This document shows positions 1 to 64,000 of a stretch of 64,000 bases of DNA, one piece after another. The DNA is from Bdellovibrionales bacterium. GTDB lineage: Bacteria > Bdellovibrionota > Bdellovibrionia > Bdellovibrionales > Bdellovibrionaceae. The DNA is taken from positions 1-64,000 of the forward strand of contig JAFEAQ010000008.1 of the NCBI GenBank assembly GCA_018266295.1. The letters are read 5' to 3'. The position numbers were made by a program, and so were the translations under genes. The notes under the pieces were generated by a model, which saw only the letters and a program-made list of their open reading frames with translations, did no database searches and was not told the origin of the DNA. The stretch's first letter is position 1. Each line of letters starts with the position of its first letter.

Positions 1-1415
1 CTAATAGTTGGAAGCATTGCTGATTGGCTCGCCCATGAAAGATTGCCTGCACCATCAGTTTGTAAGAACTGATTGGCAGTCCCACTCGTTGTAGGCAAGT
101 TCATTGTCATGTCCGTAGAACCAGTGAATCTTAATTTTGCTGTGGCACTGGATCCTTTAATATCAACACCAGCCACATAAGCATTCCCTGAAGAGTCTAA
201 TTGAAGAATCTTACTAGCTTGAGCTGTCTGAGTTTTATCAACTGTGACGTTACCAGAAGCAGAAACCGTCGCATCCCCGCTCAAAGTCTGAGCTTGTGCG
301 CCGTTAGAAGCATTACCGATCCACACCTGGCCAGAGCCCAATGAAGAAGACTGCTTACTATTAAATGTATTCCAATCCGTTTGAGTCAAAAGACCTGAAG
401 CACTTGAAGAAGCATTACTAATGTTAAACGTGTGAGTAGAGCCTGCAGAAGAGATTGTTAATGGCGTCGTACCAGAAGCAAAAGACTGAGTCGCGTTCGT
501 TAAGCCATTCAAGCTCGTAATAGCACTCGTTGCAGCCGACTGCCACACGAGGTTTGTACCATTATATGTAAGTACTTTACCAGTATCACCCGTTGTTGGA
601 GCAGTGACGGCTACGTTTTGGATTTTGCCAACCGTCGTAGAACCCGTCGCACCAGTTACGTCACCAGCTAAATTAGGAATCGTAGAAATATAAGCCGTGC
701 CTGGGTTGTTCACCAAACGGAAGAACTCAGCCAGCTGAGTTGCATTGATATCGCTGTTCACTGGAGAAGCGATCGACTGATCGATTCTCAAGAAGTGGTT
801 CTTGTCATAACCATTTACTTTTACAGAGTTGATCGCTTGCATTGCTAGTGGCACAGGAGTGATGCGCAACACAGGCAAAGCTTGGTCCGTACCAGTTGCA
901 CCAATACGGAAGTAGATAGCCATCGCACGACCTTCGTTTTTATCAGTCGACGTAGATGGATTGTAAGCACCGCCAGGGCAAGTGTAAGTGTTTGGAGCTA
1001 AACTCGTGAACGACTTACTGTTATCAAAGATATCAGCGAACGTAGCAGGGCCACCGCCCAATGGATTGTTCAATGAAGGAGTGCCATACAAAGTTGTTGG
1101 ATCGTTAGAACCTACTTCGAATGCAAAGTTACCAGCAGAAGTAGACATATCTACTAAGCGTTGTTCCGTATATAACCAACATTTTTGATCAGGGTCCGTG
1201 ATAGTGATTGTGAAATAAACTTGTGATGCAGTTACAGGTTGATCATTAGAATCAAGAATACGACCAGTATACGTAATACCTGAAGATGGTGCAGCCGCTT
1301 GAGTTTGTTGGGTTAACAAAAGCAACGTTAGCGTGAGGATAATCTTGATGTGGTTTATACATCCCGTTGCGATTCGGTTAAGATTCTCTGTAAACGTGCA
1401 TGTAAGTGTTTTCAT
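1..1415 (-). CDS. Large secreted fibre protein, mosaic-adhesive-trimer-like (partial)
   Basis: The reading frame is open from an ATG at 1415 to the left edge, giving at least 471 residues; the C-terminus is missing. A hydrophobic stretch around residues 24-40 ending in TQA looks like a secretion signal, though the N-terminal part before it is unusually long. Residues about 42-215 form a mixed-composition head domain. After that come Gly/Ser/Thr/Ala-rich fibre segments with phage-tail-like phrases such as AGDVTGATGSTTVG and SGLLTQTDWNTFNSKQ. This layout matches the family of chimeric tail-fibre-like proteins that Bdellovibrio makes for prey recognition. The missing tip domain, which would set ligand specificity, cannot be judged. 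No clear ribosome site precedes the ATG, so the start is uncertain. Confidence 0.7.
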   Translation of the reverse strand, partial: MKTLTCTFTENLNRIATGCINHIKIILTLTLLLLTQQTQAAAPSSGITYTGRILDSNDQPVTASQVYFTITITDPDQKCWLYTEQRLVDMSTSAGNFAFEVGSNDPTTLYGTPSLNNPLGGGPATFADIFDNSKSFTSLAPNTYTCPGGAYNPSTSTDKNEGRAMAIYFRIGATGTDQALPVLRITPVPLAMQAINSVKVNGYDKNHFLRIDQSIASPVNSDINATQLAEFFRLVNNPGTAYISTIPNLAGDVTGATGSTTVGKIQNVAVTAPTTGDTGKVLTYNGTNLVWQSAATSAITSLNGLTNATQSFASGTTPLTISSAGSTHTFNISNASSSASGLLTQTDWNTFNSKQSSSLGSGQVWIGNASNGAQAQTLSGDATVSASGNVTVDKTQTAQASKILQLDSSGNAYVAGVDIKGSSATAKLRFTGSTDMTMNLPTTSGTANQFLQTDGAGNLSWASQSAMLPTI

Positions 1416-1594
1416 GTAATAAATATCGGCAAAGACATGAGATTTCTTGACCGCACGTTAACAAAAAGTCCCAAATTGGACCGAATTTATTTAATTCTCT
1501 GCTCCAGAAGGTCGGGGGAATGGGGGGCGGTCTCGATTTTGGACGTGTTCCCATGGTGTCCCAAGAAGAAACTTGGACCACCTCAGAATGAAAC

Positions 1595-2308
1595 TTATTT
1601 CACTGTTCCTTGATAGATGTAAGCGATGCCCCCGGTGAGTCCTGTAAAAGACATTTCACTAAAGTCACCGGTCTGCTTCATCAAATTGAGAAACTCTTCG
1701 CGACACGGAAAAGCCGCTGAAGATTTTTGGAGGTACTCATAGGCTTCGCCCTGACCTGTGACCAGGCCGCCAATTTTTGGAAGGATTTTTTCAGAATAGA
1801 AATTGTACAGAGGCCCGAATACAGGCATTTGCACCTGACCGAACTCAAGAACCATCACACGGCCGCCGGGTTTCACCACGCGAGCCATTTCTTTCAAACC
1901 TTTCACTGGATCACCGACATTGCGGATGCCGAATGAAATGCTGGAAATATCAAAGCTGTTATCCGCGTATTGAAGTTGCGTGACATCGGCTTGTTCAAAG
2001 CGAATATCTAAGCCACGAGCCGCTGCTTTTGCAGGCGCCGGGATCAACATCTCCGCACAGAAATCAGTGCCTACAACCGAGCCTGAAGCTCCTACGGCCT
2101 TTTTGAACTCAATCGCCAGATCCCCAGTGCCCGTAGCACAATCCAAAACCGCCTGACCTGCACTCGCACCGCTCAACTTCACGAGCTTTTTGCGCCACAA
2201 GTGGTGGATGCCCATCGACAAGACGTTATTGCCTTTATCGTAGTTCGCCGCAACTTTGCTGAACATGCTGCGGATGACTTCTGGGTTTGGAGAGTGTTTT
2301 TGTTGCAC
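1595..2308 (-). CDS. menG: Demethylmenaquinone methyltransferase (UbiE/MenG family)
   Basis: A 237-residue SAM-dependent C-methyltransferase that adds the ring methyl in the last step of menaquinone synthesis. Visible signatures are YDKGNNVLSMGIHHLW near residue 23, the SAM-binding loop LDCATGTGDLAI near residue 55, and NVGDP followed by RVVKPGG. I chose the GTG at 2308 because AAGGA lies seven bases upstream and overlaps the aroF stop codon. An in-frame ATG at 2362 would run 44 bases into aroF. The gene is therefore translationally close-coupled to aroF. The opposite-strand men genes nearby fit a menaquinone rather than ubiquinone role. Confidence 0.92.
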   Translation of the reverse strand: MQQKHSPNPEVIRSMFSKVAANYDKGNNVLSMGIHHLWRKKLVKLSGASAGQAVLDCATGTGDLAIEFKKAVGASGSVVGTDFCAEMLIPAPAKAAARGLDIRFEQADVTQLQYADNSFDISSISFGIRNVGDPVKGLKEMARVVKPGGRVMVLEFGQVQMPVFGPLYNFYSEKILPKIGGLVTGQGEAYEYLQKSSAAFPCREEFLNLMKQTGDFSEMSFTGLTGGIAYIYQGTVK

Positions 2309-2318
2309 GGGTGATTCC

Positions 2319-3158
2319 TTAAACGAAAGAAGCTTTTTGAAGGGGACGATCAAGAGCGCCAAGCACTCTTTCGATCTTACTCATCATCGTCGTGAAATCA
2401 TCGAAAGTCAGAGCTTGAGGTCCGTCAGACAGAGCCTCTGCCGGACGAGGATGAACTTCGACGATGATACCATCGGCACCCGAAGCCGCCGCTGCAATCG
2501 CGAGGTCCGGAACCAAGGCACGAATTCCTACTGCATGAGAAGGATCCACGATCACTGGAAAGTGCGTGTTCTTTTTCACGTAGACAACAGCATTCAAATC
2601 CAAAGTGTTGCGAGTCGCCGTCTCAAAAGTACGGATACCGCGTTCACACAAGATCACGTTCGGATTACCACCAGCGGTGATGTACTCAGCTGCTTTAATC
2701 CACTCGTCGACCAAAGAGGCAAAACCGCGCTTCAAAAGAATCGGCTTATTGGTGCGGCCGAGCTCTTTCAACAAAGAGTAGTTGTGCATATTGCGAGAAC
2801 CGACTTGGAACATGTCGACAACGTCAGCAACCTCTTCGATTTGACGAGGATCAGTCACTTCAGACACGAGGCCCATTTGCGTTTCACGGCAAACAGACTT
2901 GATAAAATCAAACGAGGATTCGCCCAAGCCCTGGAAGGTTTTCGCAGAGGTGCGCATTTTCCAGATGCCGCCACGGAGCATGCACGCTCCTTGAGCTTTG
3001 ACAGCTTTCGCCGTTTCTAAAAACTGTGCGTGGCTTTCGATAGAGCATGGGCCAGCCAACACAGAGAATTGCGGCCCCCCCACTTCAATAGTCCCATAAG
3101 CCGTCTTGATCTTGACGATTTGGGTTGAGGGAGTTGTTTGCATACTTTCAATTTCCAT
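2319..3158 (-). CDS. aroF: 3-deoxy-7-phosphoheptulonate (DAHP) synthase, KDO8PS-like type
   Basis: A 279-residue enzyme catalysing the first step of the shikimate pathway (phosphoenolpyruvate plus erythrose 4-phosphate). The family hallmarks are all present: LAGPCSIES near residue 35, the KPILLKRG lysine strand in the middle, ILCERGIRTFE, and the DPSHAVG metal-site motif. The compact size without an extra regulatory domain fits the type I-beta (Bacillus/Thermotoga-like) class. The ATG at 3158 has a GAAG-type ribosome site; a second ATG at 3143 is possible. It precedes menG in a two-gene operon and is transcribed away from menF, so chorismate supply and menaquinone synthesis share an intergenic region. 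Confidence 0.93.
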   Translation of the reverse strand: MEIESMQTTPSTQIVKIKTAYGTIEVGGPQFSVLAGPCSIESHAQFLETAKAVKAQGACMLRGGIWKMRTSAKTFQGLGESSFDFIKSVCRETQMGLVSEVTDPRQIEEVADVVDMFQVGSRNMHNYSLLKELGRTNKPILLKRGFASLVDEWIKAAEYITAGGNPNVILCERGIRTFETATRNTLDLNAVVYVKKNTHFPVIVDPSHAVGIRALVPDLAIAAAASGADGIIVEVHPRPAEALSDGPQALTFDDFTTMMSKIERVLGALDRPLQKASFV

Positions 3159-3276
3159 ATTACGAACTTCTTTTAACCAGTTAAGGTACTTAAGTTAAGC
3201 AAAGCAAAAGACTTTAGCAACGAACACCAATTCCTACCATGTTATTGACCCAAAGGGTCGAAAAACCGGGGTTTTT

Positions 3277-4359
3277 GTGGAAACGCAGACTAGCATGAAG
3301 CCATCAAATTTTACAAACTTTTTAGAGTCAGGAGCTGTCCTTCGCTCCGGTCCAAACAACTGGTTTTTATTGGAAGGTCCTTTCCGCGAAAGCGTTGACA
3401 AGCCCCACGACAAAGTGGCTCTGTTCCATCCGGACTTCTTCGCTGATGGCTCCGAGAAATATTGGATTCCAGAGTCCTTCTATAGACTTACCGATGAAGC
3501 TCTGTCGGCGTTATTGAACTCCTACTCGGCAGACTCCTTACCAGCGATGACTTGGGAGCCCGCAGAGCTTGAAAGTTTTTCGGCTTCATACAGAACGATT
3601 TTAGAGCGTATACACCATGGTCCCCTCCGCAAAGCGGTCCCGATTGTTTTCGAAAAATCTACAGAGACTCTCAGCCCGGCGCGGATGATTGCGATTCTCA
3701 AAGATTTACTCAAGGCCCCGCCGAACCTGTACGTGTTTGGTTCGTGGCAGAAGGGGAAGGGCATTCTGGGGGCGACACCGGAAGTACTGCTAAAGCAAGA
3801 AGGCCACACGCTCAAGACGATGGCGCTTGCGGGAACTTGTCCGAAGGAAGATGCCGCCGATAGAACGTCGTTACTTGAAGATGCAAAAGAGCGCCACGAA
3901 CACGATCTTGTGGTGCAAGATATTGTGCAGAGTCTCGAGATCTACGGAAAGCTGCAAACGCAAGGACCGACGATTTTAGAATTGCCGGCACTTTTCCATC
4001 TGAAGACCGACATTCAATGTGAGATTCCTTCACTCAAAGATTTTTCGTTTTTTAATGCCTGCCGTGCGCTTCATCCAACGCCGGCCTTGGGAGTGTCGCC
4101 GCGTGATTATGGTTATGAGTGGATGAAGAGTTTACCGGAGCAAAGAGATCGTCGTGGCTTCGGCGCGCCTTGGGGATTATCTTGGAGCAAAGACGAAGCT
4201 CTGTGCCTAGTGGCTATTCGGAACATTCAGTGGGATCCTGCAGGGTCCAGAATTGGTTCCGGATGTGGTATCGTTGCACAGAGTGATTTAAAACAAGAGT
4301 GGAGAGAGCTCTTCCAGAAACGCAATTCAGTGAAGCAAGCTCTAGGATTGGAATCATGA
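3277..4359 (+). CDS. menF: Isochorismate synthase (MenF-like chorismate-binding enzyme)
   Basis: A 360-residue chorismate-utilising enzyme expected to convert chorismate to isochorismate, the committed step to menaquinone. The C-terminal half carries the chorismate-binding fold, with LGATPEVLLKQEG, MALAGTCP, EHDLVVQDI, HPTPALGVSPRD and GSGCGIV in family order. The start is a GTG at 3277 five bases after GGGG. It overlaps menD by four bases (ATGA), so the two should be translated together. The assignment as MenF rather than another chorismate enzyme rests mainly on the men neighbours. Confidence 0.9.
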   Translation: METQTSMKPSNFTNFLESGAVLRSGPNNWFLLEGPFRESVDKPHDKVALFHPDFFADGSEKYWIPESFYRLTDEALSALLNSYSADSLPAMTWEPAELESFSASYRTILERIHHGPLRKAVPIVFEKSTETLSPARMIAILKDLLKAPPNLYVFGSWQKGKGILGATPEVLLKQEGHTLKTMALAGTCPKEDAADRTSLLEDAKERHEHDLVVQDIVQSLEIYGKLQTQGPTILELPALFHLKTDIQCEIPSLKDFSFFNACRALHPTPALGVSPRDYGYEWMKSLPEQRDRRGFGAPWGLSWSKDEALCLVAIRNIQWDPAGSRIGSGCGIVAQSDLKQEWRELFQKRNSVKQALGLES

Positions 4360-5927
4360 CAAATATGCAGTTGGCAGCCAAAGTGCTGCAAGGTTTGGTG
4401 TCATCAGGAATTCGTGAGTTCTGTCTTTGTGCCGGAGCTCGCAACAGTCCGTTCGTACACATCTTGGAAGAAAACAAAGACGTTAAGGTCTATTCCTTTT
4501 TCGAAGAGCGCTCAGCGGCGTTCTTTGCTTTGGGCCGTATGGCGAAAACGCAAAGGCCGATGGCTGTGATCACGACGTCAGGCACGGCTGTTGCCGAACT
4601 TTTGCCCGCTGCAGTTGAAGCGACTTACTCTTCATTGCCGCTGGTAATGGTGTCTGCCGATCGTCCGAAATCTTATCGTGGCTCCGGAGCTCCTCAGAGC
4701 ATTGAGCAAGTCGGTATTTTCTCTTACTACATTGAAGCGTCGTTGGATATTGACTCTGAGAACAGTCACTTCTCAATGAAGGGACTGACTTGGAAAAAGC
4801 CGGTGCACATCAACGTGTGCTTTACGGAGCCGTTAATCGACGGCCCGGTGGCGAAGCTGGATCTGCAGATGAACTGCGAGTGGGTGAAATTCCCAGAGCA
4901 AGCAGAGCCAACGGCGGGTCATGATACGACTCACTTCTTGAAAATCTATAATCCGATTGTGATCCTCGGCACTTTGCCGCCGAAAGCGCAAGCTCCGATG
5001 GTGGGCTTTCTTAAAAAAATCCAGTGCCCGATTTACGCCGAAGGCATTTCAGGCTTGCGTGGCCATCCGGAGTTAAAACATCTCGAGATCCGTTCGGGTG
5101 AAAATTATCTGAATTATCTTTTAGACAAGGGTATTTGCAATGCGATATTGCGAATCGGCGGAGTGCCGACGATTCGTCTCTGGCGTGATCTTGAAGATAA
5201 GCGCAAACATTTGCCGGTTCTTTCTGTCGGATTTAATCACTACTCGGGTTTAAGCCGTGAAGTGAATCACTTTACTCACTTGGCGTCGCTCGCGATGATT
5301 CAAAGCCCTGAGCACTTTAAAGATCTTGGCCCGATTTTAAAAGAAGACCTGCAGCTTTCTCATCAAAAAGAAGAGTTGATGAAAAAGTATCCGCGCTCTG
5401 AGCAGGCGCTGGTGTGGGCCCTCTCTAAAAAGCTCAAAGGTCAGTCGGTCTATGTCGGTAACAGTTTGCCGATCCGTCACTGGGATATTGCTGCGGACTT
5501 TGAATCTTATCCTTCACGTGTCGTCGGTAACCGCGGTGCGAATGGGATTGACGGACAGGTTTCGACATTCCTCGGCTGGGCCGAGCGCGAGACTGAGAAC
5601 TGGTGTATTGTTGGTGACCTCACTGCGATGTACGATTTGGCCTCTCTATGGATTACGCCGCAGCTCGAGGATAAAAAAATGCGCATCGTGGTGATTAACA
5701 ATCGTGGTGGGCGGATTTTCCAACGCATGTTCAAAAAGGACATCTTCTTGAACCGTCATGAACTGGAGTTCAGTCACTGGGCGAAGATGTTTAACTGGGG
5801 TTACAACACGTGGGAAACAATTCCTGAGTCACTGAACCTTGGCGATCACGAAGTGATTGAACTCATTCCGGATGCAGAACACACCGATGGCTTCTTGAAG
5901 GAGTGGGAACAGGTTTGGAAAAAGTAG
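4356..5927 (+). CDS. menD: SEPHCHC synthase, thiamine-diphosphate-dependent (MenD)
   Basis: A 523-residue enzyme joining isochorismate and 2-oxoglutarate. The N-terminal part has the typical MenD opening with CLCAGARNSPF and FFEERSAAFFALG, which includes the thiamine-activating glutamate. ITTSGTAVAELLPA follows, and the C-terminal cofactor region has NRGANGIDGQVST and IVGDLTAMYDL leading to VINNRGG. The ATG at 4356 overlaps the menF stop and has AGGA upstream; a longer in-frame ATG at 4299 would lie deep within menF and is unlikely. Length and motif order are normal for the family. Confidence 0.95.
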   Translation: MTNMQLAAKVLQGLVSSGIREFCLCAGARNSPFVHILEENKDVKVYSFFEERSAAFFALGRMAKTQRPMAVITTSGTAVAELLPAAVEATYSSLPLVMVSADRPKSYRGSGAPQSIEQVGIFSYYIEASLDIDSENSHFSMKGLTWKKPVHINVCFTEPLIDGPVAKLDLQMNCEWVKFPEQAEPTAGHDTTHFLKIYNPIVILGTLPPKAQAPMVGFLKKIQCPIYAEGISGLRGHPELKHLEIRSGENYLNYLLDKGICNAILRIGGVPTIRLWRDLEDKRKHLPVLSVGFNHYSGLSREVNHFTHLASLAMIQSPEHFKDLGPILKEDLQLSHQKEELMKKYPRSEQALVWALSKKLKGQSVYVGNSLPIRHWDIAADFESYPSRVVGNRGANGIDGQVSTFLGWAERETENWCIVGDLTAMYDLASLWITPQLEDKKMRIVVINNRGGRIFQRMFKKDIFLNRHELEFSHWAKMFNWGYNTWETIPESLNLGDHEVIELIPDAEHTDGFLKEWEQVWKK

Positions 5928-6667
5928 CGCCGAAGATCAAGATCATCTGTCTTCATGGTTTCTTGGGGCTCCCGGCGGATTGGGACCTCGTGAAAAGCTA
6001 CTTTATGATCTCTCCACTGGCTCACCAGTTTGAGTGGTGGAATGTCGATTACATGAATACACCGGGCCTGGATCCTAGCAATGACTTTGCAACGTGGGCC
6101 CGCAATTTCAACGCGAAAGTTCGTCAGCAGTTTCCCGAAGGTCCGCGTATTTTGGTGGGCTATTCTCTTGGGGGGCGTTTGGCACTCCATGCCCTTCAAG
6201 CGGATTCAGCGCTGTATGAAAAAGCCATTTTCGTTTCAGCAAACCCGGGTCTTCAGCGCGACAAAGATAAAGAAGATCGTGCGCAGATGGATCTCAGTTG
6301 GTCACAGAAATTTTTAGAAATGCCGTGGGCCGCCCTCATGAAAGAGTGGGGCTCACAAGCGGTTTTTAAAGACAGCCTTTCGGAACCTCAGCGTTCAGAG
6401 GCTGCCTACAGCCGGGCCCTTTTATCCCAGTCGCTTTTGCAGTGGTCGCTGGCTCAACAGGGGGACTTCCGGAATTTGATTGCCGGCCTCAGCGAAAAAA
6501 TTCTCTGGGTTGCGGGCGAAAAGGACATTAAGTTTGCGAGCATCTCGATGGACCTCAAGAAACGGTCGCCGGCGCTGGAATCGCTTCTATTGCCGAAGGC
6601 TTCGCACCGGGTGATGTTTGACCAGCCCCATGAGCTTGCTCAAGCCATGATTCAGTTCATAGAGTGA
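5903..6667 (+). CDS. menH: SHCHC synthase-like alpha/beta hydrolase (MenH)
   Basis: About 250 residues with an alpha/beta-hydrolase fold. HGFLGLPADWD forms the oxyanion loop, GYSLGGRLALHAL the nucleophile elbow with its serine, and SHRV the catalytic histidine region near the end. MenH removes pyruvate from SEPHCHC. The position directly after menD, with overlapping frames, supports this over a general esterase. The start is unclear. GTG at 5903 overlaps menD by 25 bases with its ribosome site too close, while TTG at 5915 has AAGGAG eleven bases upstream and may be the real start. Confidence 0.85.
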   Translation: MGTGLEKVAPKIKIICLHGFLGLPADWDLVKSYFMISPLAHQFEWWNVDYMNTPGLDPSNDFATWARNFNAKVRQQFPEGPRILVGYSLGGRLALHALQADSALYEKAIFVSANPGLQRDKDKEDRAQMDLSWSQKFLEMPWAALMKEWGSQAVFKDSLSEPQRSEAAYSRALLSQSLLQWSLAQQGDFRNLIAGLSEKILWVAGEKDIKFASISMDLKKRSPALESLLLPKASHRVMFDQPHELAQAMIQFIE

Positions 6668-6771
6668 TCAAAGTTTTGACAACCCTGTAGGGTCTTCATG
6701 GCCCATTTTTGCCATCTTTCGGGCCCTCACAGAATCGACTAGAATACTGTAACTTTGGAGAGGTTCCCACT

Positions 6772-7614
6772 GTGACAGTACGGACACTTATCACATTCTT
6801 AGTTCTGCAGCTGGCTTTGGTGGCCTGCACTTCCAAGAAGTGGGACCAGCCCGATGCCCAGCTTCAACATGAAGACGCCATCGTCGGCGGTTACGAAGTC
6901 ACTCCTGAAAATCCAGAAGCCGCTTATGTCGTCATGATCTATGGTGAAAAGGCCAATGGTCAGTCGTATGTTTGTACCGGGACTTTCATTTCAGACTCGG
7001 TGATCTTAACCGCGGCTCATTGTCTGTCAGACCGACTTGAGTTGATGTCTGTGTTCTTTGGCGTAAAACCGTTTGAAGTGGATGCGACGACTCTGACGTT
7101 AACTGATATGAAAGCCTATGGTGCTGATTTGGAAGATTATAAGCCGGATGAGCGCGAAGATATGGCTCTCATCGCGTTCAGTGGCGGGCTCCCAAAAGGC
7201 GCGAAGATCGCTGAGCTTCCTGAAGCCGTCGATGGGCTCGAAAAAGCCGGCAACCTGCTGGCTCTTGGTTATGGCCGCACGGATGGCCTCGGTGACTCCG
7301 AGACCATGGGCCAAGATATCGGCATTCTTCGTGAGGTTTTGTTGAGACAAAAGAATGTTCTCATCAAAGAAAACGATTTTACCGTGAGCCAGACCGATAA
7401 GCGCGGAGTTTGTTACGGAGACTCTGGCGGTCCTGCGTTCGCGGTTTCAAATCACGGTAAGTCCGTGCGCGTGGTCGGTGTTGCTTCTGGAGTTTTTGGC
7501 TCCAACGGCAGCGGTGTCAAAACGGATGAGTGTCAGGGAAGTTCCATCTATATGAGAACGAATCATTACCTCGAATGGATTACGGGATACGTGGCCAAAC
7601 AAGGAACGAAATAG
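6772..7614 (+). CDS. Trypsin-like (S1) serine protease lipoprotein
   Basis: About 280 residues. The GTG at 6772 follows GGAGAGG by eight bases and gives a short N-terminus leading directly into a lipobox (LALVAC), so the product should be a lipid-anchored envelope protein. The mature part starts near IVGGYEV, the trypsin activation-site pattern. The catalytic triad is visible as TAAHC, DMALIAF and GDSGGP. It ends in the EWITGYV C-terminal helix typical of S1 enzymes. A related protease lies 1.7 kb away on the other strand. Secreted trypsin-like proteases are numerous in predatory bdellovibrios; the substrate here is unknown. Confidence 0.88.
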   Translation: MTVRTLITFLVLQLALVACTSKKWDQPDAQLQHEDAIVGGYEVTPENPEAAYVVMIYGEKANGQSYVCTGTFISDSVILTAAHCLSDRLELMSVFFGVKPFEVDATTLTLTDMKAYGADLEDYKPDEREDMALIAFSGGLPKGAKIAELPEAVDGLEKAGNLLALGYGRTDGLGDSETMGQDIGILREVLLRQKNVLIKENDFTVSQTDKRGVCYGDSGGPAFAVSNHGKSVRVVGVASGVFGSNGSGVKTDECQGSSIYMRTNHYLEWITGYVAKQGTK

Positions 7615-7709
7615 ACCTCGGCCATTGTCGTGATTGAGGTTGAGCCATCTTGGAGGCCCTCAGAGCAAGTGCTTTAATGAAACAGAAGCACTAATGCTTA
7701 GAGGTGAAT

Positions 7710-9203
7710 GTGAAAAAGCGCTCCGTATCCCTGCTGCTTGTAGGAAGTCTCCTTTCCAGTCTAACAGTTCATGCAAAACCAACAGAAAAAAGAAAGCCCG
7801 ATGCGATGGTGGATCGTCCGCCTCAGTTTGTCTTGCTGGCTTTTGACGGATCAAAAGATATCAGTTTCTGGGATGAGTCGATGGCGGCTGCTGAAGGCAT
7901 TCCGACGATCGATAGCACTCGTAAAGTGCGTTTCACCTACTTCGTAAATCCGACTTATTATTTGGGCCCTGAGAATAAGAAGACTTATAAAACTCCTTAT
8001 CTCGGCCCGGGCCATAGCTGTATCGGTTGGTCCAACGCGACGGGCGATATTCCGGCGCGTATTGCTCGCACCAATAAAGCTTTTGAAACAGGTCACGAAA
8101 TCGGTTCCCACGCAAATGCTCACTGTGACCAATCTGGTAAAGACTCTGCCGATCCAATGTTCGGTCATCCTTGGGACGAAAGCGCTTGGAACTCAGAGTT
8201 TGATCAGTTCAACTACTTGCTCTTCAATGCTTTCCAGATCAACGGTGTGAAGCCGCTAACTCCGGGCAAGCTTGGTAACGGGTTCTCATTCGGGCAAGAC
8301 GAAATTGTTGGTTTCCGTGCACCGAAATTGGCGGTGACTGCGGGTCTTTGGCCGACGCTCGCGAAGTTCAAATTCCGCTATGATACTTCAAGAACAAGTT
8401 CTCCTGACTACTGGCCACAAAAACAAACTTGGGGCGGGTGGAATTTCCCTCTAGCTCAAATCAAGATCGCAGGAACGAATAAGAAAACTCTTTCAATGGA
8501 TTACAACTGGCTCTTCTATCACTCTGGTGGCCAAACAAAACCGGGAATTACTCCGGCGGAAGCTCAGAAGATGACGGACCAGATGCTCGATAGTTATAAG
8601 TACTATTTCAAAACGAACTACTTCGGTAACCGTGCGCCGGTTCATATCGGTCACCACTTCTCGAAGTGGAATCTGGGCGCATACTGGACAGCCATGCAAG
8701 CGTTTGCGAAGTTCGTTTGTAATAAACCGGAAGTGCGCTGTGTGACTTATAAAGAATATGCGAACTGGCTTGATTCTTTGTCTCCGGCAACTTTGGAGTC
8801 TTACCGCCAAGGTCAGTTTGACCGTTTGAAAGACGATAAAACAATTAAAGACATCGCAACTCCGATCTTAGCGGATGTTCGCGTAGAGTCTGATGCAAAT
8901 CACTTCTCAGCAGTTGTTGCCGATGCTGATAAGATGAAAGTCAAAGCTCTCGGTTGGAAGCCTCAGTTGCAAATCAACTTCGTGAATCAGCCGGATATGA
9001 AAGTGGATCGCGCTGCTTTGATGGAGCAATATAAAGGCAAAAACATCATGGTGCGTGCGACTCTCGTGAACCGTTCGGGCAACGAGATGAACTGGCAGAC
9101 GTATAAAGTGAATAACTTCGGAACTCCGCAAGAAACTACGGTGGGACCTCTCGAGGATAAATTGCTCGAAGGGGAAGGTGCTGAAGCTCACGACGGCGAG
9201 TAA
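7710..9203 (+). CDS. Secreted NodB-type polysaccharide deacetylase
   Basis: About 497 residues with a signal peptide (KKRSVSLLLVGSLLSSLTV followed by HA). LLAFDGSKD near the mature N-terminus corresponds to the NodB catalytic-base motif, and HEIGSHANAHCD carries the metal-binding histidines. GFRAPKL is the arginine motif, and HIGHHFSKW and VTYKEYANWL follow later. The long form and FDGSKD wording recall chitin-deacetylase-like enzymes more than short NodB proteins. Bdellovibrio uses deacetylases on prey peptidoglycan, which makes that a candidate substrate, but chitin-like or other acetylated glycans are equally possible. I prefer the GTG at 7710, preceded by GAGGTGA; a GTG at 7704 is also open. 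Confidence 0.82.
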   Translation: MKKRSVSLLLVGSLLSSLTVHAKPTEKRKPDAMVDRPPQFVLLAFDGSKDISFWDESMAAAEGIPTIDSTRKVRFTYFVNPTYYLGPENKKTYKTPYLGPGHSCIGWSNATGDIPARIARTNKAFETGHEIGSHANAHCDQSGKDSADPMFGHPWDESAWNSEFDQFNYLLFNAFQINGVKPLTPGKLGNGFSFGQDEIVGFRAPKLAVTAGLWPTLAKFKFRYDTSRTSSPDYWPQKQTWGGWNFPLAQIKIAGTNKKTLSMDYNWLFYHSGGQTKPGITPAEAQKMTDQMLDSYKYYFKTNYFGNRAPVHIGHHFSKWNLGAYWTAMQAFAKFVCNKPEVRCVTYKEYANWLDSLSPATLESYRQGQFDRLKDDKTIKDIATPILADVRVESDANHFSAVVADADKMKVKALGWKPQLQINFVNQPDMKVDRAALMEQYKGKNIMVRATLVNRSGNEMNWQTYKVNNFGTPQETTVGPLEDKLLEGEGAEAHDGE

Positions 9204-9229
9204 TTTCGAGATCAAAATTCGCACATAAA

Positions 9230-9259
9230 AAAAGGCCTGCTTATTACAGCAGGCCTTTT
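9230..9259. terminator. Bidirectional intrinsic terminator
   Basis: Perfect 12-bp stem (AAAAGGCCTGCT with AGCAGGCCTTTT) around a six-base loop, followed by a T-rich tail in both directions. It separates the convergent deacetylase and protease genes. Confidence 0.93.
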
Positions 9260-9282
9260 GTTTTTTTGAATATTGATAAAGA

Positions 9283-10128
9283 CTAGAGGCTTTTCTTAAC
9301 AAGCTCCATCCACGTAATGAACAGAGTTGCATTGGTGTAGATCACGCTCTTGTTGCAGAGGTTATCGACATCGTCTTTTGATGAGTGATTCGTGATACCC
9401 CAAAGGTAGTAGCTGCCGACACCTTGCTTATTCTTAAGGTAAACGAACGCGGGACCGCCGGAATCGCCGTGGCACGCACCCGTACCTTTGCTTTGATCGA
9501 GTAACAATTCTGTCGGACTGAACTTCGGATCGCTGATCTGCAAAGTCGTAAAGCGCAGCATGCCCGCACCTGTTTGAGTGGTCGCATTGTCGATGCCATA
9601 ACCCAAAATGATCGCTGTCGTGCCTTTTTGCAGAACGGAATCATCTTCGAGGAACTTCACGGCTTCATAACCTTTTGGCAAACCATTACCGTCGAATTTA
9701 ATCACGGCGATGTCGCTGGTGTTCTTATCTTCGTTTTGGCGAAGCTCCCAGTAAGGAGAAACTTTCGCTTTTAAGACTTGGCGGCGTTCTGTGTTCTTAT
9801 TTGGTTTTGCCGCGAAGAACACATACATGTTTTCAGGATTGTCGACATCAATGCAGTGAGCAGCCGTGACTGCGAAATTTCCACCGATCAAAGCCGCTGA
9901 GCAGACTTCACGTGTGAGGGCATTGACCAGCAATACAACATTGCGAGAAAGATCTGAACCATCGGCGACGTTTTGGCCACCGATAATGCCGGTCTGGTGA
10001 GTTGTGGTTTTAGTGTCTGTGGCGTTGAATGAGGACTCTTTCGTTGGCGTACAAGCCGCCAATGAAAGGCCGAGTGTCAGACTAGTCAGAGCTGCGAACT
10101 TGTTAAAACCCCTCATGGCGATCCCCAT
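9283..10128 (-). CDS. Trypsin-like (S1) serine protease lipoprotein
   Basis: A 281-residue protein with a lipoprotein signal (LGLSLAAC) and the S1 fold. IIGGQNV marks the mature protease start, and the triad is seen in VTAAHC, DIAVIKF and GDSGGP. It ends with an ITWMELVKKSL helix. It resembles the protease at 6772-7614 in layout (lipid anchor, short Ser/Thr-rich spacer, protease domain), suggesting an old duplication, although the two are well diverged. The ATG at 10128 has AGGGG five bases upstream; an ATG at 10116 preceded by GGGGA would also serve and leaves a tidier signal peptide. Confidence 0.88.
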   Translation of the reverse strand: MGIAMRGFNKFAALTSLTLGLSLAACTPTKESSFNATDTKTTTHQTGIIGGQNVADGSDLSRNVVLLVNALTREVCSAALIGGNFAVTAAHCIDVDNPENMYVFFAAKPNKNTERRQVLKAKVSPYWELRQNEDKNTSDIAVIKFDGNGLPKGYEAVKFLEDDSVLQKGTTAIILGYGIDNATTQTGAGMLRFTTLQISDPKFSPTELLLDQSKGTGACHGDSGGPAFVYLKNKQGVGSYYLWGITNHSSKDDVDNLCNKSVIYTNATLFITWMELVKKSL

Positions 10129-10209
10129 TAATACCCCTCAAAACGCCCCACTTTATGCAAAGCGTTACGAGAGTTTCGCCGATCTTAGGGCTTTTCTCAA
10201 TAGTAATGT

Positions 10210-10233
10210 AAAGGCCCGTAAAAACAGGCCTTT
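10210..10233. terminator. Probable intrinsic terminator
   Basis: A 7-bp stem (AAAGGCC with GGCCTTT) with a ten-base loop, flanked by short A and T runs, directly after the proline iminopeptidase stop on the minus strand. The T tracts are short, so termination strength is uncertain. Confidence 0.6.
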
Positions 10234-10245
10234 TTAGCATGAAAC

Positions 10246-11199
10246 CTAGTAAACTTTACAAGCGTCCGAGAACTCCACTAGGGTGCTGCGGGTGCCGGGC
10301 TCCGCGGCCGCGTGGCCTGCGTCTGGAGTCATTATTAGCTTCGCTTCCGGCCATGCTTTATGCAGGTCCCAAGCGCTTCGGGCAGGGCAGACGACGTCGT
10401 AGCGGCCTTGCACGATAAAGCCCGGGATGTGGCGGATTTTATGGACGTTTTCGAGGATCCAGTTGTTGGTATCAAAGAACGCATTGTTGATGAAGTAGTG
10501 GCACTCAATGCGGGCAAAACTCATCGCATGATCAGGGTCATCGAACTCATCAATGGCCTCGCGGCTAACTATCAGTCGAGACGTCGCGGCCTCCCACTTA
10601 CTCCAGGCTTTGGCGGCCTCTAAACGGACGTTGTAATTAGTATCTGTCAAACGTTTGTAGTACGCCTTGACGAGGTCATTTTGCTCTTCTTTTGGGATGG
10701 GTTTGAGGTATTCGTCCCAGATATCCGGGAAGATTTGCGAAGCACCTTCTTGGTAGAACCAGTGAATTTCTGAAGGACGGCAGAGGAAGATGCCTCTTAA
10801 GATGAGGGCAGACACGCGTTCTGTGTGCTTGATCGCATAGGTCAGCGCCAGGGTGGAGCCCCAGCTGCCACCGAAGACGACCCATTTCTCAATACCCAGT
10901 TTTGTGCGAAGAGTTTCGATGTCTTTGACGAGGTTCCATGTGTCGTTCTCGCGAAGCTCTGCAATCGGTGTGCTTTTGCCGGAACCGCGTTGATCAAAAA
11001 GAATAATGCGATAGTGGTTCGGATCGAAGAACCTGCGATGATCCGGATGAATGCCGCCGCCAGGTCCGCCATGTAAAAACACAACCGGTTTGCCTTTCGG
11101 ATTTCCGACTTGCTCGTAGTAGAGCTCATGGATTTCAGAAACTCTCAGTCGGCCTGTTTCGTAGGGTTCAATCTCTGGATAGTAATCGCGTAATGCCAT
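10246..11199 (-). CDS. pip: Proline iminopeptidase
   Basis: A 317-residue S33-family alpha/beta hydrolase that removes N-terminal proline from peptides, probably in the cytoplasm since no signal is seen. HGGPGGG is the oxyanion loop and FDQRGSGKS the conserved strand. FGGSWGSTLAL holds the nucleophile serine, GRYDVVCP the catalytic aspartate and DAGHAAAEPG the histidine. I chose the ATG at 11199 because AAGGAG lies seven bases upstream; the ATG at 11205 falls too close to it. In a predator this enzyme fits prey-protein peptide breakdown, but it is widespread in non-predators too. Confidence 0.93.
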   Translation of the reverse strand: MALRDYYPEIEPYETGRLRVSEIHELYYEQVGNPKGKPVVFLHGGPGGGIHPDHRRFFDPNHYRIILFDQRGSGKSTPIAELRENDTWNLVKDIETLRTKLGIEKWVVFGGSWGSTLALTYAIKHTERVSALILRGIFLCRPSEIHWFYQEGASQIFPDIWDEYLKPIPKEEQNDLVKAYYKRLTDTNYNVRLEAAKAWSKWEAATSRLIVSREAIDEFDDPDHAMSFARIECHYFINNAFFDTNNWILENVHKIRHIPGFIVQGRYDVVCPARSAWDLHKAWPEAKLIMTPDAGHAAAEPGTRSTLVEFSDACKVY

Positions 11200-11359
11200 C
11201 TTCATTCTCCTTCGCGGCCTCTGAATTTTTCAGATTTTCTCTGGGGAGTCTAGCGAATCTTGTCCGCCAGCGAGAAATGCAGCACCGAGAAACGGACAGA
11301 ACTTTGCTGTAGCATTATTAGTTTTCCTTTAGAGCTGAGACGACTTTTGCAAACAAAAA

Positions 11360-11382
11360 AAAGCGGCCCTAGAAGCCGCTTT
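11360..11382 (-). terminator. Intrinsic terminator for minus-strand add/phosphoesterase transcript
   Basis: An 8-bp stem (AAAGCGGC with GCCGCTTT, loop of seven). Read on the minus strand it ends in a run of eight T, so it most likely stops the transcript coming from 13817-11628, about 250 bases after the last stop codon. On the plus strand only four T follow. Confidence 0.8.
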
Positions 11383-11389
11383 TAAGGAT

Positions 11390-11418
11390 GAGAGACTCCC
11401 TTAGCGAAGGAGACTCTT
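11390..11418 (+). promoter_or_regulatory. Hairpin masking the ribosome site of the 32-residue peptide
   Basis: GAGAG pairs with CTCTT and CTCC with GGAG, separated by an A-A mismatch, plus a TT/AA pair after a one-base bulge; the loop is AGCG. The right arm contains the whole AAGGAG ribosome site and ends just before the ATG at 11419, so translation should be low unless the hairpin opens. Confidence 0.55.
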
Positions 11419-11517
11419 ATGAGAAGAAAACCAAACATGATTTCTTTTCGGCTATTTGATAAAAAACTGCAGGTCCTGCTTTTAATGTTGTTATTACTGC
11501 TAAGCTGCTGCAGTTAG
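11419..11517 (+). CDS. Tiny hydrophobic peptide, 32 residues
   Basis: Starts at ATG 11419, six bases after a strong AAGGAG site. The product has a basic N-terminus (MRRKPN), then FRLFDKK, and a strongly hydrophobic C-terminal helix rich in leucine ending in SCCS. I do not recognise it. The charge-then-leucine layout resembles small membrane peptides, including toxins of type I toxin-antitoxin systems. The ribosome site lies in a hairpin, and the minus-strand transcript of the add/phosphoesterase operon should read through this gene in antisense before its terminator at 11382. It could instead be a chance open frame, but the good ribosome site argues against that. Confidence 0.5.
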   Translation: MRRKPNMISFRLFDKKLQVLLLMLLLLLSCCS

Positions 11518-11543
11518 GTTTAGATGGATCCCCGATGGGCTTA

Positions 11544-11587
11544 GTTTAGAACTATAGTCCTGGTGAGTGGGCAACCAGGCTCTAAAC
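11544..11587. repeat. Nested inverted repeat after the 32-residue peptide gene
   Basis: GTTTAGA pairs with TCTAAAC at the outside, and CTGGT pairs with ACCAG inside. No T run follows, so it is not a typical terminator. The rest of the gap 11200-11627 holds the terminator, the tiny gene and its hairpin; I see nothing else there. Confidence 0.4.
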
Positions 11588-11627
11588 TTGGAGTGCGATG
11601 CAAGGACGAAGCTTCTGGGGCCACCTC

Positions 11628-12773
11628 TTATTCGCGGCCTAAACGAATCTCCGCCAGTTCGCAGTAAGTTCCGAGGCGCAGACTAGGTCCCCAGTAACCT
11701 GTGCCTTGATTCACATAGAGTTGCAAATTCTGAATGTGGTAAAGACCCTTGCCGTATTTTTGAAAGAATCCAATCAGTAAATTCCATGGAAAGAACTGAC
11801 CGCCATGGGTATGACCTGAAAGTTGTAACTGAATTCCCAGCGGAGCTGCTTGATCAGCCAGCGTCGGTTGATGCGAGAGCAGAATTTTAAACGCCGAAGG
11901 GTGCAAGGCTCGCGCGAGCTTTTCAAAATCAGGGCCTTCGAGCTGAAAGCCGTGGGCTGCGGGATCTGGAATGCCGCAGATTTGGAGCTCGGCATTTCCA
12001 AACTGCAGACTGCGAGCTTCGTTCAGCAAAACATTGAATCCAATATTGCGGAAGGCACCGATGGTTTGCGTACCTTGCCAGTAGTACTCGTGATTGCCAG
12101 GCACATAGAAGCTGCCATGCTTGCTCGGAATGTCTTTAAGCAAAGCGATGTCGGCTGCATAACGTGCCGGGATGTCATCGAGGATGTCGCCGGTAAAGAC
12201 AACGAGATCTGCAGGGTTCTTCTTTGACAGCGCAACAAGCTTTTCGACGAAGCGAGTGGGGAGGCTGCGACTAATGTGCAAGTCGGTGATATGGAGAATG
12301 CGTAGACCTTCCAGCTCTTTTGGCAGGTCTTTGAATTTCAGATCTACTTTGAGTAGGCGAGGCCCTGCGCGCACAACGAGAGTGCCAAGTAAAATACAGA
12401 GAAACGGAATAGCCAGCATGACACCCATGGCGTTTGCGTCGTAGAGAGAATCCGTGCTGAAACCCACCGGTACGTAGTTCAACACGAACGCAGCAAGATC
12501 GCGTAAAATGATGAACACCATCAGGAAGTTCACATAGCCAATGCAAATATGTGTCAGCCTAAAAAACGTATCATGCCATGGCTTGTGGTCATTGCGATCT
12601 TGAGCCCAAAAGTAAAGCGGCAGCGCCAAAACAGCGCCAAAGACGAGAGCAAGAAAAAGCAGAACCGCTGCGTTCGCCAAAAAAGGCAAATCCGCAAAGC
12701 GAGTCAGCTGATGGGCCGAGTAAAAGAACAATCCAGAAAACAGAATGAGAACAATCGCGCGAAATAAGCCCAT
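11628..12773 (-). CDS. Membrane-anchored metallophosphoesterase (YkuE/YaeI-like)
   Basis: A 381-residue protein. The first 140 residues contain about four membrane segments, and the rest is a calcineurin-like phosphoesterase. Metal-site motifs are in order: HITDLH, VFTGDILDD, VPGNHEYYW, LLSHQP and SGHTHGGQ. Relatives are membrane-associated phosphoesterases, some acting on UDP-sugar lipids. The substrate here is not clear. The ATG at 12773 lies nine bases after the adenosine deaminase stop with AAGGA before it, so the two genes form an operon. The predicted catalytic domain side (cytoplasm or periplasm) cannot be fixed from the sequence. Confidence 0.85.
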   Translation of the reverse strand: MGLFRAIVLILFSGLFFYSAHQLTRFADLPFLANAAVLLFLALVFGAVLALPLYFWAQDRNDHKPWHDTFFRLTHICIGYVNFLMVFIILRDLAAFVLNYVPVGFSTDSLYDANAMGVMLAIPFLCILLGTLVVRAGPRLLKVDLKFKDLPKELEGLRILHITDLHISRSLPTRFVEKLVALSKKNPADLVVFTGDILDDIPARYAADIALLKDIPSKHGSFYVPGNHEYYWQGTQTIGAFRNIGFNVLLNEARSLQFGNAELQICGIPDPAAHGFQLEGPDFEKLARALHPSAFKILLSHQPTLADQAAPLGIQLQLSGHTHGGQFFPWNLLIGFFQKYGKGLYHIQNLQLYVNQGTGYWGPSLRLGTYCELAEIRLGRE

Positions 12774-12782
12774 GAGAAGTCC

Positions 12783-13817
12783 TTAAACGAGAATTTTTCT
12801 TGGCCAGTGTTTCTGTTTTTCTTCAAGTTTAATAAAGCTCGCCGAAGCCGCCGTATCATTGGCTTTGTCAAAATCCGGCACGGTGAAGCCGTGCACGCGG
12901 TTCAAAACTTCGTAGTCGTCTGAAAGCTGCGTGGCAAAAATACCCGGATCATCTGAGTTGATGGTCACTTGAATCCCGGCATTGATAAGCGCGCGGATTG
13001 GATGCTCTTCATAAGTTTTAAAAGCCTGAGTCAGCCAGTTGCTAATCGGGCAGACCTCTAATGGAATGCGCTTAGAGCGGACGAACTCAAGAATCTCTGG
13101 ATTTTTGATAATCTGAATCCCATGACCGATGCGCTCAGCCCCGAGAATTTCGATCGAGTCCTTCACCCATTGCGGGGCCACAGGATCGTTGGCTTCGCCG
13201 GAGTGAATGGTCGCGTGCAATCCGGCTTTACGCGCTTTTGCAAAGAGCGGCGCGAAAGGTTTTGGGTCAAAGCCCTCTTCGTTATCGGCGAGGTCTAGCG
13301 CTAAGAAAGAATCCTTATGCTCGATGGCGAAATTGCAAACAGCTTCGGCTTCCGCCAGAGGTTTAATTCTCTGCATGATGCAAATCAGCCCCACAGCCAT
13401 AGGGAAGTTCTTCTTCGCCATCTCGACGCCTTTGTGGAAAGCTCTGTGGATTTTCTCATAAGTCAGTGCGCTATGCCCATCGGCAATAAAGCCCGGTGCA
13501 TAACGGAGTTCGAGAATGCGAATTCCGTCGTTGTAAGCGTCTTCGCAGGCTTCATAGGCTAAGCGCGTAAGTACTTCTTCCGAATGGAGAATCTTCTGCG
13601 CTCGTAAGAATTTGTTTAATACTGCACCGAGATCTTTCATCTGTCCCGTTACAAGGAGCATTTCTCTTTGAGCAGAGTAATCTTTTGGAAGGTCGATGCC
13701 GACGTGGGGTGCAAGTTCCACCATCGTGCTCCAACGCATTGAGCAGTCGAGGTGGCGGTGCAAATCGACCTTAGGGAGAGCTCGCAAATCATGGGAATAA
13801 AGTTTTGTTGAATTCAT
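12783..13817 (-). CDS. add: Adenosine deaminase
   Basis: A 344-residue zinc hydrolase converting adenosine (or a related aminopurine) to inosine. The family motifs are present: KVDLHRHLD for the first metal histidines, IHSGEAND, RIGHGIQI, EVCPISNW and NSDDPGIF. The usual HLDG sequence reads HLDC here, a minor change. Purine salvage from prey nucleic acids is a likely role in a predator but is inference. It is the first gene of an operon with the phosphoesterase. The ATG at 13817 lacks a close ribosome site (AGGAG is about 15 bases away). Confidence 0.9.
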   Translation of the reverse strand: MNSTKLYSHDLRALPKVDLHRHLDCSMRWSTMVELAPHVGIDLPKDYSAQREMLLVTGQMKDLGAVLNKFLRAQKILHSEEVLTRLAYEACEDAYNDGIRILELRYAPGFIADGHSALTYEKIHRAFHKGVEMAKKNFPMAVGLICIMQRIKPLAEAEAVCNFAIEHKDSFLALDLADNEEGFDPKPFAPLFAKARKAGLHATIHSGEANDPVAPQWVKDSIEILGAERIGHGIQIIKNPEILEFVRSKRIPLEVCPISNWLTQAFKTYEEHPIRALINAGIQVTINSDDPGIFATQLSDDYEVLNRVHGFTVPDFDKANDTAASASFIKLEEKQKHWPRKILV

Positions 13818-13900
13818 GATTATTAAGCTATCACTCCTGCCCCGTCCTAAGCATCTCTTTTTGTTGACGCAAATATGAGTTCTATCAGAGTATATCGCCT

Positions 13901-15919
13901 ATGACAGAACCAATGAAAATTCCGACGAAGCTTGCTGGAAATCCAACTCAAGAACCTCTCTTCAAAACTTACATTAGTGTTAACGACGGTAAGAAGATTC
14001 CGGCAGTCGACCCGCGAGCGACCCGCGCTTTGATTTCTTTGATGGATATGAATGCAGTGCTTGGTGGAGCCGCTTCGCACTACGGCGGCCCTGCAGCGAT
14101 GGCTGAATTGATGTCAGCACTTCACGCTCTTGTTTTCCAGGAGGCGAAATCTTCAGGTAAACAATGGCATGAGCTCTACAACTTGGTGAACGACGCCGGC
14201 CACTGCGAAAATGGTTTGTACGCACTCAAAGCAAACTATGGCATGGCAGGTTTGAATATTAATTCTTTGAAAAAATTCCGCTCGATCGAAAGCCCGCTGA
14301 CAGGCCATGGTGAAGTTCATTGCTTCCCACAGGGCGTGTTTATCAGCAACGGTCCTTTGGGTTCTGCGTTCCCGCAAACTCAAGGGGTGGCGATCGGCGA
14401 TGCTTTGGCAGGCCGCAATCGCGTGACTGTGACTGTGGTTTCTGACGGCGCCAGCATGGAAGGCGAGGCGAAGGAGTCTTTCGCAGCCATTCCGGGTTTG
14501 GCAAAAACAGGTAAGGTTGCTCCTTACGTGATGATTATTAGTGATAACAACACGAAGCTCACAGGCCGTATTGATACGGAGAGCTTCTCGATGGTTCCGA
14601 CGTTTGAATCATTGACGACTTTGGGTTGGAACGTGATCGTGCTTGAAAAAGCTCACGATCTTCAAGCGTGCTACGACACGTTGGTGAAGGCGATTGATCT
14701 TGCTCGTAAAAATCCAAAACAACCGGTGGCAATTCATGCAAAAACGATCAAAGGCATTGGCACCAAGAAAACGGCTGAGTCCGCAAGTGGTGGTCATGGT
14801 TTCCCACTGAAGAGCCCGACGGAATTGCCGGCGTTTTTGAGTGAAATCTACAATGGCGAAACTTATCCGACAGAATTTACAGCTTGGATTGAAGAGCTCA
14901 ATAAACTGGAAGCTCACATCAAGGCGACGGCGGCTAAAGACACCGGCGAAAAAATCCAGAATGGTGTGGCGAGCGCCTTGATCCGTGCCCGCAAAGAAAA
15001 CATGCCAGTGGTTTCTGTAACTTCTGATTTGCCGGGTTCAACAGGTGTGGCTTCTTTCCGTAAGGAGTTCCCAGCAGATTCTATCGACGTCGGTGTTGCG
15101 GAAAGTAACATGGTTTCAACGGCGGCCGGTCTTTCAAAAGTCGGTTATATTCCGGTGGTTGATACTTTTGCTCAATTCGGGGTTACTAAGGGCGCATTGC
15201 CTTTCATCATGAGCTCTTTGTCTGAAGCTCCGGTGATTGCGATCTTCTCGCACACGGGCTTCCAAGATGCGGCGGACGGTGCTTCTCACCAAAGCTTGAG
15301 CTACATGGCGATGCTGGCTTCAATCCCACATGTTGAAACGTATGCTTTGACTTGCAGTGAAGAGGCCGACGCTTTGGTTTACCAAGCGATCCGCAAAACG
15401 GCGGATGCGCGTCGTCAGGGTAAAGTGCCGCCTTCTTATGTGTTCTTCTTGGGGCGTGAGAACTTCCCTAAGTCTTATGCGGCCGGTTTGAAGTATGAGC
15501 TTGGCCGTGGCCAAGTTATTTTCGATAACACCGATAAATTCCCGAATGCGGTGACTCTGATTGCCGCGGGTTCGATGGTTCCTGAGACGTTAAAGGCGAC
15601 TCAAGAGTTAGTGAATCATAAAATCGGCGCGGTGGTTTTGAATCCATCATGCTTGAATCATCTTGATTTGGCACTGATCGAGGAATGTCTCGAGAAAACT
15701 GACAACAAGTTTGTGACTATTGAGGATCACCAGTTGATCGGTGGCTTGGGCCAAATGGTTTGTCATGCTCTGGCAGAAGAGGGGATGACCTTCAAGTGTC
15801 ATACTCTGGGTGTGCGTGGTGAATTCGGTCAAAGTGCCTACACGGCGTTGGACCTTTACAAGAAACACGGCATCGATAGCGAATCTATTGCAGACAGTGC
15901 CGTCGAACTTTTCGATTAG
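13901..15919 (+). CDS. tkt: Transketolase
   Basis: A 672-residue thiamine-diphosphate enzyme of the non-oxidative pentose phosphate pathway. The N-terminal half has SPLTGHGEV, NGPLGSAFPQTQG and the cofactor-binding block beginning SDGASMEGEAKES and ending with SDNN. The pyrimidine-binding half has DVGVAESNM and DTFAQFG, and the C-terminal domain follows in one chain. The cofactor motif begins SDG rather than the common GDG. Together with the unusual N-terminus this suggests a divergent branch, but length and domain order are normal. A strong terminator follows. Confidence 0.88.
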   Translation: MTEPMKIPTKLAGNPTQEPLFKTYISVNDGKKIPAVDPRATRALISLMDMNAVLGGAASHYGGPAAMAELMSALHALVFQEAKSSGKQWHELYNLVNDAGHCENGLYALKANYGMAGLNINSLKKFRSIESPLTGHGEVHCFPQGVFISNGPLGSAFPQTQGVAIGDALAGRNRVTVTVVSDGASMEGEAKESFAAIPGLAKTGKVAPYVMIISDNNTKLTGRIDTESFSMVPTFESLTTLGWNVIVLEKAHDLQACYDTLVKAIDLARKNPKQPVAIHAKTIKGIGTKKTAESASGGHGFPLKSPTELPAFLSEIYNGETYPTEFTAWIEELNKLEAHIKATAAKDTGEKIQNGVASALIRARKENMPVVSVTSDLPGSTGVASFRKEFPADSIDVGVAESNMVSTAAGLSKVGYIPVVDTFAQFGVTKGALPFIMSSLSEAPVIAIFSHTGFQDAADGASHQSLSYMAMLASIPHVETYALTCSEEADALVYQAIRKTADARRQGKVPPSYVFFLGRENFPKSYAAGLKYELGRGQVIFDNTDKFPNAVTLIAAGSMVPETLKATQELVNHKIGAVVLNPSCLNHLDLALIEECLEKTDNKFVTIEDHQLIGGLGQMVCHALAEEGMTFKCHTLGVRGEFGQSAYTALDLYKKHGIDSESIADSAVELFD

Positions 15920-15930
15920 TTCTTAATAAA

Positions 15931-15960
15931 AAAGGAAGATCCTTTTGGGATCTTCCTTTT
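15931..15960. terminator. Bidirectional intrinsic terminator
   Basis: Stem AAAGGAAGATCC with GGATCTTCCTTT, loop of five, with A and T runs outside. It lies between convergent tkt and cheW and can serve both. Confidence 0.93.
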
Positions 15961-15984
15961 ACTTTTTCAGTCTAGAAACTAAAA

Positions 15985-16470
15985 CTAAGCAGCTTCTTGA
16001 GTGATATTAGACATACCAGTCAATTGCTCGTGTGAGAATGCGGATACGATATCCACCAAGATAATAACACGGTTGTCGACCTTACCCATGCCGCGAACGA
16101 AAGACATTGTGTGTTCGTTGCCGAGCACTGGCGATGGCTCGATTTGGCCGTCGTTCAAGTCCACAACTTCTTTGACAGAGTCTACGATCATGCCCACCTG
16201 ACCGATTTCTGTATCAAGAACGATGATGCAAGTGTCACGAGTATGTTCTTGCGCTTCCATTCCGAATTTCACACGAAGGTTTACAACCGGAATGATTTTA
16301 CCGCGAAGATTCATGACGCCTTTAACGTACTCAGGGGTCCGTGGAACCGGAGTAATCTCAACCACACGGTTGATCTCACGAACTGTTTCTATTGGTACGC
16401 CATATTGTTCATTTTTCAATTGGAAGGTCAGGTACTGGCCTGCTTTAGCTTTCTTATTCATTTCACTCAT
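15985..16470 (-). CDS. cheW: Chemotaxis coupling protein CheW
   Basis: A 161-residue single CheW domain that links chemoreceptors to the CheA kinase. Recognisable parts are YLTFQLKNEQYGVPIETVREI at the start, PVPRTPEYVKGVMNLRG, VVNLRVKFG and VDSVKEVVDL. It is transcribed away from cheA across a 299-base gap. That gap contains a 13-base palindrome (CATTCTCAGAATG, 16574-16586) that could be a shared operator, though there is no independent support for this. Confidence 0.95.
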   Translation of the reverse strand: MSEMNKKAKAGQYLTFQLKNEQYGVPIETVREINRVVEITPVPRTPEYVKGVMNLRGKIIPVVNLRVKFGMEAQEHTRDTCIIVLDTEIGQVGMIVDSVKEVVDLNDGQIEPSPVLGNEHTMSFVRGMGKVDNRVIILVDIVSAFSHEQLTGMSNITQEAA

Positions 16471-16769
16471 GGTCTTGCGCCTTTCATATAATCTCTCAAT
16501 GCACCCCTATCTTTTCGATGGATTGAGCCGCGTACTTGAGCGATTTCCTGATGTTTTTCTGTTAAAATAATCCCATTCTCAGAATGAGACACTCCAATTA
16601 AACAAGCGAACAGTGAGTCTTGGAAAACGCTCAGATGTAAGGAAATCTTGACAAGTTTAGGTCCCCCAGACCAAGGGACATTTTCAGTCTTTTCAAGAAG
16701 TTGGACGGTAAGTTTCAGTCCAAAAGAACCGATACAAAACATGAGATTTTTAAGTACAGGAGTCACTAC

Positions 16770-18782
16770 ATGAGTGAAGACAATAATTTTTTTGCTGAAC
16801 TTCAAATGGAGTTTTTGAATGAGTCAGCATTCCTTCTCGAGTCCTACGAAGAGTCTATGATGAGCCTCGAGACAGGCGCCAAGCCTTCAGAAGATCTTTC
16901 GCAAATTTTCCGCGTCGCTCACTCGGTAAAGGGTGGTGCCGCTGCTGTCGGACTGCAGGATCTCGGCAAGTTCGCCCATGTGATGGAAGACCTCCTTTCT
17001 GCTTTGCGCGCGAATCCTGATCTTGTGAATTCAAATTTGATTTCACTTTTACTTCGTTCAGGCGACGAGTTAAAAAAACGCATCTCTTCACTGCAAAAAG
17101 GTGAAGACACTCCGTGGGACCCTTCTGAGTTGAAGCAACAACTGATCGTTGCGCTAGAAGAAACAACGGGTGCAAAGATGGCTCATCATGATGGTCCTGC
17201 AGCTCCAGCTGCTGACGAAGTGAAGCTCGAAGTTCCAGATGATTTCTTCGCGGCAGCGACTCCAGCTCCGGCGGAGCCTGCTGGTGATGTAGCAAATCTT
17301 GATTTGATGGCTGAACTCTTAGCACAGATGAGTCCCGAGGCCCGTGCAGCGTATGAACAAGAGGAGGCGGCGAAAGCAGCTCCTGCTCCTGTTGCAGCAC
17401 CTGCACTGAAAGTGGCTGCCCCTGAGCCAGCTCCGACTCCGGCGGCGAAGCCAACGACACCTGCAGCAGCAGCTAGTGGCGGTAATGGCGGTGGCGCTGC
17501 AAAATCCGGCACACCAATGAAGCAACAAAATGCGGTGATCAAAGTGGATACGGGTCGTGTGGACTCGGTATTGGATGCCGTGGGTGAGCTCGTCGTTCTT
17601 AAGAATCAGATCGTCCATGATGAGTATATTAAGGCAGGCGGTAACGTTCGCCTTGAAGCGATCGTGGACCAATTAGATAAAGCGGTTCGTGAGCTTTATG
17701 AAAAAACTCTCAGCATTCGTATGACTCCGCTGAAGTCTTTGTTCGTCAAGATCCAGCGTATCGTGCGTGACGTGTCTTTGACATTAAATAAGCCAGTTGA
17801 TCTGCAACTCATCGGTGAAGAGACCGAGGTTGAAAGAACGGTTTTTGAACTTTTGAACGATCCATTGGTTCACTTAGTGCGAAATGCGATGGACCATGGA
17901 GTTGAAAATGGCGACCTCCGTAAGGAGCGCAACAAACCTGCGACGGCGAAGGTCACAGTTTCTGCAAAACAGTCGGGTGGTAACGTTCTTATTGAAATCG
18001 TCGATGACGGTGGCGGTATTAACCGTGAGAAAGTCCTCAAAAAAGCTATCGAGAAAAACTTAGTTCCAGCGGGTGTAGACCCTCAGACAATGTCAGATGA
18101 ATCGGTTTTCCAATTCATCTTTGCTGCGGGCTTCTCGACAGCAGACAAGGTCAGCGATCTTTCAGGTCGCGGCGTAGGTCTTGACGTTGTGAAATCAAAC
18201 TTAGAAAAGATCAACGGTAAGATCAATATCTCTTCGAAATTGGGTCACGGAACAACGTTCCGTCTGACAATCCCACTGAGCACAGCAATTACTGACGGTA
18301 TCGTGGTTGCATTGGATGGCGAAAGATACATTCTGCCGATTCACTCGATCCGCGAAATCGTGCGTGTGATGCCGAAGGATTACACCGAGATTCCAAGTGC
18401 CGGCAAAGTAGCTAAAGTTCGCGAGGTTCTGGTGCCTGTTATCAGCATCGAGAACACTCTTGGTCACATCGCTCGTGATTTGAATAATAAAAATCCTTCT
18501 TGGGGTCAGCGTAAGACGGAATCTCTCAGCTCACGTCGTGAAGAGACTATGCTCGTGATCATTGAATCTATTACTGGCCAGATGGCTTTGCCCGTGGACG
18601 ATGTCCTCGGTCAGGCTCAAGTGGTCGTGAAGCCATTAACAACAGGAAACAACATTCCGGAAGTCGCAGGGGCTGCAATCCTCGGTGACGGCCGTACAGT
18701 CTTAATTTTGGATCCTTCTATGATCGTAGCGAAAGCTGCGCGTGGTGGAAAAGACTTCGATATTAAGGAGCAGGCTGCATGA
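16770..18782 (+). CDS. cheA: Chemotaxis histidine kinase CheA
   Basis: 670 residues. The N-terminal HPt domain has the phospho-accepting histidine at about residue 51 (RVAHSVKGG). A long Ala/Pro-rich linker (about 165-255) follows with no obvious CheY-binding P2 domain. Next come the dimerisation helices, the ATPase domain (HLVRNAMDHGVE, IVDDGGGI, GRGVGLDVVKS, GHGTTFRLTIPLS) and a CheW-like tail. I chose the ATG at 16770, preceded by AGGAG seven bases away, rather than an upstream in-frame ATG at 16701. It heads cheA-cheR-cheB-DUF2914. No receptor or cheY is adjacent, so these must be supplied from elsewhere. Confidence 0.95.
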   Translation: MSEDNNFFAELQMEFLNESAFLLESYEESMMSLETGAKPSEDLSQIFRVAHSVKGGAAAVGLQDLGKFAHVMEDLLSALRANPDLVNSNLISLLLRSGDELKKRISSLQKGEDTPWDPSELKQQLIVALEETTGAKMAHHDGPAAPAADEVKLEVPDDFFAAATPAPAEPAGDVANLDLMAELLAQMSPEARAAYEQEEAAKAAPAPVAAPALKVAAPEPAPTPAAKPTTPAAAASGGNGGGAAKSGTPMKQQNAVIKVDTGRVDSVLDAVGELVVLKNQIVHDEYIKAGGNVRLEAIVDQLDKAVRELYEKTLSIRMTPLKSLFVKIQRIVRDVSLTLNKPVDLQLIGEETEVERTVFELLNDPLVHLVRNAMDHGVENGDLRKERNKPATAKVTVSAKQSGGNVLIEIVDDGGGINREKVLKKAIEKNLVPAGVDPQTMSDESVFQFIFAAGFSTADKVSDLSGRGVGLDVVKSNLEKINGKINISSKLGHGTTFRLTIPLSTAITDGIVVALDGERYILPIHSIREIVRVMPKDYTEIPSAGKVAKVREVLVPVISIENTLGHIARDLNNKNPSWGQRKTESLSSRREETMLVIIESITGQMALPVDDVLGQAQVVVKPLTTGNNIPEVAGAAILGDGRTVLILDPSMIVAKAARGGKDFDIKEQAA

Positions 18783-19663
18783 GTGCTGCCAAGAAAATCG
18801 ACCCTAAGGCGTTCACTCAAGGTATCTTTGATTACCAAGAGCTAGAGCTTTCGAATAAATGCTACGAGCATTTTGCACAGAAGATGTATGACATCGCTGG
18901 CGTGGATTTGCCATTTTCTCCAAAGAATCATGCGCTTCTTAGAAACCGTCTTATTAAAATCCTTCGTCGTCGCGGTATTGCCTCTTACGAAGAGTACTGG
19001 GATATGGTGAAGGACGGCTCTCAGGAAGTGATTTCAGAGTTCGTGTCGGCATTGACGACGAATATGACTTCTTTCTTCCGTGAGTCCGCGCACTTTGATT
19101 TCCTAACAAAGATTTTGCCAGAACAGTTCAGTAAGGCTGAACTTCGCATTTGGTGCTGCGCGAGCAGTACGGGCCAAGAGCCTTATACGATCTCCATGAC
19201 TTGTCGTGAGAGTCTTCCGGATGTACAGCTTGCTCGGACAAAGATCCTTGCGACGGATATTGACCAGCAAGTTTTGAAAAAAGCGTCCATCGGAGTTTAC
19301 GATGAGAAGGACTTGCAGGGTTTAAGCCCGACTCTTCGTCAGAAGTATTTTACGAGAGTCAAATCGACGGATAAAAAACATGTCGATGATTATTTCCAGG
19401 CAAACGATGATATTCATAAACTGATTCGCTTCGCTTATTTTAATTTGATGAATGAAACTTACGTTTTCCAGAATAAGTTTCATGTGATTTTCTGTCGTAA
19501 CGTTTTGATCTACTTCGATGAAGAGACGACAAAAAAAGTCATTAACAACCTGACGTCTGTGCTTGCGCCGGGCGGTTACTTGATTTTGGGGCACTCTGAG
19601 TCAGGTAATGTAAAACACGCAGGTTTAAAACCGCTTTCCAGAGCTATTTACCAAAAGTTGTAG
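18779..19663 (+). CDS. cheR: Chemoreceptor glutamate methyltransferase CheR
   Basis: 294 residues; transfers methyl groups from SAM to receptor glutamates. It has the helical N-terminal domain and a Rossmann methyltransferase core with NMTSFFRE, WCCASSTGQEPYTISM, ILATDIDQQVLKKA, FHVIFCRNVLIYFD and LGHSES. The ATG overlaps the cheA stop by four bases, indicating coupled translation. With CheB it forms the adaptation pair. Confidence 0.95.
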   Translation: MSAAKKIDPKAFTQGIFDYQELELSNKCYEHFAQKMYDIAGVDLPFSPKNHALLRNRLIKILRRRGIASYEEYWDMVKDGSQEVISEFVSALTTNMTSFFRESAHFDFLTKILPEQFSKAELRIWCCASSTGQEPYTISMTCRESLPDVQLARTKILATDIDQQVLKKASIGVYDEKDLQGLSPTLRQKYFTRVKSTDKKHVDDYFQANDDIHKLIRFAYFNLMNETYVFQNKFHVIFCRNVLIYFDEETTKKVINNLTSVLAPGGYLILGHSESGNVKHAGLKPLSRAIYQKL

Positions 19664-19670
19664 GTGATAA

Positions 19671-20729
19671 ATGAGTAAAATACGCGTTCTCATCGTCGAT
19701 GATTCTGCCGTCATTCGCCGCCTTTTGGAAAAGTTCCTGACCTCTTCGCCGGATATCGAAGTCGTCGGTTCTGCGGCGGATCCTTACATTGCTCGGGACA
19801 AACTGGTGCAGTTAAAACCAGACGTCATGACTTTGGACGTTGAGATGCCTCGCATGGACGGTATTAGCTTCCTTGAAAAAGTCATGCAGCACATGCCAAC
19901 ACGAACCATCATCTTTTCGAGCTTGGCAAAGACGGGCTCAGAGACTTACTTCCGCGCTTTGGAAGCCGGTGCCATCGAGATCATGGAGAAGCCTTCGATC
20001 GACGTCAGCCAGTCTATGGAAAATCTTGCGGCTGAAATCGTTGAAAAAGTAAAAGTCGTTGCTCGCGCCCGTATTAGCCCGGTTAAAAAAGTGGCGGCGA
20101 CGTCAGGTCCGGTTGTGAAATCAACAGGGACATCTCTGGCGCGCACAACGCATCAGTTAATCGCCGTTGCGTCTTCAACAGGTGGTACAGAAGCATTGAA
20201 AGTCTTCCTTTCGGGAATGCCGGCAAATATTCCGGGAACTCTGGTGGTTCAACATATGCCTCCAGGCTTCACGAAATCATTTGCTGACAACCTCAATAAG
20301 ATGTTCCCCTTCGAGGTGAAAGAGGCGCAGGAGGGCGATCAAGTCGTTCCGGGCCGGGTGCTGATCGCTCCGGGGAACTATCATATGGAACTCTACAGAA
20401 GTGGTGCTTACTATCACGTAAAACTTCACCAAGAAGCTCCACTCCACTCAGTTCGCCCGGCGGCGGACTATATGATGAAATCGGTTGCGAAATTCGTAGG
20501 TAAAAATGCCTGCGGCGTGGTTCTGACAGGCATGGGTAAAGACGGCGCTGAAGGCCTTCTTGAAATGCACAAAGCGGGCGCTTACTGCGTAGCTCAGAAC
20601 GAAGAAACTTGCGTGGTTTACGGAATGCCGCAAGCGGCGTTCAATTTGGGTGCAACCGACAAAGTCTTGGCGTTGGATAAAATTGCCGGGGACTTGCTCG
20701 CGAAAATCCAAGCTAAAGACGCGGCTTAG
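19671..20729 (+). CDS. cheB: Chemotaxis methylesterase CheB
   Basis: 352 residues: a receiver domain with phospho-acceptor Asp56 (VMTLDVEMPRMDG), a linker, then the methylesterase/deamidase domain. The catalytic residues appear in AVASSTGGTEAL (serine), VVQHMPPGFT (histidine) and LTGMGKDGAEG (aspartate). It reverses CheR methylation after phosphorylation by CheA. The gene follows cheR by seven bases with AGGTGA before the ATG. Confidence 0.95.
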   Translation: MSKIRVLIVDDSAVIRRLLEKFLTSSPDIEVVGSAADPYIARDKLVQLKPDVMTLDVEMPRMDGISFLEKVMQHMPTRTIIFSSLAKTGSETYFRALEAGAIEIMEKPSIDVSQSMENLAAEIVEKVKVVARARISPVKKVAATSGPVVKSTGTSLARTTHQLIAVASSTGGTEALKVFLSGMPANIPGTLVVQHMPPGFTKSFADNLNKMFPFEVKEAQEGDQVVPGRVLIAPGNYHMELYRSGAYYHVKLHQEAPLHSVRPAADYMMKSVAKFVGKNACGVVLTGMGKDGAEGLLEMHKAGAYCVAQNEETCVVYGMPQAAFNLGATDKVLALDKIAGDLLAKIQAKDAA

Positions 20730-20738
20730 GGGAAACCC

Positions 20739-21833
20739 ATGTTCGCAAGCCTCAAACAAAGGTTCGACCACATCCGTGAAAAGTACGAGCATCAGCTCGA
20801 TATCGTATTTTTCATCGGAGGATTCATCTTCGATGCCTTCATGGTGGCGGAACCTGACGAGGTCTTTTCCATCGTTCAACAGATTGCGTACATTTTTATC
20901 GTTGCAGCGTTGATTCATTTTGAATTGCTGTTTCGGTTGCAAAAGTGGCATCCCACGGGACGTTGGGCAAAGCTCTGGGGCTATCGCAATCTTTTATTGC
21001 ACTTCTTGCTCGGAACCATGCTCAATATCTATTCGCTTTTTTATATTAAAAGCGCCTCGGTTCTGAATAGCATTCTTTTCCTGGTGCTGATGGCGGGAAT
21101 GATCGTCGCTAATGAGCTGCCATTCGTTAAAAAATCCCATGTGAGTTTCAAAGTTGGGCTCTATGCGATTTGCGTGTTCTCATTTTTCTCGATTTTAAAT
21201 CCGGTCTTGCTGGGGTTCGTGGGTTGGATTCCTTTTGGCTTGGCCATCGCCGCAACTTTGTTAGTCTTTTTCATCCAGTTCAAGCAACTTAAGAAGCATG
21301 TTCCTGATGACAAGACTCTTTTCCGCGCGATTTTGTTTCCGGGGATTTCGGTTTTAGTGGTGTTTGGTATTTTCTATTTTATGAAGTGGATTCCTCCTGT
21401 CCCACTCAGTGTGCGAGAGCAGGGTGTTTATCACTTGATTGAAAAGAAAGAGGGCGAGTATTTGCTCTCGACTGAAAAGCCATGGTGGAAATTCTGGCAA
21501 TCCGGCGATCAGGAATTTAAAGCCGAACCCGGTGATAAGATCTACTTCTACGCGCAGATTTATTCACCGGCCAAGTTTTCGGACCATGTCTATGTGCAAT
21601 TCGCTTGGGATAATCCTAAGCTAGGTTGGCAAGGGGCGGATCGCATTCCGCTTAAGATCGTCGGTGGCCGTAAAGAGGGCTATCGAGGTTATGCCATCAA
21701 ATCCAATTACACTCCGGGGGACTGGCGCGTTCAGGTTGTCACAGAGGGTGGTCTTGAGATTTCACGATTGTATTTCACCGTCGAGAGCGTCCCCAAAAAC
21801 GAAACCCGCAGTTTTGAAGTCTTGAAAAAATAG
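20739..21833 (+). CDS. Membrane protein with DUF2914-like C-terminal domain
   Basis: 364 residues. About residues 55-225 hold six to seven membrane segments. The last 130 residues, with KPWWKFW, GDKIYFYAQIYSP and GDWRVQVVTEGGLEISRLYF, look like the DUF2914 domain, a probable beta-sandwich outside the membrane. The ATG follows cheB by nine bases with AGGGG as ribosome site, so it is likely the last gene of the che operon. Any link to chemotaxis is only by position. Confidence 0.75.
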   Translation: MFASLKQRFDHIREKYEHQLDIVFFIGGFIFDAFMVAEPDEVFSIVQQIAYIFIVAALIHFELLFRLQKWHPTGRWAKLWGYRNLLLHFLLGTMLNIYSLFYIKSASVLNSILFLVLMAGMIVANELPFVKKSHVSFKVGLYAICVFSFFSILNPVLLGFVGWIPFGLAIAATLLVFFIQFKQLKKHVPDDKTLFRAILFPGISVLVVFGIFYFMKWIPPVPLSVREQGVYHLIEKKEGEYLLSTEKPWWKFWQSGDQEFKAEPGDKIYFYAQIYSPAKFSDHVYVQFAWDNPKLGWQGADRIPLKIVGGRKEGYRGYAIKSNYTPGDWRVQVVTEGGLEISRLYFTVESVPKNETRSFEVLKK

Positions 21834-21913
21834 AGCGCCCATCCCGTTCCCTTGACGATGGTGGATCACTAATGTTTGGCGTGAACATAGGTTCGAGCCC
21901 GTGGGCTTGCATT

Positions 21914-21952
21914 CCTATGACTGTGCGATTACGGATATTGCGAAGTCATAGG
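21914..21952 (+). promoter_or_regulatory. Two-part hairpin masking a ribosome site
   Basis: CCTATGACT (21914-21922) pairs perfectly with AGTCATAGG (21944-21952). Inside it GCGAT pairs with ATTGC, with a two-by-two internal loop (GT/GA) between the stems and a seven-base apical loop. The right arm holds the start of AGGAG (21950-21954), the ribosome site for the ATG at 21961. The shape suits a thermosensor, protein-binding or ligand-binding leader. Confidence 0.6.
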
Positions 21953-21960
21953 AGAAAAAT

Positions 21961-22572
21961 ATGAAATACATTTTATCGTTTGTTGCCATCGTCCTGGTGA
22001 ATTTCGATGTCGCCCTTGCCGTAGATTTGAATCAATGTAGAAATCTTTTATCCTCAGTTCTAAAACAGCCAGCGGGCTACTATATTGTGTCGCAAGGAAA
22101 AGGCGAGCCTGCGAGCAGATTAAATATTTCTTCTGATTCGCTTCCTGTTTTGAGCCTTGCAAATGGCTGGAATGGGCAGCAGCCGCAAGGCTTAGGTCAA
22201 ATTGCATTTGATTGGCAGACTCTGCTCAAGTACGCACCTCTTGCGAACTTTAAAGCTAGCAGTCAGGAGGGTCATCCCGGTACGAAAGTGAATCAAAAAT
22301 TCTACAACGAGGTTATTAGCTGTGGGATTTCGTCTGATGGAGCTTTTTCAATGGAAGTTAAAGCTCGTGCGACAAGTACGGACTTTTCAAGTTGGCCCGT
22401 TTTCAAAGAGCTCTACAGATCTTCGCAGGTAGTTCGGATTAGCAAAATTTCGAATGATACTGTTCTATTACAGGGACAAGTTGATTATGTTGAAAATGGA
22501 AGATCGCAACATTATCAAAACGCAGTTCAGGGAACTCTCAAAAAAGTCGGCAAAGCGGATTTCTTTTATTAG
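21961..22572 (+). CDS. Secreted protein of unknown function
   Basis: 203 residues with a signal peptide ending in VALA and two cysteines in the mature part. I do not recognise a domain. The mature protein is polar and beta-rich, with phrases such as QGKGEPASRLN and LLQGQVDYVENG, as in small periplasmic proteins. It has its own leader with a hairpin that hides the ribosome site, so translation is probably controlled. A neighbouring hairpin at 22599-22622 may end the transcript. Confidence 0.75.
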   Translation: MKYILSFVAIVLVNFDVALAVDLNQCRNLLSSVLKQPAGYYIVSQGKGEPASRLNISSDSLPVLSLANGWNGQQPQGLGQIAFDWQTLLKYAPLANFKASSQEGHPGTKVNQKFYNEVISCGISSDGAFSMEVKARATSTDFSSWPVFKELYRSSQVVRISKISNDTVLLQGQVDYVENGRSQHYQNAVQGTLKKVGKADFFY

Positions 22573-22598
22573 TTTCTAGATAGCTATTTCGCTCAAAA

Positions 22599-22622
22599 GG
22601 CACGGTCTAGATAGACTGTGCC
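22599..22622. terminator. Hairpin between convergent genes
   Basis: GGCACGGTCTA pairs with TAGACTGTGCC with one wobble and a tiny loop. There is no clear T run, so it may be a rho-assisted or weak terminator between the secreted protein gene and pcnB. A 12-base palindrome (CTAGGGCCCTAG) follows at 22630. Confidence 0.45.
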
Positions 22623-22637
22623 AGCAGCCCTAGGGCC

Positions 22638-23852
22638 CTAGTGCTGAGTCTCGGTGTTTTCGTGATTGCGAGGCTGAGGCTTGTTCTCGAAGCGCTTAAA
22701 CTGACCAACCCAGAACGACAGCAAAGAACCTGATACGGTGTAATCTAGCTGAGCGAGTTTCAAAGCCAAAGGCAGAGCCTCGTTACGAAGGAAGCCCAGC
22801 TGACGGCGTTCTCCCTTACGCAAATAAGTATCCACTTTTTGCAAATTGTGAATCAATTGCAGAGCTTTAAAGAACGTGGCTTGTTCTTGTTTGAACATGC
22901 CAAGCTCTTCGCGCAAGAAAAACTGCAACTTATCTTCGTTTTGGATTCTTTCGAGATCCCAGCCGTCTTCTCCGTAGTGTGCCTTTAAGAAGGCAAACAT
23001 GAAGCCAGAAAGAAGTTCTGTTGGATCTTCGAAACGGAATCCGCAAGCTTTCATGCGACGAAGGTGCGCTTCAAAGACGGCAAGTTTATCACTGTCTTTG
23101 TAAATTGCATCCAAGCCCGAAAGAATATTTTCAAGTACCTGGAGATCATGCAACTCCATGAAAGTCAGAGTCGGATCCGGCAGGCGCAAAATTTTGAGAT
23201 ATTCTTCGCGGCGGCGAGGAAGAACCGCCCGCTTTAACTCCGGAGCGCATTGCACGATGGCCGCGCGCATTTCAGGATCAATGGTGAAATTCAATTTATG
23301 AGTCAAACGAACCGCACGCAAAATGCGGATCGGATCCTCGATGAAACGCTCCACCGAGTTTCCGATCATGCGGAGAGTGCGGCTGGCGATGTCTTTTTGG
23401 CCTTCGCAGTAGTCGATGATTTTTTGCTGAATCGGATCGTAGAACAAAGCATTGATGGTGAAATCGCGGCGTTTCGCGTCTTCTTCGCAGGTGCCGAAGT
23501 AGTTATCGCCGACAACTTCTGATTCACCATCTTCGAGTTCTTCAGCGCTCACAGTACGGCGGAAAGTGGCAACTTCAAACTGTTGGTCACCGCGGCGGAC
23601 AAGCACCAGACGGAAACGTTTGCCGATCACATAGGCATGAGGAATTTTACGGCGAACCTGATTCGGGTGAGCATTGGTCGCAATATCGAAGTCTTTCGGA
23701 TGAATGCCGGCCAACAAGTCACGAACGCAACCTCCTACGAGGTAGGTTTCAAAGCCTTCATCCTGAAGGATGCGCACGATCTCGCGGGCATAAGGATCAA
23801 TCCAGTCTTCGTGCAATTGGGGTCTAGTCGTCAAATTTCTCACCGTTTTCAA
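22638..23852 (-). CDS. pcnB: Poly(A) polymerase / CCA-adding family nucleotidyltransferase
   Basis: 404 residues of the class II tRNA nucleotidyltransferase/PcnB family. The catalytic core reads YLVGGCVRDLL, then DFDIATNA with the metal-binding aspartates. EVATFR, RRDFTINAL, RFIEDPIRILRAVRL and the RRREEYLKIL helix follow. The length and the basic linker point to PcnB-like poly(A) polymerase, which tags RNA 3-prime ends for decay, but CCA-adding activity cannot be excluded from sequence alone. It is divergent from the hydrolase gene across 67 bases. Confidence 0.87.
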   Translation of the reverse strand: MKTVRNLTTRPQLHEDWIDPYAREIVRILQDEGFETYLVGGCVRDLLAGIHPKDFDIATNAHPNQVRRKIPHAYVIGKRFRLVLVRRGDQQFEVATFRRTVSAEELEDGESEVVGDNYFGTCEEDAKRRDFTINALFYDPIQQKIIDYCEGQKDIASRTLRMIGNSVERFIEDPIRILRAVRLTHKLNFTIDPEMRAAIVQCAPELKRAVLPRRREEYLKILRLPDPTLTFMELHDLQVLENILSGLDAIYKDSDKLAVFEAHLRRMKACGFRFEDPTELLSGFMFAFLKAHYGEDGWDLERIQNEDKLQFFLREELGMFKQEQATFFKALQLIHNLQKVDTYLRKGERRQLGFLRNEALPLALKLAQLDYTVSGSLLSFWVGQFKRFENKPQPRNHENTETQH

Positions 23853-23884
23853 TTATGTAGGAACTTTGGTTTTAACGGAAGGGC

Positions 23885-23912
23885 TAGACCGTGTCAATTT
23901 TTGGGGTATAAT
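23885..23912 (+). promoter_or_regulatory. Promoter giving an apparently leaderless mRNA
   Basis: A perfect TATAAT at 23907-23912 has TAGACC sixteen bases upstream as a -35 box. Transcription would start about seven bases downstream, at or next to the ATG at 23920. No ribosome site precedes that ATG. Confidence 0.65.
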
Positions 23913-23919
23913 CCCGGCC

Positions 23920-24735
23920 ATGTCTTACCTTGATTTGTATAATTATCAGCTGACGGGCCCCGAAACAGGGCGCAAATGGGTTTTCGTTCATGGTCTCATG
24001 GGATATGGAGCCAATTGGCGTAAAGTTATCGCGGGGTTAGAGAACACGGAACACGTTCTGGCCTATGATCAACGCGGTCACGGTCGCTCGCAAAAGCCGC
24101 CCACCGGCTACACTCCCGAAGACTATGCCGATGATATTTATAAACTCACCGAAGAACTCGGCTGGGATCGTTTTATTCTTGTCGGTCACTCCATGGGAGG
24201 CCGCAATGTTTTGAACTTTGCCTCTCGGCATCCTGAGAAATTGATCAAGCTCGTGGTCGAGGATATCGGTCCTGAGTCCGACCCAAACGCGGCCGAATAC
24301 TATGAAACACTGCTGGGAATGGTGCCGACGCCGTTCCCAAATCGTGAGGCTGCGCGCGACTTTTTCCAGAAGGATTTTTTAGAGAAAGCCGCGACTCGCG
24401 ACAAGCCTCAGGTGCTTGCTCAATTCTTGTATGCCAACATCGAGGATAAGCCGGATGGAACAGCCGACTGGCGTTTTTCTAAACAAGGGATTCTAAAGAC
24501 CGTGGTCGATGGCCGAGCTTCCGAACGCTGGCATGAAGTGGAGTCCTTGAAGGTTCCAACATTGTGGATTCGTGGAGCCCAATCGCGCGAGCTGACCCAT
24601 GCAAGTTATGAACGAATTCTTCAATCAAATTCGCTAATTACCGGCGTTGAAATCCCTAATGCGGGGCATTGGGTGCATTCTGAGCAACCTGCCGCATTTT
24701 TGCAAGCCTTGAAAGACTTTGCGGGAGGCTTTTAG
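23920..24735 (+). CDS. Alpha/beta hydrolase
   Basis: About 271 residues. HGLMGYGANW is the oxyanion loop, YDQRGHGRSQ the conserved strand-turn, VGHSMGGRN the nucleophile elbow (serine) and NAGHWVHSEQP the catalytic histidine. The family includes esterases and YbfF/MhpC-like enzymes; the substrate is unknown. I start at the ATG at 23920 directly after a good promoter. The frame is open further back to a TTG at 23866 with weak AGGA, which would overlap the promoter. Confidence 0.82.
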   Translation: MSYLDLYNYQLTGPETGRKWVFVHGLMGYGANWRKVIAGLENTEHVLAYDQRGHGRSQKPPTGYTPEDYADDIYKLTEELGWDRFILVGHSMGGRNVLNFASRHPEKLIKLVVEDIGPESDPNAAEYYETLLGMVPTPFPNREAARDFFQKDFLEKAATRDKPQVLAQFLYANIEDKPDGTADWRFSKQGILKTVVDGRASERWHEVESLKVPTLWIRGAQSRELTHASYERILQSNSLITGVEIPNAGHWVHSEQPAAFLQALKDFAGGF

Positions 24736-24841
24736 GCTGTCGGGATAGAGGCCGTGAAACTGCCTGTTTCTTTGACTTTCCTAGAAGTTCTCATTACTTT
24801 GGGGCTTTTAAGACCTAATCCTGTCTCTTTGGAGTAAGAAA

Positions 24842-26539
24842 TTGAATTTTTCTGAGTTTAATCTAGATCCTGTCCTGAATTCCGCTATTGAAAAACTCGG
24901 TTACACTTCGTGCACTCCGATTCAAGAATTGTCGATTCCAGTTGCCTTAGAAGGCCGTGATGTCGCTGGTTTAGCTCAAACGGGCACCGGCAAAACGGCC
25001 GCCTTTTTGATTCCGATGATGGAAAGAATTCTGCGGGCTCGTCCTTTGCCTCCTGATGCGAGTGAGGAAACCAAAGCTCTCGTGGCTCAGCGTGCTTTTA
25101 CCGACTGGAAACCACAAAACTTCATTCTGATCTTGGTTCCGACGCGCGAATTGGCTGAGCAAGTTCAAGAAAACATTGAAAAACTGACTGAAGCTTCGGG
25201 CCTTCGCGGTTTTGCTATTTATGGTGGCACTGGTTACGACAAGCAAAAAGAGGCCCTCAAAAACGGCGTCGAGTTCATCGCTGCGACTCCGGGCCGATTG
25301 ATTGATTTGTACAAAGAACACCTCGTTGATTTGAAGCAAGTTCGCGGCATTATCTTTGATGAAGCCGATCGCATGTTTGATATGGGCTTCAAAGACGACA
25401 TGAAATACATCCTTCAGCGCGTTCCTAAAGAGCGCCAATTCTTGGTGTTCAGCGCGACTTTGAACTTCGATGTTTTGAATACCGCTTACCAATTCGGTGC
25501 AGATCCTGTTGAAGTCAACATTAGCCGTGACCAAGCAAAAGCTGAAAACGTGAAAGATGAAATTTTCCACGTCGGTCAGGATGAAAAGCCTCAGCACTTG
25601 TTGTCTTTGCTGAAGTTGCACAAACCTCGTCAGGCCGTGATCTTCACCAACTTCAAACTCAACGTTGATAAAATCACTCGCTTCTTGAATGACAACGGAG
25701 TGCCAGCAATGGCGATCTCGAGTTTGTTGACGCAAGCTCAGCGCACGAAAGTGATGCAGCAGTTTAAAGCCGAGAACGATCTCAATATCCTTGTGGCGAC
25801 AGACGTTGCGGCTCGTGGTTTGGATGTTCAAGGTGTCGATATGGTTGTGAACTTTGAATTGCCGATGGATGCAGAGTCTTACGTTCACCGTATCGGTCGT
25901 ACCGGCCGCGCCGGCACAACAGGGATTGCATTTAGCTTGGTGAGTGACCGTGATGTGGACTCACTCTCTCGTGTTGAGGAGTACCTCAAACACAAAGTGA
26001 CGGTGGGTTTCCTCGAAGACAAAGATTTAATTAAAGATTACAAACCGTTTGTTTGGTCTGATTCTGCTTATCGTTCTTTTGATCGCGAAGGCGGTGGAGA
26101 TCGTCCGAGCCGTCCACGCCGTGAAGGTGGTGGCGGTGATCGTCGCGGACCTCGTGGTGGTCAGCGCTCTAACGACCGTGGCCCACGCAGAGAAGGCCAA
26201 GGCCGCGGCGGAGATCGCGATCAACAACGCCGTGAGCACGGGCCTCGCCGGGAAGGCGGGGGCGATCGTGAGCATCGCAATGAAGGACGTGAGCCACGCA
26301 AAGAGGGTTCACACCAAAATCGCCCGCACCAAAAACGGGGACCTGAGCAACGTGGTTCTGAACAGCGCGGAGACCAACGCCGCAATCAACAGCACGGTAA
26401 GGGTCAACAGCATAGCGGACCAAGAAATCAGTCTCACGCAAATCGTGGACCTAAAAAACCACACACTTCACCACAAGTGGCGAAGCAAAAAACCATTGGC
26501 CAAAAAGTCAGCGGTTTCTTCAAAAAGCTTTTCAGTTAG
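24842..26539 (+). CDS. rhlE: DEAD-box RNA helicase with Arg/Gly-rich tail (RhlE-like)
   Basis: 565 residues. The helicase core (residues 1-390) shows the Q motif (TPIQELSIP), AQTGTGKTAAF, PTRELAEQ, DEADRMFDMGF, VFSATL, VATDVAARGLD and HRIGRTGRAG. From about 410 to 520 the chain is a low-complexity Arg/Gly/Glu-rich tail built on RREGGGDR-like repeats. It ends in a basic helix (KVSGFFKKLF). Such tails bind RNA and may drive condensates. The start is a TTG with GGAG seven bases upstream. It probably helps remodel structured RNA or assist RNA decay; which RNA is unknown. Confidence 0.92.
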   Translation: MNFSEFNLDPVLNSAIEKLGYTSCTPIQELSIPVALEGRDVAGLAQTGTGKTAAFLIPMMERILRARPLPPDASEETKALVAQRAFTDWKPQNFILILVPTRELAEQVQENIEKLTEASGLRGFAIYGGTGYDKQKEALKNGVEFIAATPGRLIDLYKEHLVDLKQVRGIIFDEADRMFDMGFKDDMKYILQRVPKERQFLVFSATLNFDVLNTAYQFGADPVEVNISRDQAKAENVKDEIFHVGQDEKPQHLLSLLKLHKPRQAVIFTNFKLNVDKITRFLNDNGVPAMAISSLLTQAQRTKVMQQFKAENDLNILVATDVAARGLDVQGVDMVVNFELPMDAESYVHRIGRTGRAGTTGIAFSLVSDRDVDSLSRVEEYLKHKVTVGFLEDKDLIKDYKPFVWSDSAYRSFDREGGGDRPSRPRREGGGGDRRGPRGGQRSNDRGPRREGQGRGGDRDQQRREHGPRREGGGDREHRNEGREPRKEGSHQNRPHQKRGPEQRGSEQRGDQRRNQQHGKGQQHSGPRNQSHANRGPKKPHTSPQVAKQKTIGQKVSGFFKKLFS

Positions 26540-26555
26540 TCTTTAGAGACAAATT

Positions 26556-27491
26556 TTAAATAGAATAAGGCACGATGAGTGCCTTATTTTTTATCGTCAG
26601 CTCGCCACCATACCCACTGAGGAACTTAAAGGCCTCAAGGCCCATCTGTGCCGCCGCAAGAGTGTTTGTAAAACACAGGCTTCCACGAACGATCTGTTGC
26701 TGAAAATGGGCAGCGTCTTTTGCCAAATTTCTGAAATTTGCATTTTGCTTTTGTAGCTCTACGGGATCCGTAAAGAGAGGGCCGATCACAGCATCTGAAA
26801 TACCCACGGCACCAAACAGCACGGCGGTTTCGAGCTGCAAAGCGGTCTCGCCAACGATAGCTTGGATGGTATACATGGGCTGATCCACGGCGCACACAAT
26901 GAGCTGAAGCGAGAAGCCTTTTAACATTCCAGTGAGTTGATCTGTGGATGACAGAAGTTCGTGGCGGGTGTGAAGTTCAAGGTCCGGTTGAATTTCAAGA
27001 AGTCGCTCTTTGAGCGCTTGAACCTTCGGCTTTCCCAAATCTTTTTTTGTAAAGTGCAGCTGGCGATTCAAATCCGGCTCATCGACAAGTCCCCCATCCA
27101 CAAGCACCAGCGAACGAATGCCGGCGCGAACAAGGTGTTCTGCAATCAGGCCGCCGGTTCCACCGCAGCCGATAATTCCCACGGGCTTCGATTGCATCTT
27201 TGCAAAGACCTCTTCCGCATTCTGTGTTTGGTAAGAAAGCCAGTGGAGGGTTCTGTGATGAGAGTCTTCTTTGAAATCCTGAACTTTAAAAATCAGTCTT
27301 TCCTTTAAAAGGAACTCCTGAAATTTCTGTGAAGGCAAAGTAGCAAAAGACTTTCCTGCAGCAACGATTTCCAAGCTCTGAACGACAGAATCCGATAGTT
27401 GCTGGAATGTCCATAGACGTGTGCCCTCGCGAAGTTCTGCGGGTGCATTTGCTGATAAATGAACTCGGAGTGTTTCAACAGGTCTAAACAT
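26556..27491 (-). CDS. E1/ThiF-family adenylating enzyme of a RiPP-like operon
   Basis: 311 residues. The C-terminal two thirds is the ThiF/E1 fold: VGIIGCGGTGG (103-114) for ATP, the acidic strand VLVDGG, NRQ at 142-144 and GKPKV at 153-157. The N-terminal hundred residues look like a small peptide-clamp domain as in MccB of microcin C synthesis, but this is a weak impression. MccB-type enzymes adenylate the C-terminal residue of a precursor peptide; other E1 homologues serve cyclodehydratases or sulfur carriers. No CxxC zinc site is seen. It is the last gene of the operon, overlapping the transporter by eight bases. Activation of the upstream 50-residue peptide is the leading guess. Confidence 0.75.
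   Translation of the reverse strand: MFRPVETLRVHLSANAPAELREGTRLWTFQQLSDSVVQSLEIVAAGKSFATLPSQKFQEFLLKERLIFKVQDFKEDSHHRTLHWLSYQTQNAEEVFAKMQSKPVGIIGCGGTGGLIAEHLVRAGIRSLVLVDGGLVDEPDLNRQLHFTKKDLGKPKVQALKERLLEIQPDLELHTRHELLSSTDQLTGMLKGFSLQLIVCAVDQPMYTIQAIVGETALQLETAVLFGAVGISDAVIGPLFTDPVELQKQNANFRNLAKDAAHFQQQIVRGSLCFTNTLAAAQMGLEAFKFLSGYGGELTIKNKALIVPYSI
26564..26588 (+). terminator. Intrinsic terminator of the helicase gene, nested in the next gene
   Basis: A perfect 10-bp stem (AATAAGGCAC with GTGCCTTATT) with a five-base loop and a T run on the plus strand. The stem also encodes the last residues of the convergent E1-like gene, whose stop is at 26556. Confidence 0.9.
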
Positions 27492-28716
27492 GAGAGATCT
27501 TTCCTGCTTTTTTGAAATAAACCCCGAGCAACACTAGGCAAAGCAAAGGTGGAATGCTCAAAAGAGACATCGCCTTCACGCCGAAGCCGTGATCCATAAA
27601 GTAGCCAAGTGCCATATAAGAGCAGGCGATACTAAGAGAGTTCACCAATGACTGAATGGAGATCAAACTGGCGCGAATATTCGACGGGACTTGTTGGTGC
27701 AAATAAGTATCCGTGAAAACAAACACCAAATTGGGAAAGCTCGCCAAGAAAATAAAAAGTCCGACATGAAGAGTAAGATTATAAGGCAGGGCATAGCCCA
27801 GCACGAGCAATGCAAAGAGCGACACACCACCAAGGATAATGTTCTTAAGCTCAAATCGCTTAAAGAACGATGTAAAAGTGTACCAGAACGAGTTCGCCAA
27901 GCTCGCTAGAGACATGATCAGGCCAATAGTTGCGACGTCCAATCCCTGAGCCTGGAAGTAAGATTGTGAAAAGATATAAAGGGGCGTCGCGCCGGCTTCG
28001 AAAAAACAAAGTGCGGCGATAAGTAACAGGAGGTATTTGCCGGTTGTCGAACTGAGATACTCCTTGATGCTGGCCGTGACTGAAGGGCGCTCTTCGTGAG
28101 AGTGCGATTCATGAGGTGTCTCTTGGAAGAAAAGAATGCAAAACCCGGCCAGGAAATAAGCGACGATGGCGGCGCCATAAGCATACGACCAGCCTTGCTG
28201 CTTTTCTAGGACACCGCCCAGCCAAATTGCAAAAGCCAGGGTCAAATTGCCGATGTTTCGAGACTTTGCCGACACCTGAAGATAGGTTGATTTGGCCTTT
28301 GAACCTTGAGTTTTAAGGTAATCATAGAGAAGGGCTGTGTTTGCACCGCTCGAGAAAGCCATGCCCAGGCCTTTCAATGCGAAAAGACCTGCAACAACGT
28401 AGAAATTTTTTGAAACAAGGACGCCGATAAAGCCGACAATCACCGTGGCTATGCCAACAAGAACACTCCATTTGCGGCGGTAGCGATCAGCGAACATTCC
28501 AGAGGGGAGCTCAAATAAAAGAATACTGCCAAAAAGGATGCTTTGGAAAAGACCGATTTGGGAATGATCAAAGCCTCTGCTTAGGAAAAAAAGGATAAAG
28601 ATTCCACGCGTGAAATCCATGCTCGAGAACGCTGCAAAGAGGTAATAGAGCCAGATATTTTTCGTGAAGGTGTCAGTCGTTGTCTTGGTCAAACTTTGTA
28701 CTCCGATGGTCTGCAT
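27484..28716 (-). CDS. MFS transporter of the RiPP-like operon
   Basis: 410 residues with about twelve hydrophobic segments and the loop motif FADRYRRKWS between helices 2 and 3, typical of drug/metabolite:proton antiporters. Within this operon it probably exports the finished peptide or protects the producer, as MFS pumps do in microcin clusters. A GAGAGG ribosome site precedes the ATG, thirteen bases after the previous stop. Substrate cannot be read from sequence. Confidence 0.82.
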   Translation of the reverse strand: MQTIGVQSLTKTTTDTFTKNIWLYYLFAAFSSMDFTRGIFILFFLSRGFDHSQIGLFQSILFGSILLFELPSGMFADRYRRKWSVLVGIATVIVGFIGVLVSKNFYVVAGLFALKGLGMAFSSGANTALLYDYLKTQGSKAKSTYLQVSAKSRNIGNLTLAFAIWLGGVLEKQQGWSYAYGAAIVAYFLAGFCILFFQETPHESHSHEERPSVTASIKEYLSSTTGKYLLLLIAALCFFEAGATPLYIFSQSYFQAQGLDVATIGLIMSLASLANSFWYTFTSFFKRFELKNIILGGVSLFALLVLGYALPYNLTLHVGLFIFLASFPNLVFVFTDTYLHQQVPSNIRASLISIQSLVNSLSIACSYMALGYFMDHGFGVKAMSLLSIPPLLCLVLLGVYFKKAGKISHV

Positions 28717-28728
28717 ACTAGCCTCTCA

Positions 28729-29916
28729 TTATTTTAGGAATTTGAGCAGGGGGTTTTCGCTCAGGGTCCTGTTTAAGCTCAAGGATGGAATTTTAAAAAG
28801 GGGAATAAACGATGCCGCATCTTCAAGAAGGTGGTCGCATAGATAAATGGCTCCGGCGTCATCGATTTCGGCTCTTTCCCAGGAATCATAAACACGTGCT
28901 AAAGACTTTAAGGTGGCTTTGTTGTCATAAATGCCGGGCTCTTTAATTAGAGAAAGATATCTAAAGTAGGGATGTGCTCCTAGGCCTCTACGAATAATAA
29001 ACTTCAAGTCATACTCTTGATAAGGTTGATAATAGTCATCAACGGCGAGTTCAACCTTGAAGCCTTTTGCAGTCAGTTTTTCCTGAACGGCCGTGCAGAT
29101 CTCTTTATTGGGATAGAAGGGATCGAAAGCAATTTTGATTGAGCAGGGCTCTATTTTTCCATTGCTCTCTGAAGGAAGCGTCCAGGAATCGTATTTGCCG
29201 AAATGGATGTGTTCAAAGGAGACTGAAGAGATAAGATTCTGAAGAGATTTTCTACTATCGAGAGAAGTTAAATCATAAAATCTGCGAGACATTTCAAATC
29301 CTGCAAAGAGCCCGGTTTCATGCCTTTGAACCGGCAAGCCTTGAAAGTCCAAATGGAGTGGCAAAGCTGTATCTGAAGTAATATCGATCTCTCCCAGAAG
29401 AAAGGCCTTCATATTGTCCTCGGGGCTTTGAATGTGACGAAGAAGAATTTCTTGCGGGCCTGGCACACTTCTTTGTTTGGAAAATAGAAACTGATCCTCA
29501 TTCTGTGAATCAAGTCGATAAGCTCCACTGGAGCCGCGAAGTTGGGATTGGGCTGGCGTCAGGAAGGGCATCTTTAGTATCTCAGAAAAGAAACTATTCT
29601 TCTTTTTTAAGAAAAAGCGAATTTTATCGTCTTTGCATTCCATCATTTTGAGGTCTTTAAAGAGGAGTTGCCTCAGCAAAGGTTTCTCAGCAAAGAGATG
29701 CTTAAAACCCAAAAGAAAATCGCTGCCAGTGACGGGGCTACCATCATCCCATTGCATCGTGCTTGGTAAACGGCATTCGTAGGTGAGTGAGTTCACTTCT
29801 GTGATCTCACTCTCTGCCAGGGCTGAATGACTCAAACTAAAAAATTGAATGCCGCTGTAGTCTGTCGACTGCGACAACGATTTTTTTAATGGAAGAGAGT
29901 CAATCGCGAGTTTCAT
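28729..29916 (-). CDS. Peptide-binding-protein homologue without signal peptide
   Basis: 395 residues that match the family 5 solute-binding fold of oligopeptide/nickel ABC transporters. YECRLPSTMQWDDGSPVTGSD gives the characteristic W.DGxPVt.sDf signature, followed by QSQLRGSSGAYRL and an IDITSD segment. It is shorter than usual (about 500-550) and has no signal peptide or lipobox, so it should stay in the cytoplasm. No ABC permease or ATPase is nearby. A role as a peptide-holding or substrate-presenting partner of the modifying enzymes is my inference. The gene starts two bases after the cupin stop. Confidence 0.72.
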   Translation of the reverse strand: MKLAIDSLPLKKSLSQSTDYSGIQFFSLSHSALAESEITEVNSLTYECRLPSTMQWDDGSPVTGSDFLLGFKHLFAEKPLLRQLLFKDLKMMECKDDKIRFFLKKKNSFFSEILKMPFLTPAQSQLRGSSGAYRLDSQNEDQFLFSKQRSVPGPQEILLRHIQSPEDNMKAFLLGEIDITSDTALPLHLDFQGLPVQRHETGLFAGFEMSRRFYDLTSLDSRKSLQNLISSVSFEHIHFGKYDSWTLPSESNGKIEPCSIKIAFDPFYPNKEICTAVQEKLTAKGFKVELAVDDYYQPYQEYDLKFIIRRGLGAHPYFRYLSLIKEPGIYDNKATLKSLARVYDSWERAEIDDAGAIYLCDHLLEDAASFIPLFKIPSLSLNRTLSENPLLKFLK

Positions 29917-29918
29917 GA

Positions 29919-30869
29919 CTAGTTGGCCTTTGGCAGGCGGTTCAGGATATGATCATGCTTTGTGTGCATTTGTTGAATGTACTTTAAGAACGCCTTTTCG
30001 TTATCGACGTAACGGCAACTCTCCAGGGAGTCTTCACAATAGGCGAATTCACTATTGAGAATTTCTTGGCTTAGTTTTTCTAGTTTCACCAGCGGTGTCA
30101 GAATACGTCCACGAATCTGTTGTTCGAAGGGAAGATAGTTATTAGGTGATACAAAATTGCAAGAAAGGGCAATCGACTCATCATGATTGATCACATGATG
30201 CCACCAACCAGAAGGCATGAACAAAGTATCGCCTTCTTCAATTTTGGCTTCATAGACGGAAACGCCCTTTGCGATGAGATTCTCGACGATAGTGTCATTA
30301 AAGACATCAAGGCCATTGGTAATTCCAGGAGTGTCTCCGGGAATAAGACGAACTGTCTTAGAACCACGAATACAAGTCAGCCACGTCGATACGAAAAATG
30401 AGTCCGTATGAAGCGGGCTTTGCGAATACGCGTGACCGATGAAAAGAGACATCCAGTCGTACTGCATAATGGGCTGAATTTTATCAATCAGGTTGTTTTG
30501 AAAGAACTCCGGAATAACGATGTCTTGCGTGAGGCTCGAGAAGCTCTTGGCAAAGTGCCAGCCCGCCGCATACATGGGCTCACCTGTTGGCGGAGCGGTT
30601 CTCAAGGACTTAACATAGTCGACATACTCTTTCATATTTATGCGAGTTTTGTCTTTGTACTTCTGGTGAGCATTTGATTGGTAGTAACTCACAGGAAGCT
30701 CGGCAGAGCCGTAAGTTTCACTGAAGTAATCAAGGCTCCATTTTGAAAATGCCGGCCACTCTTTGCAGAGGCCTTTTAAGAGGGCAGGTCTATTTTCAGC
30801 AATGTATTTGCTGCGAAAGAGATTTTCTGTTTGAGATTTATTGAGGGAATCAACAGAGATGAGGTTCAT
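29919..30869 (-). CDS. JmjC/cupin-8 family Fe(II)/2-oxoglutarate oxygenase
   Basis: 316 residues resembling factor-inhibiting-HIF and related protein hydroxylases. The metal ligands are visible as HTD (154-156) and the second histidine in PSGWWHHV (about 224), with IRGSKTVRLIPG on the cofactor strand. It is the first enzyme gene after the precursor-like peptide, so side-chain hydroxylation of that peptide is the obvious hypothesis. GGAG lies five bases before the ATG, just beyond an attenuator hairpin. Similar proteins also modify ribosomal proteins, so a role outside the operon is possible. Confidence 0.82.
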   Translation of the reverse strand: MNLISVDSLNKSQTENLFRSKYIAENRPALLKGLCKEWPAFSKWSLDYFSETYGSAELPVSYYQSNAHQKYKDKTRINMKEYVDYVKSLRTAPPTGEPMYAAGWHFAKSFSSLTQDIVIPEFFQNNLIDKIQPIMQYDWMSLFIGHAYSQSPLHTDSFFVSTWLTCIRGSKTVRLIPGDTPGITNGLDVFNDTIVENLIAKGVSVYEAKIEEGDTLFMPSGWWHHVINHDESIALSCNFVSPNNYLPFEQQIRGRILTPLVKLEKLSQEILNSEFAYCEDSLESCRYVDNEKAFLKYIQQMHTKHDHILNRLPKAN

Positions 30870-30878
30870 AACGACTCC

Positions 30879-30910
30879 AAAAAAGAGGCCCCTGGGATTT
30901 CCAGAGGCCT
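30879..30910 (-). terminator. Attenuator/terminator between precursor peptide and enzymes
   Basis: AGGCCTCTGG pairs with CCAGGGGCCT (one wobble, five-base loop) and six T follow on the minus strand. It lies between the peptide stop (30917) and the cupin start (30869). Partial read-through would give much more peptide mRNA than enzyme mRNA. Confidence 0.85.
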
Positions 30911-30916
30911 TTGGGA

Positions 30917-31069
30917 TTAGCAGCGACGGCCGCCCATTTCCATACCTACGAAATCAGACGTGTTTGTGAGGATGATTGAGAAATCATCTGGCTCATTCGT
31001 GACGTTGAAGATTTCAGTAGAAAACTCGATTTCTTCTTGGATCGGTTGTTGTTCGTTAGTGATTTCCAT
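30917..31069 (-). CDS. RiPP precursor-like peptide, 50 residues
   Basis: An ATG at 31069 with a strong TAGGAGGT site four bases away. The peptide has an acidic, leader-like part (many Glu, Asp, Asn, Gln; about residues 1-40) and a short distinct end, VGMEMGGRRC, with a single terminal cysteine. This leader/core contrast, the strong ribosome site, the following attenuator and the modification genes behind it all point to a ribosomally made, modified peptide. The MEMGGRRC end is the likely core; the E1-like enzyme may act on its carboxyl end. I know no named peptide with this end, so the product is unassigned. Confidence 0.72.
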   Translation of the reverse strand: MEITNEQQPIQEEIEFSTEIFNVTNEPDDFSIILTNTSDFVGMEMGGRRC

Positions 31070-31101
31070 AGAACCTCCTAAGGTTTGTGCCAGCCCTCTA
31101 T

Positions 31102-31118
31102 CGCAAGAGAGGTGCCAC
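31102..31118 (-). promoter_or_regulatory. Sigma-54-type promoter of the RiPP-like operon
   Basis: On the minus strand TGGCAC, then CTCTC, then TTGC. The invariant GG and GC are exactly ten bases apart, as sigma-54 requires. The predicted start lies about 25 bases before the peptide ATG. The core TGGCACCTC is shared with the promoter at 42287-42304. Confidence 0.7.
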
Positions 31119-31208
31119 GAATTTGGAGGTTTTAAATGGCTTTAATTCGATTTGAAGGCTCTTGCCAGTCTGAATTCTGAATTTTAGGACTCAGTTTTAA
31201 GAAAAAGC

Positions 31209-31838
31209 CTATTTTAACAGCTTAGCTGCCGCTTCGTTTTGAATAGAGTTGGCGATGTCGAGGGGGATTTTCCCTTCGTTATTTTTAAGCGCTTTGTCGG
31301 CTCCGGCATTCAACAAAATCTGCAGGGTCTTTTCACTGCCGTAGCGAGCCGCCTCGTGCAGCGGGGCTTCGCCTTTTTGATTTTTCTGATTGATCTGCTC
31401 CGGAGCTTTCTTGGTCAGAAGCTCTAAGGTTTTAGTCGCATTCGTCGAAGCGGCGATGAACATTAGAGTGTTCTTATTCTCACCGCCAAGGACGTCGGTC
31501 TTGGCGCCGGCATTGATAAGGCTCGCGGCGATTTGATCGTGATCATTTCCCAGGGCCATCGCGAGAGCGGTATCGCCATTCTCATTTTTAAGCTCGAGAT
31601 TTACTTTTTGCGACAGAAGATAGTCCACAGCCTTTCGCTGGCCATTCGCCACGGCTTGCATCAGGGGTGTCAGCCCATGTGAATTCTGGGTGTTCAAGTC
31701 GCCCTTAGAGGTCTTAAATTTCTTCAGAGTCACGACGTTCCCCACAGCAGCTGCTTCAAGAGCTTGCTCGGGAGTGACTTTGCTGCCTGCATAGGCGGAA
31801 ACAGAGAGGATTACAGAGAAGATGATTTTTGCGAGCAT
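31209..31838 (-). CDS. Secreted ankyrin-repeat protein
   Basis: 209 residues with a signal peptide (MLAKIIFSVILSVSAYA), then about five ankyrin repeats (NSHGLTPLMQAVANG, NENGDTALAMALGN, NKNTLMFIAAS, NQKGEAPLHEAARYG, NNEGKIPLDIANS). These are periplasmic or exported protein-binding scaffolds. I chose the ATG at 31838 with AAGGA seven bases upstream; the open frame back to 31859 is unlikely. It follows the VWA lipoprotein gene after a hairpin and may be partly co-transcribed with the Agl/Glt-like operon. Confidence 0.85.
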   Translation of the reverse strand: MLAKIIFSVILSVSAYAGSKVTPEQALEAAAVGNVVTLKKFKTSKGDLNTQNSHGLTPLMQAVANGQRKAVDYLLSQKVNLELKNENGDTALAMALGNDHDQIAASLINAGAKTDVLGGENKNTLMFIAASTNATKTLELLTKKAPEQINQKNQKGEAPLHEAARYGSEKTLQILLNAGADKALKNNEGKIPLDIANSIQNEAAAKLLK

Positions 31839-31868
31839 GAGGCCATCCTTGTGATGCATTCAAAGAAC

Positions 31869-31892
31869 AACGGCCCCATCTTTGGAGCCGTT
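31869..31892 (-). terminator. Hairpin at the end of the Agl/Glt-like operon
   Basis: AACGGCTCC pairs with GGGGCCGTT (one wobble, six-base loop) on the minus strand, followed by GTTCTTTG, a poor T run. A leaky terminator between the VWA and ankyrin genes is likely. Confidence 0.6.
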
Positions 31893-31901
31893 TGATAATT
31901 A

Positions 31902-33179
31902 CTAATTTAGGATAGCAGCTTTTAGGTCGACTGCGAAGCGTGCTCCGTCTTTATACTGATAATTAACATCACCAGAAAGGCGAACTGAGTTTTGATCCGG
32001 GTTGTACAACCATCCGCCTTTACCTTGCGGGATGATTTGGCCTTTGCCTGCGGCCAACTCCTCTGGAGTGCCGTAACGAACGCGAAGTTGAATCACGCCG
32101 TTTTCAACAACCGGCACACCGCGAGTGAGGAAGATCTCTTTAGCCATCGTTCTCACTTTAATATCAGCACCGATATTTGCCAAATCTGTACCGAAGTTAC
32201 GGCTGATGATGCTCATGATGTACTTGTTTTTAATTTGGTCGTCGTTCGTGAGATCCGCACTTCTGTTAGCGCTTGCGATCAATTGCTCTAAACGTGTTGG
32301 ACCGAAACCTGTTTGGCAACCAGGTTCGCTTTTATTCGTGATGCGCACTGGAGTTTTCTTCTTCATATCAAAACACTCAGAGTGATACTTTGGCAAAATA
32401 CGAAGACCGTAATCCTTGTATTGATCTGAGTCTTTTGCGTTCACAAGAACGCCATAAACCGAGTACTTGTCTTTACGACCACCTTTGAAATCCAACAGGC
32501 GACGATCCACTTCATCCGGAGTGATGCTGGCGCTGCCATCATCTGCATCCGTCAAGAAGATCACAACAAGCTGAGCATCAGGACGGAAGAATCCGTCATT
32601 CACTTGGCCGTTGCCGGATTTATCAAGAGCTGCGAGAAGTGGAGAGAAGAACTCTTCATTCTCAGGACCGCCCTCAGCAAAAGGAGCCACACCGATGTCC
32701 AAAGTCGAGGCCATCAAGTCTTTTTCAGTGCGAGTGACGAAACGCTTATTGAAAGACTGATTTTTGCCGTCTTTGATAAAGCGCAATTCGCCGATACCGT
32801 ATTGGTCTTTTTTAGTTGTAATAAAACGCTCAGAGCTGTCCCACGTAGAAACCACACCGATATGGTAATCGATCATTTTGTTACGAACGATGCCGTCAGA
32901 GAATTTGTCCATGTTACGCACAAGGTTCGCCTGCGCGGTTTTCATACTGTCTGAATTGTCTGTAACGAACAAAATATCAACCTGTGGATTGAAGTCGAGC
33001 TGGCTATTGCCACCATCTTCAGTGATCCAACCGGCTTTTTGTTCCGCAACGCGGGAATAGGTCGGTGGAGTTGGTTGAACAATCGGTTGTTGTGCTGACA
33101 TGGAAGCCGTTTCGGGGCTGCAAGCCGCAAACAATGAAGTTGCTAGGATAAGGCTGCCGATTTTAAATGAAGTTCTCAC
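31902..33179 (-). CDS. VWA-domain lipoprotein of the Agl/Glt-like operon
   Basis: About 425 residues. The GTG at 33179 overlaps the previous stop and has GGAGG five bases upstream; it leads into a lipobox (TSLFAAC). A von Willebrand A domain follows with the MIDAS DNSDS motif near residue 80 (FVTDNSDSMK) and VIFLTDADDGSAS further on. A cysteine-containing part and a beta-rich tail complete it. VWA domains bind proteins through a metal ion. As a lipid-anchored member of a surface machine operon it may contact the outer-membrane parts. A second lipoprotein of similar design is at 56045-57109. Confidence 0.8.
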   Translation of the reverse strand: MRTSFKIGSLILATSLFAACSPETASMSAQQPIVQPTPPTYSRVAEQKAGWITEDGGNSQLDFNPQVDILFVTDNSDSMKTAQANLVRNMDKFSDGIVRNKMIDYHIGVVSTWDSSERFITTKKDQYGIGELRFIKDGKNQSFNKRFVTRTEKDLMASTLDIGVAPFAEGGPENEEFFSPLLAALDKSGNGQVNDGFFRPDAQLVVIFLTDADDGSASITPDEVDRRLLDFKGGRKDKYSVYGVLVNAKDSDQYKDYGLRILPKYHSECFDMKKKTPVRITNKSEPGCQTGFGPTRLEQLIASANRSADLTNDDQIKNKYIMSIISRNFGTDLANIGADIKVRTMAKEIFLTRGVPVVENGVIQLRVRYGTPEELAAGKGQIIPQGKGGWLYNPDQNSVRLSGDVNYQYKDGARFAVDLKAAILN

Positions 33180-34228
33180 ATCTTCCTCCGAATGTTCTGA
33201 GGGCATGCTTTCGTACGTACTTGGTATTTATCGAGTTCATCGATCCAAGGACGGCCGTCGTCTACGAACACGAGCTGGTCAGAGTTCGTTTCGCTAAAGT
33301 CACCTTTTTTGAAGAGAGCTTTATCCATTTCAACGTCCGCATGGAGTCTTTGGATGGCTTCAACTTCGACAAGGTTTAATTTCTGAACGATTTTAAAGTT
33401 GTCATTGGTTTCAAGAGCCGCCAATTGCTTCATACGATTTTGCAATTTAGCTTGTGCGGTTGCTTTTGTTTTCTCGAAAGAAGCCTGAAGACTTTCCGAT
33501 TTGCCTTCTGCTTTCAAGATGGCCAAAGCTTTTTCAGTGAGTTTCAATCTCATCAATTGGCGTTGGAATTCGATATCTTTGTAGAAAAGCTGTGGCAAAT
33601 GGTTCGCGGCTTCACCGACTTCAGAGAATTGCATAGGGAACGTCTCAGCCGTCACCATGATTTTCGCCATGGAATCGTTCATGCCTGTTTTAGACAAGTT
33701 TTGGATTTCAACCAAACGTGGCTTTTGCTTATCTTTAAAGAGCTTATTTGTTTCGAAAACTTCTTTATAGTTGCAAGTCTTCAGGTTCGCCAAAGATTGC
33801 AAGAAGTAAGCTTCAGAACCGACGTAGCCCGCAAACTGAGGAGCCAGCAATGTTTTGGTCTGGCCCAAAGAAGCGTCCATTTGATTTTGACGGAAGTAAG
33901 TCCAAGCTTTTTCTTCAACGGCTTGCAACCAGTAAGCACTGCCTTTAGCGACTTGGTCGTAAAGAGCACGGGCCTCCTCGTATTGGCCTTTTGCGTAGAC
34001 CTTACGAGCTTTTTCCATCAATGCTTTGTCAGCGCAATCGCTGCAGGTGTTGAGGTATTTCTTATCGAGTTTATCGAAGTCCACCATTTGCAGTGTTGCA
34101 GCGGTGTTTTTAGACTTCAAAGCTGCTGCGAAATCTTCGGACCATTTCTGCGCTGAAAGACGATCTTCAGCACGGGCGCCGATAGCAGCAAGAACTACTA
34201 AAGATGCTAAGATCGATTTGATCATCAT
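33176..34228 (-). CDS. Periplasmic TPR-like protein (GltC-like)
   Basis: 350 residues with a signal peptide ending in GARA, then helical repeats. YAKGQYEEARALYDQVAKGS and the following EKAWTYFRQNQMDASLGQTK look like TPRs. CSDCA near residue 55 may be a metal or disulfide site. Position next to an outer-membrane barrel and a VWA lipoprotein resembles gltC beside gltB/gltA in Myxococcus. The ATG at 34228 overlaps the barrel gene stop by four bases. Confidence 0.7.
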   Translation of the reverse strand: MMIKSILASLVVLAAIGARAEDRLSAQKWSEDFAAALKSKNTAATLQMVDFDKLDKKYLNTCSDCADKALMEKARKVYAKGQYEEARALYDQVAKGSAYWLQAVEEKAWTYFRQNQMDASLGQTKTLLAPQFAGYVGSEAYFLQSLANLKTCNYKEVFETNKLFKDKQKPRLVEIQNLSKTGMNDSMAKIMVTAETFPMQFSEVGEAANHLPQLFYKDIEFQRQLMRLKLTEKALAILKAEGKSESLQASFEKTKATAQAKLQNRMKQLAALETNDNFKIVQKLNLVEVEAIQRLHADVEMDKALFKKGDFSETNSDQLVFVDDGRPWIDELDKYQVRTKACPQNIRRKM

Positions 34229-34992
34229 AAGATCCATCCAAGGCCGATAGTGGCCGCAGCAGAGTTAATATCACGTGAACCCGTCACGATTTGGTCTTTG
34301 TAAGCTTGGTAACGGATTTCTGCGCGAGCAGAAACGTGTTTCGTCATCCACAAACCAAAACCAAGGCCCGCCGTCGCGATACCGGTAGGACCGCTCTCGA
34401 GGACGATTTGTCCACCACCTGCAAGCAAGTAGAAGTCGAATTGCGCAATCGCTTTATCAAAGAAGTTGATTTTACCGTAAACAGGGTACCAGTTGATCGT
34501 GCCCATAGTCGCATTTTGTGGTCTGTCGATATCTACGATCGTAGAGCTAAGACCATTGTTTTTATTTGCAAGAGCTTCATCGTAAATACGCTTACCTTCT
34601 GGAGTCTCTTGATTTTGGTAAGAGTAGTAACGAGCGCCGATCGACCAGCGTGGAGTCAAATGGAAGTCCAAGGTCGCACCGATATTTTGCGTTTGTACAT
34701 ACGTAGTCCCACCCATGACCCCGCCATAATTGATTCCTACTTCGAGGCGGTTGTGACGATCTACGATGCGATCTTGGACAATACGAGATTTAGTTTCAGG
34801 ATTGAGTCTCTCTGACATTTCCATCAAAGCATCGTTACCACCAAGGCCGTCGACGTCTTTGTTGAAGTCGATTTGCTTAGCTTGTTGCTGTTGAGGAGCT
34901 GGAGCCGTTTTCTTTGTGGTTTTAGGGGCTGCAGCTACAGAGAGAGAAGCCAACAAAAGAGTACTGAGGGTTAAAACTTTGAGGGTTTTCAT
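34225..34992 (-). CDS. Outer-membrane beta-barrel protein (GltA/GltB-like)
   Basis: 255 residues: signal peptide, a Lys/Gln/Pro-rich spacer, then a predicted eight-strand barrel with alternating hydrophobic strands (RLEVGINYGGVMGG, WSIGARYYSYQNQ, DFYLLAGGG, ARAEIRYQAYKD) ending in GLGWIL, a typical outer-membrane C-terminus. It would form the surface element of the Agl/Glt-like complex. Overlap of one base with the preceding lipoprotein gene indicates one operon. Confidence 0.8.
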   Translation of the reverse strand: MKTLKVLTLSTLLLASLSVAAAPKTTKKTAPAPQQQQAKQIDFNKDVDGLGGNDALMEMSERLNPETKSRIVQDRIVDRHNRLEVGINYGGVMGGTTYVQTQNIGATLDFHLTPRWSIGARYYSYQNQETPEGKRIYDEALANKNNGLSSTIVDIDRPQNATMGTINWYPVYGKINFFDKAIAQFDFYLLAGGGQIVLESGPTGIATAGLGFGLWMTKHVSARAEIRYQAYKDQIVTGSRDINSAAATIGLGWIL

Positions 34993-36074
34993 TACTTCTT
35001 ACCTCCAGCTGTCTTTACGTTTTGTGGCTTTGCTTCAGAAGCCGGCGGGGTTGTAGGAGTAGCTGGTGTCGCCGGAGCTTCTGGTGTTGGACGATTGATT
35101 TTTACGCGGATCACGGTGCTTGGGCTTGCGTTGAAAGCAGAAACCACTCTCAAAGCAATGCGAGTTTGAGTGAAGTTGACGTTGGCAACAGTGCCATTTT
35201 TCAACTTTTGGTTTTCAACCGGCATGTTCTTCGTGTCGAAAACACGGTTGAACTTCCATTTGTAGTCACCGAGGTATTCAAGAGAAGGGCGGCTTGGGTC
35301 TTTAGAGACGTAGCGGGCCCCATCCATTTCCATATAGTCGGAGCCCACCACCTGAGTTGTTTCATCTTCGGAAGGTGACAAGCTTGGTTTTACAGCAGAG
35401 TTAGCATCAACACCTGGAAATTTCACTGTGATAGAGAAAGGAACAACGTCGCCTTCTTTAACTTCTTTATCCAAACCAGTCACCGTCAACTGAGAAGGCT
35501 TTTCTTGGTTTCTAAAGAGAGAGAAGAAAACAGTTTTTTCAAGAGACAAACCTTTAACTGTGTTTGCTTTTTCTTGTGTCTTAGCAGAGACAAGAACAGG
35601 AACTAAAGTCGCATTATAGACTTTAGGAGGTTGTTCGTCGTAAGAGATTGTGTTTGTCGCTGGAGTCCAGCGAAGCTCATAGGTGTTAGGTGATTGAGCT
35701 GTTGAAATGTCGCGGAATTCTGCTCCTGTTGGAAGACCTTTTGCAGTCAGCTTCATTTGGATATCAGAATCTTGTACGCGAAGAGTGATTTTGTATGAAG
35801 TTTGCTGGCCTTCGTAGAAAGCCATCATCTTATCGCCCAAGTCGATTTTGAAGTAGTTGTCGTTCAAAGTCGCTTGTTCTTTGATCACTTCTTTGTCTTT
35901 CGTGACATAGACGATCTTTTCAGGAACAGGAGTCGGGCCCGTTTGGAGTTGTTGTTTTGCGTTTTCACGGATTTGTTTGATTTCCGCTTCGCGAGAATCT
36001 CCGTAGTTGCTGCTGCCGCAGGCTGCGAACGTCAAACTAGCTGCCATCAGAGTGTAAGATAATACGTTCTTCAT
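34992..36074 (-). CDS. Lipoprotein of the Agl/Glt-like operon
   Basis: 360 residues with a lipobox (LTFAAC). The mature protein looks like two to three beta-sandwich domains, with phrases such as YFKIDLGDKM, TAKGLPTGAEF and VPFSITVKFPGVD, and a Pro/Ala/Thr-rich tail. TAKGLPTGAEF resembles the Ig-like or cadherin-like domains common in surface proteins. I do not recognise an enzyme. By position it corresponds to the lipoprotein component of Glt-type complexes. Confidence 0.72.
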   Translation of the reverse strand: MKNVLSYTLMAASLTFAACGSSNYGDSREAEIKQIRENAKQQLQTGPTPVPEKIVYVTKDKEVIKEQATLNDNYFKIDLGDKMMAFYEGQQTSYKITLRVQDSDIQMKLTAKGLPTGAEFRDISTAQSPNTYELRWTPATNTISYDEQPPKVYNATLVPVLVSAKTQEKANTVKGLSLEKTVFFSLFRNQEKPSQLTVTGLDKEVKEGDVVPFSITVKFPGVDANSAVKPSLSPSEDETTQVVGSDYMEMDGARYVSKDPSRPSLEYLGDYKWKFNRVFDTKNMPVENQKLKNGTVANVNFTQTRIALRVVSAFNASPSTVIRVKINRPTPEAPATPATPTTPPASEAKPQNVKTAGGKK

Positions 36075-36084
36075 AAAACTCTCC

Positions 36085-37326
36085 TTATCGACTGCTCACG
36101 CGTGTCAGGTTGAACGGGTAGAGGACGTCGACATTGACCTTTCCTACAGGTTTAGGGAACTGCCATGTTCTCATTTTATCTAGCATGCAATTTTCAACGA
36201 GCTTCGAACCAAGGGAAGACTGAGCTACTTTCGCAACTGTGATTCTTCCAGCAGGGCCGATAGTGAAATCAACCGCGACGCGTCCGCCAATTGAAGGTTG
36301 CGCTTGCAATCCTTTTTCATAGCAGTAAGTGATTTGACCTAAGTGTTTGTTAATAACAGCGAGGATTTGGTCCTGATCCAAACCACCTTCAACAGTGGCT
36401 TCGTCATCAAGAGGCAAACTGATTGGAGACATACCACCAACCATCGAGATCTTACCGTAACCAGCGCGACCGCCACCAGCGCCACGAGTGCCGTAACCGC
36501 CAGCACTTTCAGCACGGCCACCTTCACCAGCGCTGCCGGCGATAAGACCGTTACCCGGCATCATTCCTTTTACGCCACCACGGCCAGTAGAACCAACACC
36601 GCCACCACCTTGGCCTTGGCCAGCAGAGCGGATGTTTTTCAAAGAGTTCATATCCAAGCCTTCAGCACCTTTGTGACCTTTTGCAACGCCACCCAAAGCT
36701 GCCAACGCACCGACACGGTGAACGTCCGTTGCTTTTGCAGTTTTCACTTTATATGGCTTCGTCAAAAGTTTCTTCGTCGCAACTGGACGGTAGACTTTGT
36801 TTGTCGGCTTGATTTTCTTTTCAGAAACTTTCACATGAGGAGCTGGAGCCGGTTTTTCAACAACCGGAGTTTCTTTCTTAGGAACGACGATTGTTACCAA
36901 AGCTGGTTCTTCAGGTTTTTGTGAGAAGTATTTAGCAGAGATCCAAGAACCCAACATTAAAATCAAAACGATGGCGATGTGGCCGATCATTGTTTTTTCG
37001 AGGATTGTCTTAAGTTCTTTCTCGTCTTGTTCCTTTGTCAGTTGATGGTCTGGGCTGTTGATAGCCGTTTCATCCATCAAGCGGAGTTGGCCTAAGCCAG
37101 AGAGCTTTACAGGCTTTTCGAGATCAGAAACAGTCAGAGTTTTCAGCAGAGTGTACTCAAGCTCGTTGTCCTCAAGAGTTTTGAGGTTTGCGACCGCTTC
37201 AACGCGGCGCTGGTCTTTCAAGAAGACGATATTCATTGAGCGTGAGTCCACCGCAAAGGTTCTTACCTTTTGGCCCAGCATATTCTCTAGGATCAGCAGT
37301 TGTGTGTTTTTCTTTGCAGTGCTCAT
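36085..37326 (-). CDS. TonB-like AgmX/PglI-domain protein (GltG/GltJ-like)
   Basis: 413 residues. An N-terminal cytoplasmic part of about 115 residues is followed by one membrane segment (MIGHIAIVLILMLGSWISA) and a Pro/Lys-rich periplasmic spacer. After a Gly-rich stretch around 230-290 comes a C-terminal domain with ITYCYEKGLQAQP, GRVAVDFTIGPAGRI and MRTWQFPKP. That C-terminal pattern is the AgmX/PglI TonB-like domain. In Myxococcus such proteins bridge the inner-membrane motor to outer-membrane parts during gliding. The motor genes upstream fit this role. Confidence 0.85.
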   Translation of the reverse strand: MSTAKKNTQLLILENMLGQKVRTFAVDSRSMNIVFLKDQRRVEAVANLKTLEDNELEYTLLKTLTVSDLEKPVKLSGLGQLRLMDETAINSPDHQLTKEQDEKELKTILEKTMIGHIAIVLILMLGSWISAKYFSQKPEEPALVTIVVPKKETPVVEKPAPAPHVKVSEKKIKPTNKVYRPVATKKLLTKPYKVKTAKATDVHRVGALAALGGVAKGHKGAEGLDMNSLKNIRSAGQGQGGGGVGSTGRGGVKGMMPGNGLIAGSAGEGGRAESAGGYGTRGAGGGRAGYGKISMVGGMSPISLPLDDEATVEGGLDQDQILAVINKHLGQITYCYEKGLQAQPSIGGRVAVDFTIGPAGRITVAKVAQSSLGSKLVENCMLDKMRTWQFPKPVGKVNVDVLYPFNLTRVSSR

Positions 37327-37338
37327 GACTTTACGTCC

Positions 37339-37641
37339 TTAGTTTCTTTCAGTTTCTCTTTGGCTGCGGTCTTCAAACTGAGTTCTGCCGCCTAAGAGAT
37401 CTTCCATAAATTTATCGTTCTCGACCGTCGCTGTAGAGCTCAGTGAGCTCTGGTACTTACCGCGGAGATTGGAACCGTTAAACTTAAACGAGGTTCCGAG
37501 CTTCGCTTGCGGGGCCGAGGTCCCCTTCGGAGCCGCCTTCTTGGCAGCAGCTCTTTTGTGAGCTGCCCCAGTTTCAGCGTGTGCTCCATTTACCGCGAAT
37601 ATACAGAGCAAGATCAGGGCCAGAGTTTTTGAATTTTTCAT
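37339..37641 (-). CDS. Small secreted basic protein of the Agl/Glt-like operon
   Basis: 100 residues: signal peptide ending in AHA, a Lys/Ala-rich segment (KRAAAKKAAPKG), then a polar tail with LGTSFKFNGSNLRGKYQ. I do not recognise it. Overlap with the large TPR gene by four bases shows that the two are co-translated, so it is probably a real component of the complex. Confidence 0.65.
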   Translation of the reverse strand: MKNSKTLALILLCIFAVNGAHAETGAAHKRAAAKKAAPKGTSAPQAKLGTSFKFNGSNLRGKYQSSLSSTATVENDKFMEDLLGGRTQFEDRSQRETERN

Positions 37642-40604
37642 AGGCTTTTTCCTCTCTGAATTCGACTTAAACGAGCTTCCAGGTACGAAGGCATCAGCGG
37701 GTGGCCGATTTTCGTCTCTAGATTTTTCAATTTTTCAATATCACTCACGTTATCAGGGTTTTGCGCCACCGTTTTGCGCGCAGAAACCAAGTCATCCCAA
37801 CTCAAAGTGCCTTCGTTCAAAGCTTTCTCGACGGCGCTGTGGTTGCGGCTATTGCTAGGCAAAGCAGCCAGCAAGTTCATTTCGCGGCGAAGAAGTTTTT
37901 TGATCTCAGGACGAACTGTGGAGAAATCTGTGAGTAACTGTGAAATCGCTGGAGAGCGTTCCCAGATCTCAGACTCACGTTGTTGCGAGAACTTCGCTTT
38001 CACATAGTAAGGTTTTGATTGTTGCTTCAAGATATCGAGGTATTGCTTTTGCTCTGCAGCAGTTAACTTCTTAGGAACCGGCAATGCCACGAGGTCACGG
38101 ACCATGCGGTCGTTCTCAGAAGAAACCACGTTCAAAGCCAGCAATTGAGCTGTCACGTCTTTGAACTTCAAGCTTTCAGCCAATGTTTTATCAGCTTCTT
38201 TCAGGAGCTTAATACGCTCTTTGATCGTTCTCTGCATGGCAGAATCTGATTTAACGTTCAACTGGTGACGAGCGATACGTGCTTTAAACGAAATAACGTC
38301 AGAGTAGAAATCCTGTTTAGCAATGAAGTTCGGAGCCGATTGACGGCGGAGTTCCTTCATCGCAAGAACCGACTTCAAACCCTTTTTATCGCCTGTGCGA
38401 GCATAAACCAACAAAGTGATTTCGTTTAAAAGGCCTGCGTCTTTAGCCAATTCAGGAGCTTGAGCTTTCAACTCACGAACTGGGTTTGGCGAGAGCAATA
38501 CCAGGCGTGATCTGACAGAGCGAGCGCTCTGACCTTTAAGACCAGAAGCCAAGGCTTTCTTATAGTGGCCAGTTGGGTTCAAATTCGCCAGATCAGCAAG
38601 AGTCCCCAAGCGCAATTCTTTATCCGCAGACTTCATACCTTTGAATTTCATTTTCAAAGCAGTGAGGTAAGCGTTTTTGAAATCGAGTTTCTTTTCGTGG
38701 AAAGCAACGATTTTACCGAGGCTTTCTTCACGACGTTCTTCCGACAAACCAGGTTGAGCCATCAAAGACTGCAATGAGCGAACGTAAACGTCGTCATTGT
38801 TCAAGCGTTGAGCCACGATGCTCATATTTGTATAGAGCAAAGTCTTCTCAGCAGCCGTTGCGCCCGCCATATTAGCTTTTTGCATTTGCTCCAAAGACTT
38901 GCTCAGGTCTGAGTTGCTTGCGTTCTTGTCATTTGCAATGCGAGCGACACGGTTCATCAAGGCCTTACGAGCCATTGTTGAATACTCGGTACGATCTTTC
39001 GGAAAGGCCTCAGCATATTGCCAAGCCCAGTCTTCTAGGCTGTCTTCGTATTTCATTTGCGCTAAGCAATCGAGTGAAAGATCCGCAGACTTCTTACGAA
39101 GGTTCGCAGGACCCGATTTATCCATCGCGAGCACATAGAAGGCTTGTGAAGCATCACGATGATTCTTCTGTCGGTAAGTTAAGTAAGCCATTTGGTAACG
39201 AACTTCAAAGCTCTTATCGCCTTTAGGCGCCACTTCGAGGTAGTGTTCGTAAGCAGCTTTTTGCAATACAGGATTTTGAGATTTCTCAGCCGTTGAGATC
39301 TCGCTCAACAGAGCGGTCTTTTGCACTTCAGGTTTTGTTTCTTTGTTGTTACTGACTGAACGGAAGAACTGCATTGCAACCGCATGTTTTCCCATATTGT
39401 CAGCGACTTGAGCCCCACGCTGAGCCATCTCCGTATCATTCGGGAATGTCTTGCTGTAGATGAGGTAAGAGTTCAGCAAATCGGCATCGGGTTTGAGTTT
39501 TTTAGAACGGTGAAGCTCCGTAACATAACGTTTCATTGTCTTTTCGAGTTCTTGGCACTTCGAAGCGTCTTTGCAATTCTTTTGGTATTCCTGAGCAGCT
39601 TTAGCGAAGTCTTGAGTCGACTTGCTTGTTTCGCCACCATCGTAGTTGACTTGCGCAAGCTTCACGAAAGCTGCAAGACGTTCTTCTTGAGTCAGAGTTG
39701 TGTCTTCCAAGTAGCGGTTGTAGATCGTTGCAGCGGCTTTCTTCTGACCGAGACGATCGGCTTCAGAAGCAAAGTGCAAGAGCAAGTCTTTACGGCTCTC
39801 TTTTGGTGAGAAGGCTTCGTAGCTTGTGATTTCTTTAGAGGTGATCGGACGGCGAGCATAGAACGTCGCTAAGTCCTTGATGATGTCGTTGTGGAAAACA
39901 GGGTCGTACTTAATGCCTTCGTTGTTTTCGCGAACGATGAGCTCAGGCTTTTTCAACAAGCCTTCCATTGTCGCGATACCAGCATTGAGTTGATCCAAAT
40001 TCAACTGGCACCAAGCCATGTTATAAATCACTAAGCCGCGGCCTTCGAGGTTTTTATATTTAAGAGCCACTTCATAATGGCCGAGAGCTTCTTTGTATTT
40101 TGCTTTTTGGAAAAGAAGGTCACCAAGGCTTGAATGAGAACGAGCGACGATCTCTTCAGAGGTATTCTTGGTTTTAGCTTCTTTCAAGATGCGTTCGTAC
40201 AGAGCGATCGCTTTATCCGATTGACCTGCCATCTCTTGCAAGTGGGCAAGCTGGAACAAAATTGGACCGTGATCGTTCAATTTAACTTCTTTTAAAAGGT
40301 CTTCATAGATTGCAACGGCTTTCAGGCGATCTGCTTTCGAGCCTTTGCAAGATTCGCAATTGGCTTCAACTTCTTGCATGAAGCGGAGGCGGGCGCGCTC
40401 TGAGAGCAAGTCCGCAAGACGTTGCTCCGTCGGCAACCAAGAAGCATCGGTTTTGTCCATGGCAGAAAGGACGCGTTCGAGTCTGTCTATAACCATGTCC
40501 TGAGTTTGCGCGCTCATTTTCTCAGCGTTAGCCACAGAGAGGCCGCCCAGGAAGATACCGCCAAAGACTGCACTAAAAATAAGGAGATGGTTTAAAGTTT
40601 TCAT
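37638..40604 (-). CDS. Large periplasmic TPR protein (GltD/GltE-like)
   Basis: 988 residues with a signal peptide (ending in ANA) and many TPR-type helix pairs throughout, for example GPILFQLAHLQEMAGQSDK, ARSHSSLGDLLFQKAKYKEA and YQMAYLTYRQKNHRDAS. A CESCK motif sits near residue 85. It resembles the big TPR scaffold proteins of Myxococcus gliding operons (AgmU/GltD, AglT/GltE). It would run through the periplasm and connect motor and outer membrane. The ATG overlaps the second ExbD-like gene. Confidence 0.75.
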   Translation of the reverse strand: MKTLNHLLIFSAVFGGIFLGGLSVANAEKMSAQTQDMVIDRLERVLSAMDKTDASWLPTEQRLADLLSERARLRFMQEVEANCESCKGSKADRLKAVAIYEDLLKEVKLNDHGPILFQLAHLQEMAGQSDKAIALYERILKEAKTKNTSEEIVARSHSSLGDLLFQKAKYKEALGHYEVALKYKNLEGRGLVIYNMAWCQLNLDQLNAGIATMEGLLKKPELIVRENNEGIKYDPVFHNDIIKDLATFYARRPITSKEITSYEAFSPKESRKDLLLHFASEADRLGQKKAAATIYNRYLEDTTLTQEERLAAFVKLAQVNYDGGETSKSTQDFAKAAQEYQKNCKDASKCQELEKTMKRYVTELHRSKKLKPDADLLNSYLIYSKTFPNDTEMAQRGAQVADNMGKHAVAMQFFRSVSNNKETKPEVQKTALLSEISTAEKSQNPVLQKAAYEHYLEVAPKGDKSFEVRYQMAYLTYRQKNHRDASQAFYVLAMDKSGPANLRKKSADLSLDCLAQMKYEDSLEDWAWQYAEAFPKDRTEYSTMARKALMNRVARIANDKNASNSDLSKSLEQMQKANMAGATAAEKTLLYTNMSIVAQRLNNDDVYVRSLQSLMAQPGLSEERREESLGKIVAFHEKKLDFKNAYLTALKMKFKGMKSADKELRLGTLADLANLNPTGHYKKALASGLKGQSARSVRSRLVLLSPNPVRELKAQAPELAKDAGLLNEITLLVYARTGDKKGLKSVLAMKELRRQSAPNFIAKQDFYSDVISFKARIARHQLNVKSDSAMQRTIKERIKLLKEADKTLAESLKFKDVTAQLLALNVVSSENDRMVRDLVALPVPKKLTAAEQKQYLDILKQQSKPYYVKAKFSQQRESEIWERSPAISQLLTDFSTVRPEIKKLLRREMNLLAALPSNSRNHSAVEKALNEGTLSWDDLVSARKTVAQNPDNVSDIEKLKNLETKIGHPLMPSYLEARLSRIQRGKSL

Positions 40605-41083
40605 TTTGTGGGAATGACCGCAAAGCGGAGTTTTTCAATACCGGCCTCAGAACCTGCTCTCAAGAGAGGATCGAGGTCTGCGTATTCCATGTTTGTGTCG
40701 GCTTGAACCAAAAGTTCCATAGCCTCTTTCGTCGATTTTTTAAGTTCAGCGAGCTTTGTGCCCAATGAAGTGCGAGGCACAGGCTTTTCATTCAAGAAGT
40801 AATTGCCTTTCTCGATTTTGAGAGTGGCAATTTCTTTCTCGAGTGCCTGGCTGTGCTCAGCCGTTGGCAAGCTCATTTGGCCAGGGATCTTGCTCTCAAC
40901 ACCCGTCGTTTGTGTGCCGATGAGAAGATAAATCACGATAATACAAAAAGCGTCGATCAAAGAAGTCAAAGGCAGCGCAAGACCGAGTTCTTTGCCATGC
41001 GAAGTTTTCTTACCGTCTTTCTTCAAAGACATGGCTTGCATGAGGGGTGAACGACGTTGTGTGATGAATGTATTGGTATTCAT
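40601..41083 (-). CDS. ExbD/TolR-like motor protein (AglQ/AglS-like), second copy
   Basis: 160 residues: a basic N-terminus, one membrane segment with the essential aspartate (LTSLIDAFCIIVIYLLIG), and a periplasmic domain ending in KLRFAVIPTK. Together with the TolQ-like protein it should form a proton channel that powers the complex. The ATG is preceded by AGGA and lies six bases after the first ExbD-like gene. Two different ExbD-type partners beside one TolQ-type protein matches the AglR-AglQ-AglS motor. Confidence 0.88.
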   Translation of the reverse strand: MNTNTFITQRRSPLMQAMSLKKDGKKTSHGKELGLALPLTSLIDAFCIIVIYLLIGTQTTGVESKIPGQMSLPTAEHSQALEKEIATLKIEKGNYFLNEKPVPRTSLGTKLAELKKSTKEAMELLVQADTNMEYADLDPLLRAGSEAGIEKLRFAVIPTK

Positions 41084-41089
41084 GTGATC

Positions 41090-41533
41090 CTACCCAAGTG
41101 GGGACAAGCCCACTCCGTCGAATTGATTTTTCTTAAGCTGATCCATGATACGGATCACATCGCCGTAAGAAGCGCGGGCTTCGGGGCGAACGATACTTGT
41201 TTTCAGTTCCGGCACCTGAGCACGGAGCGCTTGAATCTTAGCTTCAAGCGCCGTCCAGTTTACGCCGGTAGCTGTTTTCACGATCGTGTCTTCCAAGTTT
41301 TTGATTTGGGGTACGTCACGAAGAGAAAGTTGAACGTTACCGTCCTTCGTTAAAACAACCCAGAGCGACGGAGGATTTTTCTGTCCAGCCGTGGAATTGT
41401 CGCCGATGGCTTGCTTCGTATCGATCGATCCGAGTTGCAACCAAACTGCGGTGAGCAGCAAGAAGCAGATCAGAACCGAAAGGATATCGAGAACTGGCAA
41501 GATGTTTAATTCGAAGTTAAGTTCTTTTTTCAT
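41090..41533 (-). CDS. ExbD/TolR-like motor protein (AglQ/AglS-like), first copy
   Basis: 147 residues: an N-terminal cytoplasmic tip (MKKELNFELNILPVLDIL) with the proton-carrying aspartate near the start of its only membrane helix, then a periplasmic domain with VRPEARASYGDVIRIMDQL. I chose the ATG at 41533 with GGAG six bases upstream; an ATG at 41551 is less well placed. It pairs with the TolQ-like protein encoded just before. Confidence 0.88.
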   Translation of the reverse strand: MKKELNFELNILPVLDILSVLICFLLLTAVWLQLGSIDTKQAIGDNSTAGQKNPPSLWVVLTKDGNVQLSLRDVPQIKNLEDTIVKTATGVNWTALEAKIQALRAQVPELKTSIVRPEARASYGDVIRIMDQLKKNQFDGVGLSPLG

Positions 41534-41575
41534 ACCGGACTCCATGCCCATTAACGTGAAAGAGAGAGTCTTAAA

Positions 41576-42250
41576 TTAGTTCTTTGATTTCTTGTCTGTT
41601 ACTGGGGAGTAGTGAAAGCCCAATTGAATGAAAAGGTTCAAAGCGGCTTTGTTAAGATCCTCAGTTAAACGAGTCGCACGGTTTTGCAAAACGGCGTACA
41701 TGATCAAAGCAGGGACTGCGACGACCAGACCGTAAGCTGTCGTGTTCATTGCCAAAGAGATCCCTGATGACAGGATCGTTGCTTTTTCAGCAGCATTGGC
41801 GTTGGAGATACCAGCGAATGAGTGAATCAAACCAGTGATTGTACCCAAGAGACCCATCAGAGTTGCAACGTTGGCGAACATCGCCAAGAAGCCGATGCGT
41901 TTTTCTACGCGAGTCGTTTCCTCGAGAAGAATTTCGTCCATCTTGAGTTGGATCTCTTCTTTGCCGCCCATATCGATGGCAGCTTGGATACCGGCAGCAG
42001 CAACCACACCGAGGGGTTCTGTTTGACCGATTTGCTGAGATCTGCGAAGAGCTTTCTCAAGGTTACCGGCTTTGATATCGTCGGCGATGACCTTAGAAAG
42101 GGCCTTCTGGTTGTCTTTGCGTTTCATGAAGAGAGCGACCGCTCTTTCGATGATGATTGCCATGGACACGATCTGAGCGGCTAAAATAGCCCACATCCAG
42201 ATAGCGTCAGATGATGTAAATGCGCGACCAAGTGATAAAAAGAATTCCAT
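41576..42250 (-). CDS. TolQ/ExbB/MotA-like motor protein (AglR-like)
   Basis: 224 residues with three membrane segments (about 15-35, 115-140, 155-185) and the family pattern VATLMGLLGTITGLIHSF and AMNTTAYGLVVAVPAL. This is the ring-forming stator partner of ExbD-type proteins. GGAGG lies six bases before the ATG. It heads an operon of ten genes starting from a sigma-54-type promoter. Assignment to AglR rather than TolQ or ExbB rests on the Glt-like genes downstream and absence of tolA/tolB/pal. Confidence 0.88.
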   Translation of the reverse strand: MEFFLSLGRAFTSSDAIWMWAILAAQIVSMAIIIERAVALFMKRKDNQKALSKVIADDIKAGNLEKALRRSQQIGQTEPLGVVAAAGIQAAIDMGGKEEIQLKMDEILLEETTRVEKRIGFLAMFANVATLMGLLGTITGLIHSFAGISNANAAEKATILSSGISLAMNTTAYGLVVAVPALIMYAVLQNRATRLTEDLNKAALNLFIQLGFHYSPVTDKKSKN

Positions 42251-42286
42251 TGTAATCCTCCATTACGTTCCTCAACAGCCGGAATA

Positions 42287-42304
42287 CAGCAACGGAGGTG
42301 CCAG
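42287..42304 (-). promoter_or_regulatory. Sigma-54-type promoter of the Agl/Glt-like operon
   Basis: Minus strand: TGGCAC, CTCCG, TTGCT. GG and GC are ten bases apart and both boxes match consensus closely. The predicted start is about 27 bases before the ribosome site and ATG of the TolQ-like gene. An NtrC-type activator is encoded at 59510-60913, but whether it acts here is not known. Confidence 0.78.
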
Positions 42305-42446
42305 CCCTGAGAGCGCATATAGAGGACCTGATAGCGCAAATTAGCCTTGAGAGCACAGAAGTGCCGCAAAAAGGCAGCCGCTGTACGGGAATTGGTCACC
42401 GGAGGGTAAAGGCGGCTTTAACTTGGGAGAGGAAAATGGTGGAAAA

Positions 42447-43766
42447 TTATTTGGGGCGAAGGGGAATGGTAAGGGTTACGTTAGTGCCTTGGCCAAGCTG
42501 AGAAGTGATTGTGAATTTGCCTTGGATGCTATTGAGATAGTTTTTGGCATGGTAGATACCTAAGCCGGAACCTGAAATCTTTCCGTGAGATAAGCCTTTA
42601 GTACCAAGGTTTTTTAGAATTTCAGCCTCAATCCCCGGACCATTATCAATGATAGTTACCTGAGCAAAATCATTATAAAAACGGGTAAATACGGAAAGCT
42701 CTCCGTCTACTTTCGTATTGATAGCTTCAATGGAGTTATTGAGCAAATTTGAAAGTACCCTAGAAAAATCGCCTTTATTTCCGACGACTGTTCTATTATT
42801 AGAATTTGCATCTAAGTCCATCGTAATTTTCGAAAAAATCAATTTTTTCTCCATTACAATTTCACTAACAGTCGCATTTAGATCGAGAAATAGATCGTTC
42901 TTAGAATGGAGCTCCACTTTAGGATTAACCTTGGCCTTCGTTAGAAGGTCGTTGGCAATTTGCTCTATTCGCTTGCTGGCGTTAATTATTAGATCCTTTT
43001 CTTCAGCTTTTTCGTCAAGACTTCTAACTGCGATAGTAAGTGCGGAAAGTGGAGAACGAATATCATGTGCAACCTGACGGGAGACATCTAAAAGAGTATT
43101 TAATTTTGTCTGATCTTCAATTTGCAGATTGAGTGTTTGAACCTTTTGAAGGAGAGACTGAATTGGCTTTGATACAAGTTGGAAGTCCTCGGGCACAATC
43201 AAATTAGTTTTTTCTTCGCCAAAGGAGAGGCTCGTTAGGTAAACCAGAAGACCATCAAGATAAATTTTCAGGACCGAAATAAAGAAAAAGATAAATGCAC
43301 ATGCAAATAGAATGTTTGCAATAGCGATAGTTAAAAATAATGGATTTTTAAATAAAATAAAACTGTGTAGCTCGATATTAAACTGTACTGCAATTGACGT
43401 ATTCGGATAAAGACAGATCAGCAAATTGTCTTTCTGAAATTCATACTCTTTGCCATCACATACAAAACTATCAGAATTAGATTGAGATTCGATGATTGTA
43501 TTATCGATGTTATTTTTAAGGACTATATTTTTAACAAAGCCAAAATCTGTCTCACGATTACTTAAAGTCTCGAGATATTTTCTATAGTTTCCTTCATTCA
43601 AATCTGTGATTAATGAATCACTTAACAATGAAATAGTACCTCTGGCATTTTTTGCCAGTTGTGTCTTTTCGTAAAAGAACACTGTCGCCAACATAAAAAG
43701 AGCGTAACAACATGCGATTGATACTATTAAAAAGAGAGCTGCACGCTGGCGACTTAGATTAAGCAA
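42447..43766 (-). CDS. Membrane sensor histidine kinase of the YcaO cluster
   Basis: 439 residues with membrane segments at about 10-30 and 140-165, enclosing a periplasmic sensor domain of some 110 residues with two cysteines (VCDGKEY, LLICLYP). The kinase core follows: QVAHDIRSPLSALT (phospho-histidine), LSNLLNNSIEAI, IDNGPGIE, GSGLGIYHAK and GTNVTLTIPL. There is no receiver domain or response regulator next to it. The TTG start overlaps the YcaO gene end, with GGAGAGG nine bases upstream. Base composition is AT-rich like the rest of this cluster. It may sense the peptide bound by its neighbours, which is a guess. Confidence 0.85.
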   Translation of the reverse strand: MLNLSRQRAALFLIVSIACCYALFMLATVFFYEKTQLAKNARGTISLLSDSLITDLNEGNYRKYLETLSNRETDFGFVKNIVLKNNIDNTIIESQSNSDSFVCDGKEYEFQKDNLLICLYPNTSIAVQFNIELHSFILFKNPLFLTIAIANILFACAFIFFFISVLKIYLDGLLVYLTSLSFGEEKTNLIVPEDFQLVSKPIQSLLQKVQTLNLQIEDQTKLNTLLDVSRQVAHDIRSPLSALTIAVRSLDEKAEEKDLIINASKRIEQIANDLLTKAKVNPKVELHSKNDLFLDLNATVSEIVMEKKLIFSKITMDLDANSNNRTVVGNKGDFSRVLSNLLNNSIEAINTKVDGELSVFTRFYNDFAQVTIIDNGPGIEAEILKNLGTKGLSHGKISGSGLGIYHAKNYLNSIQGKFTITSQLGQGTNVTLTIPLRPK

Positions 43767-44772
43767 TGGGATGTACCTCTCCTAAAACTCTTTTGTAAAA
43801 ACCGGTTTTTAGCTTACCTGATGTAAAAGGATGAAAATCATTGCGTTGAACTTTTAAGCTATAGCCAGCATATCCGATACCACTAAGATCAAACCAAAAT
43901 AGGTCATCTATTTTAAGCGGTGGCGCAGTCATCGGAGATGCAGAGCCCAAAGCAAAAACTTCACTTGGATCAATTTTGTTATAGCAATAATAATCAAAGT
44001 GATCCTCACACGTAATAACATTTTTGGGTGCCCCAGTTTTCGAAGACTCTGTCTGAATTTGGAAGTTCCAAAAAAATCTCCATGCCTCCAAAAAAGCTTT
44101 TTCCATTGCTGAATCTATATTTTCGCTGCTGCCATAACCAAATATATTATATGGAGGCCGATCGTTGCGATGAAGGTTACAAACCACTACATGAAATCCC
44201 AGATCATTTTTCAAATTGAGAAAACGACATTTAATGTGTGCTTGGTATTTATAAAGAAATGAATCGACTGAGTACCTATTAAATTTAGTAATTTTTTGAA
44301 CTGGAGTTTTTTTGCCCCAGTAATCGAGCACTACATGTCTCTCAACAAGTTCTTTGTAGCTCCTTAGTAAAGCCTCTTTAATGTTCAATCCAAAACTTAG
44401 GCCATTGGAATCCATTAAAACTGGAACTTTTCTTAGGTAAGTACTACCATCACCAACGGAGTGAGCTTCTTCCAAACCCTTGAAAATGGGGATTCTTTCG
44501 TAAAGCTCACCAAGTGCTCTAATAATCGCTTTATTTCTATGAAATGCTTCACCGCTGGAAGCGTGCGTGTTTAAAGAGCAACCATACCAATGAAATTTTG
44601 GTTTAAAAGGTGAATTGTAATACTCAAAGAGCTTAATACTGCCGCTATCCAGGTGTGTATTAAAATTCTCTTTGAATTCGCCAAATGCCGTCTTGTATTT
44701 CTCTATTCCTTGGAATTGATCAAGATAGGCATTTAATTGGAGGCTTATTGGTTGGCTTGAACCCAATCCCAA
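43759..44772 (-). CDS. YcaO-family ATP-dependent peptide-modifying enzyme
   Basis: 337 residues. The three YcaO ATP-binding patches are seen as RALGELYERI (86-94), YKELVERHV (139-147) and SAMEKAFLEAW (221-231), and the protein ends in EVHPIA, like the proline-containing YcaO tail. YcaO enzymes make azolines, thioamides or amidines in peptide backbones; some act on ribosomal protein S12. This one is short and has no fused E1 or RRE part. The start is a TTG nine bases after GGAGG, overlapping the binding-protein gene by 28 bases. The product type cannot be told; the small secreted peptide two genes upstream is a possible substrate. Confidence 0.78.
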   Translation of the reverse strand: MGLGSSQPISLQLNAYLDQFQGIEKYKTAFGEFKENFNTHLDSGSIKLFEYYNSPFKPKFHWYGCSLNTHASSGEAFHRNKAIIRALGELYERIPIFKGLEEAHSVGDGSTYLRKVPVLMDSNGLSFGLNIKEALLRSYKELVERHVVLDYWGKKTPVQKITKFNRYSVDSFLYKYQAHIKCRFLNLKNDLGFHVVVCNLHRNDRPPYNIFGYGSSENIDSAMEKAFLEAWRFFWNFQIQTESSKTGAPKNVITCEDHFDYYCYNKIDPSEVFALGSASPMTAPPLKIDDLFWFDLSGIGYAGYSLKVQRNDFHPFTSGKLKTGFYKRVLGEVHPIA

Positions 44773-46262
44773 AGGTTGAATCCTCCGTCAAAGTGGTTCA
44801 GTTCTTTCATTTTATAATCGCCCTTTGCGAGATAGATCATACGTGTGTGAAGCAAAGGCAAAATTCGATAGTCTGCAAGTAAGTTGAAATGAATTTTCTT
44901 AATAGTTTCCAAATATTTTTGGTGATTGGTTTCTACTTTAGCGCTTTCTAGAAGCTGAGCGTTTTCTTGGTTTTTATAATTAAACTGAGTGATTGGATGT
45001 TTGAATAGATACACTAGCTCCGCAATTGGATCTAAAGCGCTAACTCCAGAATAAATGTACACAAAATCATATTCTTTCTTTCCAATCAGGTCCAATCCTT
45101 CGGGAATAGAAACAACTTTAATATTAAGATCGATGTTTTGTTTCGCAAGCATATCACGAAGCTGATATGGCAAAGGGGATTTTTTCATCCAATCAAAGAG
45201 AAGCATAGTATATTGCTCTTTATTAGAATTTTTTGGGACCTCGTAAAGTTTAGATACGGCCTCTCTGTCAACTCTTGCCACAGAATTAGTGACAAATATC
45301 TGATCAGCATGATCGGCAATATTATTATTGAATGAAAATTTTGATTTCAAATTTTGCAAAAGACTGAAGATATCTTTTCTCTTTTTTACCGAATTCAATT
45401 TGGGACTATCAATATTTGATACAATAAACTCGGTAAGTGCCGGTGCGCTAACATATTTTTTACCTTCAAGTTTATCTAACTCGGCCGCGCTCGAATAGTC
45501 CGAGCCAACTAATACAACATTTGAGTGACTATTGTAATAGTTAATAGAATCAGCAAAGTCCTTAATTTCGATAATGGATACTTTTTGTACGCTTGTAGGC
45601 GATAACAATGGATGTCCTGAAAAAGAACTTAGATCCATTCTTTCTTTTGTGAAGGAATCTACTTTATAAGGCCCGGAAAGGTTTTTGAGCCTTTCGTGGG
45701 TAACTACTTGGCCTTTGTAATAGGCTGGCGGAATAATTCCAAACTCAGGTGATGATAAACTATAAGTTAGTCCATTGACGGGTCTATTTAACCGGATGGT
45801 CACTTGGCCATCTTCAGCTTTAACGCCTTCACATGTACTATCCGAACAGATTGAGTCAAATAAATCTGAATGAGCAGCTTTTTGGGTGACGATAAGCCTT
45901 TTAATGCTCTCAGCAACGTCAATAGGAGTTATAGAGGTGCCATCATGAAATTTATAATTGCTACTTATTTTTAGTTTTAAAGTTTTCTTGTCGTCAGAAT
46001 ATACCCAGGACTCAGCAATGCCAGGAATATAATTAGATTGAGCGCCGATTCTTAGTGGACTTTCTACGATGTTATTAGCAATAAAGAGAGTCCACAAGCT
46101 ACGTCCATTTGAAACGTCCCAATCTGCATCAAAATGAATATTTGGAAAAACAAATTCGAGACGTGTTTGATTCATAGGTTTTTTCCTAGAAAAAAAAATT
46201 GTAGCTGCTATTAGACAAATAATACCAACTGCAAACCAAAAGTATAGCCTAGGAACTCTCAT
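44745..46262 (-). CDS. Membrane-anchored family 5 solute-binding protein
   Basis: 505 residues: an N-terminal anchor (YFWFAVGIICLIAATIFF) without lipobox cysteine, then a full peptide-binding-protein fold with SWVYSDDKKTLKLKIS, YKFHDGTSITPIDVAESIKR and QLRDMLAKQNIDLNIKVV. It should face the periplasm. There are no ABC transporter genes nearby, so it may capture a peptide for the kinase or the YcaO route rather than for import. I start at ATG 46262, five bases after the small peptide stop; the open frame to 46352 overlaps that gene. AT-rich. Confidence 0.8.
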   Translation of the reverse strand: MRVPRLYFWFAVGIICLIAATIFFSRKKPMNQTRLEFVFPNIHFDADWDVSNGRSLWTLFIANNIVESPLRIGAQSNYIPGIAESWVYSDDKKTLKLKISSNYKFHDGTSITPIDVAESIKRLIVTQKAAHSDLFDSICSDSTCEGVKAEDGQVTIRLNRPVNGLTYSLSSPEFGIIPPAYYKGQVVTHERLKNLSGPYKVDSFTKERMDLSSFSGHPLLSPTSVQKVSIIEIKDFADSINYYNSHSNVVLVGSDYSSAAELDKLEGKKYVSAPALTEFIVSNIDSPKLNSVKKRKDIFSLLQNLKSKFSFNNNIADHADQIFVTNSVARVDREAVSKLYEVPKNSNKEQYTMLLFDWMKKSPLPYQLRDMLAKQNIDLNIKVVSIPEGLDLIGKKEYDFVYIYSGVSALDPIAELVYLFKHPITQFNYKNQENAQLLESAKVETNHQKYLETIKKIHFNLLADYRILPLLHTRMIYLAKGDYKMKELNHFDGGFNLWDWVQANQ

Positions 46263-46266
46263 TATA

Positions 46267-46509
46267 TTAATTCTCTTTAACCACCGAGATTGTTGTTGGC
46301 TGAGACATATTTGCTTCACCCTTTTGGATGATAACTTTTGGATTCTTAACAAGATCGCTATTCAAAATTTCTTCAATTTCTTTTTCATCGGTTGTTGTAT
46401 ATTCGTGGCCGTCCCAAATAACTTTAATAAATTTTGGAAGCTGTGTGACTGCTGCGAAGCTAGTTGTGGCAGCCAGCATAACTGAAATAATCCCCAATAA
46501 TTTCTTCAT
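46267..46509 (-). CDS. Small secreted peptide heading the YcaO cluster
   Basis: 80 residues: a clear signal peptide (MKKLLGIISVMLAATTSFA) and a mature part of about 61 residues with VIWDGHEYTTTDEKEIEEIL and a C-terminal SQPTTISVVKEN. No cysteine. AAGGGG lies six bases before the ATG. As the first gene it could be the substrate of the YcaO enzyme, although YcaO precursors usually lack a Sec signal. It could instead be a ligand or partner for the solute-binding protein. I do not recognise the family. Confidence 0.65.
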   Translation of the reverse strand: MKKLLGIISVMLAATTSFAAVTQLPKFIKVIWDGHEYTTTDEKEIEEILNSDLVKNPKVIIQKGEANMSQPTTISVVKEN

Positions 46510-46659
46510 GAATAACCCCTTGTGTTGGTCAAAGTGACACTAGTTTACGTATTTGACTCCATTTATACACTATCTATGCCAAAATTTATGGTTCTGGATT
46601 GAATATGGAGTATTAGAAGGCAGTCTGATGAAAAATTTATAGTGCCGTCTTGGTATGCG

Positions 46660-46665
46660 TATAAT
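46660..46665 (+). promoter_or_regulatory. Minus-10 box for the structured RNA
   Basis: A perfect TATAAT, preceded by TGCG. The -35 region (TTATAG, 17 bases upstream) is poor. It would start a transcript near 46672, just before the structured region. Confidence 0.5.
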
Positions 46666-46671
46666 TTGGGC

Positions 46672-46828
46672 ATTTAGAAAAAATTGAACTTTCCCAATCC
46701 TTAAACCGATCCCCCTCGGGTTTAACGCTCTTTCGTAGGCCGGTGATTACGTTGGAGCCTTGAGAAGTAACTAACCAGTTTAGAAGCAATCCATGAGATT
46801 TTGATTGGGAAAGCCCAACTGGCTTTTT
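46672..46828 (+). ncRNA. Candidate structured RNA, copy A
   Basis: About 157 bases. The ends pair: TTCCCAATC (46691-46699) with GATTGGGAA (46803-46811). Inside are an AACCGA/TCGGGTT hairpin and an AGGC/GCCT hairpin (46737-46760). An intrinsic terminator (AAAGCC, loop, GGCTTT plus T run, 46810-46828) follows and shares two bases with the closing stem. A related sequence lies at 51900-52180, with shared blocks CCAATCC, CCGA..TCGGG, AACGC, TAGGC, ACG.TGGAGCCT and AAAGCCCA..GCTTTTTGCATTT. I know no RNA family with this pattern. Nothing else is seen in the 398-base gap 46510-46907. Confidence 0.6.
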
Positions 46829-46907
46829 GCATTTCCGGGGCCAGGGTAGGGAAAAATTTAAATGATTGCAATGTCCGACGGGGCCGGTGATCGGATGAGA
46901 GAGTCCG

Positions 46908-48878
46908 TTAAGCAGCCTTAGCGTGCTTCTGCGCGACTTCGTAAAGACCCAACCACTTCTGCAGATTCGGGTTGGTGTGATCGAGCTTACGAATACCTTG
47001 ATCCATCAGCTTAAAGTTCGGATTCAGTTGAATGTACTCGGGGCGCGCTTCGGCCCAATAATTATAGATCTTATAAGCCGCATACAGGCCCGAGAGCTGG
47101 AAGGCACTGCTATTGGAGCTAAACCAACCCATAATGCGCTTCACGTGATCGTCAGTCAGGCCTTCGATTTTCACGAGATCAATCAAGGCATCGGCAGCGA
47201 CACGGTTGTCGTCGTTTCTAACGAACGCAGGCAGGTCGATGACTTCGGGCTTAAGACTTTGCAACGCCTCGCGGGTATTTGAAACCACGCGCTTATTCAG
47301 CGACTTCAGGCACTGCTGCAGAAGGCTCACGATCTCTCCATCGACGGACTCCATCGTTAGCAGATTCTTCGCAAGCAAGGTAATTCCCGAGAGAGCCTGC
47401 ATGTTCTCGGACTTCATACCGATTTTCAGGAGGTTGCGGTATTGCTCGACGACCGCGTGACTCACGCGATGAATTTTCAGAGACGAAATATGCGCCCGCA
47501 ACTGATGGAAAACGTGATTCTGATCATTCAGAACGGCGTTGGACATCTCTCGCAGCATCGCTGCTAAGTCATGGTCTGTGCGGAAGTATTTTAAGCGTGT
47601 CAGGCTGTCGACCGGGTTCTGATAGCCTTTAATAGAGCGAATGTATGCCAGGTGGAAAGGCTCATCGTAGTTCTTAACTTTCACGACATTTTCAAACTGT
47701 GTAGAGGCATGGCCATCAAACTTGCTCATCGCCTCACTTGGCAGAGTCAGCATCGAGAACTGCTTCTCATCGATGGTCGTCAGAAAACGAGCCGTGTTGA
47801 TCAGCGGCTGACCTTCGGTTTCAGAGTTGCCTCCGAGTTTTTCAAGCTCCACAGAACCTGCATCGAGGGCAGCCTTCACAGTTAATTTGAGTTCCGGTAA
47901 CGTGAGCTCATGCCCGAGGTCTTGAAAGATCTCAAACATCCCACGCACAGCGTGCAGGGCCATCAGCTCCGCATCCGGAGTTTCATTTTTAGGAACAAAG
48001 AACGAGATCTCATCGCCAGCAGCATTTTCTTTGTAGGCTCCGTAGCGCGCAAGATACTCGCCACCGCGATTAAAGAACGTTTGAACGATATATTGCAAAA
48101 GCTCCGCAGAGATTTTCTGCTTGAGGACTGTGTAGCCGTTGATATCAACACGTGCAGCGGTGATTTCAACACTCTTGGCACCGGCCTGGATCTGCTCGTG
48201 AGCCCAGTTAAGACCGCTGTACGAGTTCGCTCTGTACTCCTGCGCGAGTTGTTCGGCAAGCTGGCGTTTCTGTTCCACGCCGTGGATGTATTCTTTAAGG
48301 CGAAGGGCATCCTTCGAGATGATCTCGGAGCTACCGGCAGGGGAGCGTCCTTTGAACCACTGAATGATGTTCTTCACATCGAAGTTCAGGAAGTAAGAGG
48401 CCACCTGCTGGATGAGCAGGATGATGCCGAGAACGAAGATGATGAGGACTTCTTTTTGATCCTTCAGCACTTGCAAGAGGAGCGTTTGGAAAGGCACATC
48501 GTCTTTACCGAAGAAGACAATATAGTCTTGTCCTTGCACTCGGATACTGCGCTTTGTTTGATAGAGATCTTTAGGATCGTATTTGGACTCTTTGATCAGG
48601 GCATTTTCACTCGAAGGATAAATGAGCTGCCCTTTGCCATCACGAATAGTGTAGTAAGCAATAGTCTCGGTCTGGCGATAAGTATCAAACATATTCTGGA
48701 AAAGATCATCGGCCTTTTGGTCACTACTATGATCGAGCATCTGAGCGATAGCTTCGATGCGCGCCTCGTCTCTGTGATCAACGAGAGTCTTCATGCGCCA
48801 ATACTGAACAACATAAAGAATCGGATAACCGATGAAGAAGGCGATAAGAAAGATGTATGTCTTCTTAAGGAGTCCCAA
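46908..48878 (-). CDS. Membrane class III nucleotidyl-cyclase-like protein
   Basis: 656 residues. Two membrane segments (about 8-28 and 138-160) enclose a periplasmic domain. A coiled region leads to a cyclase-like domain at about 225-400 with both metal-binding aspartates in place (ARVDINGYT and AAGDEISFF). The usual Asn-x-x-x-Arg element reads INTARF, one residue short, so activity is uncertain. The last 220 residues are helical, HEAT-like repeats. The start is a TTG directly after the preceding stop. It may be a cAMP-producing or degenerate signal receptor, coupled to the HExxH protein gene upstream. Confidence 0.72.
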   Translation of the reverse strand: MGLLKKTYIFLIAFFIGYPILYVVQYWRMKTLVDHRDEARIEAIAQMLDHSSDQKADDLFQNMFDTYRQTETIAYYTIRDGKGQLIYPSSENALIKESKYDPKDLYQTKRSIRVQGQDYIVFFGKDDVPFQTLLLQVLKDQKEVLIIFVLGIILLIQQVASYFLNFDVKNIIQWFKGRSPAGSSEIISKDALRLKEYIHGVEQKRQLAEQLAQEYRANSYSGLNWAHEQIQAGAKSVEITAARVDINGYTVLKQKISAELLQYIVQTFFNRGGEYLARYGAYKENAAGDEISFFVPKNETPDAELMALHAVRGMFEIFQDLGHELTLPELKLTVKAALDAGSVELEKLGGNSETEGQPLINTARFLTTIDEKQFSMLTLPSEAMSKFDGHASTQFENVVKVKNYDEPFHLAYIRSIKGYQNPVDSLTRLKYFRTDHDLAAMLREMSNAVLNDQNHVFHQLRAHISSLKIHRVSHAVVEQYRNLLKIGMKSENMQALSGITLLAKNLLTMESVDGEIVSLLQQCLKSLNKRVVSNTREALQSLKPEVIDLPAFVRNDDNRVAADALIDLVKIEGLTDDHVKRIMGWFSSNSSAFQLSGLYAAYKIYNYWAEARPEYIQLNPNFKLMDQGIRKLDHTNPNLQKWLGLYEVAQKHAKAA

Positions 48879-50735
48879 TTACTTACCTCTCACGAGAACA
48901 CCGTTCTTCTCAGTGTAGAGGACTTTAGTGCTCGGGGTTTCAAACTTATAACCATCCGCAAACTCAATCTGAACGCCCTTGTTACGGAGCTCCGTACGGT
49001 AAGCATTATCAGAAAGAAGTTTCTTACGAACTTTCAGCGCATACGCATTGTCGAGGCCTGGATCTGAGGAGAGACGGTTCGCGCTCTTGTTCACAGAGGC
49101 TACGTTACGTGAGCCACCTGATAAGCCAGAGCTTCCAAGGTTGGCAGTGTTACCGCTAGTAACCTCGCCACTACTGCTTCCGGAAGAAGAACCAGATGCA
49201 ACTTCCCCAGTACGGCCAGTAGTCGCCGCAGCTTTGTTAACGGCTGCGGATTTCGCGACCGTAGTTGCGCTGCCAACGGCAGCAGAAGTGTCGCCGCGGT
49301 TGCCATTTTCAAAACTAGTTGGAGGAAGAGTTTGAGCGAAAGCCGGGCTCTCAACATAGCTCACAATTGGAGCAATTTTCTTCGCTACAGTGTTAACTGA
49401 AGCATCAACGTAAGTTTTTACGTTTTGATACTGAGCTTGTTGTTGAAGCGAAGGGAGCTTAGTATTTACTGAAGAACTTGAGCTAGTATTCACGGTGCCT
49501 AAGCTTGCAATACTACGTTGTTGAACAGTAGTGGAAGAGGATCCGGAGTAGTTATTGCCGCCAGCCGCCTCTGTTGCACCTGAAGTATCGTTAGCAGCAA
49601 CTGCTGTGCCTTGATTCGTTACGGGTGTCGTAGCGCGCTCAGCGAAGGAGCTATAAGGGTTTGCAACATCACCAGCAAGTGTTTTCGCGCCGGTGCTCTT
49701 TGCATTTTCATCGGCAATGAATTTATTCTTTGATTCATCGATTTCGCGATTTCCAACGAACATTACATCCATTGGATTACAGTTGCCCTTTTCAAATTCC
49801 TTAATTTGTTTTTCTTTGAACGGATCAGGATCCCTAACTGTGTGCGCGAATTCATGTACGATAGCTTCCTGAGCTTTTTCTCTAAATTTATCTGGATTTT
49901 TTGTCAGGCAAGCAACATTAAGATGAATTTTAGTTTTGATACCTTCTTCAGTGATTCCACAAACATCACTAGTTGAAGGCGTCAAACTACAATTAATCGG
50001 GAATGGATTATTAATCTTTTCCTTCACTGCATCTTTGCTGTCAGTCTCAGAAAGTAAATTTCCTACCTTTGCGCGGAGGCTCGTAAATGGACTGAATAAT
50101 AAGCTATTTGCGCTTTGTTTTTGAGTGCAACTCAAAATTGGAGGCTCTCTAATTGCTTCTAATGTATCTTCACTGGCTGCGAGAATTTCATAGGCCGCTA
50201 CCGATAGAGCATCAAAATTCTTTTGTCCCAGCTTTTCTAAGCAGTCTTTTTCAAAAAAGAGCTGCTCAAACTTTGGCATTTTCTGATTATTATAAATGTC
50301 TAATAAACTATTTTGATTTTTAATGGCTGGAGGCACGGTGCAAGAATTTGTTTCGTCATCTAAATCTTTATTAAATTTCTCATATGGACGAAATGTGATT
50401 CCTGTATTTTCCCAAATGCTCTTATTTGCTACATACTTAAACTTTAGAAAACCAAGTTTTGTCCGCTTTTCCACCCACATGATAGATTCATGAGATGTTC
50501 TATCGACAACTATGCGAATAGCATTTTTCTCAACAGTTTCCCGAGAACCATTTCTTGTTTTGGTGAAGTTGTAAGAAAAATTTAGGTCGCCAGTTATAAA
50601 AACATTGGATGTGGCATTTCTAGTATTTTTATAATAGAAGTTTGCAGCGAATGCTTGATGCGCTGTAAATAAAACTGCAAAAAGAAGATTCAAAATTGCT
50701 TTAATACTGAAATCCCTTAAATGCTGACAAATCAA
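48879..50735 (-). CDS. Secreted protein with HExxH metalloprotease-like motif
   Basis: Up to 618 residues. A signal peptide ends in AFA. The globular part carries VHEFAHTVRD, an HExxH zinc motif, near residue 288, with eight or so cysteines around it. Residues about 350-540 are Ser/Thr/Ala/Gly-rich low complexity, and a short folded tail follows. The start is unsettled: TTG at 50735 lacks a ribosome site, and AAGGG lies before an in-frame ATT that would give a neat signal peptide. The first half is AT-rich. It may be a zinc peptidase on a flexible stalk, or a protein that kept only the motif. Confidence 0.65.
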   Translation of the reverse strand: MICQHLRDFSIKAILNLLFAVLFTAHQAFAANFYYKNTRNATSNVFITGDLNFSYNFTKTRNGSRETVEKNAIRIVVDRTSHESIMWVEKRTKLGFLKFKYVANKSIWENTGITFRPYEKFNKDLDDETNSCTVPPAIKNQNSLLDIYNNQKMPKFEQLFFEKDCLEKLGQKNFDALSVAAYEILAASEDTLEAIREPPILSCTQKQSANSLLFSPFTSLRAKVGNLLSETDSKDAVKEKINNPFPINCSLTPSTSDVCGITEEGIKTKIHLNVACLTKNPDKFREKAQEAIVHEFAHTVRDPDPFKEKQIKEFEKGNCNPMDVMFVGNREIDESKNKFIADENAKSTGAKTLAGDVANPYSSFAERATTPVTNQGTAVAANDTSGATEAAGGNNYSGSSSTTVQQRSIASLGTVNTSSSSSVNTKLPSLQQQAQYQNVKTYVDASVNTVAKKIAPIVSYVESPAFAQTLPPTSFENGNRGDTSAAVGSATTVAKSAAVNKAAATTGRTGEVASGSSSGSSSGEVTSGNTANLGSSGLSGGSRNVASVNKSANRLSSDPGLDNAYALKVRKKLLSDNAYRTELRNKGVQIEFADGYKFETPSTKVLYTEKNGVLVRGK

Positions 50736-50835
50736 TTAGTTAATTAACTATTAGATCGGCATTTAAGGGTAAATAGTTGAGAGGTGAACGGAATAAATCG
50801 GTTGTCTCAATTTGAGATTAAGTCGGTCCTAGGGT

Positions 50836-51717
50836 CTAGTTACAAGTGTCTTTATACTTTTGGTAGGCAGCCTTTGCGTTTGCCCAGTCAGCTGTGAAAT
50901 TTACTGCTAAGCCTCTTGTCGCCGAAGCAACTTGCTGATTCATTACGCCGATTGCTCTTAACGAACCATCAGCTTCTCTGCAAAGCAGAGGACCGCCAGA
51001 GTTGCCTGGTGTTACAGGACAACTAACATTGAATGCTGTAAGTCCACTCATAGATGTATCTAAAGAACAGTTGCCTTGCCACCAGAGATTTTTTACTGAT
51101 TTTTCACCTGGGTAGCCTGCTACTTCAAGAGTTTTGCAAGTTTGTGCGTCTTCAACACTATATTGGGCAGTTGTGATTTTTGGGATTCTTTGGCTAATAC
51201 CTTTTTCTAACTTATCATTGAAAGATTTTTTGAGCTTAATAAGTGCCCAATCCTCTGCGCCATTGTCGGCACGATTAGCATCAGGGTTACCAGAAGCAAC
51301 AACCTCACCCTCAATTGAATATTCAAAATCTTTGCCGGGAGTTTGACTTTGACCAACGTTGAAAGTCACTTTTTGACCGAGTACTTTCTGATTTCTGCCA
51401 AGAACATGCTTTGCAGTCCAAACAAGGCATTCATTTCCTAACCACGCAGAGCCACGACCAAGTTTCGTGTCAATCGCTCCAATACCGTTGTATTCTGGAT
51501 TCTTGATTCTATCGAGAGGTTGGCGCTGATCATTGTCCAAGTGACCAACTGGTCCTTTGAATTCAGATACAACATAGTAGCTCTTCAAAGCAGGCAACTT
51601 CGAAAGACCGCTTTTCACAGTGAGGTTTTGAGCACAAGTTTTAGTGTCTCCAAATGATACACTTGCAGTGCCGATCAGAGTTGCCAAGATTGTGATAACT
51701 AAAGCTGTGTTTTTCAT
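50836..51717 (-). CDS. Secreted trypsin-like (S1) serine protease
   Basis: 293 residues with a signal peptide; the ATG at 51717 follows GAGG, whereas the open frame to 51804 is not credible. Catalytic residues are in WTAKHVL, EDWALIKL and PGNSGGPL. It has several cysteine pairs (about eight cysteines) and lacks a lipobox, so it is probably released into the periplasm or beyond. It is more distant from the other two S1 proteases here, closer to the V8/trypsin border type. Confidence 0.87.
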   Translation of the reverse strand: MKNTALVITILATLIGTASVSFGDTKTCAQNLTVKSGLSKLPALKSYYVVSEFKGPVGHLDNDQRQPLDRIKNPEYNGIGAIDTKLGRGSAWLGNECLVWTAKHVLGRNQKVLGQKVTFNVGQSQTPGKDFEYSIEGEVVASGNPDANRADNGAEDWALIKLKKSFNDKLEKGISQRIPKITTAQYSVEDAQTCKTLEVAGYPGEKSVKNLWWQGNCSLDTSMSGLTAFNVSCPVTPGNSGGPLLCREADGSLRAIGVMNQQVASATRGLAVNFTADWANAKAAYQKYKDTCN

Positions 51718-51989
51718 AACGACCTCACTTGCAAATAGGTATTTCAAGAATCGTGCAGTGCCAGATGCAAATGAGTGATAGTTTAAGACAAATAGAACTG
51801 TCAAGGACCCGAATCGAGGACCAAAATTGGCGCCTAAGTTATTGGAATTATTTCAGAGTGAGACACTTTGTGCGTTCGGTGAAATGCTAAAAAGCATGGC
51901 ACTGAAGGGGGCTCTCCAATCCGTCCCTGGCCGATTTCTCCTCGGGGGTTCAACGCCCCTCTTAGGCGTGTACACGCTGGAGCCTAAAA

Positions 51990-52112
51990 TTACCGGAAAA
52001 GTTTTAGCAAACGTTCAATGATCTCAATAGCCAAAAGAACCAGCCTTAAGAGCCGTTGAGCTATATTCAAAAAACGACGAACCTTACTATGCTTTGTAGT
52101 TAGATTCTGCAT
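51990..52112 (-). CDS. Tiny cationic amphipathic peptide, 40 residues
   Basis: ATG at 52112 with a strong TAGGAGGT site five bases away. The peptide begins MQNLTTKHSKVRRFLN and continues as an amphipathic helix rich in Leu, Ile and Arg, ending LLKLFR (net positive). I recognise no family. It resembles membrane-active type I toxins or antimicrobial helices. Its ribosome site is paired in a hairpin (52115-52138), and the whole gene is antisense to structured RNA copy B, which would be a natural repressor. Confidence 0.55.
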   Translation of the reverse strand: MQNLTTKHSKVRRFLNIAQRLLRLVLLAIEIIERLLKLFR

Positions 52113-52114
52113 GG

Positions 52115-52138
52115 GACCTCCTAGGTAACGAGGAGACC
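52115..52138 (-). promoter_or_regulatory. Hairpin masking the ribosome site of the 40-residue peptide
   Basis: On the minus strand GGTCTCCT pairs with AGGAGGTC (two wobbles) around an eight-base loop. The right arm is the ribosome site itself, ending two bases before the ATG. Confidence 0.6.
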
Positions 52139-52302
52139 TCTGCCCAAAAAGCGAAATTGGAAAGCCCAGTTTCGCTTTTTGCATTTTGTGCGCCGATGTC
52201 GGTGATTTCTATTTTGGATTTGAGATTGCAAGAAGGGCAACTTTCGGACGGAGAGACCGAGTTTTAGGATTTAGCGCTGCGTCCGGAAACAGGGCCTGGC
52301 AC

Positions 52303-52845
52303 CTATTTCTTATTCCACTCAAAATTCTTCACGAGCTGGTTGCAGCTGGTGAGGGTTTTTTGGAAGCTCGTTTGGTTGTCCAAGCAGGTGAGGATCGCGA
52401 CGTGCTGACCACGTTGCAAAATCACTTGGCGGATTTGCTTGCTCTTGCTTCTTTGAACCATGTCGACGACGAGGCCCGGGCTGCCAGAGACGGCGAAAGA
52501 TTTTGCGCCTAAAACTTCAAAGCCGTAGCTTGGGTAATCGCGCATCCATTTTTTTGCGTAGTTTTCTAAAGTGCCCTGCTTCGACAATGTGTCAGTACGA
52601 ACTGATAGAGAGGCTGTTGATTCGATCGAGCCCTTCGGAGTGAAGCGCACAGCCTCAAACATCGAGTCCTTATTTTGCGGAGTCGGTAGCCAATCCGTGC
52701 CCAAAGTGCGCAGATTAAATCCCTGACTCTGGAAGTATAGACCTTGCTGTGGATTGGTTAATACAGAAGTGCTGGTCGCAGGATGAGGTGCCGCCACCGC
52801 TACTTTCGCCATCAAAAAGAGAAGACTGATGATTGGGTATTTCAC
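52303..52845 (-). CDS. Small secreted protein, unknown
   Basis: 180 residues with a signal peptide ending in AVA. The mature part has LGTDWLPTPQNKDSMFEAVRF and GSPGLVVDMVQRSKSKQIRQVIL. This layout is seen in PsbP/DUF1795-like periplasmic proteins, a weak resemblance. Two cysteines near the end may form a disulfide. It overlaps the beta-propeller gene by four bases, so it is co-expressed with it and mutY. Confidence 0.7.
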   Translation of the reverse strand: MKYPIISLLFLMAKVAVAAPHPATSTSVLTNPQQGLYFQSQGFNLRTLGTDWLPTPQNKDSMFEAVRFTPKGSIESTASLSVRTDTLSKQGTLENYAKKWMRDYPSYGFEVLGAKSFAVSGSPGLVVDMVQRSKSKQIRQVILQRGQHVAILTCLDNQTSFQKTLTSCNQLVKNFEWNKK

Positions 52846-53849
52846 TTTTTCAGTGTATCTTGCGGCGCTTGCTCATTGCAAGGGCCAAGATCCACCGGCA
52901 AATCCCAGCGATACACCTGACTCTTATCAGCCCCCGCCACGCGGAAAAGCATAAGATTCGGATTTTTCACTGAAAACTGCATTTCAGAAAAGTTGAGTTT
53001 GTTTTTCAAAAGGGTCTGGGTGCAGAGCTTCGCTTCTTCGTACAAATCAATCTGGCTGTATTCCGCCCCCTCAGGGGTCCAGCTATACACGAGCTCGTTT
53101 TTCTTATTCATCACCACACTGTGAATAACGCCCTTCAGATTACGAACCACCGCGCGGTTCTTGCCCCACACCGTGCTCGTCACAATGTTCTGAGTCTTAT
53201 CGACGAGATCTTCTTCGACCCAGTACAAAGTCTTGCCGTCCGGAGCCAGCGAAGCGCTTCGTTGCGGGCGAGCTCGGTCGAACTGGAAAATAATCACCTT
53301 ATCTGTATCAAGGTCTAGCCAATAGAGGCCCGGAGTTTCCTGACGAGTTGAGGTGAAGAGCATTTGTTTTTTTGCAGGGACATACAGCATCTCGCCATCA
53401 AACCCCGGAGAGTTCGTTAAACGGCCAATGTCGTTCCCATAGGGATCGCTGTGATAGATTTCAGCCTTCGGATAACGAGGATCCGCATCGACTGCAAAAG
53501 GTTGCTCTTTGATTTCATCCGTCGTTGATGAATAGAGGATCTGATCTTTTTCTAGCGGAAACACGCTGAGCACTTCGCCGTCTTGGAAAGTAATGCGGCG
53601 ATCCCGTTGCATCGTCAGATCGTATTCATGAATCTGAGTGTTCTTGTGGCCTTTGCGATTTTGGCTGACGTAGTAAATTTTTTCTCCATCGGGAGAAAAG
53701 ACAGCCGAACGATTATAACCTTGTGATAATACCACGCTGGCATCTTTGCTTCGTAGGTAATCAACTTCCGCCGGAAGTTCTGGCTTTTTGGTTTTGGATT
53801 GGCAGGCGAGAAGGGCCATGCACAATCCAGTCAAAAAGAAAAATCTCAC
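52842..53849 (-). CDS. Beta-propeller lipoprotein (TolB-like repeats)
   Basis: About 335 residues. The GTG at 53849 overlaps the mutY stop and has GGAG five bases upstream. It gives a lipoprotein signal (LCMALLAC). The mature protein has WD40-like/TolB-type blades: NRSAVFSPDGEKIYYVS, TFQDGEVLSVFP, YGNDIGRLTNSPGFDGEMLY and RSASLAPDGKTLYWV. Such lipoproteins are scaffolds in the envelope. No Tol-Pal genes are adjacent. Confidence 0.82.
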   Translation of the reverse strand: MRFFFLTGLCMALLACQSKTKKPELPAEVDYLRSKDASVVLSQGYNRSAVFSPDGEKIYYVSQNRKGHKNTQIHEYDLTMQRDRRITFQDGEVLSVFPLEKDQILYSSTTDEIKEQPFAVDADPRYPKAEIYHSDPYGNDIGRLTNSPGFDGEMLYVPAKKQMLFTSTRQETPGLYWLDLDTDKVIIFQFDRARPQRSASLAPDGKTLYWVEEDLVDKTQNIVTSTVWGKNRAVVRNLKGVIHSVVMNKKNELVYSWTPEGAEYSQIDLYEEAKLCTQTLLKNKLNFSEMQFSVKNPNLMLFRVAGADKSQVYRWDLPVDLGPCNEQAPQDTLKK

Positions 53850-54838
53850 AAGGTCTCCACTTTTTTTAAAACTTTTGTCAATAAGCTCGAAGGATTCACT
53901 TGTTTCAGATTTCCGAGCTCCACCCACTGAGTTTCTTTGGAAACTTTCGGAGTGCGCGAATCCTTTTTAATCTGAATGTAAATATCATGATGAGTGATAA
54001 AGTGTTTAACATCAAAGTTTTTTGGCTTTTCTTCCTGAGTCAGGACTTTCCCCGGGAAAATCCACTGACCTTTTAAGAAAGGAGCATAATTGTTTTGGAC
54101 CAAAGCCACCTGAAGTGAAGATTTATTTTTTCGAATATGGACTTCCGGCTGCCATACCCAAACTTCGCTTTCTTTACGCGGTTTTTTCAGAGGCAATTTT
54201 TCTACCAGATTTTTTTCACGAGCGACACAATCAGAACTCCACGGGCACAACAAGCAGCTGACTTTTTGAGGAGTGCAAACTGTGGCACCTAATTCCATCA
54301 GTGCCTGATTGATGTCTGCCGGTGAACCGGCTTCAGCCAAAGCATCTGACATTTTTTGCAACTCATCGCGAGCGGCAGAATTCCACCACTCGAGTTTCTT
54401 GCCATACTTACGTGACAGTACGCGAATCACATTGCCATCAAGAACGCCGACGGCTTCATCGTAAGCAATACTTGCAACTGCACGCGACGTGTAGGGACCA
54501 AATCCTGGCAGCTCCAAAAGACCGGCCGCCGTTTTTGGAAAGCCATTTTCCGCAATGGCTTTGGCCGCTTTATGAAGATTGCGCGCGCGCGAGTAATACC
54601 CAAGACCGGCCCACGCTTCAAGCACGTCCGATTCAGGAGCTTTAGCCAGAGCTTCGACTGTGGGGAAGCGCTTTAAAAACTTCTCGTAATAAGGAATCAC
54701 GGCAACAACAGTGGTTTGTTGCAGCATCACTTCCGAGATCCAAATGCGATAGGCATCTTTGCTGCGACGCCAAGGCAAATCACGTTTGTTTTCCTGGTAC
54801 CATTTCAGAAGTTTTTTGTGGTCCGTCATAGTCTTCAT
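53846..54838 (-). CDS. mutY: A/G-specific adenine DNA glycosylase
   Basis: About 330 residues; removes adenine mispaired with 8-oxoguanine. The helix-hairpin-helix reads LELPGFGPYTSRAVASIAYD and ends with the catalytic aspartate in VLDGNVIRVLSR. SEVMLQQTTV has the catalytic glutamate region. The iron-sulfur cluster cysteines are spaced 6-2-5 (CTPQKVSCLLCPWSSDC). The C-terminal NUDIX-like domain is present. I prefer the ATG at 54838, with AGGA nine bases upstream; an ATG at 54934 would leave no room for the divergent speB ribosome site. Confidence 0.93.
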   Translation of the reverse strand: MKTMTDHKKLLKWYQENKRDLPWRRSKDAYRIWISEVMLQQTTVVAVIPYYEKFLKRFPTVEALAKAPESDVLEAWAGLGYYSRARNLHKAAKAIAENGFPKTAAGLLELPGFGPYTSRAVASIAYDEAVGVLDGNVIRVLSRKYGKKLEWWNSAARDELQKMSDALAEAGSPADINQALMELGATVCTPQKVSCLLCPWSSDCVAREKNLVEKLPLKKPRKESEVWVWQPEVHIRKNKSSLQVALVQNNYAPFLKGQWIFPGKVLTQEEKPKNFDVKHFITHHDIYIQIKKDSRTPKVSKETQWVELGNLKQVNPSSLLTKVLKKVETL

Positions 54839-54932
54839 AGAGCGAGATCCTAGAGTATAAAGCCATTGTTTCCAAATGCTTTTTATCAGATAATCAGGAC
54901 CTAGCCGGAGTGCTAAAAAGGGGAGTTTCATC

Positions 54933-55871
54933 ATGGAATATAAACCGCTCAGTGGCCGTGAGTTTCCGCGTTTTTCAGGTATTAAAACTTTTTTCAGATT
55001 GCCCCATGTGCCTGTCGATGCGGACTACGAAGTAGGTATCTTCGGTATTCCTTACGATGGCGGCGTTTCTTATCGCCCAGGCCCACGCTTTGCGCCGACC
55101 GAAGTGCGTGAGATGTCGAGCCTCGGCCGTGGCTTTCATATGAGCCGCGAACTCAATTGGATTGAAAAATTAAAAGTGGCCGATATCGGCGATTGCTCGA
55201 CAGTTCCTATTGATCAAGGTCAAACCTACGCAAACATCGAAAAGTTTGTCAGTGGCGTTCTTTCGAAAAATAAAAAATTCATCGCGTGCGGTGGAGATCA
55301 CTCAACAACACTTCCGGTTTTGCGGGCGCTTCGCAAGCATTACGGCAGACCGCTTCAGTTTATTCACTTCGATGCACATTTAGATACTTATCCAGCGGCT
55401 TGGGGCTGCGAGTATCATCACGGAGCTTTCGCCCGTCACGCAGTGGAAGAAGGCCTTGTAGATCCTCGTAAGATGATTCAGATCGGTATCCGTGGGCCTC
55501 TTGCGGGCGGTGATGATTTGAATTTCGTGAACAACAATGGCATCCGTGTTTTCACAATGGATGATATCCGCGAGCTGCCAATCAATGAGTTCGTAAACCA
55601 ACTTCCGGTTTGCGACGACACCCCAACTTATATTAGCTTTGACGTGGATTGCCTGGATCCAGCTTACGCTCCAGGGACGGGGACTCCGGTTCCAGGTGGA
55701 ATGACAAGCTACGAAGCCCAACGCATTTTGCGTGCTTTGAAAATTCCGAATCTTGTCGGTGGGGACGTGGTCGAGATTTCTCCGCCGTTTGATCACTGCG
55801 GTATTACTTCCCTCATCGGCGTGGATGTCATGTTTGAGTTTCTTTGCATGATGGCCGGGAATAAAAAGTAG
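54933..55871 (+). CDS. speB: Agmatinase-family ureohydrolase
   Basis: 312 residues of the arginase/agmatinase superfamily. Manganese ligands lie in GGDHSTTLP, HFDAHLDTY and SFDVDCLDP, and FGIPYDGGVSYRPG is the typical early motif. EISPP near the end holds the conserved glutamate. Agmatinase yields putrescine and urea; guanidinobutyrase or proclavaminate amidinohydrolase activity cannot be excluded. GGGGAG precedes the ATG by seven bases. The gene is divergent from mutY. Confidence 0.88.
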   Translation: MEYKPLSGREFPRFSGIKTFFRLPHVPVDADYEVGIFGIPYDGGVSYRPGPRFAPTEVREMSSLGRGFHMSRELNWIEKLKVADIGDCSTVPIDQGQTYANIEKFVSGVLSKNKKFIACGGDHSTTLPVLRALRKHYGRPLQFIHFDAHLDTYPAAWGCEYHHGAFARHAVEEGLVDPRKMIQIGIRGPLAGGDDLNFVNNNGIRVFTMDDIRELPINEFVNQLPVCDDTPTYISFDVDCLDPAYAPGTGTPVPGGMTSYEAQRILRALKIPNLVGGDVVEISPPFDHCGITSLIGVDVMFEFLCMMAGNKK

Positions 55872-56044
55872 CTAGACTAAAGTCTTTGACACTTTCTTAG
55901 ACCTCCATAATGGCGGGTCTAGTTGTGCTTATTTTTTGTACAAAACAGAGTGAAATTCGGATGCTTATTAAATAAACATCCCGATTTTGCTGGCCGTTTG
56001 TCTTTTTTCCGAAAGTTTTTCCTGGATCTGACGAAGAGACAGGT

Positions 56045-57109
56045 ATGAAAACACAATACCTAAATCCTCAAAGACTTTTGGCCTGTTTATTAACCCCTCT
56101 GGTGGCGGTCTCTTGTGCCCAGACACGATTCTTACCTGTCGATCAAGGACAAGACGCTTCCAGCGTCGATGTTCCTAATAAGGTCGTGAACTCGACGGAA
56201 GTCGTGGCGGCCGGAAATAAGCAAGTAGACTTCCTCCTTGTCCTCGATGACTCCAATTCCATGTTGCCGGAGTTGAAAAAACTTTCTGCACGGATGGAAA
56301 GCTTCGTGACCTTCCTCGAGGCAAGTCAAATTGATTGGCAGATGTGTGTGGCGACGACTCGAGCTTCAATGTTCGGGACTCACTTACCTTGGAAAAACTA
56401 TTCTCCCGCTTCGGGAACTCCTTCTTATGTATTGAAGAGAGGCGGCGGCGATCTGAATACGATCTTCACCTCGACGATCAATTCCATCACTATTGGTGGC
56501 GGGGACTCCGGTGATGAACGGGCGATTAAATCTGCTTATGTGAGCTTCCAAAATTTGGGGCCGTGCTATCGACCGGGTGCTGCAGTTTCTGTGATTGCGA
56601 TCTCGGATGAAGACGAACGCTCTGTGGGTGGTGACCCATCGAAAGTAAAAGCAAAGGATGCCGCAGGTTCTTACCAGCCGCTTGAGAATGAAGACATGCC
56701 ACTCAATCTTGTGGCGCGTGCACAAGCGTCGTTCGGTGCGGGTCTTCGCTTTACATTTAACTCTATTATTGTGAAGCCGAACGACAAGGCTTGTGAGGCG
56801 GAACAAGATATTGATACATCACCAAGTCATCCTGGATATGTTTACTCTGTGATGTCGAGTCTCACCGATGGTGGTGTCGGAAGTATCTGTGATGCTGATT
56901 ACAGTGCGAACTTAAATACTTTTAAAGATAAAATCGTCAACTCACTCAACCAAGTTACTTTGCAATGTGATCCGGTAGCAGGATCTCTAAAAGTAAAGGT
57001 TAATGGCCAACTGATTTCAAATTTCAAAACAGACAAGAAGCTCTTGAAGTTTGCGAAATCCCTGGTTGAGGGCACACGTATCGAGCTGACGTATCAGTGC
57101 CAGGATTAA
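56045..57109 (+). CDS. VWA-like lipoprotein
   Basis: 354 residues with a lipobox (LVAVSC). A VWA domain contains the MIDAS motif LVLDDSNSM near residue 75 and VIAISDEDERSVGG further on; about six cysteines follow. It resembles the VWA lipoprotein at 31902-33179 in layout, including a beta-rich tail. It stands alone here with no Glt-type genes beside it. Likely a surface or periplasmic binding protein. Confidence 0.8.
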   Translation: MKTQYLNPQRLLACLLTPLVAVSCAQTRFLPVDQGQDASSVDVPNKVVNSTEVVAAGNKQVDFLLVLDDSNSMLPELKKLSARMESFVTFLEASQIDWQMCVATTRASMFGTHLPWKNYSPASGTPSYVLKRGGGDLNTIFTSTINSITIGGGDSGDERAIKSAYVSFQNLGPCYRPGAAVSVIAISDEDERSVGGDPSKVKAKDAAGSYQPLENEDMPLNLVARAQASFGAGLRFTFNSIIVKPNDKACEAEQDIDTSPSHPGYVYSVMSSLTDGGVGSICDADYSANLNTFKDKIVNSLNQVTLQCDPVAGSLKVKVNGQLISNFKTDKKLLKFAKSLVEGTRIELTYQCQD

Positions 57110-57190
57110 GTAACATGTAAATGATTTCTACACGGAGAGGGACAGGGAAGCCCTCTTCTTCATTTAGACGCGGCATAATTTCTGCTCTGA

Positions 57191-58195
57191 ATGAAAGTCA
57201 TGAAAAAGCTTCTCTTGTTCCCTTGTCTCTATTTGGTTTTTGGTAACATAGCGATGGCATCGGAGAATCCCTATCTCCAGTTGAAATCTCGCGATTGCCG
57301 CCAGAATCTCATCACCTTAAAGCCTGGGAATACCTTACCAAATATCCCTGAGCTGCCGGCCTTCACAATTGGCCGCGTTGCTGTTTTTGACCACACAGTT
57401 TTGAGAAATGCTCAAGACGAAGAAAGCACCCGCCAAGTGGTTCAATATGCCCGTAAGAAAATTCCCGGAGTTCTTTCTGCTTTACGCGCCAAAGGCCTTT
57501 TATCAGAGATTAATCGCGTGGCAAAAATCTACGGAGTCGATCCGTTACAAGTCTTAGCTCCGATCTTGGGTGAAAAAGTCTTTAATGGGTTCATCGATGC
57601 GGCTCTTCAGGACTCAGTCTCTAACTTCTTAAAGAGCGATCTCGATCGCATTGGCGGCGATATTCGTAAGCTCGGTGAAAAGCCCGAAGTGCAGGCGTGT
57701 ATGCGCTCTTCGATCAGCAATTACTGGAAGTGGCAATGCGCTGTTTTCTACAATGCCGACGAGGTCGGAAATCCTCTGTTAGTGAAGGTCAAAAAAGCGG
57801 GAACATGCGGTATTGCTCAGTTCAACCCCGTTTTGCTGTGGTCTTTGAATGACGTGGTTGTTCGCGTTGGCCATCAGGAGCCGATTGTTTTTGGCGATAT
57901 CAAAAAGTCTTTGGATGTGGTCTTAACTCCGCAGAAAATTCTGCACTACCTTGCAGCTTATGCGCTGGTGGCTCGCCAGGTTTACTTAGATGTGGCTTGT
58001 GTCGATATTTCGAAAAATGCGGGGATCGTGGCGTCGCTCTATAATTTAGGAGGAGAATACACTCGGGCGTATTACTTATCCCGGGCCCGTGCGGAATTTC
58101 CGGCAGAAAACCGCCGCCCTCAGGAGAACTATTTTGGCTGGTTCATTAATTACTTCGAAGGAGATCTTCGGAAGGAACTGCAAAAGGAGCTGTGA
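57191..58195 (+). CDS. Secreted DUF1402-like protein
   Basis: 334 residues with a signal peptide ending in AMA. IYGVDPLQVLAPILGEKVFN and CGIAQFNPVLLWSLNDVV, then ILHYLAAYALVARQVYLDVA and GIVASLYNLGG, fit the DUF1402 family of periplasmic proteins, which has a lysozyme/transglycosylase-like look (a conserved Glu-Lys in GEKV and an AQFNP turn). Enzyme activity is unproven. Its stop codon lies in the stem of a shared terminator. Confidence 0.68.
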   Translation: MKVMKKLLLFPCLYLVFGNIAMASENPYLQLKSRDCRQNLITLKPGNTLPNIPELPAFTIGRVAVFDHTVLRNAQDEESTRQVVQYARKKIPGVLSALRAKGLLSEINRVAKIYGVDPLQVLAPILGEKVFNGFIDAALQDSVSNFLKSDLDRIGGDIRKLGEKPEVQACMRSSISNYWKWQCAVFYNADEVGNPLLVKVKKAGTCGIAQFNPVLLWSLNDVVVRVGHQEPIVFGDIKKSLDVVLTPQKILHYLAAYALVARQVYLDVACVDISKNAGIVASLYNLGGEYTRAYYLSRARAEFPAENRRPQENYFGWFINYFEGDLRKELQKEL

Positions 58196-58210
58196 AACAC
58201 AGCCCCTTTG
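58181..58210. terminator. Terminator overlapping a stop codon
   Basis: GGAGCTGTG pairs with CACAGCCCC around AAA, extended by AAAA/TTT pairs. It includes the DUF1402 gene stop (58193-58195) and serves the convergent gene at 58222 on the other strand. Confidence 0.75.
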
Positions 58211-58221
58211 CCAGCGTCGAA

Positions 58222-58473
58222 TTACTTCTTAAGAACGCAAGTTGCAGAGATAGTAGAACCTTGACCGAAAGGTCTTTCAGTCAAACGGCACTCTTCAGTT
58301 TGCTGTTTGCAAACCGCTTTTACGTACAGTTGGCCTTGAGCATCTTCAGAAATAACGCTGTTGCCATCGCACCAAGAAAGGTAACGAACAGAAGGTTCAG
58401 TACGGCCGTCACCGATAGTCAAAGCCATTGCAGGAGCGGACGCCAATACTGCTAACATCAGGATAGATTTCAT
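58222..58473 (-). CDS. Small secreted cysteine-containing protein
   Basis: 83 residues: signal peptide ending in AMA, then a short domain with four cysteines (LSWCDGN, AVCKQQTEEC, ATCVLKK). ATG at 58473 with AAGGA about nine bases upstream; the open frame to 58536 starts in non-coding sequence. Function unknown. Small disulfide-stabilised secreted proteins are often inhibitors or adhesins, but nothing here shows that. Confidence 0.7.
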   Translation of the reverse strand: MKSILMLAVLASAPAMALTIGDGRTEPSVRYLSWCDGNSVISEDAQGQLYVKAVCKQQTEECRLTERPFGQGSTISATCVLKK

Positions 58474-58738
58474 CTTTACGATCCTTTTTAATTGGTTGTT
58501 ATTAACCTGTTGAAATTTGAAAATGCAATCTATCATCCCCGGGACACCTCCACAATGACCTTGAAAATTTTGGAGGTCTTTCGGTGTTTAAGCCTTTGAC
58601 AGGGGCCTTTTTACGGCGGCTTTTCAGGGGTTTGGGGATCTTCAGGTCGTTTTAAATCGCCCTCCAGTGCCGTCCCGATTGGTCCGCGGATTGCTTTACC
58701 AGATATCGACTTTTTAATTTTTTTAGTTCGGAGGCATT

Positions 58739-59113
58739 ATGAAGAACATGGTTGTTTCCCTGGCTTTGTTGCTCAGTACATCGTCTGCATTTGCGCTTAC
58801 TCAGGATGTGAAAGTTTGCAGTGTGGGACGTGAAGGGCAAGTCTATACAACGGAGTTTCGTGTAGACGGCTCACAAGCGACAATGATCGTCGACGGAGAG
58901 GTTTTACCTTATACGGTAGACTCAGTGAGAGGTGCGGACTTGAAGCGCGCATCTGCCATTGCCGGAGAAAAAGTGGTCCAAGCTACGCAGTATGTAATCA
59001 GCTCGCCTCAAGGAACTACAACGCTTCAAATTGCCAAAGGCGTTTCAGGCGTCGACTATATGTTGTTCCCTCAGAACGGCATCTTGGGCGCAAGCTCTGA
59101 CAACTGCCGATAG
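58739..59113 (+). CDS. Small secreted protein, unknown
   Basis: 124 residues with a signal peptide ending in AFA; GGAGG is six bases before the ATG. The mature part is beta-rich with two cysteines (KVCSVGREGQVY, SSDNCR). It is a stand-alone gene with a strong terminator. Confidence 0.72.
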   Translation: MKNMVVSLALLLSTSSAFALTQDVKVCSVGREGQVYTTEFRVDGSQATMIVDGEVLPYTVDSVRGADLKRASAIAGEKVVQATQYVISSPQGTTTLQIAKGVSGVDYMLFPQNGILGASSDNCR

Positions 59114-59135
59114 TATTGATTGAAATTTTTAAATG

Positions 59136-59167
59136 AAAGGGTCTGGAGAAATCCGGGCCCTTTTTTT
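59136..59167 (+). terminator. Intrinsic terminator
   Basis: AAAGGGTCTGGA pairs with TCCGGGCCCTTT (two wobbles), GAAA loop, seven T. Ends the secreted protein gene at 59113. Confidence 0.93.
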
Positions 59168-59213
59168 ATTTTCTGGTTGGTGGTGGCTCCGCATTTCCTC
59201 CTGCATCCTGCAA

Positions 59214-59391
59214 TCGGGGCTTCCGCCCCGAACCCCGCTTCCTGACGGCCATCCGGGCCGTCAGGTTCCCATACACTGGGACCCTTCGAGTCGTATCTGC
59301 AACGCTTACACTTCAAGTACTTGTCTTCCGTCTTCATTCCCAGACGACCACGATGGTCGTCTGGTCCCGTTCTCACGGACGGATGGCCGTC
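59214..59391. repeat. Array of palindromic (REP-like) elements
   Basis: Perfect hairpins TCGGGGC/GCCCCGA (59214-59231), CCTGACGGCC/GGCCGTCAGG (59241-59265) and CCAGACGACC/GGTCGTCTGG (59340-59364), plus GACGG/CCGTC (59378-59391). The 25-base second and third units share a pattern with compensating changes. The fourth is the inverse of part of the second (GACGGCCATCCG). No gene or T run is attached. This fills the 340-base gap before the regulator terminator. Confidence 0.7.
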
Positions 59392-59448
59392 GAGCAATCC
59401 GCGACTGGGCGAGCGAAGACGCACATTACGCGAAGAACATGCGCAAAA

Positions 59449-59480
59449 TAAAAAACCCCACATCTCGTCAAAGATGTGGG
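59449..59480 (-). terminator. Intrinsic terminator of the response regulator gene
   Basis: CCCACATCT pairs with AGATGTGGG. On the minus strand it is followed by a run of T, about 30 bases after the stop at 59510. Confidence 0.9.
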
Positions 59481-59509
59481 TCCATTTCAGAGCAATATAC
59501 GCGCTCAAA

Positions 59510-60913
59510 CTAAACTTCGATCGTTCCATCCGGCGGGCGAAGACCCTTTTTCTTGATCTTCTCTACCAGGGTTGTGCGATTGAGCTTCAGCAACATCGCG
59601 GCTTGATTGCGATTCCAGCCGGTTTTTTCAAGTGCTCTTAAGATCAGAGCATTTTCGTAGGTATCAACGGCTGTATTGAAATCCAAACCGGCTTCCGGGA
59701 TATCGACAACGCCGACTTCCTGAGCGATCGCTTTGCCGGCTTTGTATTTGAGCGGAAGGTCGACCACTTCTAATTGGCCTTGGCCCTTTAGAATCGTCAT
59801 GCGCTCCATGAGATTTTCTAACTCGCGGATATTGCCTGGCCATGGATAATGGACAAGACAATCGAGGGCTTCTTCCGAAAAACCAGTCAGGCCACGGCCT
59901 TTGTTTTTGCCGAAAGTATCCATGAAGTGTTTCAGTAACAACGGAATATCACTCTTACGTTCACGAAGAGCCGGGATGGTAATAGGAATCACGTTGAGGC
60001 GGTAGTACAAGTCTTCGCGGAACTTTCCGGTCTCAACGGCTTCCTCGAGGTTCACGTTGGTTGCAGCAATCACGCGGACATTCACTTGAACGGTTTTTGT
60101 GCTGCCAACGGGTTCAAAGCTTTTTTCTTGAAGGGCGCGGAGGAGTTTCACTTGCAGAGTCGGGTCCATATCGCCGATCTCGTCGAGGAAAATGGTTCCT
60201 CCGTCAGCCATTTCAAAACGGCCCACACGATTGGCGATGGCGCCGGTGAAAGCACCTTTTACGTGGCCAAAGAGTTCACTCTCAAGCAATTCGCCGGGAA
60301 TCGCGCCACAGTTAATAGGAATAAACGGACCTGTCGCGCGCGGGGAATTGTAGTGAATCGCGCGAGCGATCAACTCTTTACCAGTGCCTGTTTCACCATG
60401 CACAAGCACGGTTGAATCAGAATCAGCGACCCGCTCAACCAGGCGAAGAACACCTTGGATTTGCTCGCTGGTGCCGATGATTTGGTCAAATTTATATTTG
60501 CGATTGAGTTCACTGCGTAGCTGCTGGTTTTCTTGCTGCAAGTGTTTGTGCGCCAAAGCTTTATCAACCAGACTGATGAGCTCATCCAAGTTGAAAGGCT
60601 TGGTGACAAAATGAAACGCGCCTTTTTGAGTGGCGCGAACTGCGGCCTCGATAGTTGCATGACCAGTCAGGATCACGACTTCAATGGCAGGATACAGAGA
60701 TTTCAGGAACGACATGAATTCGATGCCGTCACCGTCGGGAAGATTCAAATCGACGATAGCGAGATCAATAGCCGTATCACCTTGGCAGAGAAGTTTTGCT
60801 TCTTCGATGCGGTTTGCGGTGATGACATTAAGTCCTTTTCTGTCTAACACCCTAAAGAGAGCAGTACGTAAGCTTGATTCATCATCCAGAATAAGCACGC
60901 GATGAGTGCGCAT
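59510..60913 (-). CDS. NtrC-type sigma-54 response regulator
   Basis: 467 residues: receiver domain with phospho-acceptor Asp55 ([11 protein letters not shown]), AAA+ domain ([42 protein letters not shown]) and a Fis-type helix-turn-helix at the C-terminus ([20 protein letters not shown]). The GAFTGA loop is intact, so it should activate sigma-54 promoters. Its partner kinase is encoded 90 bases upstream. The sigma-54-type promoters at 31102 and 42287 are possible targets, but this is only proximity within the window. Confidence 0.95.
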
Positions 60914-61003
60914 GAACCTTCCTTCCTTGGTGGGTTCTCGTTACATTCTTAGAGTAGATGATTTCTGACAGGACTGTCAAAAAATCCGCATGGGAGCTGT
61001 GTT

Positions 61004-62854
61004 TCAGGACCTCAAAACTGGACGAGGGAAGGAAATTTTTGCCAGAGTCTCGAAGTTAGTCGAGGAAGAAATTTCCAACTTACCACCATGGTCCTCGACG
61101 ATCTGCGAGGCCACCGGAATGCCAAGACCGGCACTCTCTTTTTCATAATTAATTCCGTTATTTTTAACCGAAATAACATACTTATCCGTCGTCAGCTGCA
61201 GACTCAAATCCAACTGTCCTTTAAAGTCCGCAGTGGATTTTTTCGCACGCACTTGGATGGAATCGACGGCCATCTGTAAAATATTTTTGATCGCTTGTGA
61301 CAGCAAATTTAAATGCCCACGGGCTGCGCAAACTCCGTCCGGCAAATTCAAAGTCACTTCGATAGCTTGCGACTTGATCTGTAGCTCCATGATTTTGTAA
61401 GCACGCTTAATCACGTCACGCAGATCAAGATCTGTAATCTCATCGACGTTTGGATTTCGTGTGAAACCTAACAAGTTTTGAATAATATCTTTGCAACGAA
61501 GAGCGCCGGCTTCCATCTCGACGATGTCTGGGTACATCGGATGATCTTTTGGCAGGTCCATTTTTATCAGCTGCGTGAAAGAGAGAATTCCCCCCAAAGG
61601 ATTGTTGAGTTCGTGCGCAATACTGCTGCCGATCGTACCAAGCTCGGCAAGCTTCGCTGTTTCAAGCAGCTGCTTTTCCATCAACAGGCGTTGAGTGATG
61701 TCGTGATAGATATTTACAAACACCGGCGGCTTTTGCGGTTCGAGCGACAGACTTTGGCTATAGACTTCAAAAGATTTTGTCGCTTTGCCGCTGTCATGAT
61801 CGAGACGGAAGTTCTTACCGCGCTGGCAGCGTTCGCAAGGGCTTGTACGTCCATAGAGAACTTCATAGCACTTCTTCGCAATGACACTTCCCGAAGCGCG
61901 CTGATTGGTGATTGCGGAGTTTGCCTGAATGATGTCGTAATTACTATCAATGATCGCGACCGGATCCGAAACGGCGTTAAAGGTGGTTTCCCATTGCGTT
62001 TTGATTTCTTCAGATTCTTCGAGCTTCTGAATACGTCCTAACGCCAGGGATACGGCCTCAGCCACGCGATTGAGAAAGTCCACTTCATCACGTAAAAACG
62101 GGCGGTCCGGAGCGCGCATAAAGAAAATACTGCCGATACGGTCGTGCTGACGGAAGAGTGGCACGCGCTGCTGAGTAAAATTCAACTTCGTTTCAACTTG
62201 CTCCGAGAACAAATTATCTTGAGGCGCAAAGAAAATCCGAATCCAAGAAGTCTGAACGGTTGAAGCCATGGCCTCATTCAGAAATTTTTCGATTTCAACC
62301 AGCGAGCCCGCTTTATGCACGGCCATCAGGGCATTCTTCAATCCCTCAATGCGCACATTTGTTTGATAAAGCTTACGGCGGGCTTCGGTCAGGAACTTCG
62401 TACGCTTTTCAACACGCTCTTCAAGCTCGGCCTGCAGGCGAACCAGCTTTTCTTTTTGTTCGCGGATCAGCTTTTCGAGATTCTTATCTTGCTTCTGGCG
62501 ATTGACCTCTTCAAGGGCGCTAAAGAAGTGCGCTTCGATGTCAGTTTCTTGATAAGAAGAAATCACACGGAAGAGTGGATAAAGCTCGTGAATATCGGCG
62601 AGTTGCTCAGGCGCGAAGTCTTTGGGAACCACCGCAATCCACTGAGCCGCCGGGTTATGATCCAGAACTTGATGATAGAATTGGCCGAATTTCTTTTCGA
62701 GGATCGACGTGATAGACAAAGCTACCACGTCGCAGAGCGCGTCCTTACTCCACAGGAGAGCCTGTGAAAGGTCGGGCAGGATTTGGGCGCCGAGGTCGAC
62801 AAGTCGTTCTTCCCACGGCCCAATCAGCAAAAAACTGGTTTTCATTGCGCGCAT
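61004..62854 (-). CDS. Cytoplasmic PAS/GAF histidine kinase
   Basis: 616 residues without membrane segments. A degenerate receiver-like N-terminus (1-120) and a coiled coil (125-165) come first. A GAF-like domain (about 170-285) and a PAS domain (about 290-395) with CERCQRGKNF follow; CxxC there may bind metal or act as a redox switch. HisKA (GSSIAHELNNPLGGILSF) and an ATPase domain with KNNGI and GLGIPVASQIVEDHGG complete the kinase. It very likely phosphorylates the NtrC-type regulator downstream. An intracellular signal is expected from its location. Confidence 0.9.
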   Translation of the reverse strand: MRAMKTSFLLIGPWEERLVDLGAQILPDLSQALLWSKDALCDVVALSITSILEKKFGQFYHQVLDHNPAAQWIAVVPKDFAPEQLADIHELYPLFRVISSYQETDIEAHFFSALEEVNRQKQDKNLEKLIREQKEKLVRLQAELEERVEKRTKFLTEARRKLYQTNVRIEGLKNALMAVHKAGSLVEIEKFLNEAMASTVQTSWIRIFFAPQDNLFSEQVETKLNFTQQRVPLFRQHDRIGSIFFMRAPDRPFLRDEVDFLNRVAEAVSLALGRIQKLEESEEIKTQWETTFNAVSDPVAIIDSNYDIIQANSAITNQRASGSVIAKKCYEVLYGRTSPCERCQRGKNFRLDHDSGKATKSFEVYSQSLSLEPQKPPVFVNIYHDITQRLLMEKQLLETAKLAELGTIGSSIAHELNNPLGGILSFTQLIKMDLPKDHPMYPDIVEMEAGALRCKDIIQNLLGFTRNPNVDEITDLDLRDVIKRAYKIMELQIKSQAIEVTLNLPDGVCAARGHLNLLSQAIKNILQMAVDSIQVRAKKSTADFKGQLDLSLQLTTDKYVISVKNNGINYEKESAGLGIPVASQIVEDHGGKLEISSSTNFETLAKISFPRPVLRS

Positions 62855-62931
62855 GAATGGATTTTATGCCATTTCATACGCGCCGTCCAACAAAGACCCG
62901 CGAGAAAAACCCGCTAGATGAACGTCTAGCG

Positions 62932-63507
62932 CTATCTGCAGAGCTGTGGCGCGATCGAGCGCAAATACGCACGGATGGCTTCCATCGGGACTTTTTCGCG
63001 ATCGAGATTTTTGAGTTCGCCACCGGCAACAATCAAGTCACGAGTCGAGTGGGCTGTCACGCGCTCATAGACAAGGCCCTTCGAAGCAAGAACGGCTTGG
63101 CAAGCACCTTCGCCCGTTTGCTTGTAACGGCAGCCTTGGATTTTCGCGATACCGAAAGTAAATTCTGTGATTGTGGTTTGGTTGTAGAAACCTGTAGAGC
63201 CACTGGTGTAAAGCTCGCCAAGGAAAACTTTTGGCAGCTCTTGGCCCTTCATCACTAAGAGATAGTTAAAATTCTCGCGTTCATTGATATATTCCGGAAC
63301 TTCCTCAAATGGAGTCGGATAATCATTGACGCCCGCTTCATTGGCGAAGAGAACCTTGACGCCTTGAGAGGCGAGTTCGCTGCGGATTGTTTCACGAAGT
63401 TCGTCTTTGAAGCGGGAACTCGCCAGAATAGAGCATTCTTGCGCGAGGGCCGAACTGCCAATCATTGCCACGCACGCACCGATAAAGAGCTTTTTAAAAA
63501 CAGTCAT
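62932..63507 (-). CDS. Secreted protein of unknown function
   Basis: 191 residues with a signal peptide ending in ALA. The mature part has FNYLLVMKGQELPKVFLGELY and GCRYKQTGEGACQAVLASKGLVYERV with four cysteines. I do not recognise a family. A good AGGTGA ribosome site precedes the ATG. Stand-alone. Confidence 0.7.
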   Translation of the reverse strand: MTVFKKLFIGACVAMIGSSALAQECSILASSRFKDELRETIRSELASQGVKVLFANEAGVNDYPTPFEEVPEYINERENFNYLLVMKGQELPKVFLGELYTSGSTGFYNQTTITEFTFGIAKIQGCRYKQTGEGACQAVLASKGLVYERVTAHSTRDLIVAGGELKNLDREKVPMEAIRAYLRSIAPQLCR

Positions 63508-63622
63508 GAAATCACCTCAAAAATGGGAATGAAAAGGCGACTTTACCGGCTCGGACCGCGGAGTTCCAGAGCTGGCTTGGGACTATGAAGAAGATACCAA
63601 GCTGTCAAAGCTTTGGACGGGG

Positions 63623-64000
63623 CTACAGGCCGCAGGCGCGCATAAATTCGCTATGCTTGTAGATGGTAAAATCCGGGTAATCTTCGCGCTGAGCGGGCTG
63701 CTCGCCGACGTGCTCGCCGTGGCAGAAATAGCAGGTTTTGGCTCCGCAGAGTTTGGCGTGACGGATCTCTTGTGACAGACGGTTGCCAATGCTGAGCAGT
63801 TCTTCAGGCTGAATATTTTCTGTTTTCAGAATATCGAGAAAGGCGCCCTTTTTTTCTTCTTTTTTGAAGTTATTCACAAGATAGATCTTCTTGAAGAAGC
63901 GCTCAATCCCGGCGGCTTGAATCTTGCGCTCTTGAGCGACAGGTTCGCCGGAGGTGACCAAAAACAACGTGTACTTTTGCGAAAGCTGGCGCAGATTTTC
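63623..64000 (-). CDS. HAD-superfamily hydrolase (partial)
   Basis: Only the C-terminal 125 residues are in the window; the gene continues past the right edge. LFLVTSGEP is the second HAD motif, NNFKKEEKKG supplies the lysine, and LLSIGNRLSQEIRHAKLCGAKTCYF is the last motif region with G-N in place of the usual G-D. These enzymes are phosphatases of sugar or nucleotide phosphates. Substrate cannot be told. Confidence 0.8.
   Translation of the reverse strand, partial: ENLRQLSQKYTLFLVTSGEPVAQERKIQAAGIERFFKKIYLVNNFKKEEKKGAFLDILKTENIQPEELLSIGNRLSQEIRHAKLCGAKTCYFCHGEHVGEQPAQREDYPDFTIYKHSEFMRACGL

Follow-up and report, generated by a model that had tools for sequence, protein, structure and literature searches.

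A rare five-gene cassette in a Bdellovibrionales bacterium, probably directing a RiPP through an MccB-type adenylase

The stretch of DNA analysed here (the window) comprises 64 kb of a Bdellovibrionales bacterium (GCA_018266295.1, contig JAFEAQ010000008.1, positions 1 to 64,000). On its minus strand, from 31117 to 26556, a sigma-54-type promoter core, a peptide gene, a hairpin and the genes of a JmjC oxygenase, a peptide-binding protein (SBP), an MFS transporter and an E1 enzyme follow one another in that order. The five genes probably constitute a RiPP cassette of a new family built around the MccB-type adenylase, for which no family name was found. An encoded precursor conserved beside modifying enzymes, as expected of a RiPP, is present at six loci in two phyla. 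The features are as follows.

31103..31117 (-), sigma-54-type promoter core TGGCAC-N5-TTGC, an exact match with putative function
31074..31079 (-), AGGAGG ribosome-binding site of the peptide gene, read in the sequence
30917..31069 (-), putative precursor peptide gene, 50 aa, Gly-Gly-Arg-Arg-Cys end; homologues in 5 other genomes, shuffle tests, codon changes
30886..30910 (-), hairpin and T-run between the peptide and JmjC genes, a partial terminator; terminator scan, fold z = -3.2
29919..30869 (-), JmjC/Cupin_8 2-oxoglutarate oxygenase, 316 aa; Pfam and invariant residues
28729..29916 (-), family-5 peptide-binding protein (SBP), 395 aa, without signal peptide; Pfam SBP_bac_5 and alignment
27484..28716 (-), MFS transporter, 410 aa, probable exporter; Pfam MFS_1, relatives in the same operons
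26556..27491 (-), MccB-type ThiF/E1 adenylyltransferase, 311 aa; Pfam, PDB profile match, Foldseek

All five frames lie on the minus strand in the order and with the tight spacing described in an earlier, sequence-only reading of this DNA. The four enzyme and transporter genes nearly abut, with a gap of 2 nt between the JmjC and SBP genes and an overlap of 8 nt between the MFS and E1 reading frames. The ribosome site claimed ahead of the peptide, AGGAGG, is also in place. Cupin_8/JmjC, SBP_bac_5, MFS_1 and ThiF all exceed the Pfam cut-offs in the four larger proteins; the 50-aa peptide matches no Pfam family.

Two distant Bdellovibrionota and three Pseudomonas also encode a homologous peptide directly ahead of the JmjC gene, which with the window gives six genomes from two phyla. 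The two other Bdellovibrionota peptides are of 41 or 47 residues and both end in RRC, and the three Pseudomonas peptides, at the same position, are of 46 residues with an SRC end. An alignment of the six, beginning at the F of FNVTNE/FSATNE and ending at the last Cys, spans about 30 residues and is gapless except for one residue in one member. At the core end, Arg(-1) and Cys(0) are the sole fixed positions. Of the GGRRC end singled out in the sequence-only reading, Arg-Cys is thus invariant in the six peptides but the GG is not conserved. Compared with each of the five others in turn, the window peptide outscored 2000/2000 shuffles in four cases and 1992/2000 in the remaining one. The two other Bdellovibrionota peptides show weak similarity when compared directly with those of Pseudomonas, and the link across the phyla therefore consists of the window peptide, the common position and the common enzymes.

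At the Pseudomonas peptide genes, dN/dS values of 0.20-0.35 were obtained, and in one pair 8 of the 10 codon differences within the last 30 codons are synonymous. These peptides are under purifying selection. Arg-Cys ends were seen in 10 of the 2,621 small frames in all DNA retrieved for comparison, several of the 10 being the peptides described here. The small frame is beyond chance because six genomes in two phyla conserve it beside the same enzymes and because Arg-Cys ends are rare.

Members of the family were sought at several taxonomic levels. A search of the Bdellovibrionota phylum with the SBP yielded the two distant genomes (G186 and G079), that is, two more loci with peptides that align to Arg-Cys. 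A scan with the JmjC alignment, covering one genome per species for 84,980 species, returned the same two Bdellovibrionota and two Pseudomonas with JmjC, SBP, E1 and MFS together. The third Pseudomonas member came from a genus search, and all three carry the full gene set. Loci with a JmjC gene in cyanobacteria, Bacteroidota and other groups were set aside, being without relatives of the remaining cassette genes. The earlier proposal hinged on the peptide being conserved and on the enzymes not being common without it; a homologous Arg-Cys peptide lies directly upstream at every locus found with a close JmjC relative and the SBP, so that neither refuting condition arose and the outcome favours the proposal.

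In G186, contig ends divide the operon. One contig stops inside the MFS gene, and the E1 gene was found on another, where it comes immediately after the end of an MFS gene; this agrees with the gene order of the window. In G079 an ABC-ATPase protein comes after the end of E1; it is 31% identical to the one that adjoins E1 in Pseudomonas. In Pseudomonas, the latter half of this protein gave a weak GNAT acetyltransferase match, below the Pfam cut-off. This ABC-ATPase/GNAT protein of some relatives possibly provides self-immunity.

The cassette is rare and the sample of its members is small. The JmjC was found in 1 of 141 genomes of the host's order, the window genome itself, and the SBP in 2 of 349 Pseudomonas genomes. 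Family and order searches around the two other Bdellovibrionota gave no further members, and a plasmid search with the Pseudomonas SBP gave no match. In the window, the operon is flanked by DEAD-box helicase and ankyrin genes, which are direct convergent neighbours, ~50-110 nt apart, in eight related genomes of the family. As the flanking genes are adjacent without the cassette in these relatives, all five genes, the peptide gene among them, were gained or lost together. The sequence-only reading did not contain this clean position between genes that adjoin in relatives.

Both the sequence profile and the fold of the cassette E1 mark it as an MccB-type enzyme. MccB was its best PDB profile match (E 8e-41), its nearest solved relative by single-sequence comparison and the top match in Foldseek, in agreement with the analogy drawn earlier. 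PaaA is the next RiPP enzyme among the solved relatives. R143, K156 and D203 are the same in every member, and the ATP/Mg residues reported for EnfB correspond to the motifs in which they lie (PMC12250964). A deletion of ~10 residues, common to the E1s of the window, G186 and Pseudomonas, removes the CxxC that is retained in MccB and in a Thermoactinomyces E1. These E1s thus look like one derived group. As in MccB, a region of ~90 residues, a candidate RiPP recognition element (RRE), precedes the E1 domain; confidence of the predicted model is low there and the sole match is a weak winged-helix (E 0.025).

Microcin C (mccABCDEF) has in common with the cassette an MccB-type E1, an MFS gene alongside and a precursor without a protease gene. 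If the product were a similar peptide-nucleotide, E1 would add the nucleotide, the MFS protein would export the conjugate as MccC does, and a Trojan horse antibiotic would result, with the GNAT-bearing protein as MccE-like immunity. The nearness of E1 to MccB, the adjoining MFS gene and the ABC-ATPase/GNAT-like protein that Pseudomonas and G079 encode next to E1 accord with such a scheme, and GNAT immunity is known for MccE (PMC12250964). However, MccB chemistry uses a C-terminal Asn. Since Cys replaces Asn in 6/6 peptides here, succinimide and N-P bond formation of the microcin C type is impossible. An MccD- or MccF-type gene is also absent from the cassette genes, and a microcin C-like product is considered improbable. 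In its parts, the cassette differs from microcin C by a precursor of 41-50 aa that ends in Cys instead of Asn, an added JmjC oxygenase and cytoplasmic SBP, and an E1 without the CxxC of MccB.

A promoter upstream of the peptide had been claimed in the sequence-only reading. The putative promoter there is sigma-54-like, not sigma-70; no sigma-70 promoter was found upstream of the window peptide. The sigma-54 core is perfect and begins 48 nt before the peptide ATG, with a chance expectation of 0.11 per 64 kb (shuffles). The two other Bdellovibrionota have sigma-54-like matches of 9/10 and 8/10 in comparable positions, and none was seen upstream of the Pseudomonas peptides. At 6/6 loci, the interval from the peptide stop codon to the start of the JmjC gene contains a stable hairpin (z -3.2 to -5.6). 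Its position is kept in all five relatives, with sequences that are unrelated between the phyla. The earlier reading does not mention this hairpin. In RiPP and bacteriocin operons, a hairpin after the precursor is a usual route to more precursor than enzyme. Here too, it would likely make peptide mRNA outnumber enzyme mRNA.

A terminator-like hairpin right after the frame at 6/6 loci, and Arg-Cys codons at the end of the frame, would also be seen if the small frame were a transcription-attenuation leader peptide sensing Arg or Cys, with the operon acting on another substrate. Against this, the conserved motif lies far from the end, the alignment is nearly gapless, most codon differences within the final 30 codons are synonymous in Pseudomonas, no single codon is repeated in a row and enzymes of RiPP type adjoin. 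Attenuation is very unlikely and was rejected.

The iron ligands of the JmjC protein, H154, D156 and H224 (HxD...H), are invariant in five members, as is K171. JMJD6 and JMJD5 are its nearest solved relatives. Both are protein hydroxylases which act on Lys and Arg. For the SBP, the nearest solved relatives are the peptide binders PrgZ/OppA. The sequence-only reading had called it a signal-less family 5 binding protein, and this holds: the protein is SBP_bac_5, its start coincides with those of the homologues (AIDSLP/AVDAVP), and neither a signal peptide nor an N-terminal extension was found in the alignment in any member. The SBP is thus probably cytoplasmic. Its predicted structure (mean pLDDT 52) was left out of the analysis.

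The cassette functions most like the ThiF-type RiPPs (microcin C, GRC, IndF, enterofaecin) and is a member of none. The GRC-type thiolactone RiPPs (GrcA/GrcB) likewise have a ThiF-like enzyme and a precursor with a C-terminal Cys (PMC12250964). On the strength of these two common elements, the peptide could be supposed to form a Glu-Cys or similar thiolactone. The cassette peptides, however, are without a Glu at -4, where the residue is G in the window, S in locus L003, A in locus L004 and V in Pseudomonas, and no acidic residue occurs at a fixed distance. JmjC, SBP and MFS take the place of the grc tailoring genes, and a thiolactone of this kind is a remote prospect. In IndF/enterofaecin, a ThiF-like enzyme with a leader-binding front region adenylates the C-terminal carboxylate, as the cassette E1 may do; the cassette peptides differ in having no NWYFI or WWIVI end, and the partner genes are different. 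The pbs/bpm (biphenomycin-type) RiPPs resemble the cassette in having a JmjC/cupin-like hydroxylase in a cluster with an MFS gene (PMC12257519). The cassette is without their MNIO, arginase and B12 radical SAM enzyme, and has an E1.

A cluster of Thermoactinomyces mirandus (L015) holds an E1, a signal-less SBP and an MFS together, with a JmjC gene nearby. An 18-codon frame with an Arg-Ser end is present, followed by a hairpin. It differs from the cassette in also carrying a B12 radical SAM enzyme and DUF5825 and in having an E1 that retains the CxxC; its JmjC is only a distant relative of the cassette JmjC (27%). When the Thermoactinomyces E1 was searched at E 1e-40, none was found among 398 Bacillota besides Thermoactinomyces. 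Should the 18-codon frame prove real, E1, SBP and MFS may belong to a more widespread module.

That the operon is an anti-phage defence module using the E1 enzyme is scarcely credible and was rejected, since the PADLOC E1-E2 models that match E1 span only the common ThiF domain and leave the other cassette proteins unmatched, the cassette genes include no E2, JAB or effector gene as would characterise CBASS or Bil, and MccB is the best solved E1 match.

For the RiPP cassette, the following course of events is proposed. The leader, made up of the FNVTNE-type motif and a hydrophobic strand, would likely be held by the N-terminal region of E1. The JmjC enzyme may hydroxylate the core, most likely at the invariant penultimate Arg, which is a moderate guess. 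E1 would likely adenylate the carboxylate of the C-terminal Cys. A nucleophile would then capture the adenylate and leave a cyclic, thioester, amide or nucleotidyl end, several products being possible. An MccB substrate with terminal Gly for Asn halts at the adenylate, and thiols can capture this adenylate (PMC13255007). In another RiPP, an Arg-derived ornithine is hydroxylated by the JmjC-like enzyme PbsQ (PMC12257519). Since the core end has no fixed residues other than Arg(-1) and Cys(0), the capturing group or oxidised residue is most likely among these two. Hydroxylation and activation at the terminal Cys, as put forward in the sequence-only reading, are made plausible by the invariant Arg-Cys end. 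The cytoplasmic SBP may, as a moderate guess, bind the modified peptide and pass it to the MFS protein, or shield the cell, and the MFS protein would export the shortened product. Because no protease gene for leader removal is present in the cassette, the leader would have to be removed by a host protease or from another locus.

A more specific, rather unlikely version of this proposal is offered tentatively. After activation by E1, the terminal Cys might react with its own thiol, or with a hydroxyl that JmjC has put on the neighbouring Arg, with the cytoplasmic oligopeptide-binding protein as carrier or immunity factor.

In the literature searched, no cluster combining JmjC, ThiF and a RiPP precursor as here was described, a cytoplasmic oligopeptide-binding protein was not found as a recurring biosynthetic partner, and no RiPP cluster of a similar sort was described from the Bdellovibrio-like bacteria to which the host is related. 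The products of ThiF-like RiPP enzymes vary widely with the nucleophile that traps the adenylate, and only a few of these enzymes have been solved. In this family the conserved core is reduced to an invariant Arg-Cys, which makes for a narrow chemistry that is easily tested with a peptide of 41-50 residues and two enzymes. If capture by the own thiol or by the Arg hydroxyl is true, the peptide would carry an unprecedented reactive end, a beta-thiolactone or a small cyclodepsipeptide, and would represent a new RiPP class.

The ABC-ATPase/GNAT-like protein and the MccB-type E1 enzyme are encoded by two overlapping frames in two other Pseudomonas and are joined in Pseudomonas sp. W4I3.

L011 (Pseudomonas sp. 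W4I3), 10397-12799: fused ABC-ATPase/GNAT-like protein and E1, single 800-aa frame

This natural fusion hints that the two proteins cooperate.

Tandem pairs of JmjC oxygenase genes, distant relatives of the cassette JmjC, were seen in Cyanobacteria (loci L016, L020 and L028); no relatives of E1, the family-5 binding protein (SBP) or the MFS exporter were found near these pairs.

In the window, a second exact sigma-54 core was observed.

42303-42289, minus strand: sigma-54 core TGGCACCTCCGTTGC, exact match

The TolQ/ExbB-like gene (42250-41576), first of an ExbB-ExbD-ExbD-TPR operon, begins 38 nt downstream of this core.

Two further loci carry JmjC genes in other settings.

L012 (Lysinibacillus), 7661-11800: JmjC gene adjoining two others, one arginase-family and one radical SAM
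L015 (Thermoactinomyces mirandus), 1264-8780: SBP, E1, MFS, DUF5825, B12 radical SAM and divergent JmjC

The Lysinibacillus locus is possibly another RiPP cluster. Between MFS and E1 of the Thermoactinomyces mirandus cluster lies an unannotated 18-codon frame, MKIKRIKPTSSRPMAVRS, accompanied by a ribosome site and a hairpin, and this cluster looks like another, uncharacterised RiPP cluster.

Follow-up and report, generated by a model that had tools for sequence, protein, structure and literature searches.

We analysed a 64,000-nucleotide stretch of DNA from a Bdellovibrionales bacterium (hereafter the window), in which an initial annotation had noticed two similar elements, here called copies A and B, and had read both as copies of one plus-strand structured RNA. 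Copy B is probably a type I toxin-antitoxin-like locus, with a predicted sigma54-driven mRNA, an mRNA lock and a putative antisense RNA that would act as antitoxin. What had been taken for a structured RNA is the strand opposite to a predicted, tightly folded peptide mRNA, and the 5′ domain of that supposed RNA is the complement of the mRNA's 3′ untranslated region. Sequence statistics bear out the conservation of an open reading frame (ORF), a long-range helix, covariation in a terminator, a promoter motif and constraint on particular codons (Table 1). Two features had been overlooked: the conserved minus-strand ORF of copy B, and the overlap of the 'terminator' with a conserved minus-strand promoter motif.

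The ordered blocks that had been listed as common to both copies can be read directly in the window, and their sharing exceeds chance. Local alignment of copy A (46680-46760) with copy B (51905-51995) scores 50, against 22.3 ± 4.0 (maximum 41) for 1000 dinucleotide shuffles (z=6.8). The terminator parts align at z=4.8 and the whole elements at z=4.4, and none of the 1000 shuffles reached the observed score in any of the three comparisons. Both copies have the terminator hairpins and end-pairing stems previously described: CTTTCCCAATC pairs with GATTGGGAAAG over 11 of 11 base pairs in copy A, and in copy B GGGCTCTCCAATCC pairs with the opposite end of the element. The copy B helix is continuous on the minus strand, with U-G wobbles, whereas on the plus strand it contains A-C mismatches.

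Table 1. Features of copies A and B, in window coordinates
Feature	Position	Strand	Basis
Sigma54-like promoter	52181..52194 (-24 GG 52194-52193, N10, -12 GC 52182-52181)	-	motif
Predicted mRNA start	~52169	-	placed from the sigma54-like motif
Long-range helix, 5′ arm	52154..52167	-	swapped-partner test, folding
Long-range helix, 3′ arm	51909..51922	-	swapped-partner test, folding
Shine-Dalgarno-sequestering hairpin (GGTCTCCT / AGGAGG)	52117..52138	-	read directly; folding
Shine-Dalgarno AGGAGG	52117..52122	-	read directly; homologues
40-aa peptide ORF (MQNLTTKHSKVRRFLNIAQRLLRLVLLAIEIIERLLKLFR)	51990..52112	-	frame, homologues, codon-position bias, structure model
Peptide ORF start ATG	52112-52110 (stop at 51990)	-	
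3′ untranslated domain (GGCTCCAGCGTGTAC...)	51905..51989	-	common to copy A; complement of the 5′ domain first described
Predicted antisense RNA, antitoxin candidate	52030..52187 (approximate boundaries)	+	prediction
Predicted antisense terminator (AAAAGCGAAATTGG-aaagc-CCAGTTTCGCTTTT then TGCATTTT)	52147..52187	+	stem covariation, swapped arms, wobbles
Copy A, ORF-less remnant	46689..46842	-	read directly; alignment to copy B
Copy A sigma54-like GG-N10-GC	46842-46841 and 46830-46829	-	
Copy A long-range arms	46803-46813 and 46689-46699	-	

The ORF of copy B is intact, and it has the properties of a small hydrophobic or amphipathic peptide gene that has a Shine-Dalgarno sequence and is under selection. 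AGGAGGT is matched at 5 or more of its 7 positions in 69 of 73 copies. The peptides, mostly 33-45 aa long, follow the consensus M..RRFLxxxKxxLxLVLLxLxILKxxLDL (profile of 36 peptides). The peptide carries a net charge near +5, and its core is strongly amphipathic (helical moment 0.51; 0.22 when shuffled). A single-sequence AlphaFold model of the copy B peptide consists of one helix over residues 7-39 (mean pLDDT 85.8); it should be a membrane helix. Close copies differ 675, 412 and 901 times at codon positions 1, 2 and 3, and pN/pS is about 0.49 in close pairs, which indicates that the ORF is coding and that its synonymous sites are under extra constraint.

The family is widespread within its order. 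Homologues occur in Bdellovibrio relatives. With copy B as a DNA query against 99 relatives, 12 genomes matched, including its own, mostly through 52015-52186; copy A yielded short matches only. The conserved ORF on the opposite strand was recognised from reading the matched loci. A profile of five peptides then gave many further matches, and the profile of 36 peptides, run against 368 genomes of the phylum, gave about 150 or more matches at E≤0.001, in 48 genomes. These carriers comprise 39 genomes of the window's family (its own counted) and nine elsewhere in the order; outside the order, the 368 genomes contained a single marginal match. Several copies per genome are common, and tandem arrays occur (four copies in 1.6 kb in genome G016, five in 7.6 kb in G060, three in 4 kb in G030). 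Named carriers, taken from a scan of contigs with a promoter/terminator pattern in which only Bdellovibrionaceae matches were used, include Bdellovibrio sp. qaytius and a Pseudobdellovibrio MAG; as one would expect of 17 AT-rich bases, the pattern also matches numerous unrelated genomes.

The window's genome has four ORF-bearing copies and one fragment. Copies L051 (C11:948709), L052 (C11:250369) and L054 (C4:194571) have shorter, 33-aa ORFs with promoter box and hairpin, and in some of them the antisense promoter box discussed below is better preserved than in the window copy. The fragment (L053, C8:151942-151998) is a peptide gene without its start region, probably a second relic.

Database searches placed neither RNA nor peptide in a known family. 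The RNA corresponds to no Rfam family: nothing in the window attains an Rfam gathering score, and relaxed thresholds, applied locally, gave only chance-level matches. 6S RNA (RF00013) was considered and rejected, as it has no match in the window and its sole match is at G000:C4:535337-535515. The earlier view of a conserved structured RNA stands as regards homologues in relatives and absence from Rfam, but its second part, 'rather than coding DNA', and the placing of both copies on the plus strand are not supported: the element is organised around the protein-coding minus-strand ORF of copy B. For four members of the peptide family, Pfam and NCBIfam gave no match at E≤10, and by that measure the peptide showed no homology to AapA or Hok. 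PADLOC returned nothing for the peptide family, and PHROGs one chance-level match (E 0.44). A literature search covering open-access papers found no description from Bdellovibrio.

Upstream of the mRNA lies a conserved GG-N10-GC box that ends in TGCA. GG-N10-GC is the -24/-12 pattern of sigma54, and RpoN is encoded in the window's genome (rpoN). The box occurs in 45 of 71 leaders, compared with 9.6% of shuffles; the other 26 copies lack the full pattern, which we count against our explanation. Compared with the arrangement of a sigma54 promoter (-24 GG, N10, -12 GC and a start 11-13 nt downstream), copy B has the motif, and its transcription start is predicted from it. Across copies, the long-range helix begins a median of 13 nt after the -12 C, the expected sigma54 start position, and the predicted mRNA start coincides with the first bases of this helix.

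The helix joins the 5′ and 3′ ends of the candidate toxin mRNA. Scored as an ungapped helix, with swapped partners as controls, it reaches 30.9 with its own partners versus 23.9 with permuted ones (maximum 25.7 in 10000 permutations; z=14-16). When close copies are removed z is still 13.8, and the own partner is the best in 16 of 45 cases, where 1 would be expected. G-T wobbles exceed A-C mismatches (77 versus 41, p=0.001), an excess that assigns the working helix to the coding strand. About one-fifth of copies lack a convincing ungapped helix, a second point against our explanation. Folding predicts the helix in 51 of 52 candidate mRNAs, a set preselected for complementarity. A local hairpin also covers the Shine-Dalgarno sequence, whose predicted unpaired probability is 0.22 in copy B (mean 0.19 over 52 copies), so that the primary transcript is predicted to be translationally silent. 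This occlusion is predicted with and without the 3′ end, which likewise counts against our explanation.

Because RNAalifold found no consensus for 41 sequences of the 3′ domain, we claim no fold for it. A 3′UTR stem-loop, GGGACUUAAAAUCC, recurs in many copies (e.g. L090, L098 and L071), with a seven-base loop of the CUnnnAA anticodon-loop type; the resemblance is insufficient to propose a tRNA mimic. Array subfamilies (L067, L068, L089 and L101) lack the canonical promoter and hairpin. They keep the 5′-3′ complementarity, with own partners again fitting better than swapped ones, and their Shine-Dalgarno sequence is covered by a near-perfect hairpin (e.g. ACCTCCAnnnnnnTGGAGGT).

The terminator hairpin has the opposite strand preference. 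Eight of its 10 pairs change on both sides, its covariation score is 0.41 versus 0.14 (0 of 500 shuffles), and its own arms fit each other better than swapped ones (z=14.5). G-T wobbles are fewer than A-C mismatches (10 versus 30, p=0.002), and this deficit indicates that the stem works in the antisense (plus) strand. Moreover, the arm nearer the promoter falls upstream of where the mRNA is predicted to start, and the complete stem can therefore function only in a transcript of the opposite strand. This covarying hairpin overlaps the sigma54-like mRNA promoter. Within the ORF, synonymous constraint is strong at the start, RR and LxLVL codons (z=4-14) and mostly near 0 beyond them. On the opposite strand the LVL codons read TAAAAC(TAG), a -10-like box. 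Together, the terminator wobbles, the stem geometry, the codon constraint and this box suggest a short antisense RNA that spans start codon and leader, less strongly for the window copy, where the corresponding site (52035-52040) is degenerate (AAGAAC, not TAAAAC). The plus strand probably makes a shorter RNA than first supposed, ending at the terminator already recognised. mRNA folding could account for some of the codon constraint, through an LxLVLL hairpin or RR codons that pair near the start codon.

From these patterns we infer both transcripts, the antitoxin action, the toxicity and the trigger. A minus-strand sigma54-type promoter would give an mRNA of ~260 nt. Its product, an amphipathic, cationic helix of 40 aa, would act in or on the membrane. 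The Shine-Dalgarno hairpin and the end-joining helix would keep the full-length mRNA silent. A plus-strand antisense RNA would start inside the ORF, end at the hairpin overlapping the mRNA promoter, with its 3′ end at TTTTTGCATTT, and pair with start codon and leader as antitoxin. Trimming of the 3′ end, or loss of the antisense RNA, would allow synthesis of the peptide, which would then disturb the membrane.

The same RNA control could instead serve conserved membrane peptides under tight regulation and without self-toxicity, such as membrane-protein regulators or stress peptides. Toxicity is a prediction, the ORF is under purifying selection, and sigma54-type promoters are usually found on genes with regulated physiological roles, which suits such peptides. 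However, high copy number, tandem arrays and patchy presence are typical of type I toxins, as are doubly locked translation and a putative antisense RNA, and we consider this alternative unlikely. It is a good deal less probable still that the peptides are exported to kill prey or competitors, as might be suggested by a cationic amphipathic helix in a predatory order: no signal sequence and no exporter gene was seen at or beside copy B, and the mRNA fold-back and antisense RNA argue for protection of the producer. The original reading, a non-coding RNA on the plus strand that begins near 46672 or 51900 and extends to the terminator, can draw on the TATAAT upstream of copy A and on a terminator that is genuinely plus-strand, but copy B has no TATAAT upstream, and the end-pairing wobbles, ORF conservation and promoter motif favour the minus strand for the element, leaving this reading very little probability. 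Least probable of all is a mobile element end or a known RNA (6S, riboswitch or retron ncRNA), since several copies with terminal pairing would fit but Rfam is empty, 6S RNA lies elsewhere in the genome, there is no phage match, the copies are not identical and diverge with compensatory changes, and by eye the ORF list holds no transposase-like or reverse-transcriptase-like neighbour.

As the peptide is unrelated to theirs, and toxicity and the antitoxin transcript are predictions, we file the locus as type I toxin-antitoxin-like, in neither the aapA/IsoA nor the hok/Sok family. The aapA/IsoA systems of Helicobacter pylori have a published 5′-3′ interaction, anti-Shine-Dalgarno hairpins and a cis antisense RNA inside the ORF (PMC6733600). 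Here we predict the same mRNA lock and an antisense RNA opposite the ORF, and the several chromosomal copies and short, presumably membrane-acting peptide are also alike. In contrast, there is no recognisable peptide similarity (about 40 aa here, 30 in AapA), the phylum differs, the mRNA promoter is sigma54-like, and the predicted antisense RNA is long, with an end hairpin overlapping that promoter. The hok/Sok mode of control, also discussed in PMC6733600, resembles our prediction in the 5′-3′ fold-back of a silent mRNA, a metastable 5′ hairpin and an antisense RNA, but here no overlapping mok-like reading frame was seen, the peptide is unrelated, and the antisense RNA is predicted over the toxin start itself. 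Tandem copies, short hydrophobic helical peptides and (here predicted) antisense RNAs recall the Ldr and Ibs toxins of E. coli, whose sequences are unrelated and whose RNA architecture is different. Those toxins are reviewed in PMC8309996.

A sigma54-type promoter on a type I toxin-like mRNA appears unusual. We propose tentatively, as a real possibility, that these loci form a large undescribed type I family specific to Bdellovibrionales, with sigma54 toxin mRNAs and with promoter and antitoxin terminator sharing DNA. If so, an enhancer-binding protein would decide the timing of the toxin message, and self-toxicity would be linked to a cue, for example phage attack or the predatory life cycle. 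PMC12390103 gives type I systems as reported from Proteobacteria, Firmicutes and Tenericutes and, in 2025, Cyanobacteria; the present loci would bring in the predatory Bdellovibrionota and some 150 or more loci that carry no annotation, along with a toxin-like peptide family that is new, a sigma54 input open to testing, and a compact arrangement that uses one piece of DNA as both promoter and antisense terminator.

Copy A retains its promoter box and terminator, along with the 3′ domain and the two arms of the long-range helix. It lacks the Shine-Dalgarno sequence and most of the ORF, and still holds sequence alignable to the ORF end. A promoter/terminator covariance model recovers the four loci with ORFs in its genome and not copy A. 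Read most simply, these sequences make copy A the remnant of a deletion that removed the ORF from the same element; alternatively, it may be a functional RNA without one. The TATAAT that had been assigned to copy A is perfect in sequence, but lies just outside the element's proposed start, at 46660-46665 on the plus strand, where it adjoins the remnant and may drive a plus-strand RNA across it.

Follow-up and report, generated by a model that had tools for sequence, protein, structure and literature searches.

The DNA analysed here (the window) is a 64,000-nt stretch of a Bdellovibrionales contig, and one locus in it, copy B, probably belongs to a new Bdellovibrionales family of type I toxin-antitoxin-like loci that, judging by comparison of its members, would act much as the aapA/IsoA systems do. 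The minus strand of copy B carries the predicted toxin gene, a 40-codon ORF for a cationic amphipathic peptide (MQNLTTKHSKVRRFLNIAQRLLRLVLLAIEIIERLLKLFR plus stop; 52,112 to 51,990) that is nested in a longer, 64-codon frame and preceded by the Shine-Dalgarno (SD) sequence TAGGAGGT (52,116-52,123, minus). The first-pass annotation had described this SD as strong and fully paired in an 8-bp stem, and a minus-strand fold of copy B confirmed the description, with 52,115-52,122 pairing to 52,131-52,138 in a hairpin spanning 52,115-52,138. Taken singly, the stem is unremarkable against shuffled sequences (p 0.22), so that its meaning comes from comparison across the family.

A protein search with the peptide matched 27 of 59 relatives at E≤1. 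With a family profile built from 18 peptides, members turned up in 47 of the 143 class genomes (E≤0.01), often in several copies, and the 38 positives among 368 genomes of the phylum (E≤1e-4) all fall within one order, which includes Bdellovibrio, and represent five families. The genome from which the window comes has further copies at C11:948709, C4:194571, and C11:250369. Scanning named genomes for a DNA pattern gave 20 matches. Seven of them encode family peptides (one cut short): six come from records of Bdellovibrio or Bdellovibrionaceae, and the seventh is from a MAG labelled Deltaproteobacteria. The remaining 13 encode no family peptide and by appearance are chance matches. Pfam, NCBIfam, and PHROGs yielded no convincing family for the peptides, and searches of plasmids and of phages, each with one family peptide as query, yielded no match. 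The 73 matches were reduced to 71 loci by dropping one without a start codon at a contig start and one with an N in its leader (L027); a weak match with a TTG start in the window's own genome (L074) and two truncated loci (L010, L021) were kept. De-replication at 55% similarity left 43 loci, 42 of them with leaders usable in leader-dependent counts. Loci within one family are related, and counts over them therefore do not represent independent events; figures after de-replication are quoted wherever they were made.

The peptide gene is real. The ATG and the SD occupy fixed positions across the family, and a five-base SD core is present in 39 of the 42 de-replicated loci. Over 17 independent pairs, the peptide frame has a pN/pS of 0.45 and the other five frames have 0.57-1.64, and differences by codon position are distributed 79/55/110; on this comparison, purifying selection is acting in the peptide frame. 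The first-pass annotation had made its reading depend on an undisrupted frame in close relatives, and the frame is intact in most, a truncating deletion being seen in one (G033).

AlphaFold models the copy B peptide as a single helix (residues 7-39, mean pLDDT 85.8). Family peptides are 33-45 residues long (median 39), amphipathic, and positively charged (mean net charge +5.4), and so fall within the usual bounds for type I toxins (<60 residues, hydrophobic or amphipathic). The amphipathic pattern, whose conservation at homologous loci had been proposed as a check, recurs across the 43 loci (core hydrophobic-moment z 2.6). Several loci occur together on single contigs in three arrays, L075 (G076:C33), L076 (G076:C24), and L077 (G016:C129), at spacings of about 0.5-3 kb and, in G076:C33, with unrelated genes in between. 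Strong amphipathicity and charge, a multicopy habit, and predatory relatives could also fit a cationic peptide secreted or released against prey or competitors. This role is very unlikely, as 33-45 residues leave no evident leader or export signal, no set of transport genes was seen by eye beside the three arrays, whose flanking genes look mutually unrelated, and a self-silencing mRNA would have no obvious role for an exported product.

Local pairing of the SD is common in the family: it is complete in 29 of the 43 de-replicated loci versus 14 of 108 ordinary gene starts, and the hairpin shows no strand preference (GU29:AC30). Farther out, the part of the leader lying about 60-40 nt ahead of the ATG has its complement about 65-145 nt past the stop, as judged over the 71 loci. 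This 5'-3' long-distance interaction (LDI) is significant (p≤0.05) in 47 of the 71 loci, against about 3.6 expected, and not significant in 24; after de-replication the count is 27 of 43. The loci's own arms score at least 27 in 21 of 43 cases, a score reached by 2.0% of swapped partners, and since the paired sequences vary from locus to locus, the two arms covary. The ratio of G.U to A.C oppositions in the LDI is 27:6 versus 520:459 in swapped pairs (symmetric scoring, Fisher 0.001), and this G.U excess shows selection on the minus-strand, that is the peptide-strand, RNA.

In copy B, the 5' arm GGGCUUUCCAAU (52,156-52,167, minus) lies at the predicted 5' end of the mRNA, and its pairing with the 3' arm AUUGGAGAGCCC (51,909-51,920, minus) is present in the minimum-energy fold of a 269-nt model mRNA, which forms one closed structure. 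Over 28 loci, pairing between the SD region and the 3' UTR averages 9.4 expected pairs; stability relative to shuffles is z -5.7 for the mRNA strand versus z -4.5 for the antisense strand, and the mRNA is the more stable in 21 of the 28. These results revise the first reading of the locus in two respects. In the modelled mRNA, the SD is expected to be closed by the long 5'-3' interaction as well as by its local hairpin; and the domain at 51,905-51,989 (minus), which is common to copy B and the toxin-less copy A described below, behaves in folds and comparisons as the 3' UTR of the peptide mRNA and appears structurally part of it. In this domain and its relatives, the motif CCAACGTGTACA recurs on the minus strand, followed by GGGCTGAAAACCC or GGGACTTAAAATCC; by eye, repeated GGAACGTT-like boxes replace these motifs in the G016 and G076 arrays.

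The ORF is itself constrained beyond its amino acids, at a few codon sites and not at others. Part of this synonymous constraint is accounted for by a hairpin inside the ORF (52,023-52,060, minus), for which the family z is 10.8 against synonymous recoding; it exceeds its own 95th percentile under that null in 16 of 43 loci, and its G.U excess is marginal once composition is corrected (p 0.08). The rest is accounted for by a promoter-like element on the antisense strand, where the residual constraint reads approximately TTTAG-N16-CCGAAA. This element resembles the TTAAG-N16-CCGATA consensus given for attack-phase FliA promoters of B. bacteriovorus in PMC3627812, a study of strain HD100. At its fixed position, the family mean is 7.30 of 11 consensus matches versus about 5.8 under synonymous recoding (z 8-10), the spacing optimum is 16, and each half alone reaches z 6.4. 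Two further offsets lie above their null as well (z 6.4 and 7.5), but their scores, 3.95 and 5.81, are lower. At least seven of 11 positions match in 35 of 43 loci; copy B has exactly seven, with TTGAG at 52,056-52,060 as the -35 and ACGAAC at 52,077-52,082 as the -10 (both plus strand, inside the ORF). FliA is encoded in the same genome as the window.

A terminator-ended RNA antisense to the peptide gene had been part of the first-pass annotation, and its terminator stands: an intrinsic terminator of 16 pairs lies at 52,145-52,181 on the plus strand and overlaps the peptide promoter. A hairpin in the corresponding zone (about -72) is significant in 46 of 71 loci and not in the other 25, among them those of the G016 and G076 arrays, most of which still have a FliA-like element. 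Its mismatches lean towards the antisense strand (AC25:GU12, p 0.047; p 0.051 after correction for composition). Together, the candidate in-ORF promoter and the terminator predict an antisense RNA, the putative antitoxin, of about 97 nt (52,089-52,185, plus) that would span codons 1-7, the start codon, the SD, and most of the leader; a plus-strand fold of 52,090-52,186 has z -3.65. What does not stand is the longer RNA starting near 51,900 ("RNA copy B" of the first-pass annotation), for comparison across the family makes a start inside the ORF most likely. A promoter scan found no sigma70 promoter for a long plus-strand RNA near 51,880 at copy B, and such an RNA was rejected as the main reading of the conserved unit in view of the minus-strand bias of the LDI. 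A candidate sigma70 -10 for the antisense RNA within the ORF was also discarded, its positional peak being fully due to the amino acids (33 of 69 observed versus 34.0 expected under synonymous recoding). Rfam showed no family at its gathering threshold in the window, and matches at relaxed settings were weak and far below cut-off.

On the peptide strand, the element is of a different class. Sigma54 promoters have GG and GC dinucleotides 10 nt apart, and this spacing is that of 49 of the 71 loci (29 of 42 after de-replication), versus only 2-10 of 71 loci for spacings of 5-9 and 11-15; 22 loci lack GG-N10-GC. At the -12 position, ATGC is the usual sequence in place of TTGC. In copy B, the element reads GG-CGCACAAAAT-GC (52,181-52,194, minus), with a +1 predicted near 52,170, and across the family the start site expected about 12 nt after GG-N10-GC coincides with the usual start of the long-distance helix. 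RpoN is encoded in the window's own genome; since it is also encoded in 129 of 141 genomes of the class, its presence is not discriminating. Assignments on both strands rest on consensus and spacing, and the pairing of two promoter types suggests opposite control by sigma54 and FliA. The core of the type I layout put forward in the first-pass annotation is strongly supported, in that comparison finds selected features on both strands, and it is changed in the start and extent of the antisense RNA.

The toxin-less relative, copy A (about 46,676-46,842, minus), lacks both SD and peptide frame; the first-pass annotation had noted that it is without the insert carrying the gene. It may be a remnant or a working decoy. 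It retains GG-N10-GC at 46,829-46,842 (minus) and an 18-bp closing 5'-3' pairing (z -3.15, with 0 of 200 shuffles as good). Copy A is the only locus seen that is missing the ORF, in a sample biased by retrieval of loci via the peptide. As all other loci seen carry the peptide, the simplest reading makes copy A a toxin-less derivative, and the first-pass reading of the peptide gene as part of an insert in copy B was not borne out. A search for an orthologue of copy A elsewhere gave just short terminator-like or A/T-rich matches. An exact TATAAT was noted by eye near copy A on the plus strand (46,660-46,665). Copy A, which keeps its structure without an ORF, and the synonymous constraint, which reflects selection at the RNA or DNA level, would also be explained if the family were a non-coding element, a long plus-strand RNA, with the ORF incidental. 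This is extremely unlikely, given the low pN/pS in frame, the conserved SD and ATG, the minus-strand bias of the LDI, and, within the biased sample, the confinement of ORF loss to copy A.

Turnover was also seen at one site in Bdellovibrio genomes: G006 carries the locus intact, in G033 an internal deletion truncates it and leaves the 3' arm in place, and in G036, which has no family match at E≤0.01, the site is empty where its relative has the locus. A repeat of about 75-95 nt, present in several copies and both orientations in Bdellovibrio genomes, adjoins this site (L160, about 2487-2578 of G036:C1; also the flank of L011). Toxicity of the peptide is a prediction, and a small, conserved membrane peptide that serves the cell in stress or the life cycle without being toxic, under tight translational control and with the antisense RNA as a timing device, would also have a selected frame and a helix; sigma54- and FliA-type elements likewise suggest programmed expression. 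We nevertheless regard such a role as unlikely. The layered silencing of one tiny gene, the patchy spread (38 of 368 genomes), the empty site and truncating deletion in close relatives, and the toxin-less copy A all fit a dispensable, harmful product better.

For a type I toxin-antitoxin-like locus, we infer the following scheme of transcription, mRNA processing, and toxicity. An mRNA of about 270 nt would be made on the minus strand from the sigma54-type promoter and encode the 40-residue cationic amphipathic helix, which would act on the producer cell's own membrane. The primary transcript would be translationally inert: the local SD hairpin would mask the nascent mRNA, and the LDI would close the finished one and make the SD region pair with the 3' UTR. 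By analogy with aapA/IsoA, trimming of the 3' end would release translation. The antisense RNA of about 97 nt, which would start from the attack-phase, FliA-type promoter within the ORF and end at the terminator that overlaps the toxin promoter, would stop what escapes, pairing with codons 1-7, the start codon, the SD, and the leader so that the mRNA is blocked or degraded. A further, tentative possibility is that the pair is wired to the life cycle, with attack-phase FliA making the antitoxin from a promoter within the toxin's own codons and sigma54 making the toxin. The balance of these two alternative sigma factors might then set when the silenced toxin mRNA is released, for instance on a cell's exit from attack phase or its failure to exit.

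Several known systems share parts of this layout. In hok mRNA, 5'-3' pairing is relieved by 3' processing, which activates the message, and Ibs/Sib loci have several chromosomal copies with cis antisense RNAs; the Bdellovibrionales family differs from both in peptide sequence, promoter classes, and its in-frame antisense promoter. TisB, which is under SOS control, is likewise an amphipathic membrane helix of similar pattern, and the family peptides gave no meaningful Pfam match in this comparison. The closest likeness is to aapA/IsoA which, as described in PMC6733600, combines a small toxin in several chromosomal copies, SD-sequestering hairpins, a 5'-3' long-distance interaction in the primary mRNA, and a short cis antisense RNA opposite the toxin ORF. 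AapA3 has 30 residues versus the family median of 39, and aapA/IsoA belongs to another phylum; the sigma54-type toxin promoter, the FliA-type antitoxin promoter within the ORF, and the overlap of antisense terminator and toxin promoter are further points of difference.

In the literature searches made, no paper on a type I pair in Bdellovibrio or its relatives came up, and according to a 2025 abstract (PMC12390103), Proteobacteria, Firmicutes, and Tenericutes are the only groups in which type I systems have so far been found. This multicopy family is large, and its strand-resolved covariation makes precise predictions, namely two start sites, a lock of 12 bp between the 5' and 3' ends, and an antisense promoter lying in the coding sequence. 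If two sigma factors do control the two RNAs, a self-targeting peptide would be tied to the way predatory bacteria switch between their attack and growth forms. Next to copy B, the minus-strand gene at 50,836-51,804 looks, from a GNSGGP motif seen by eye, like one for a trypsin-like serine protease.
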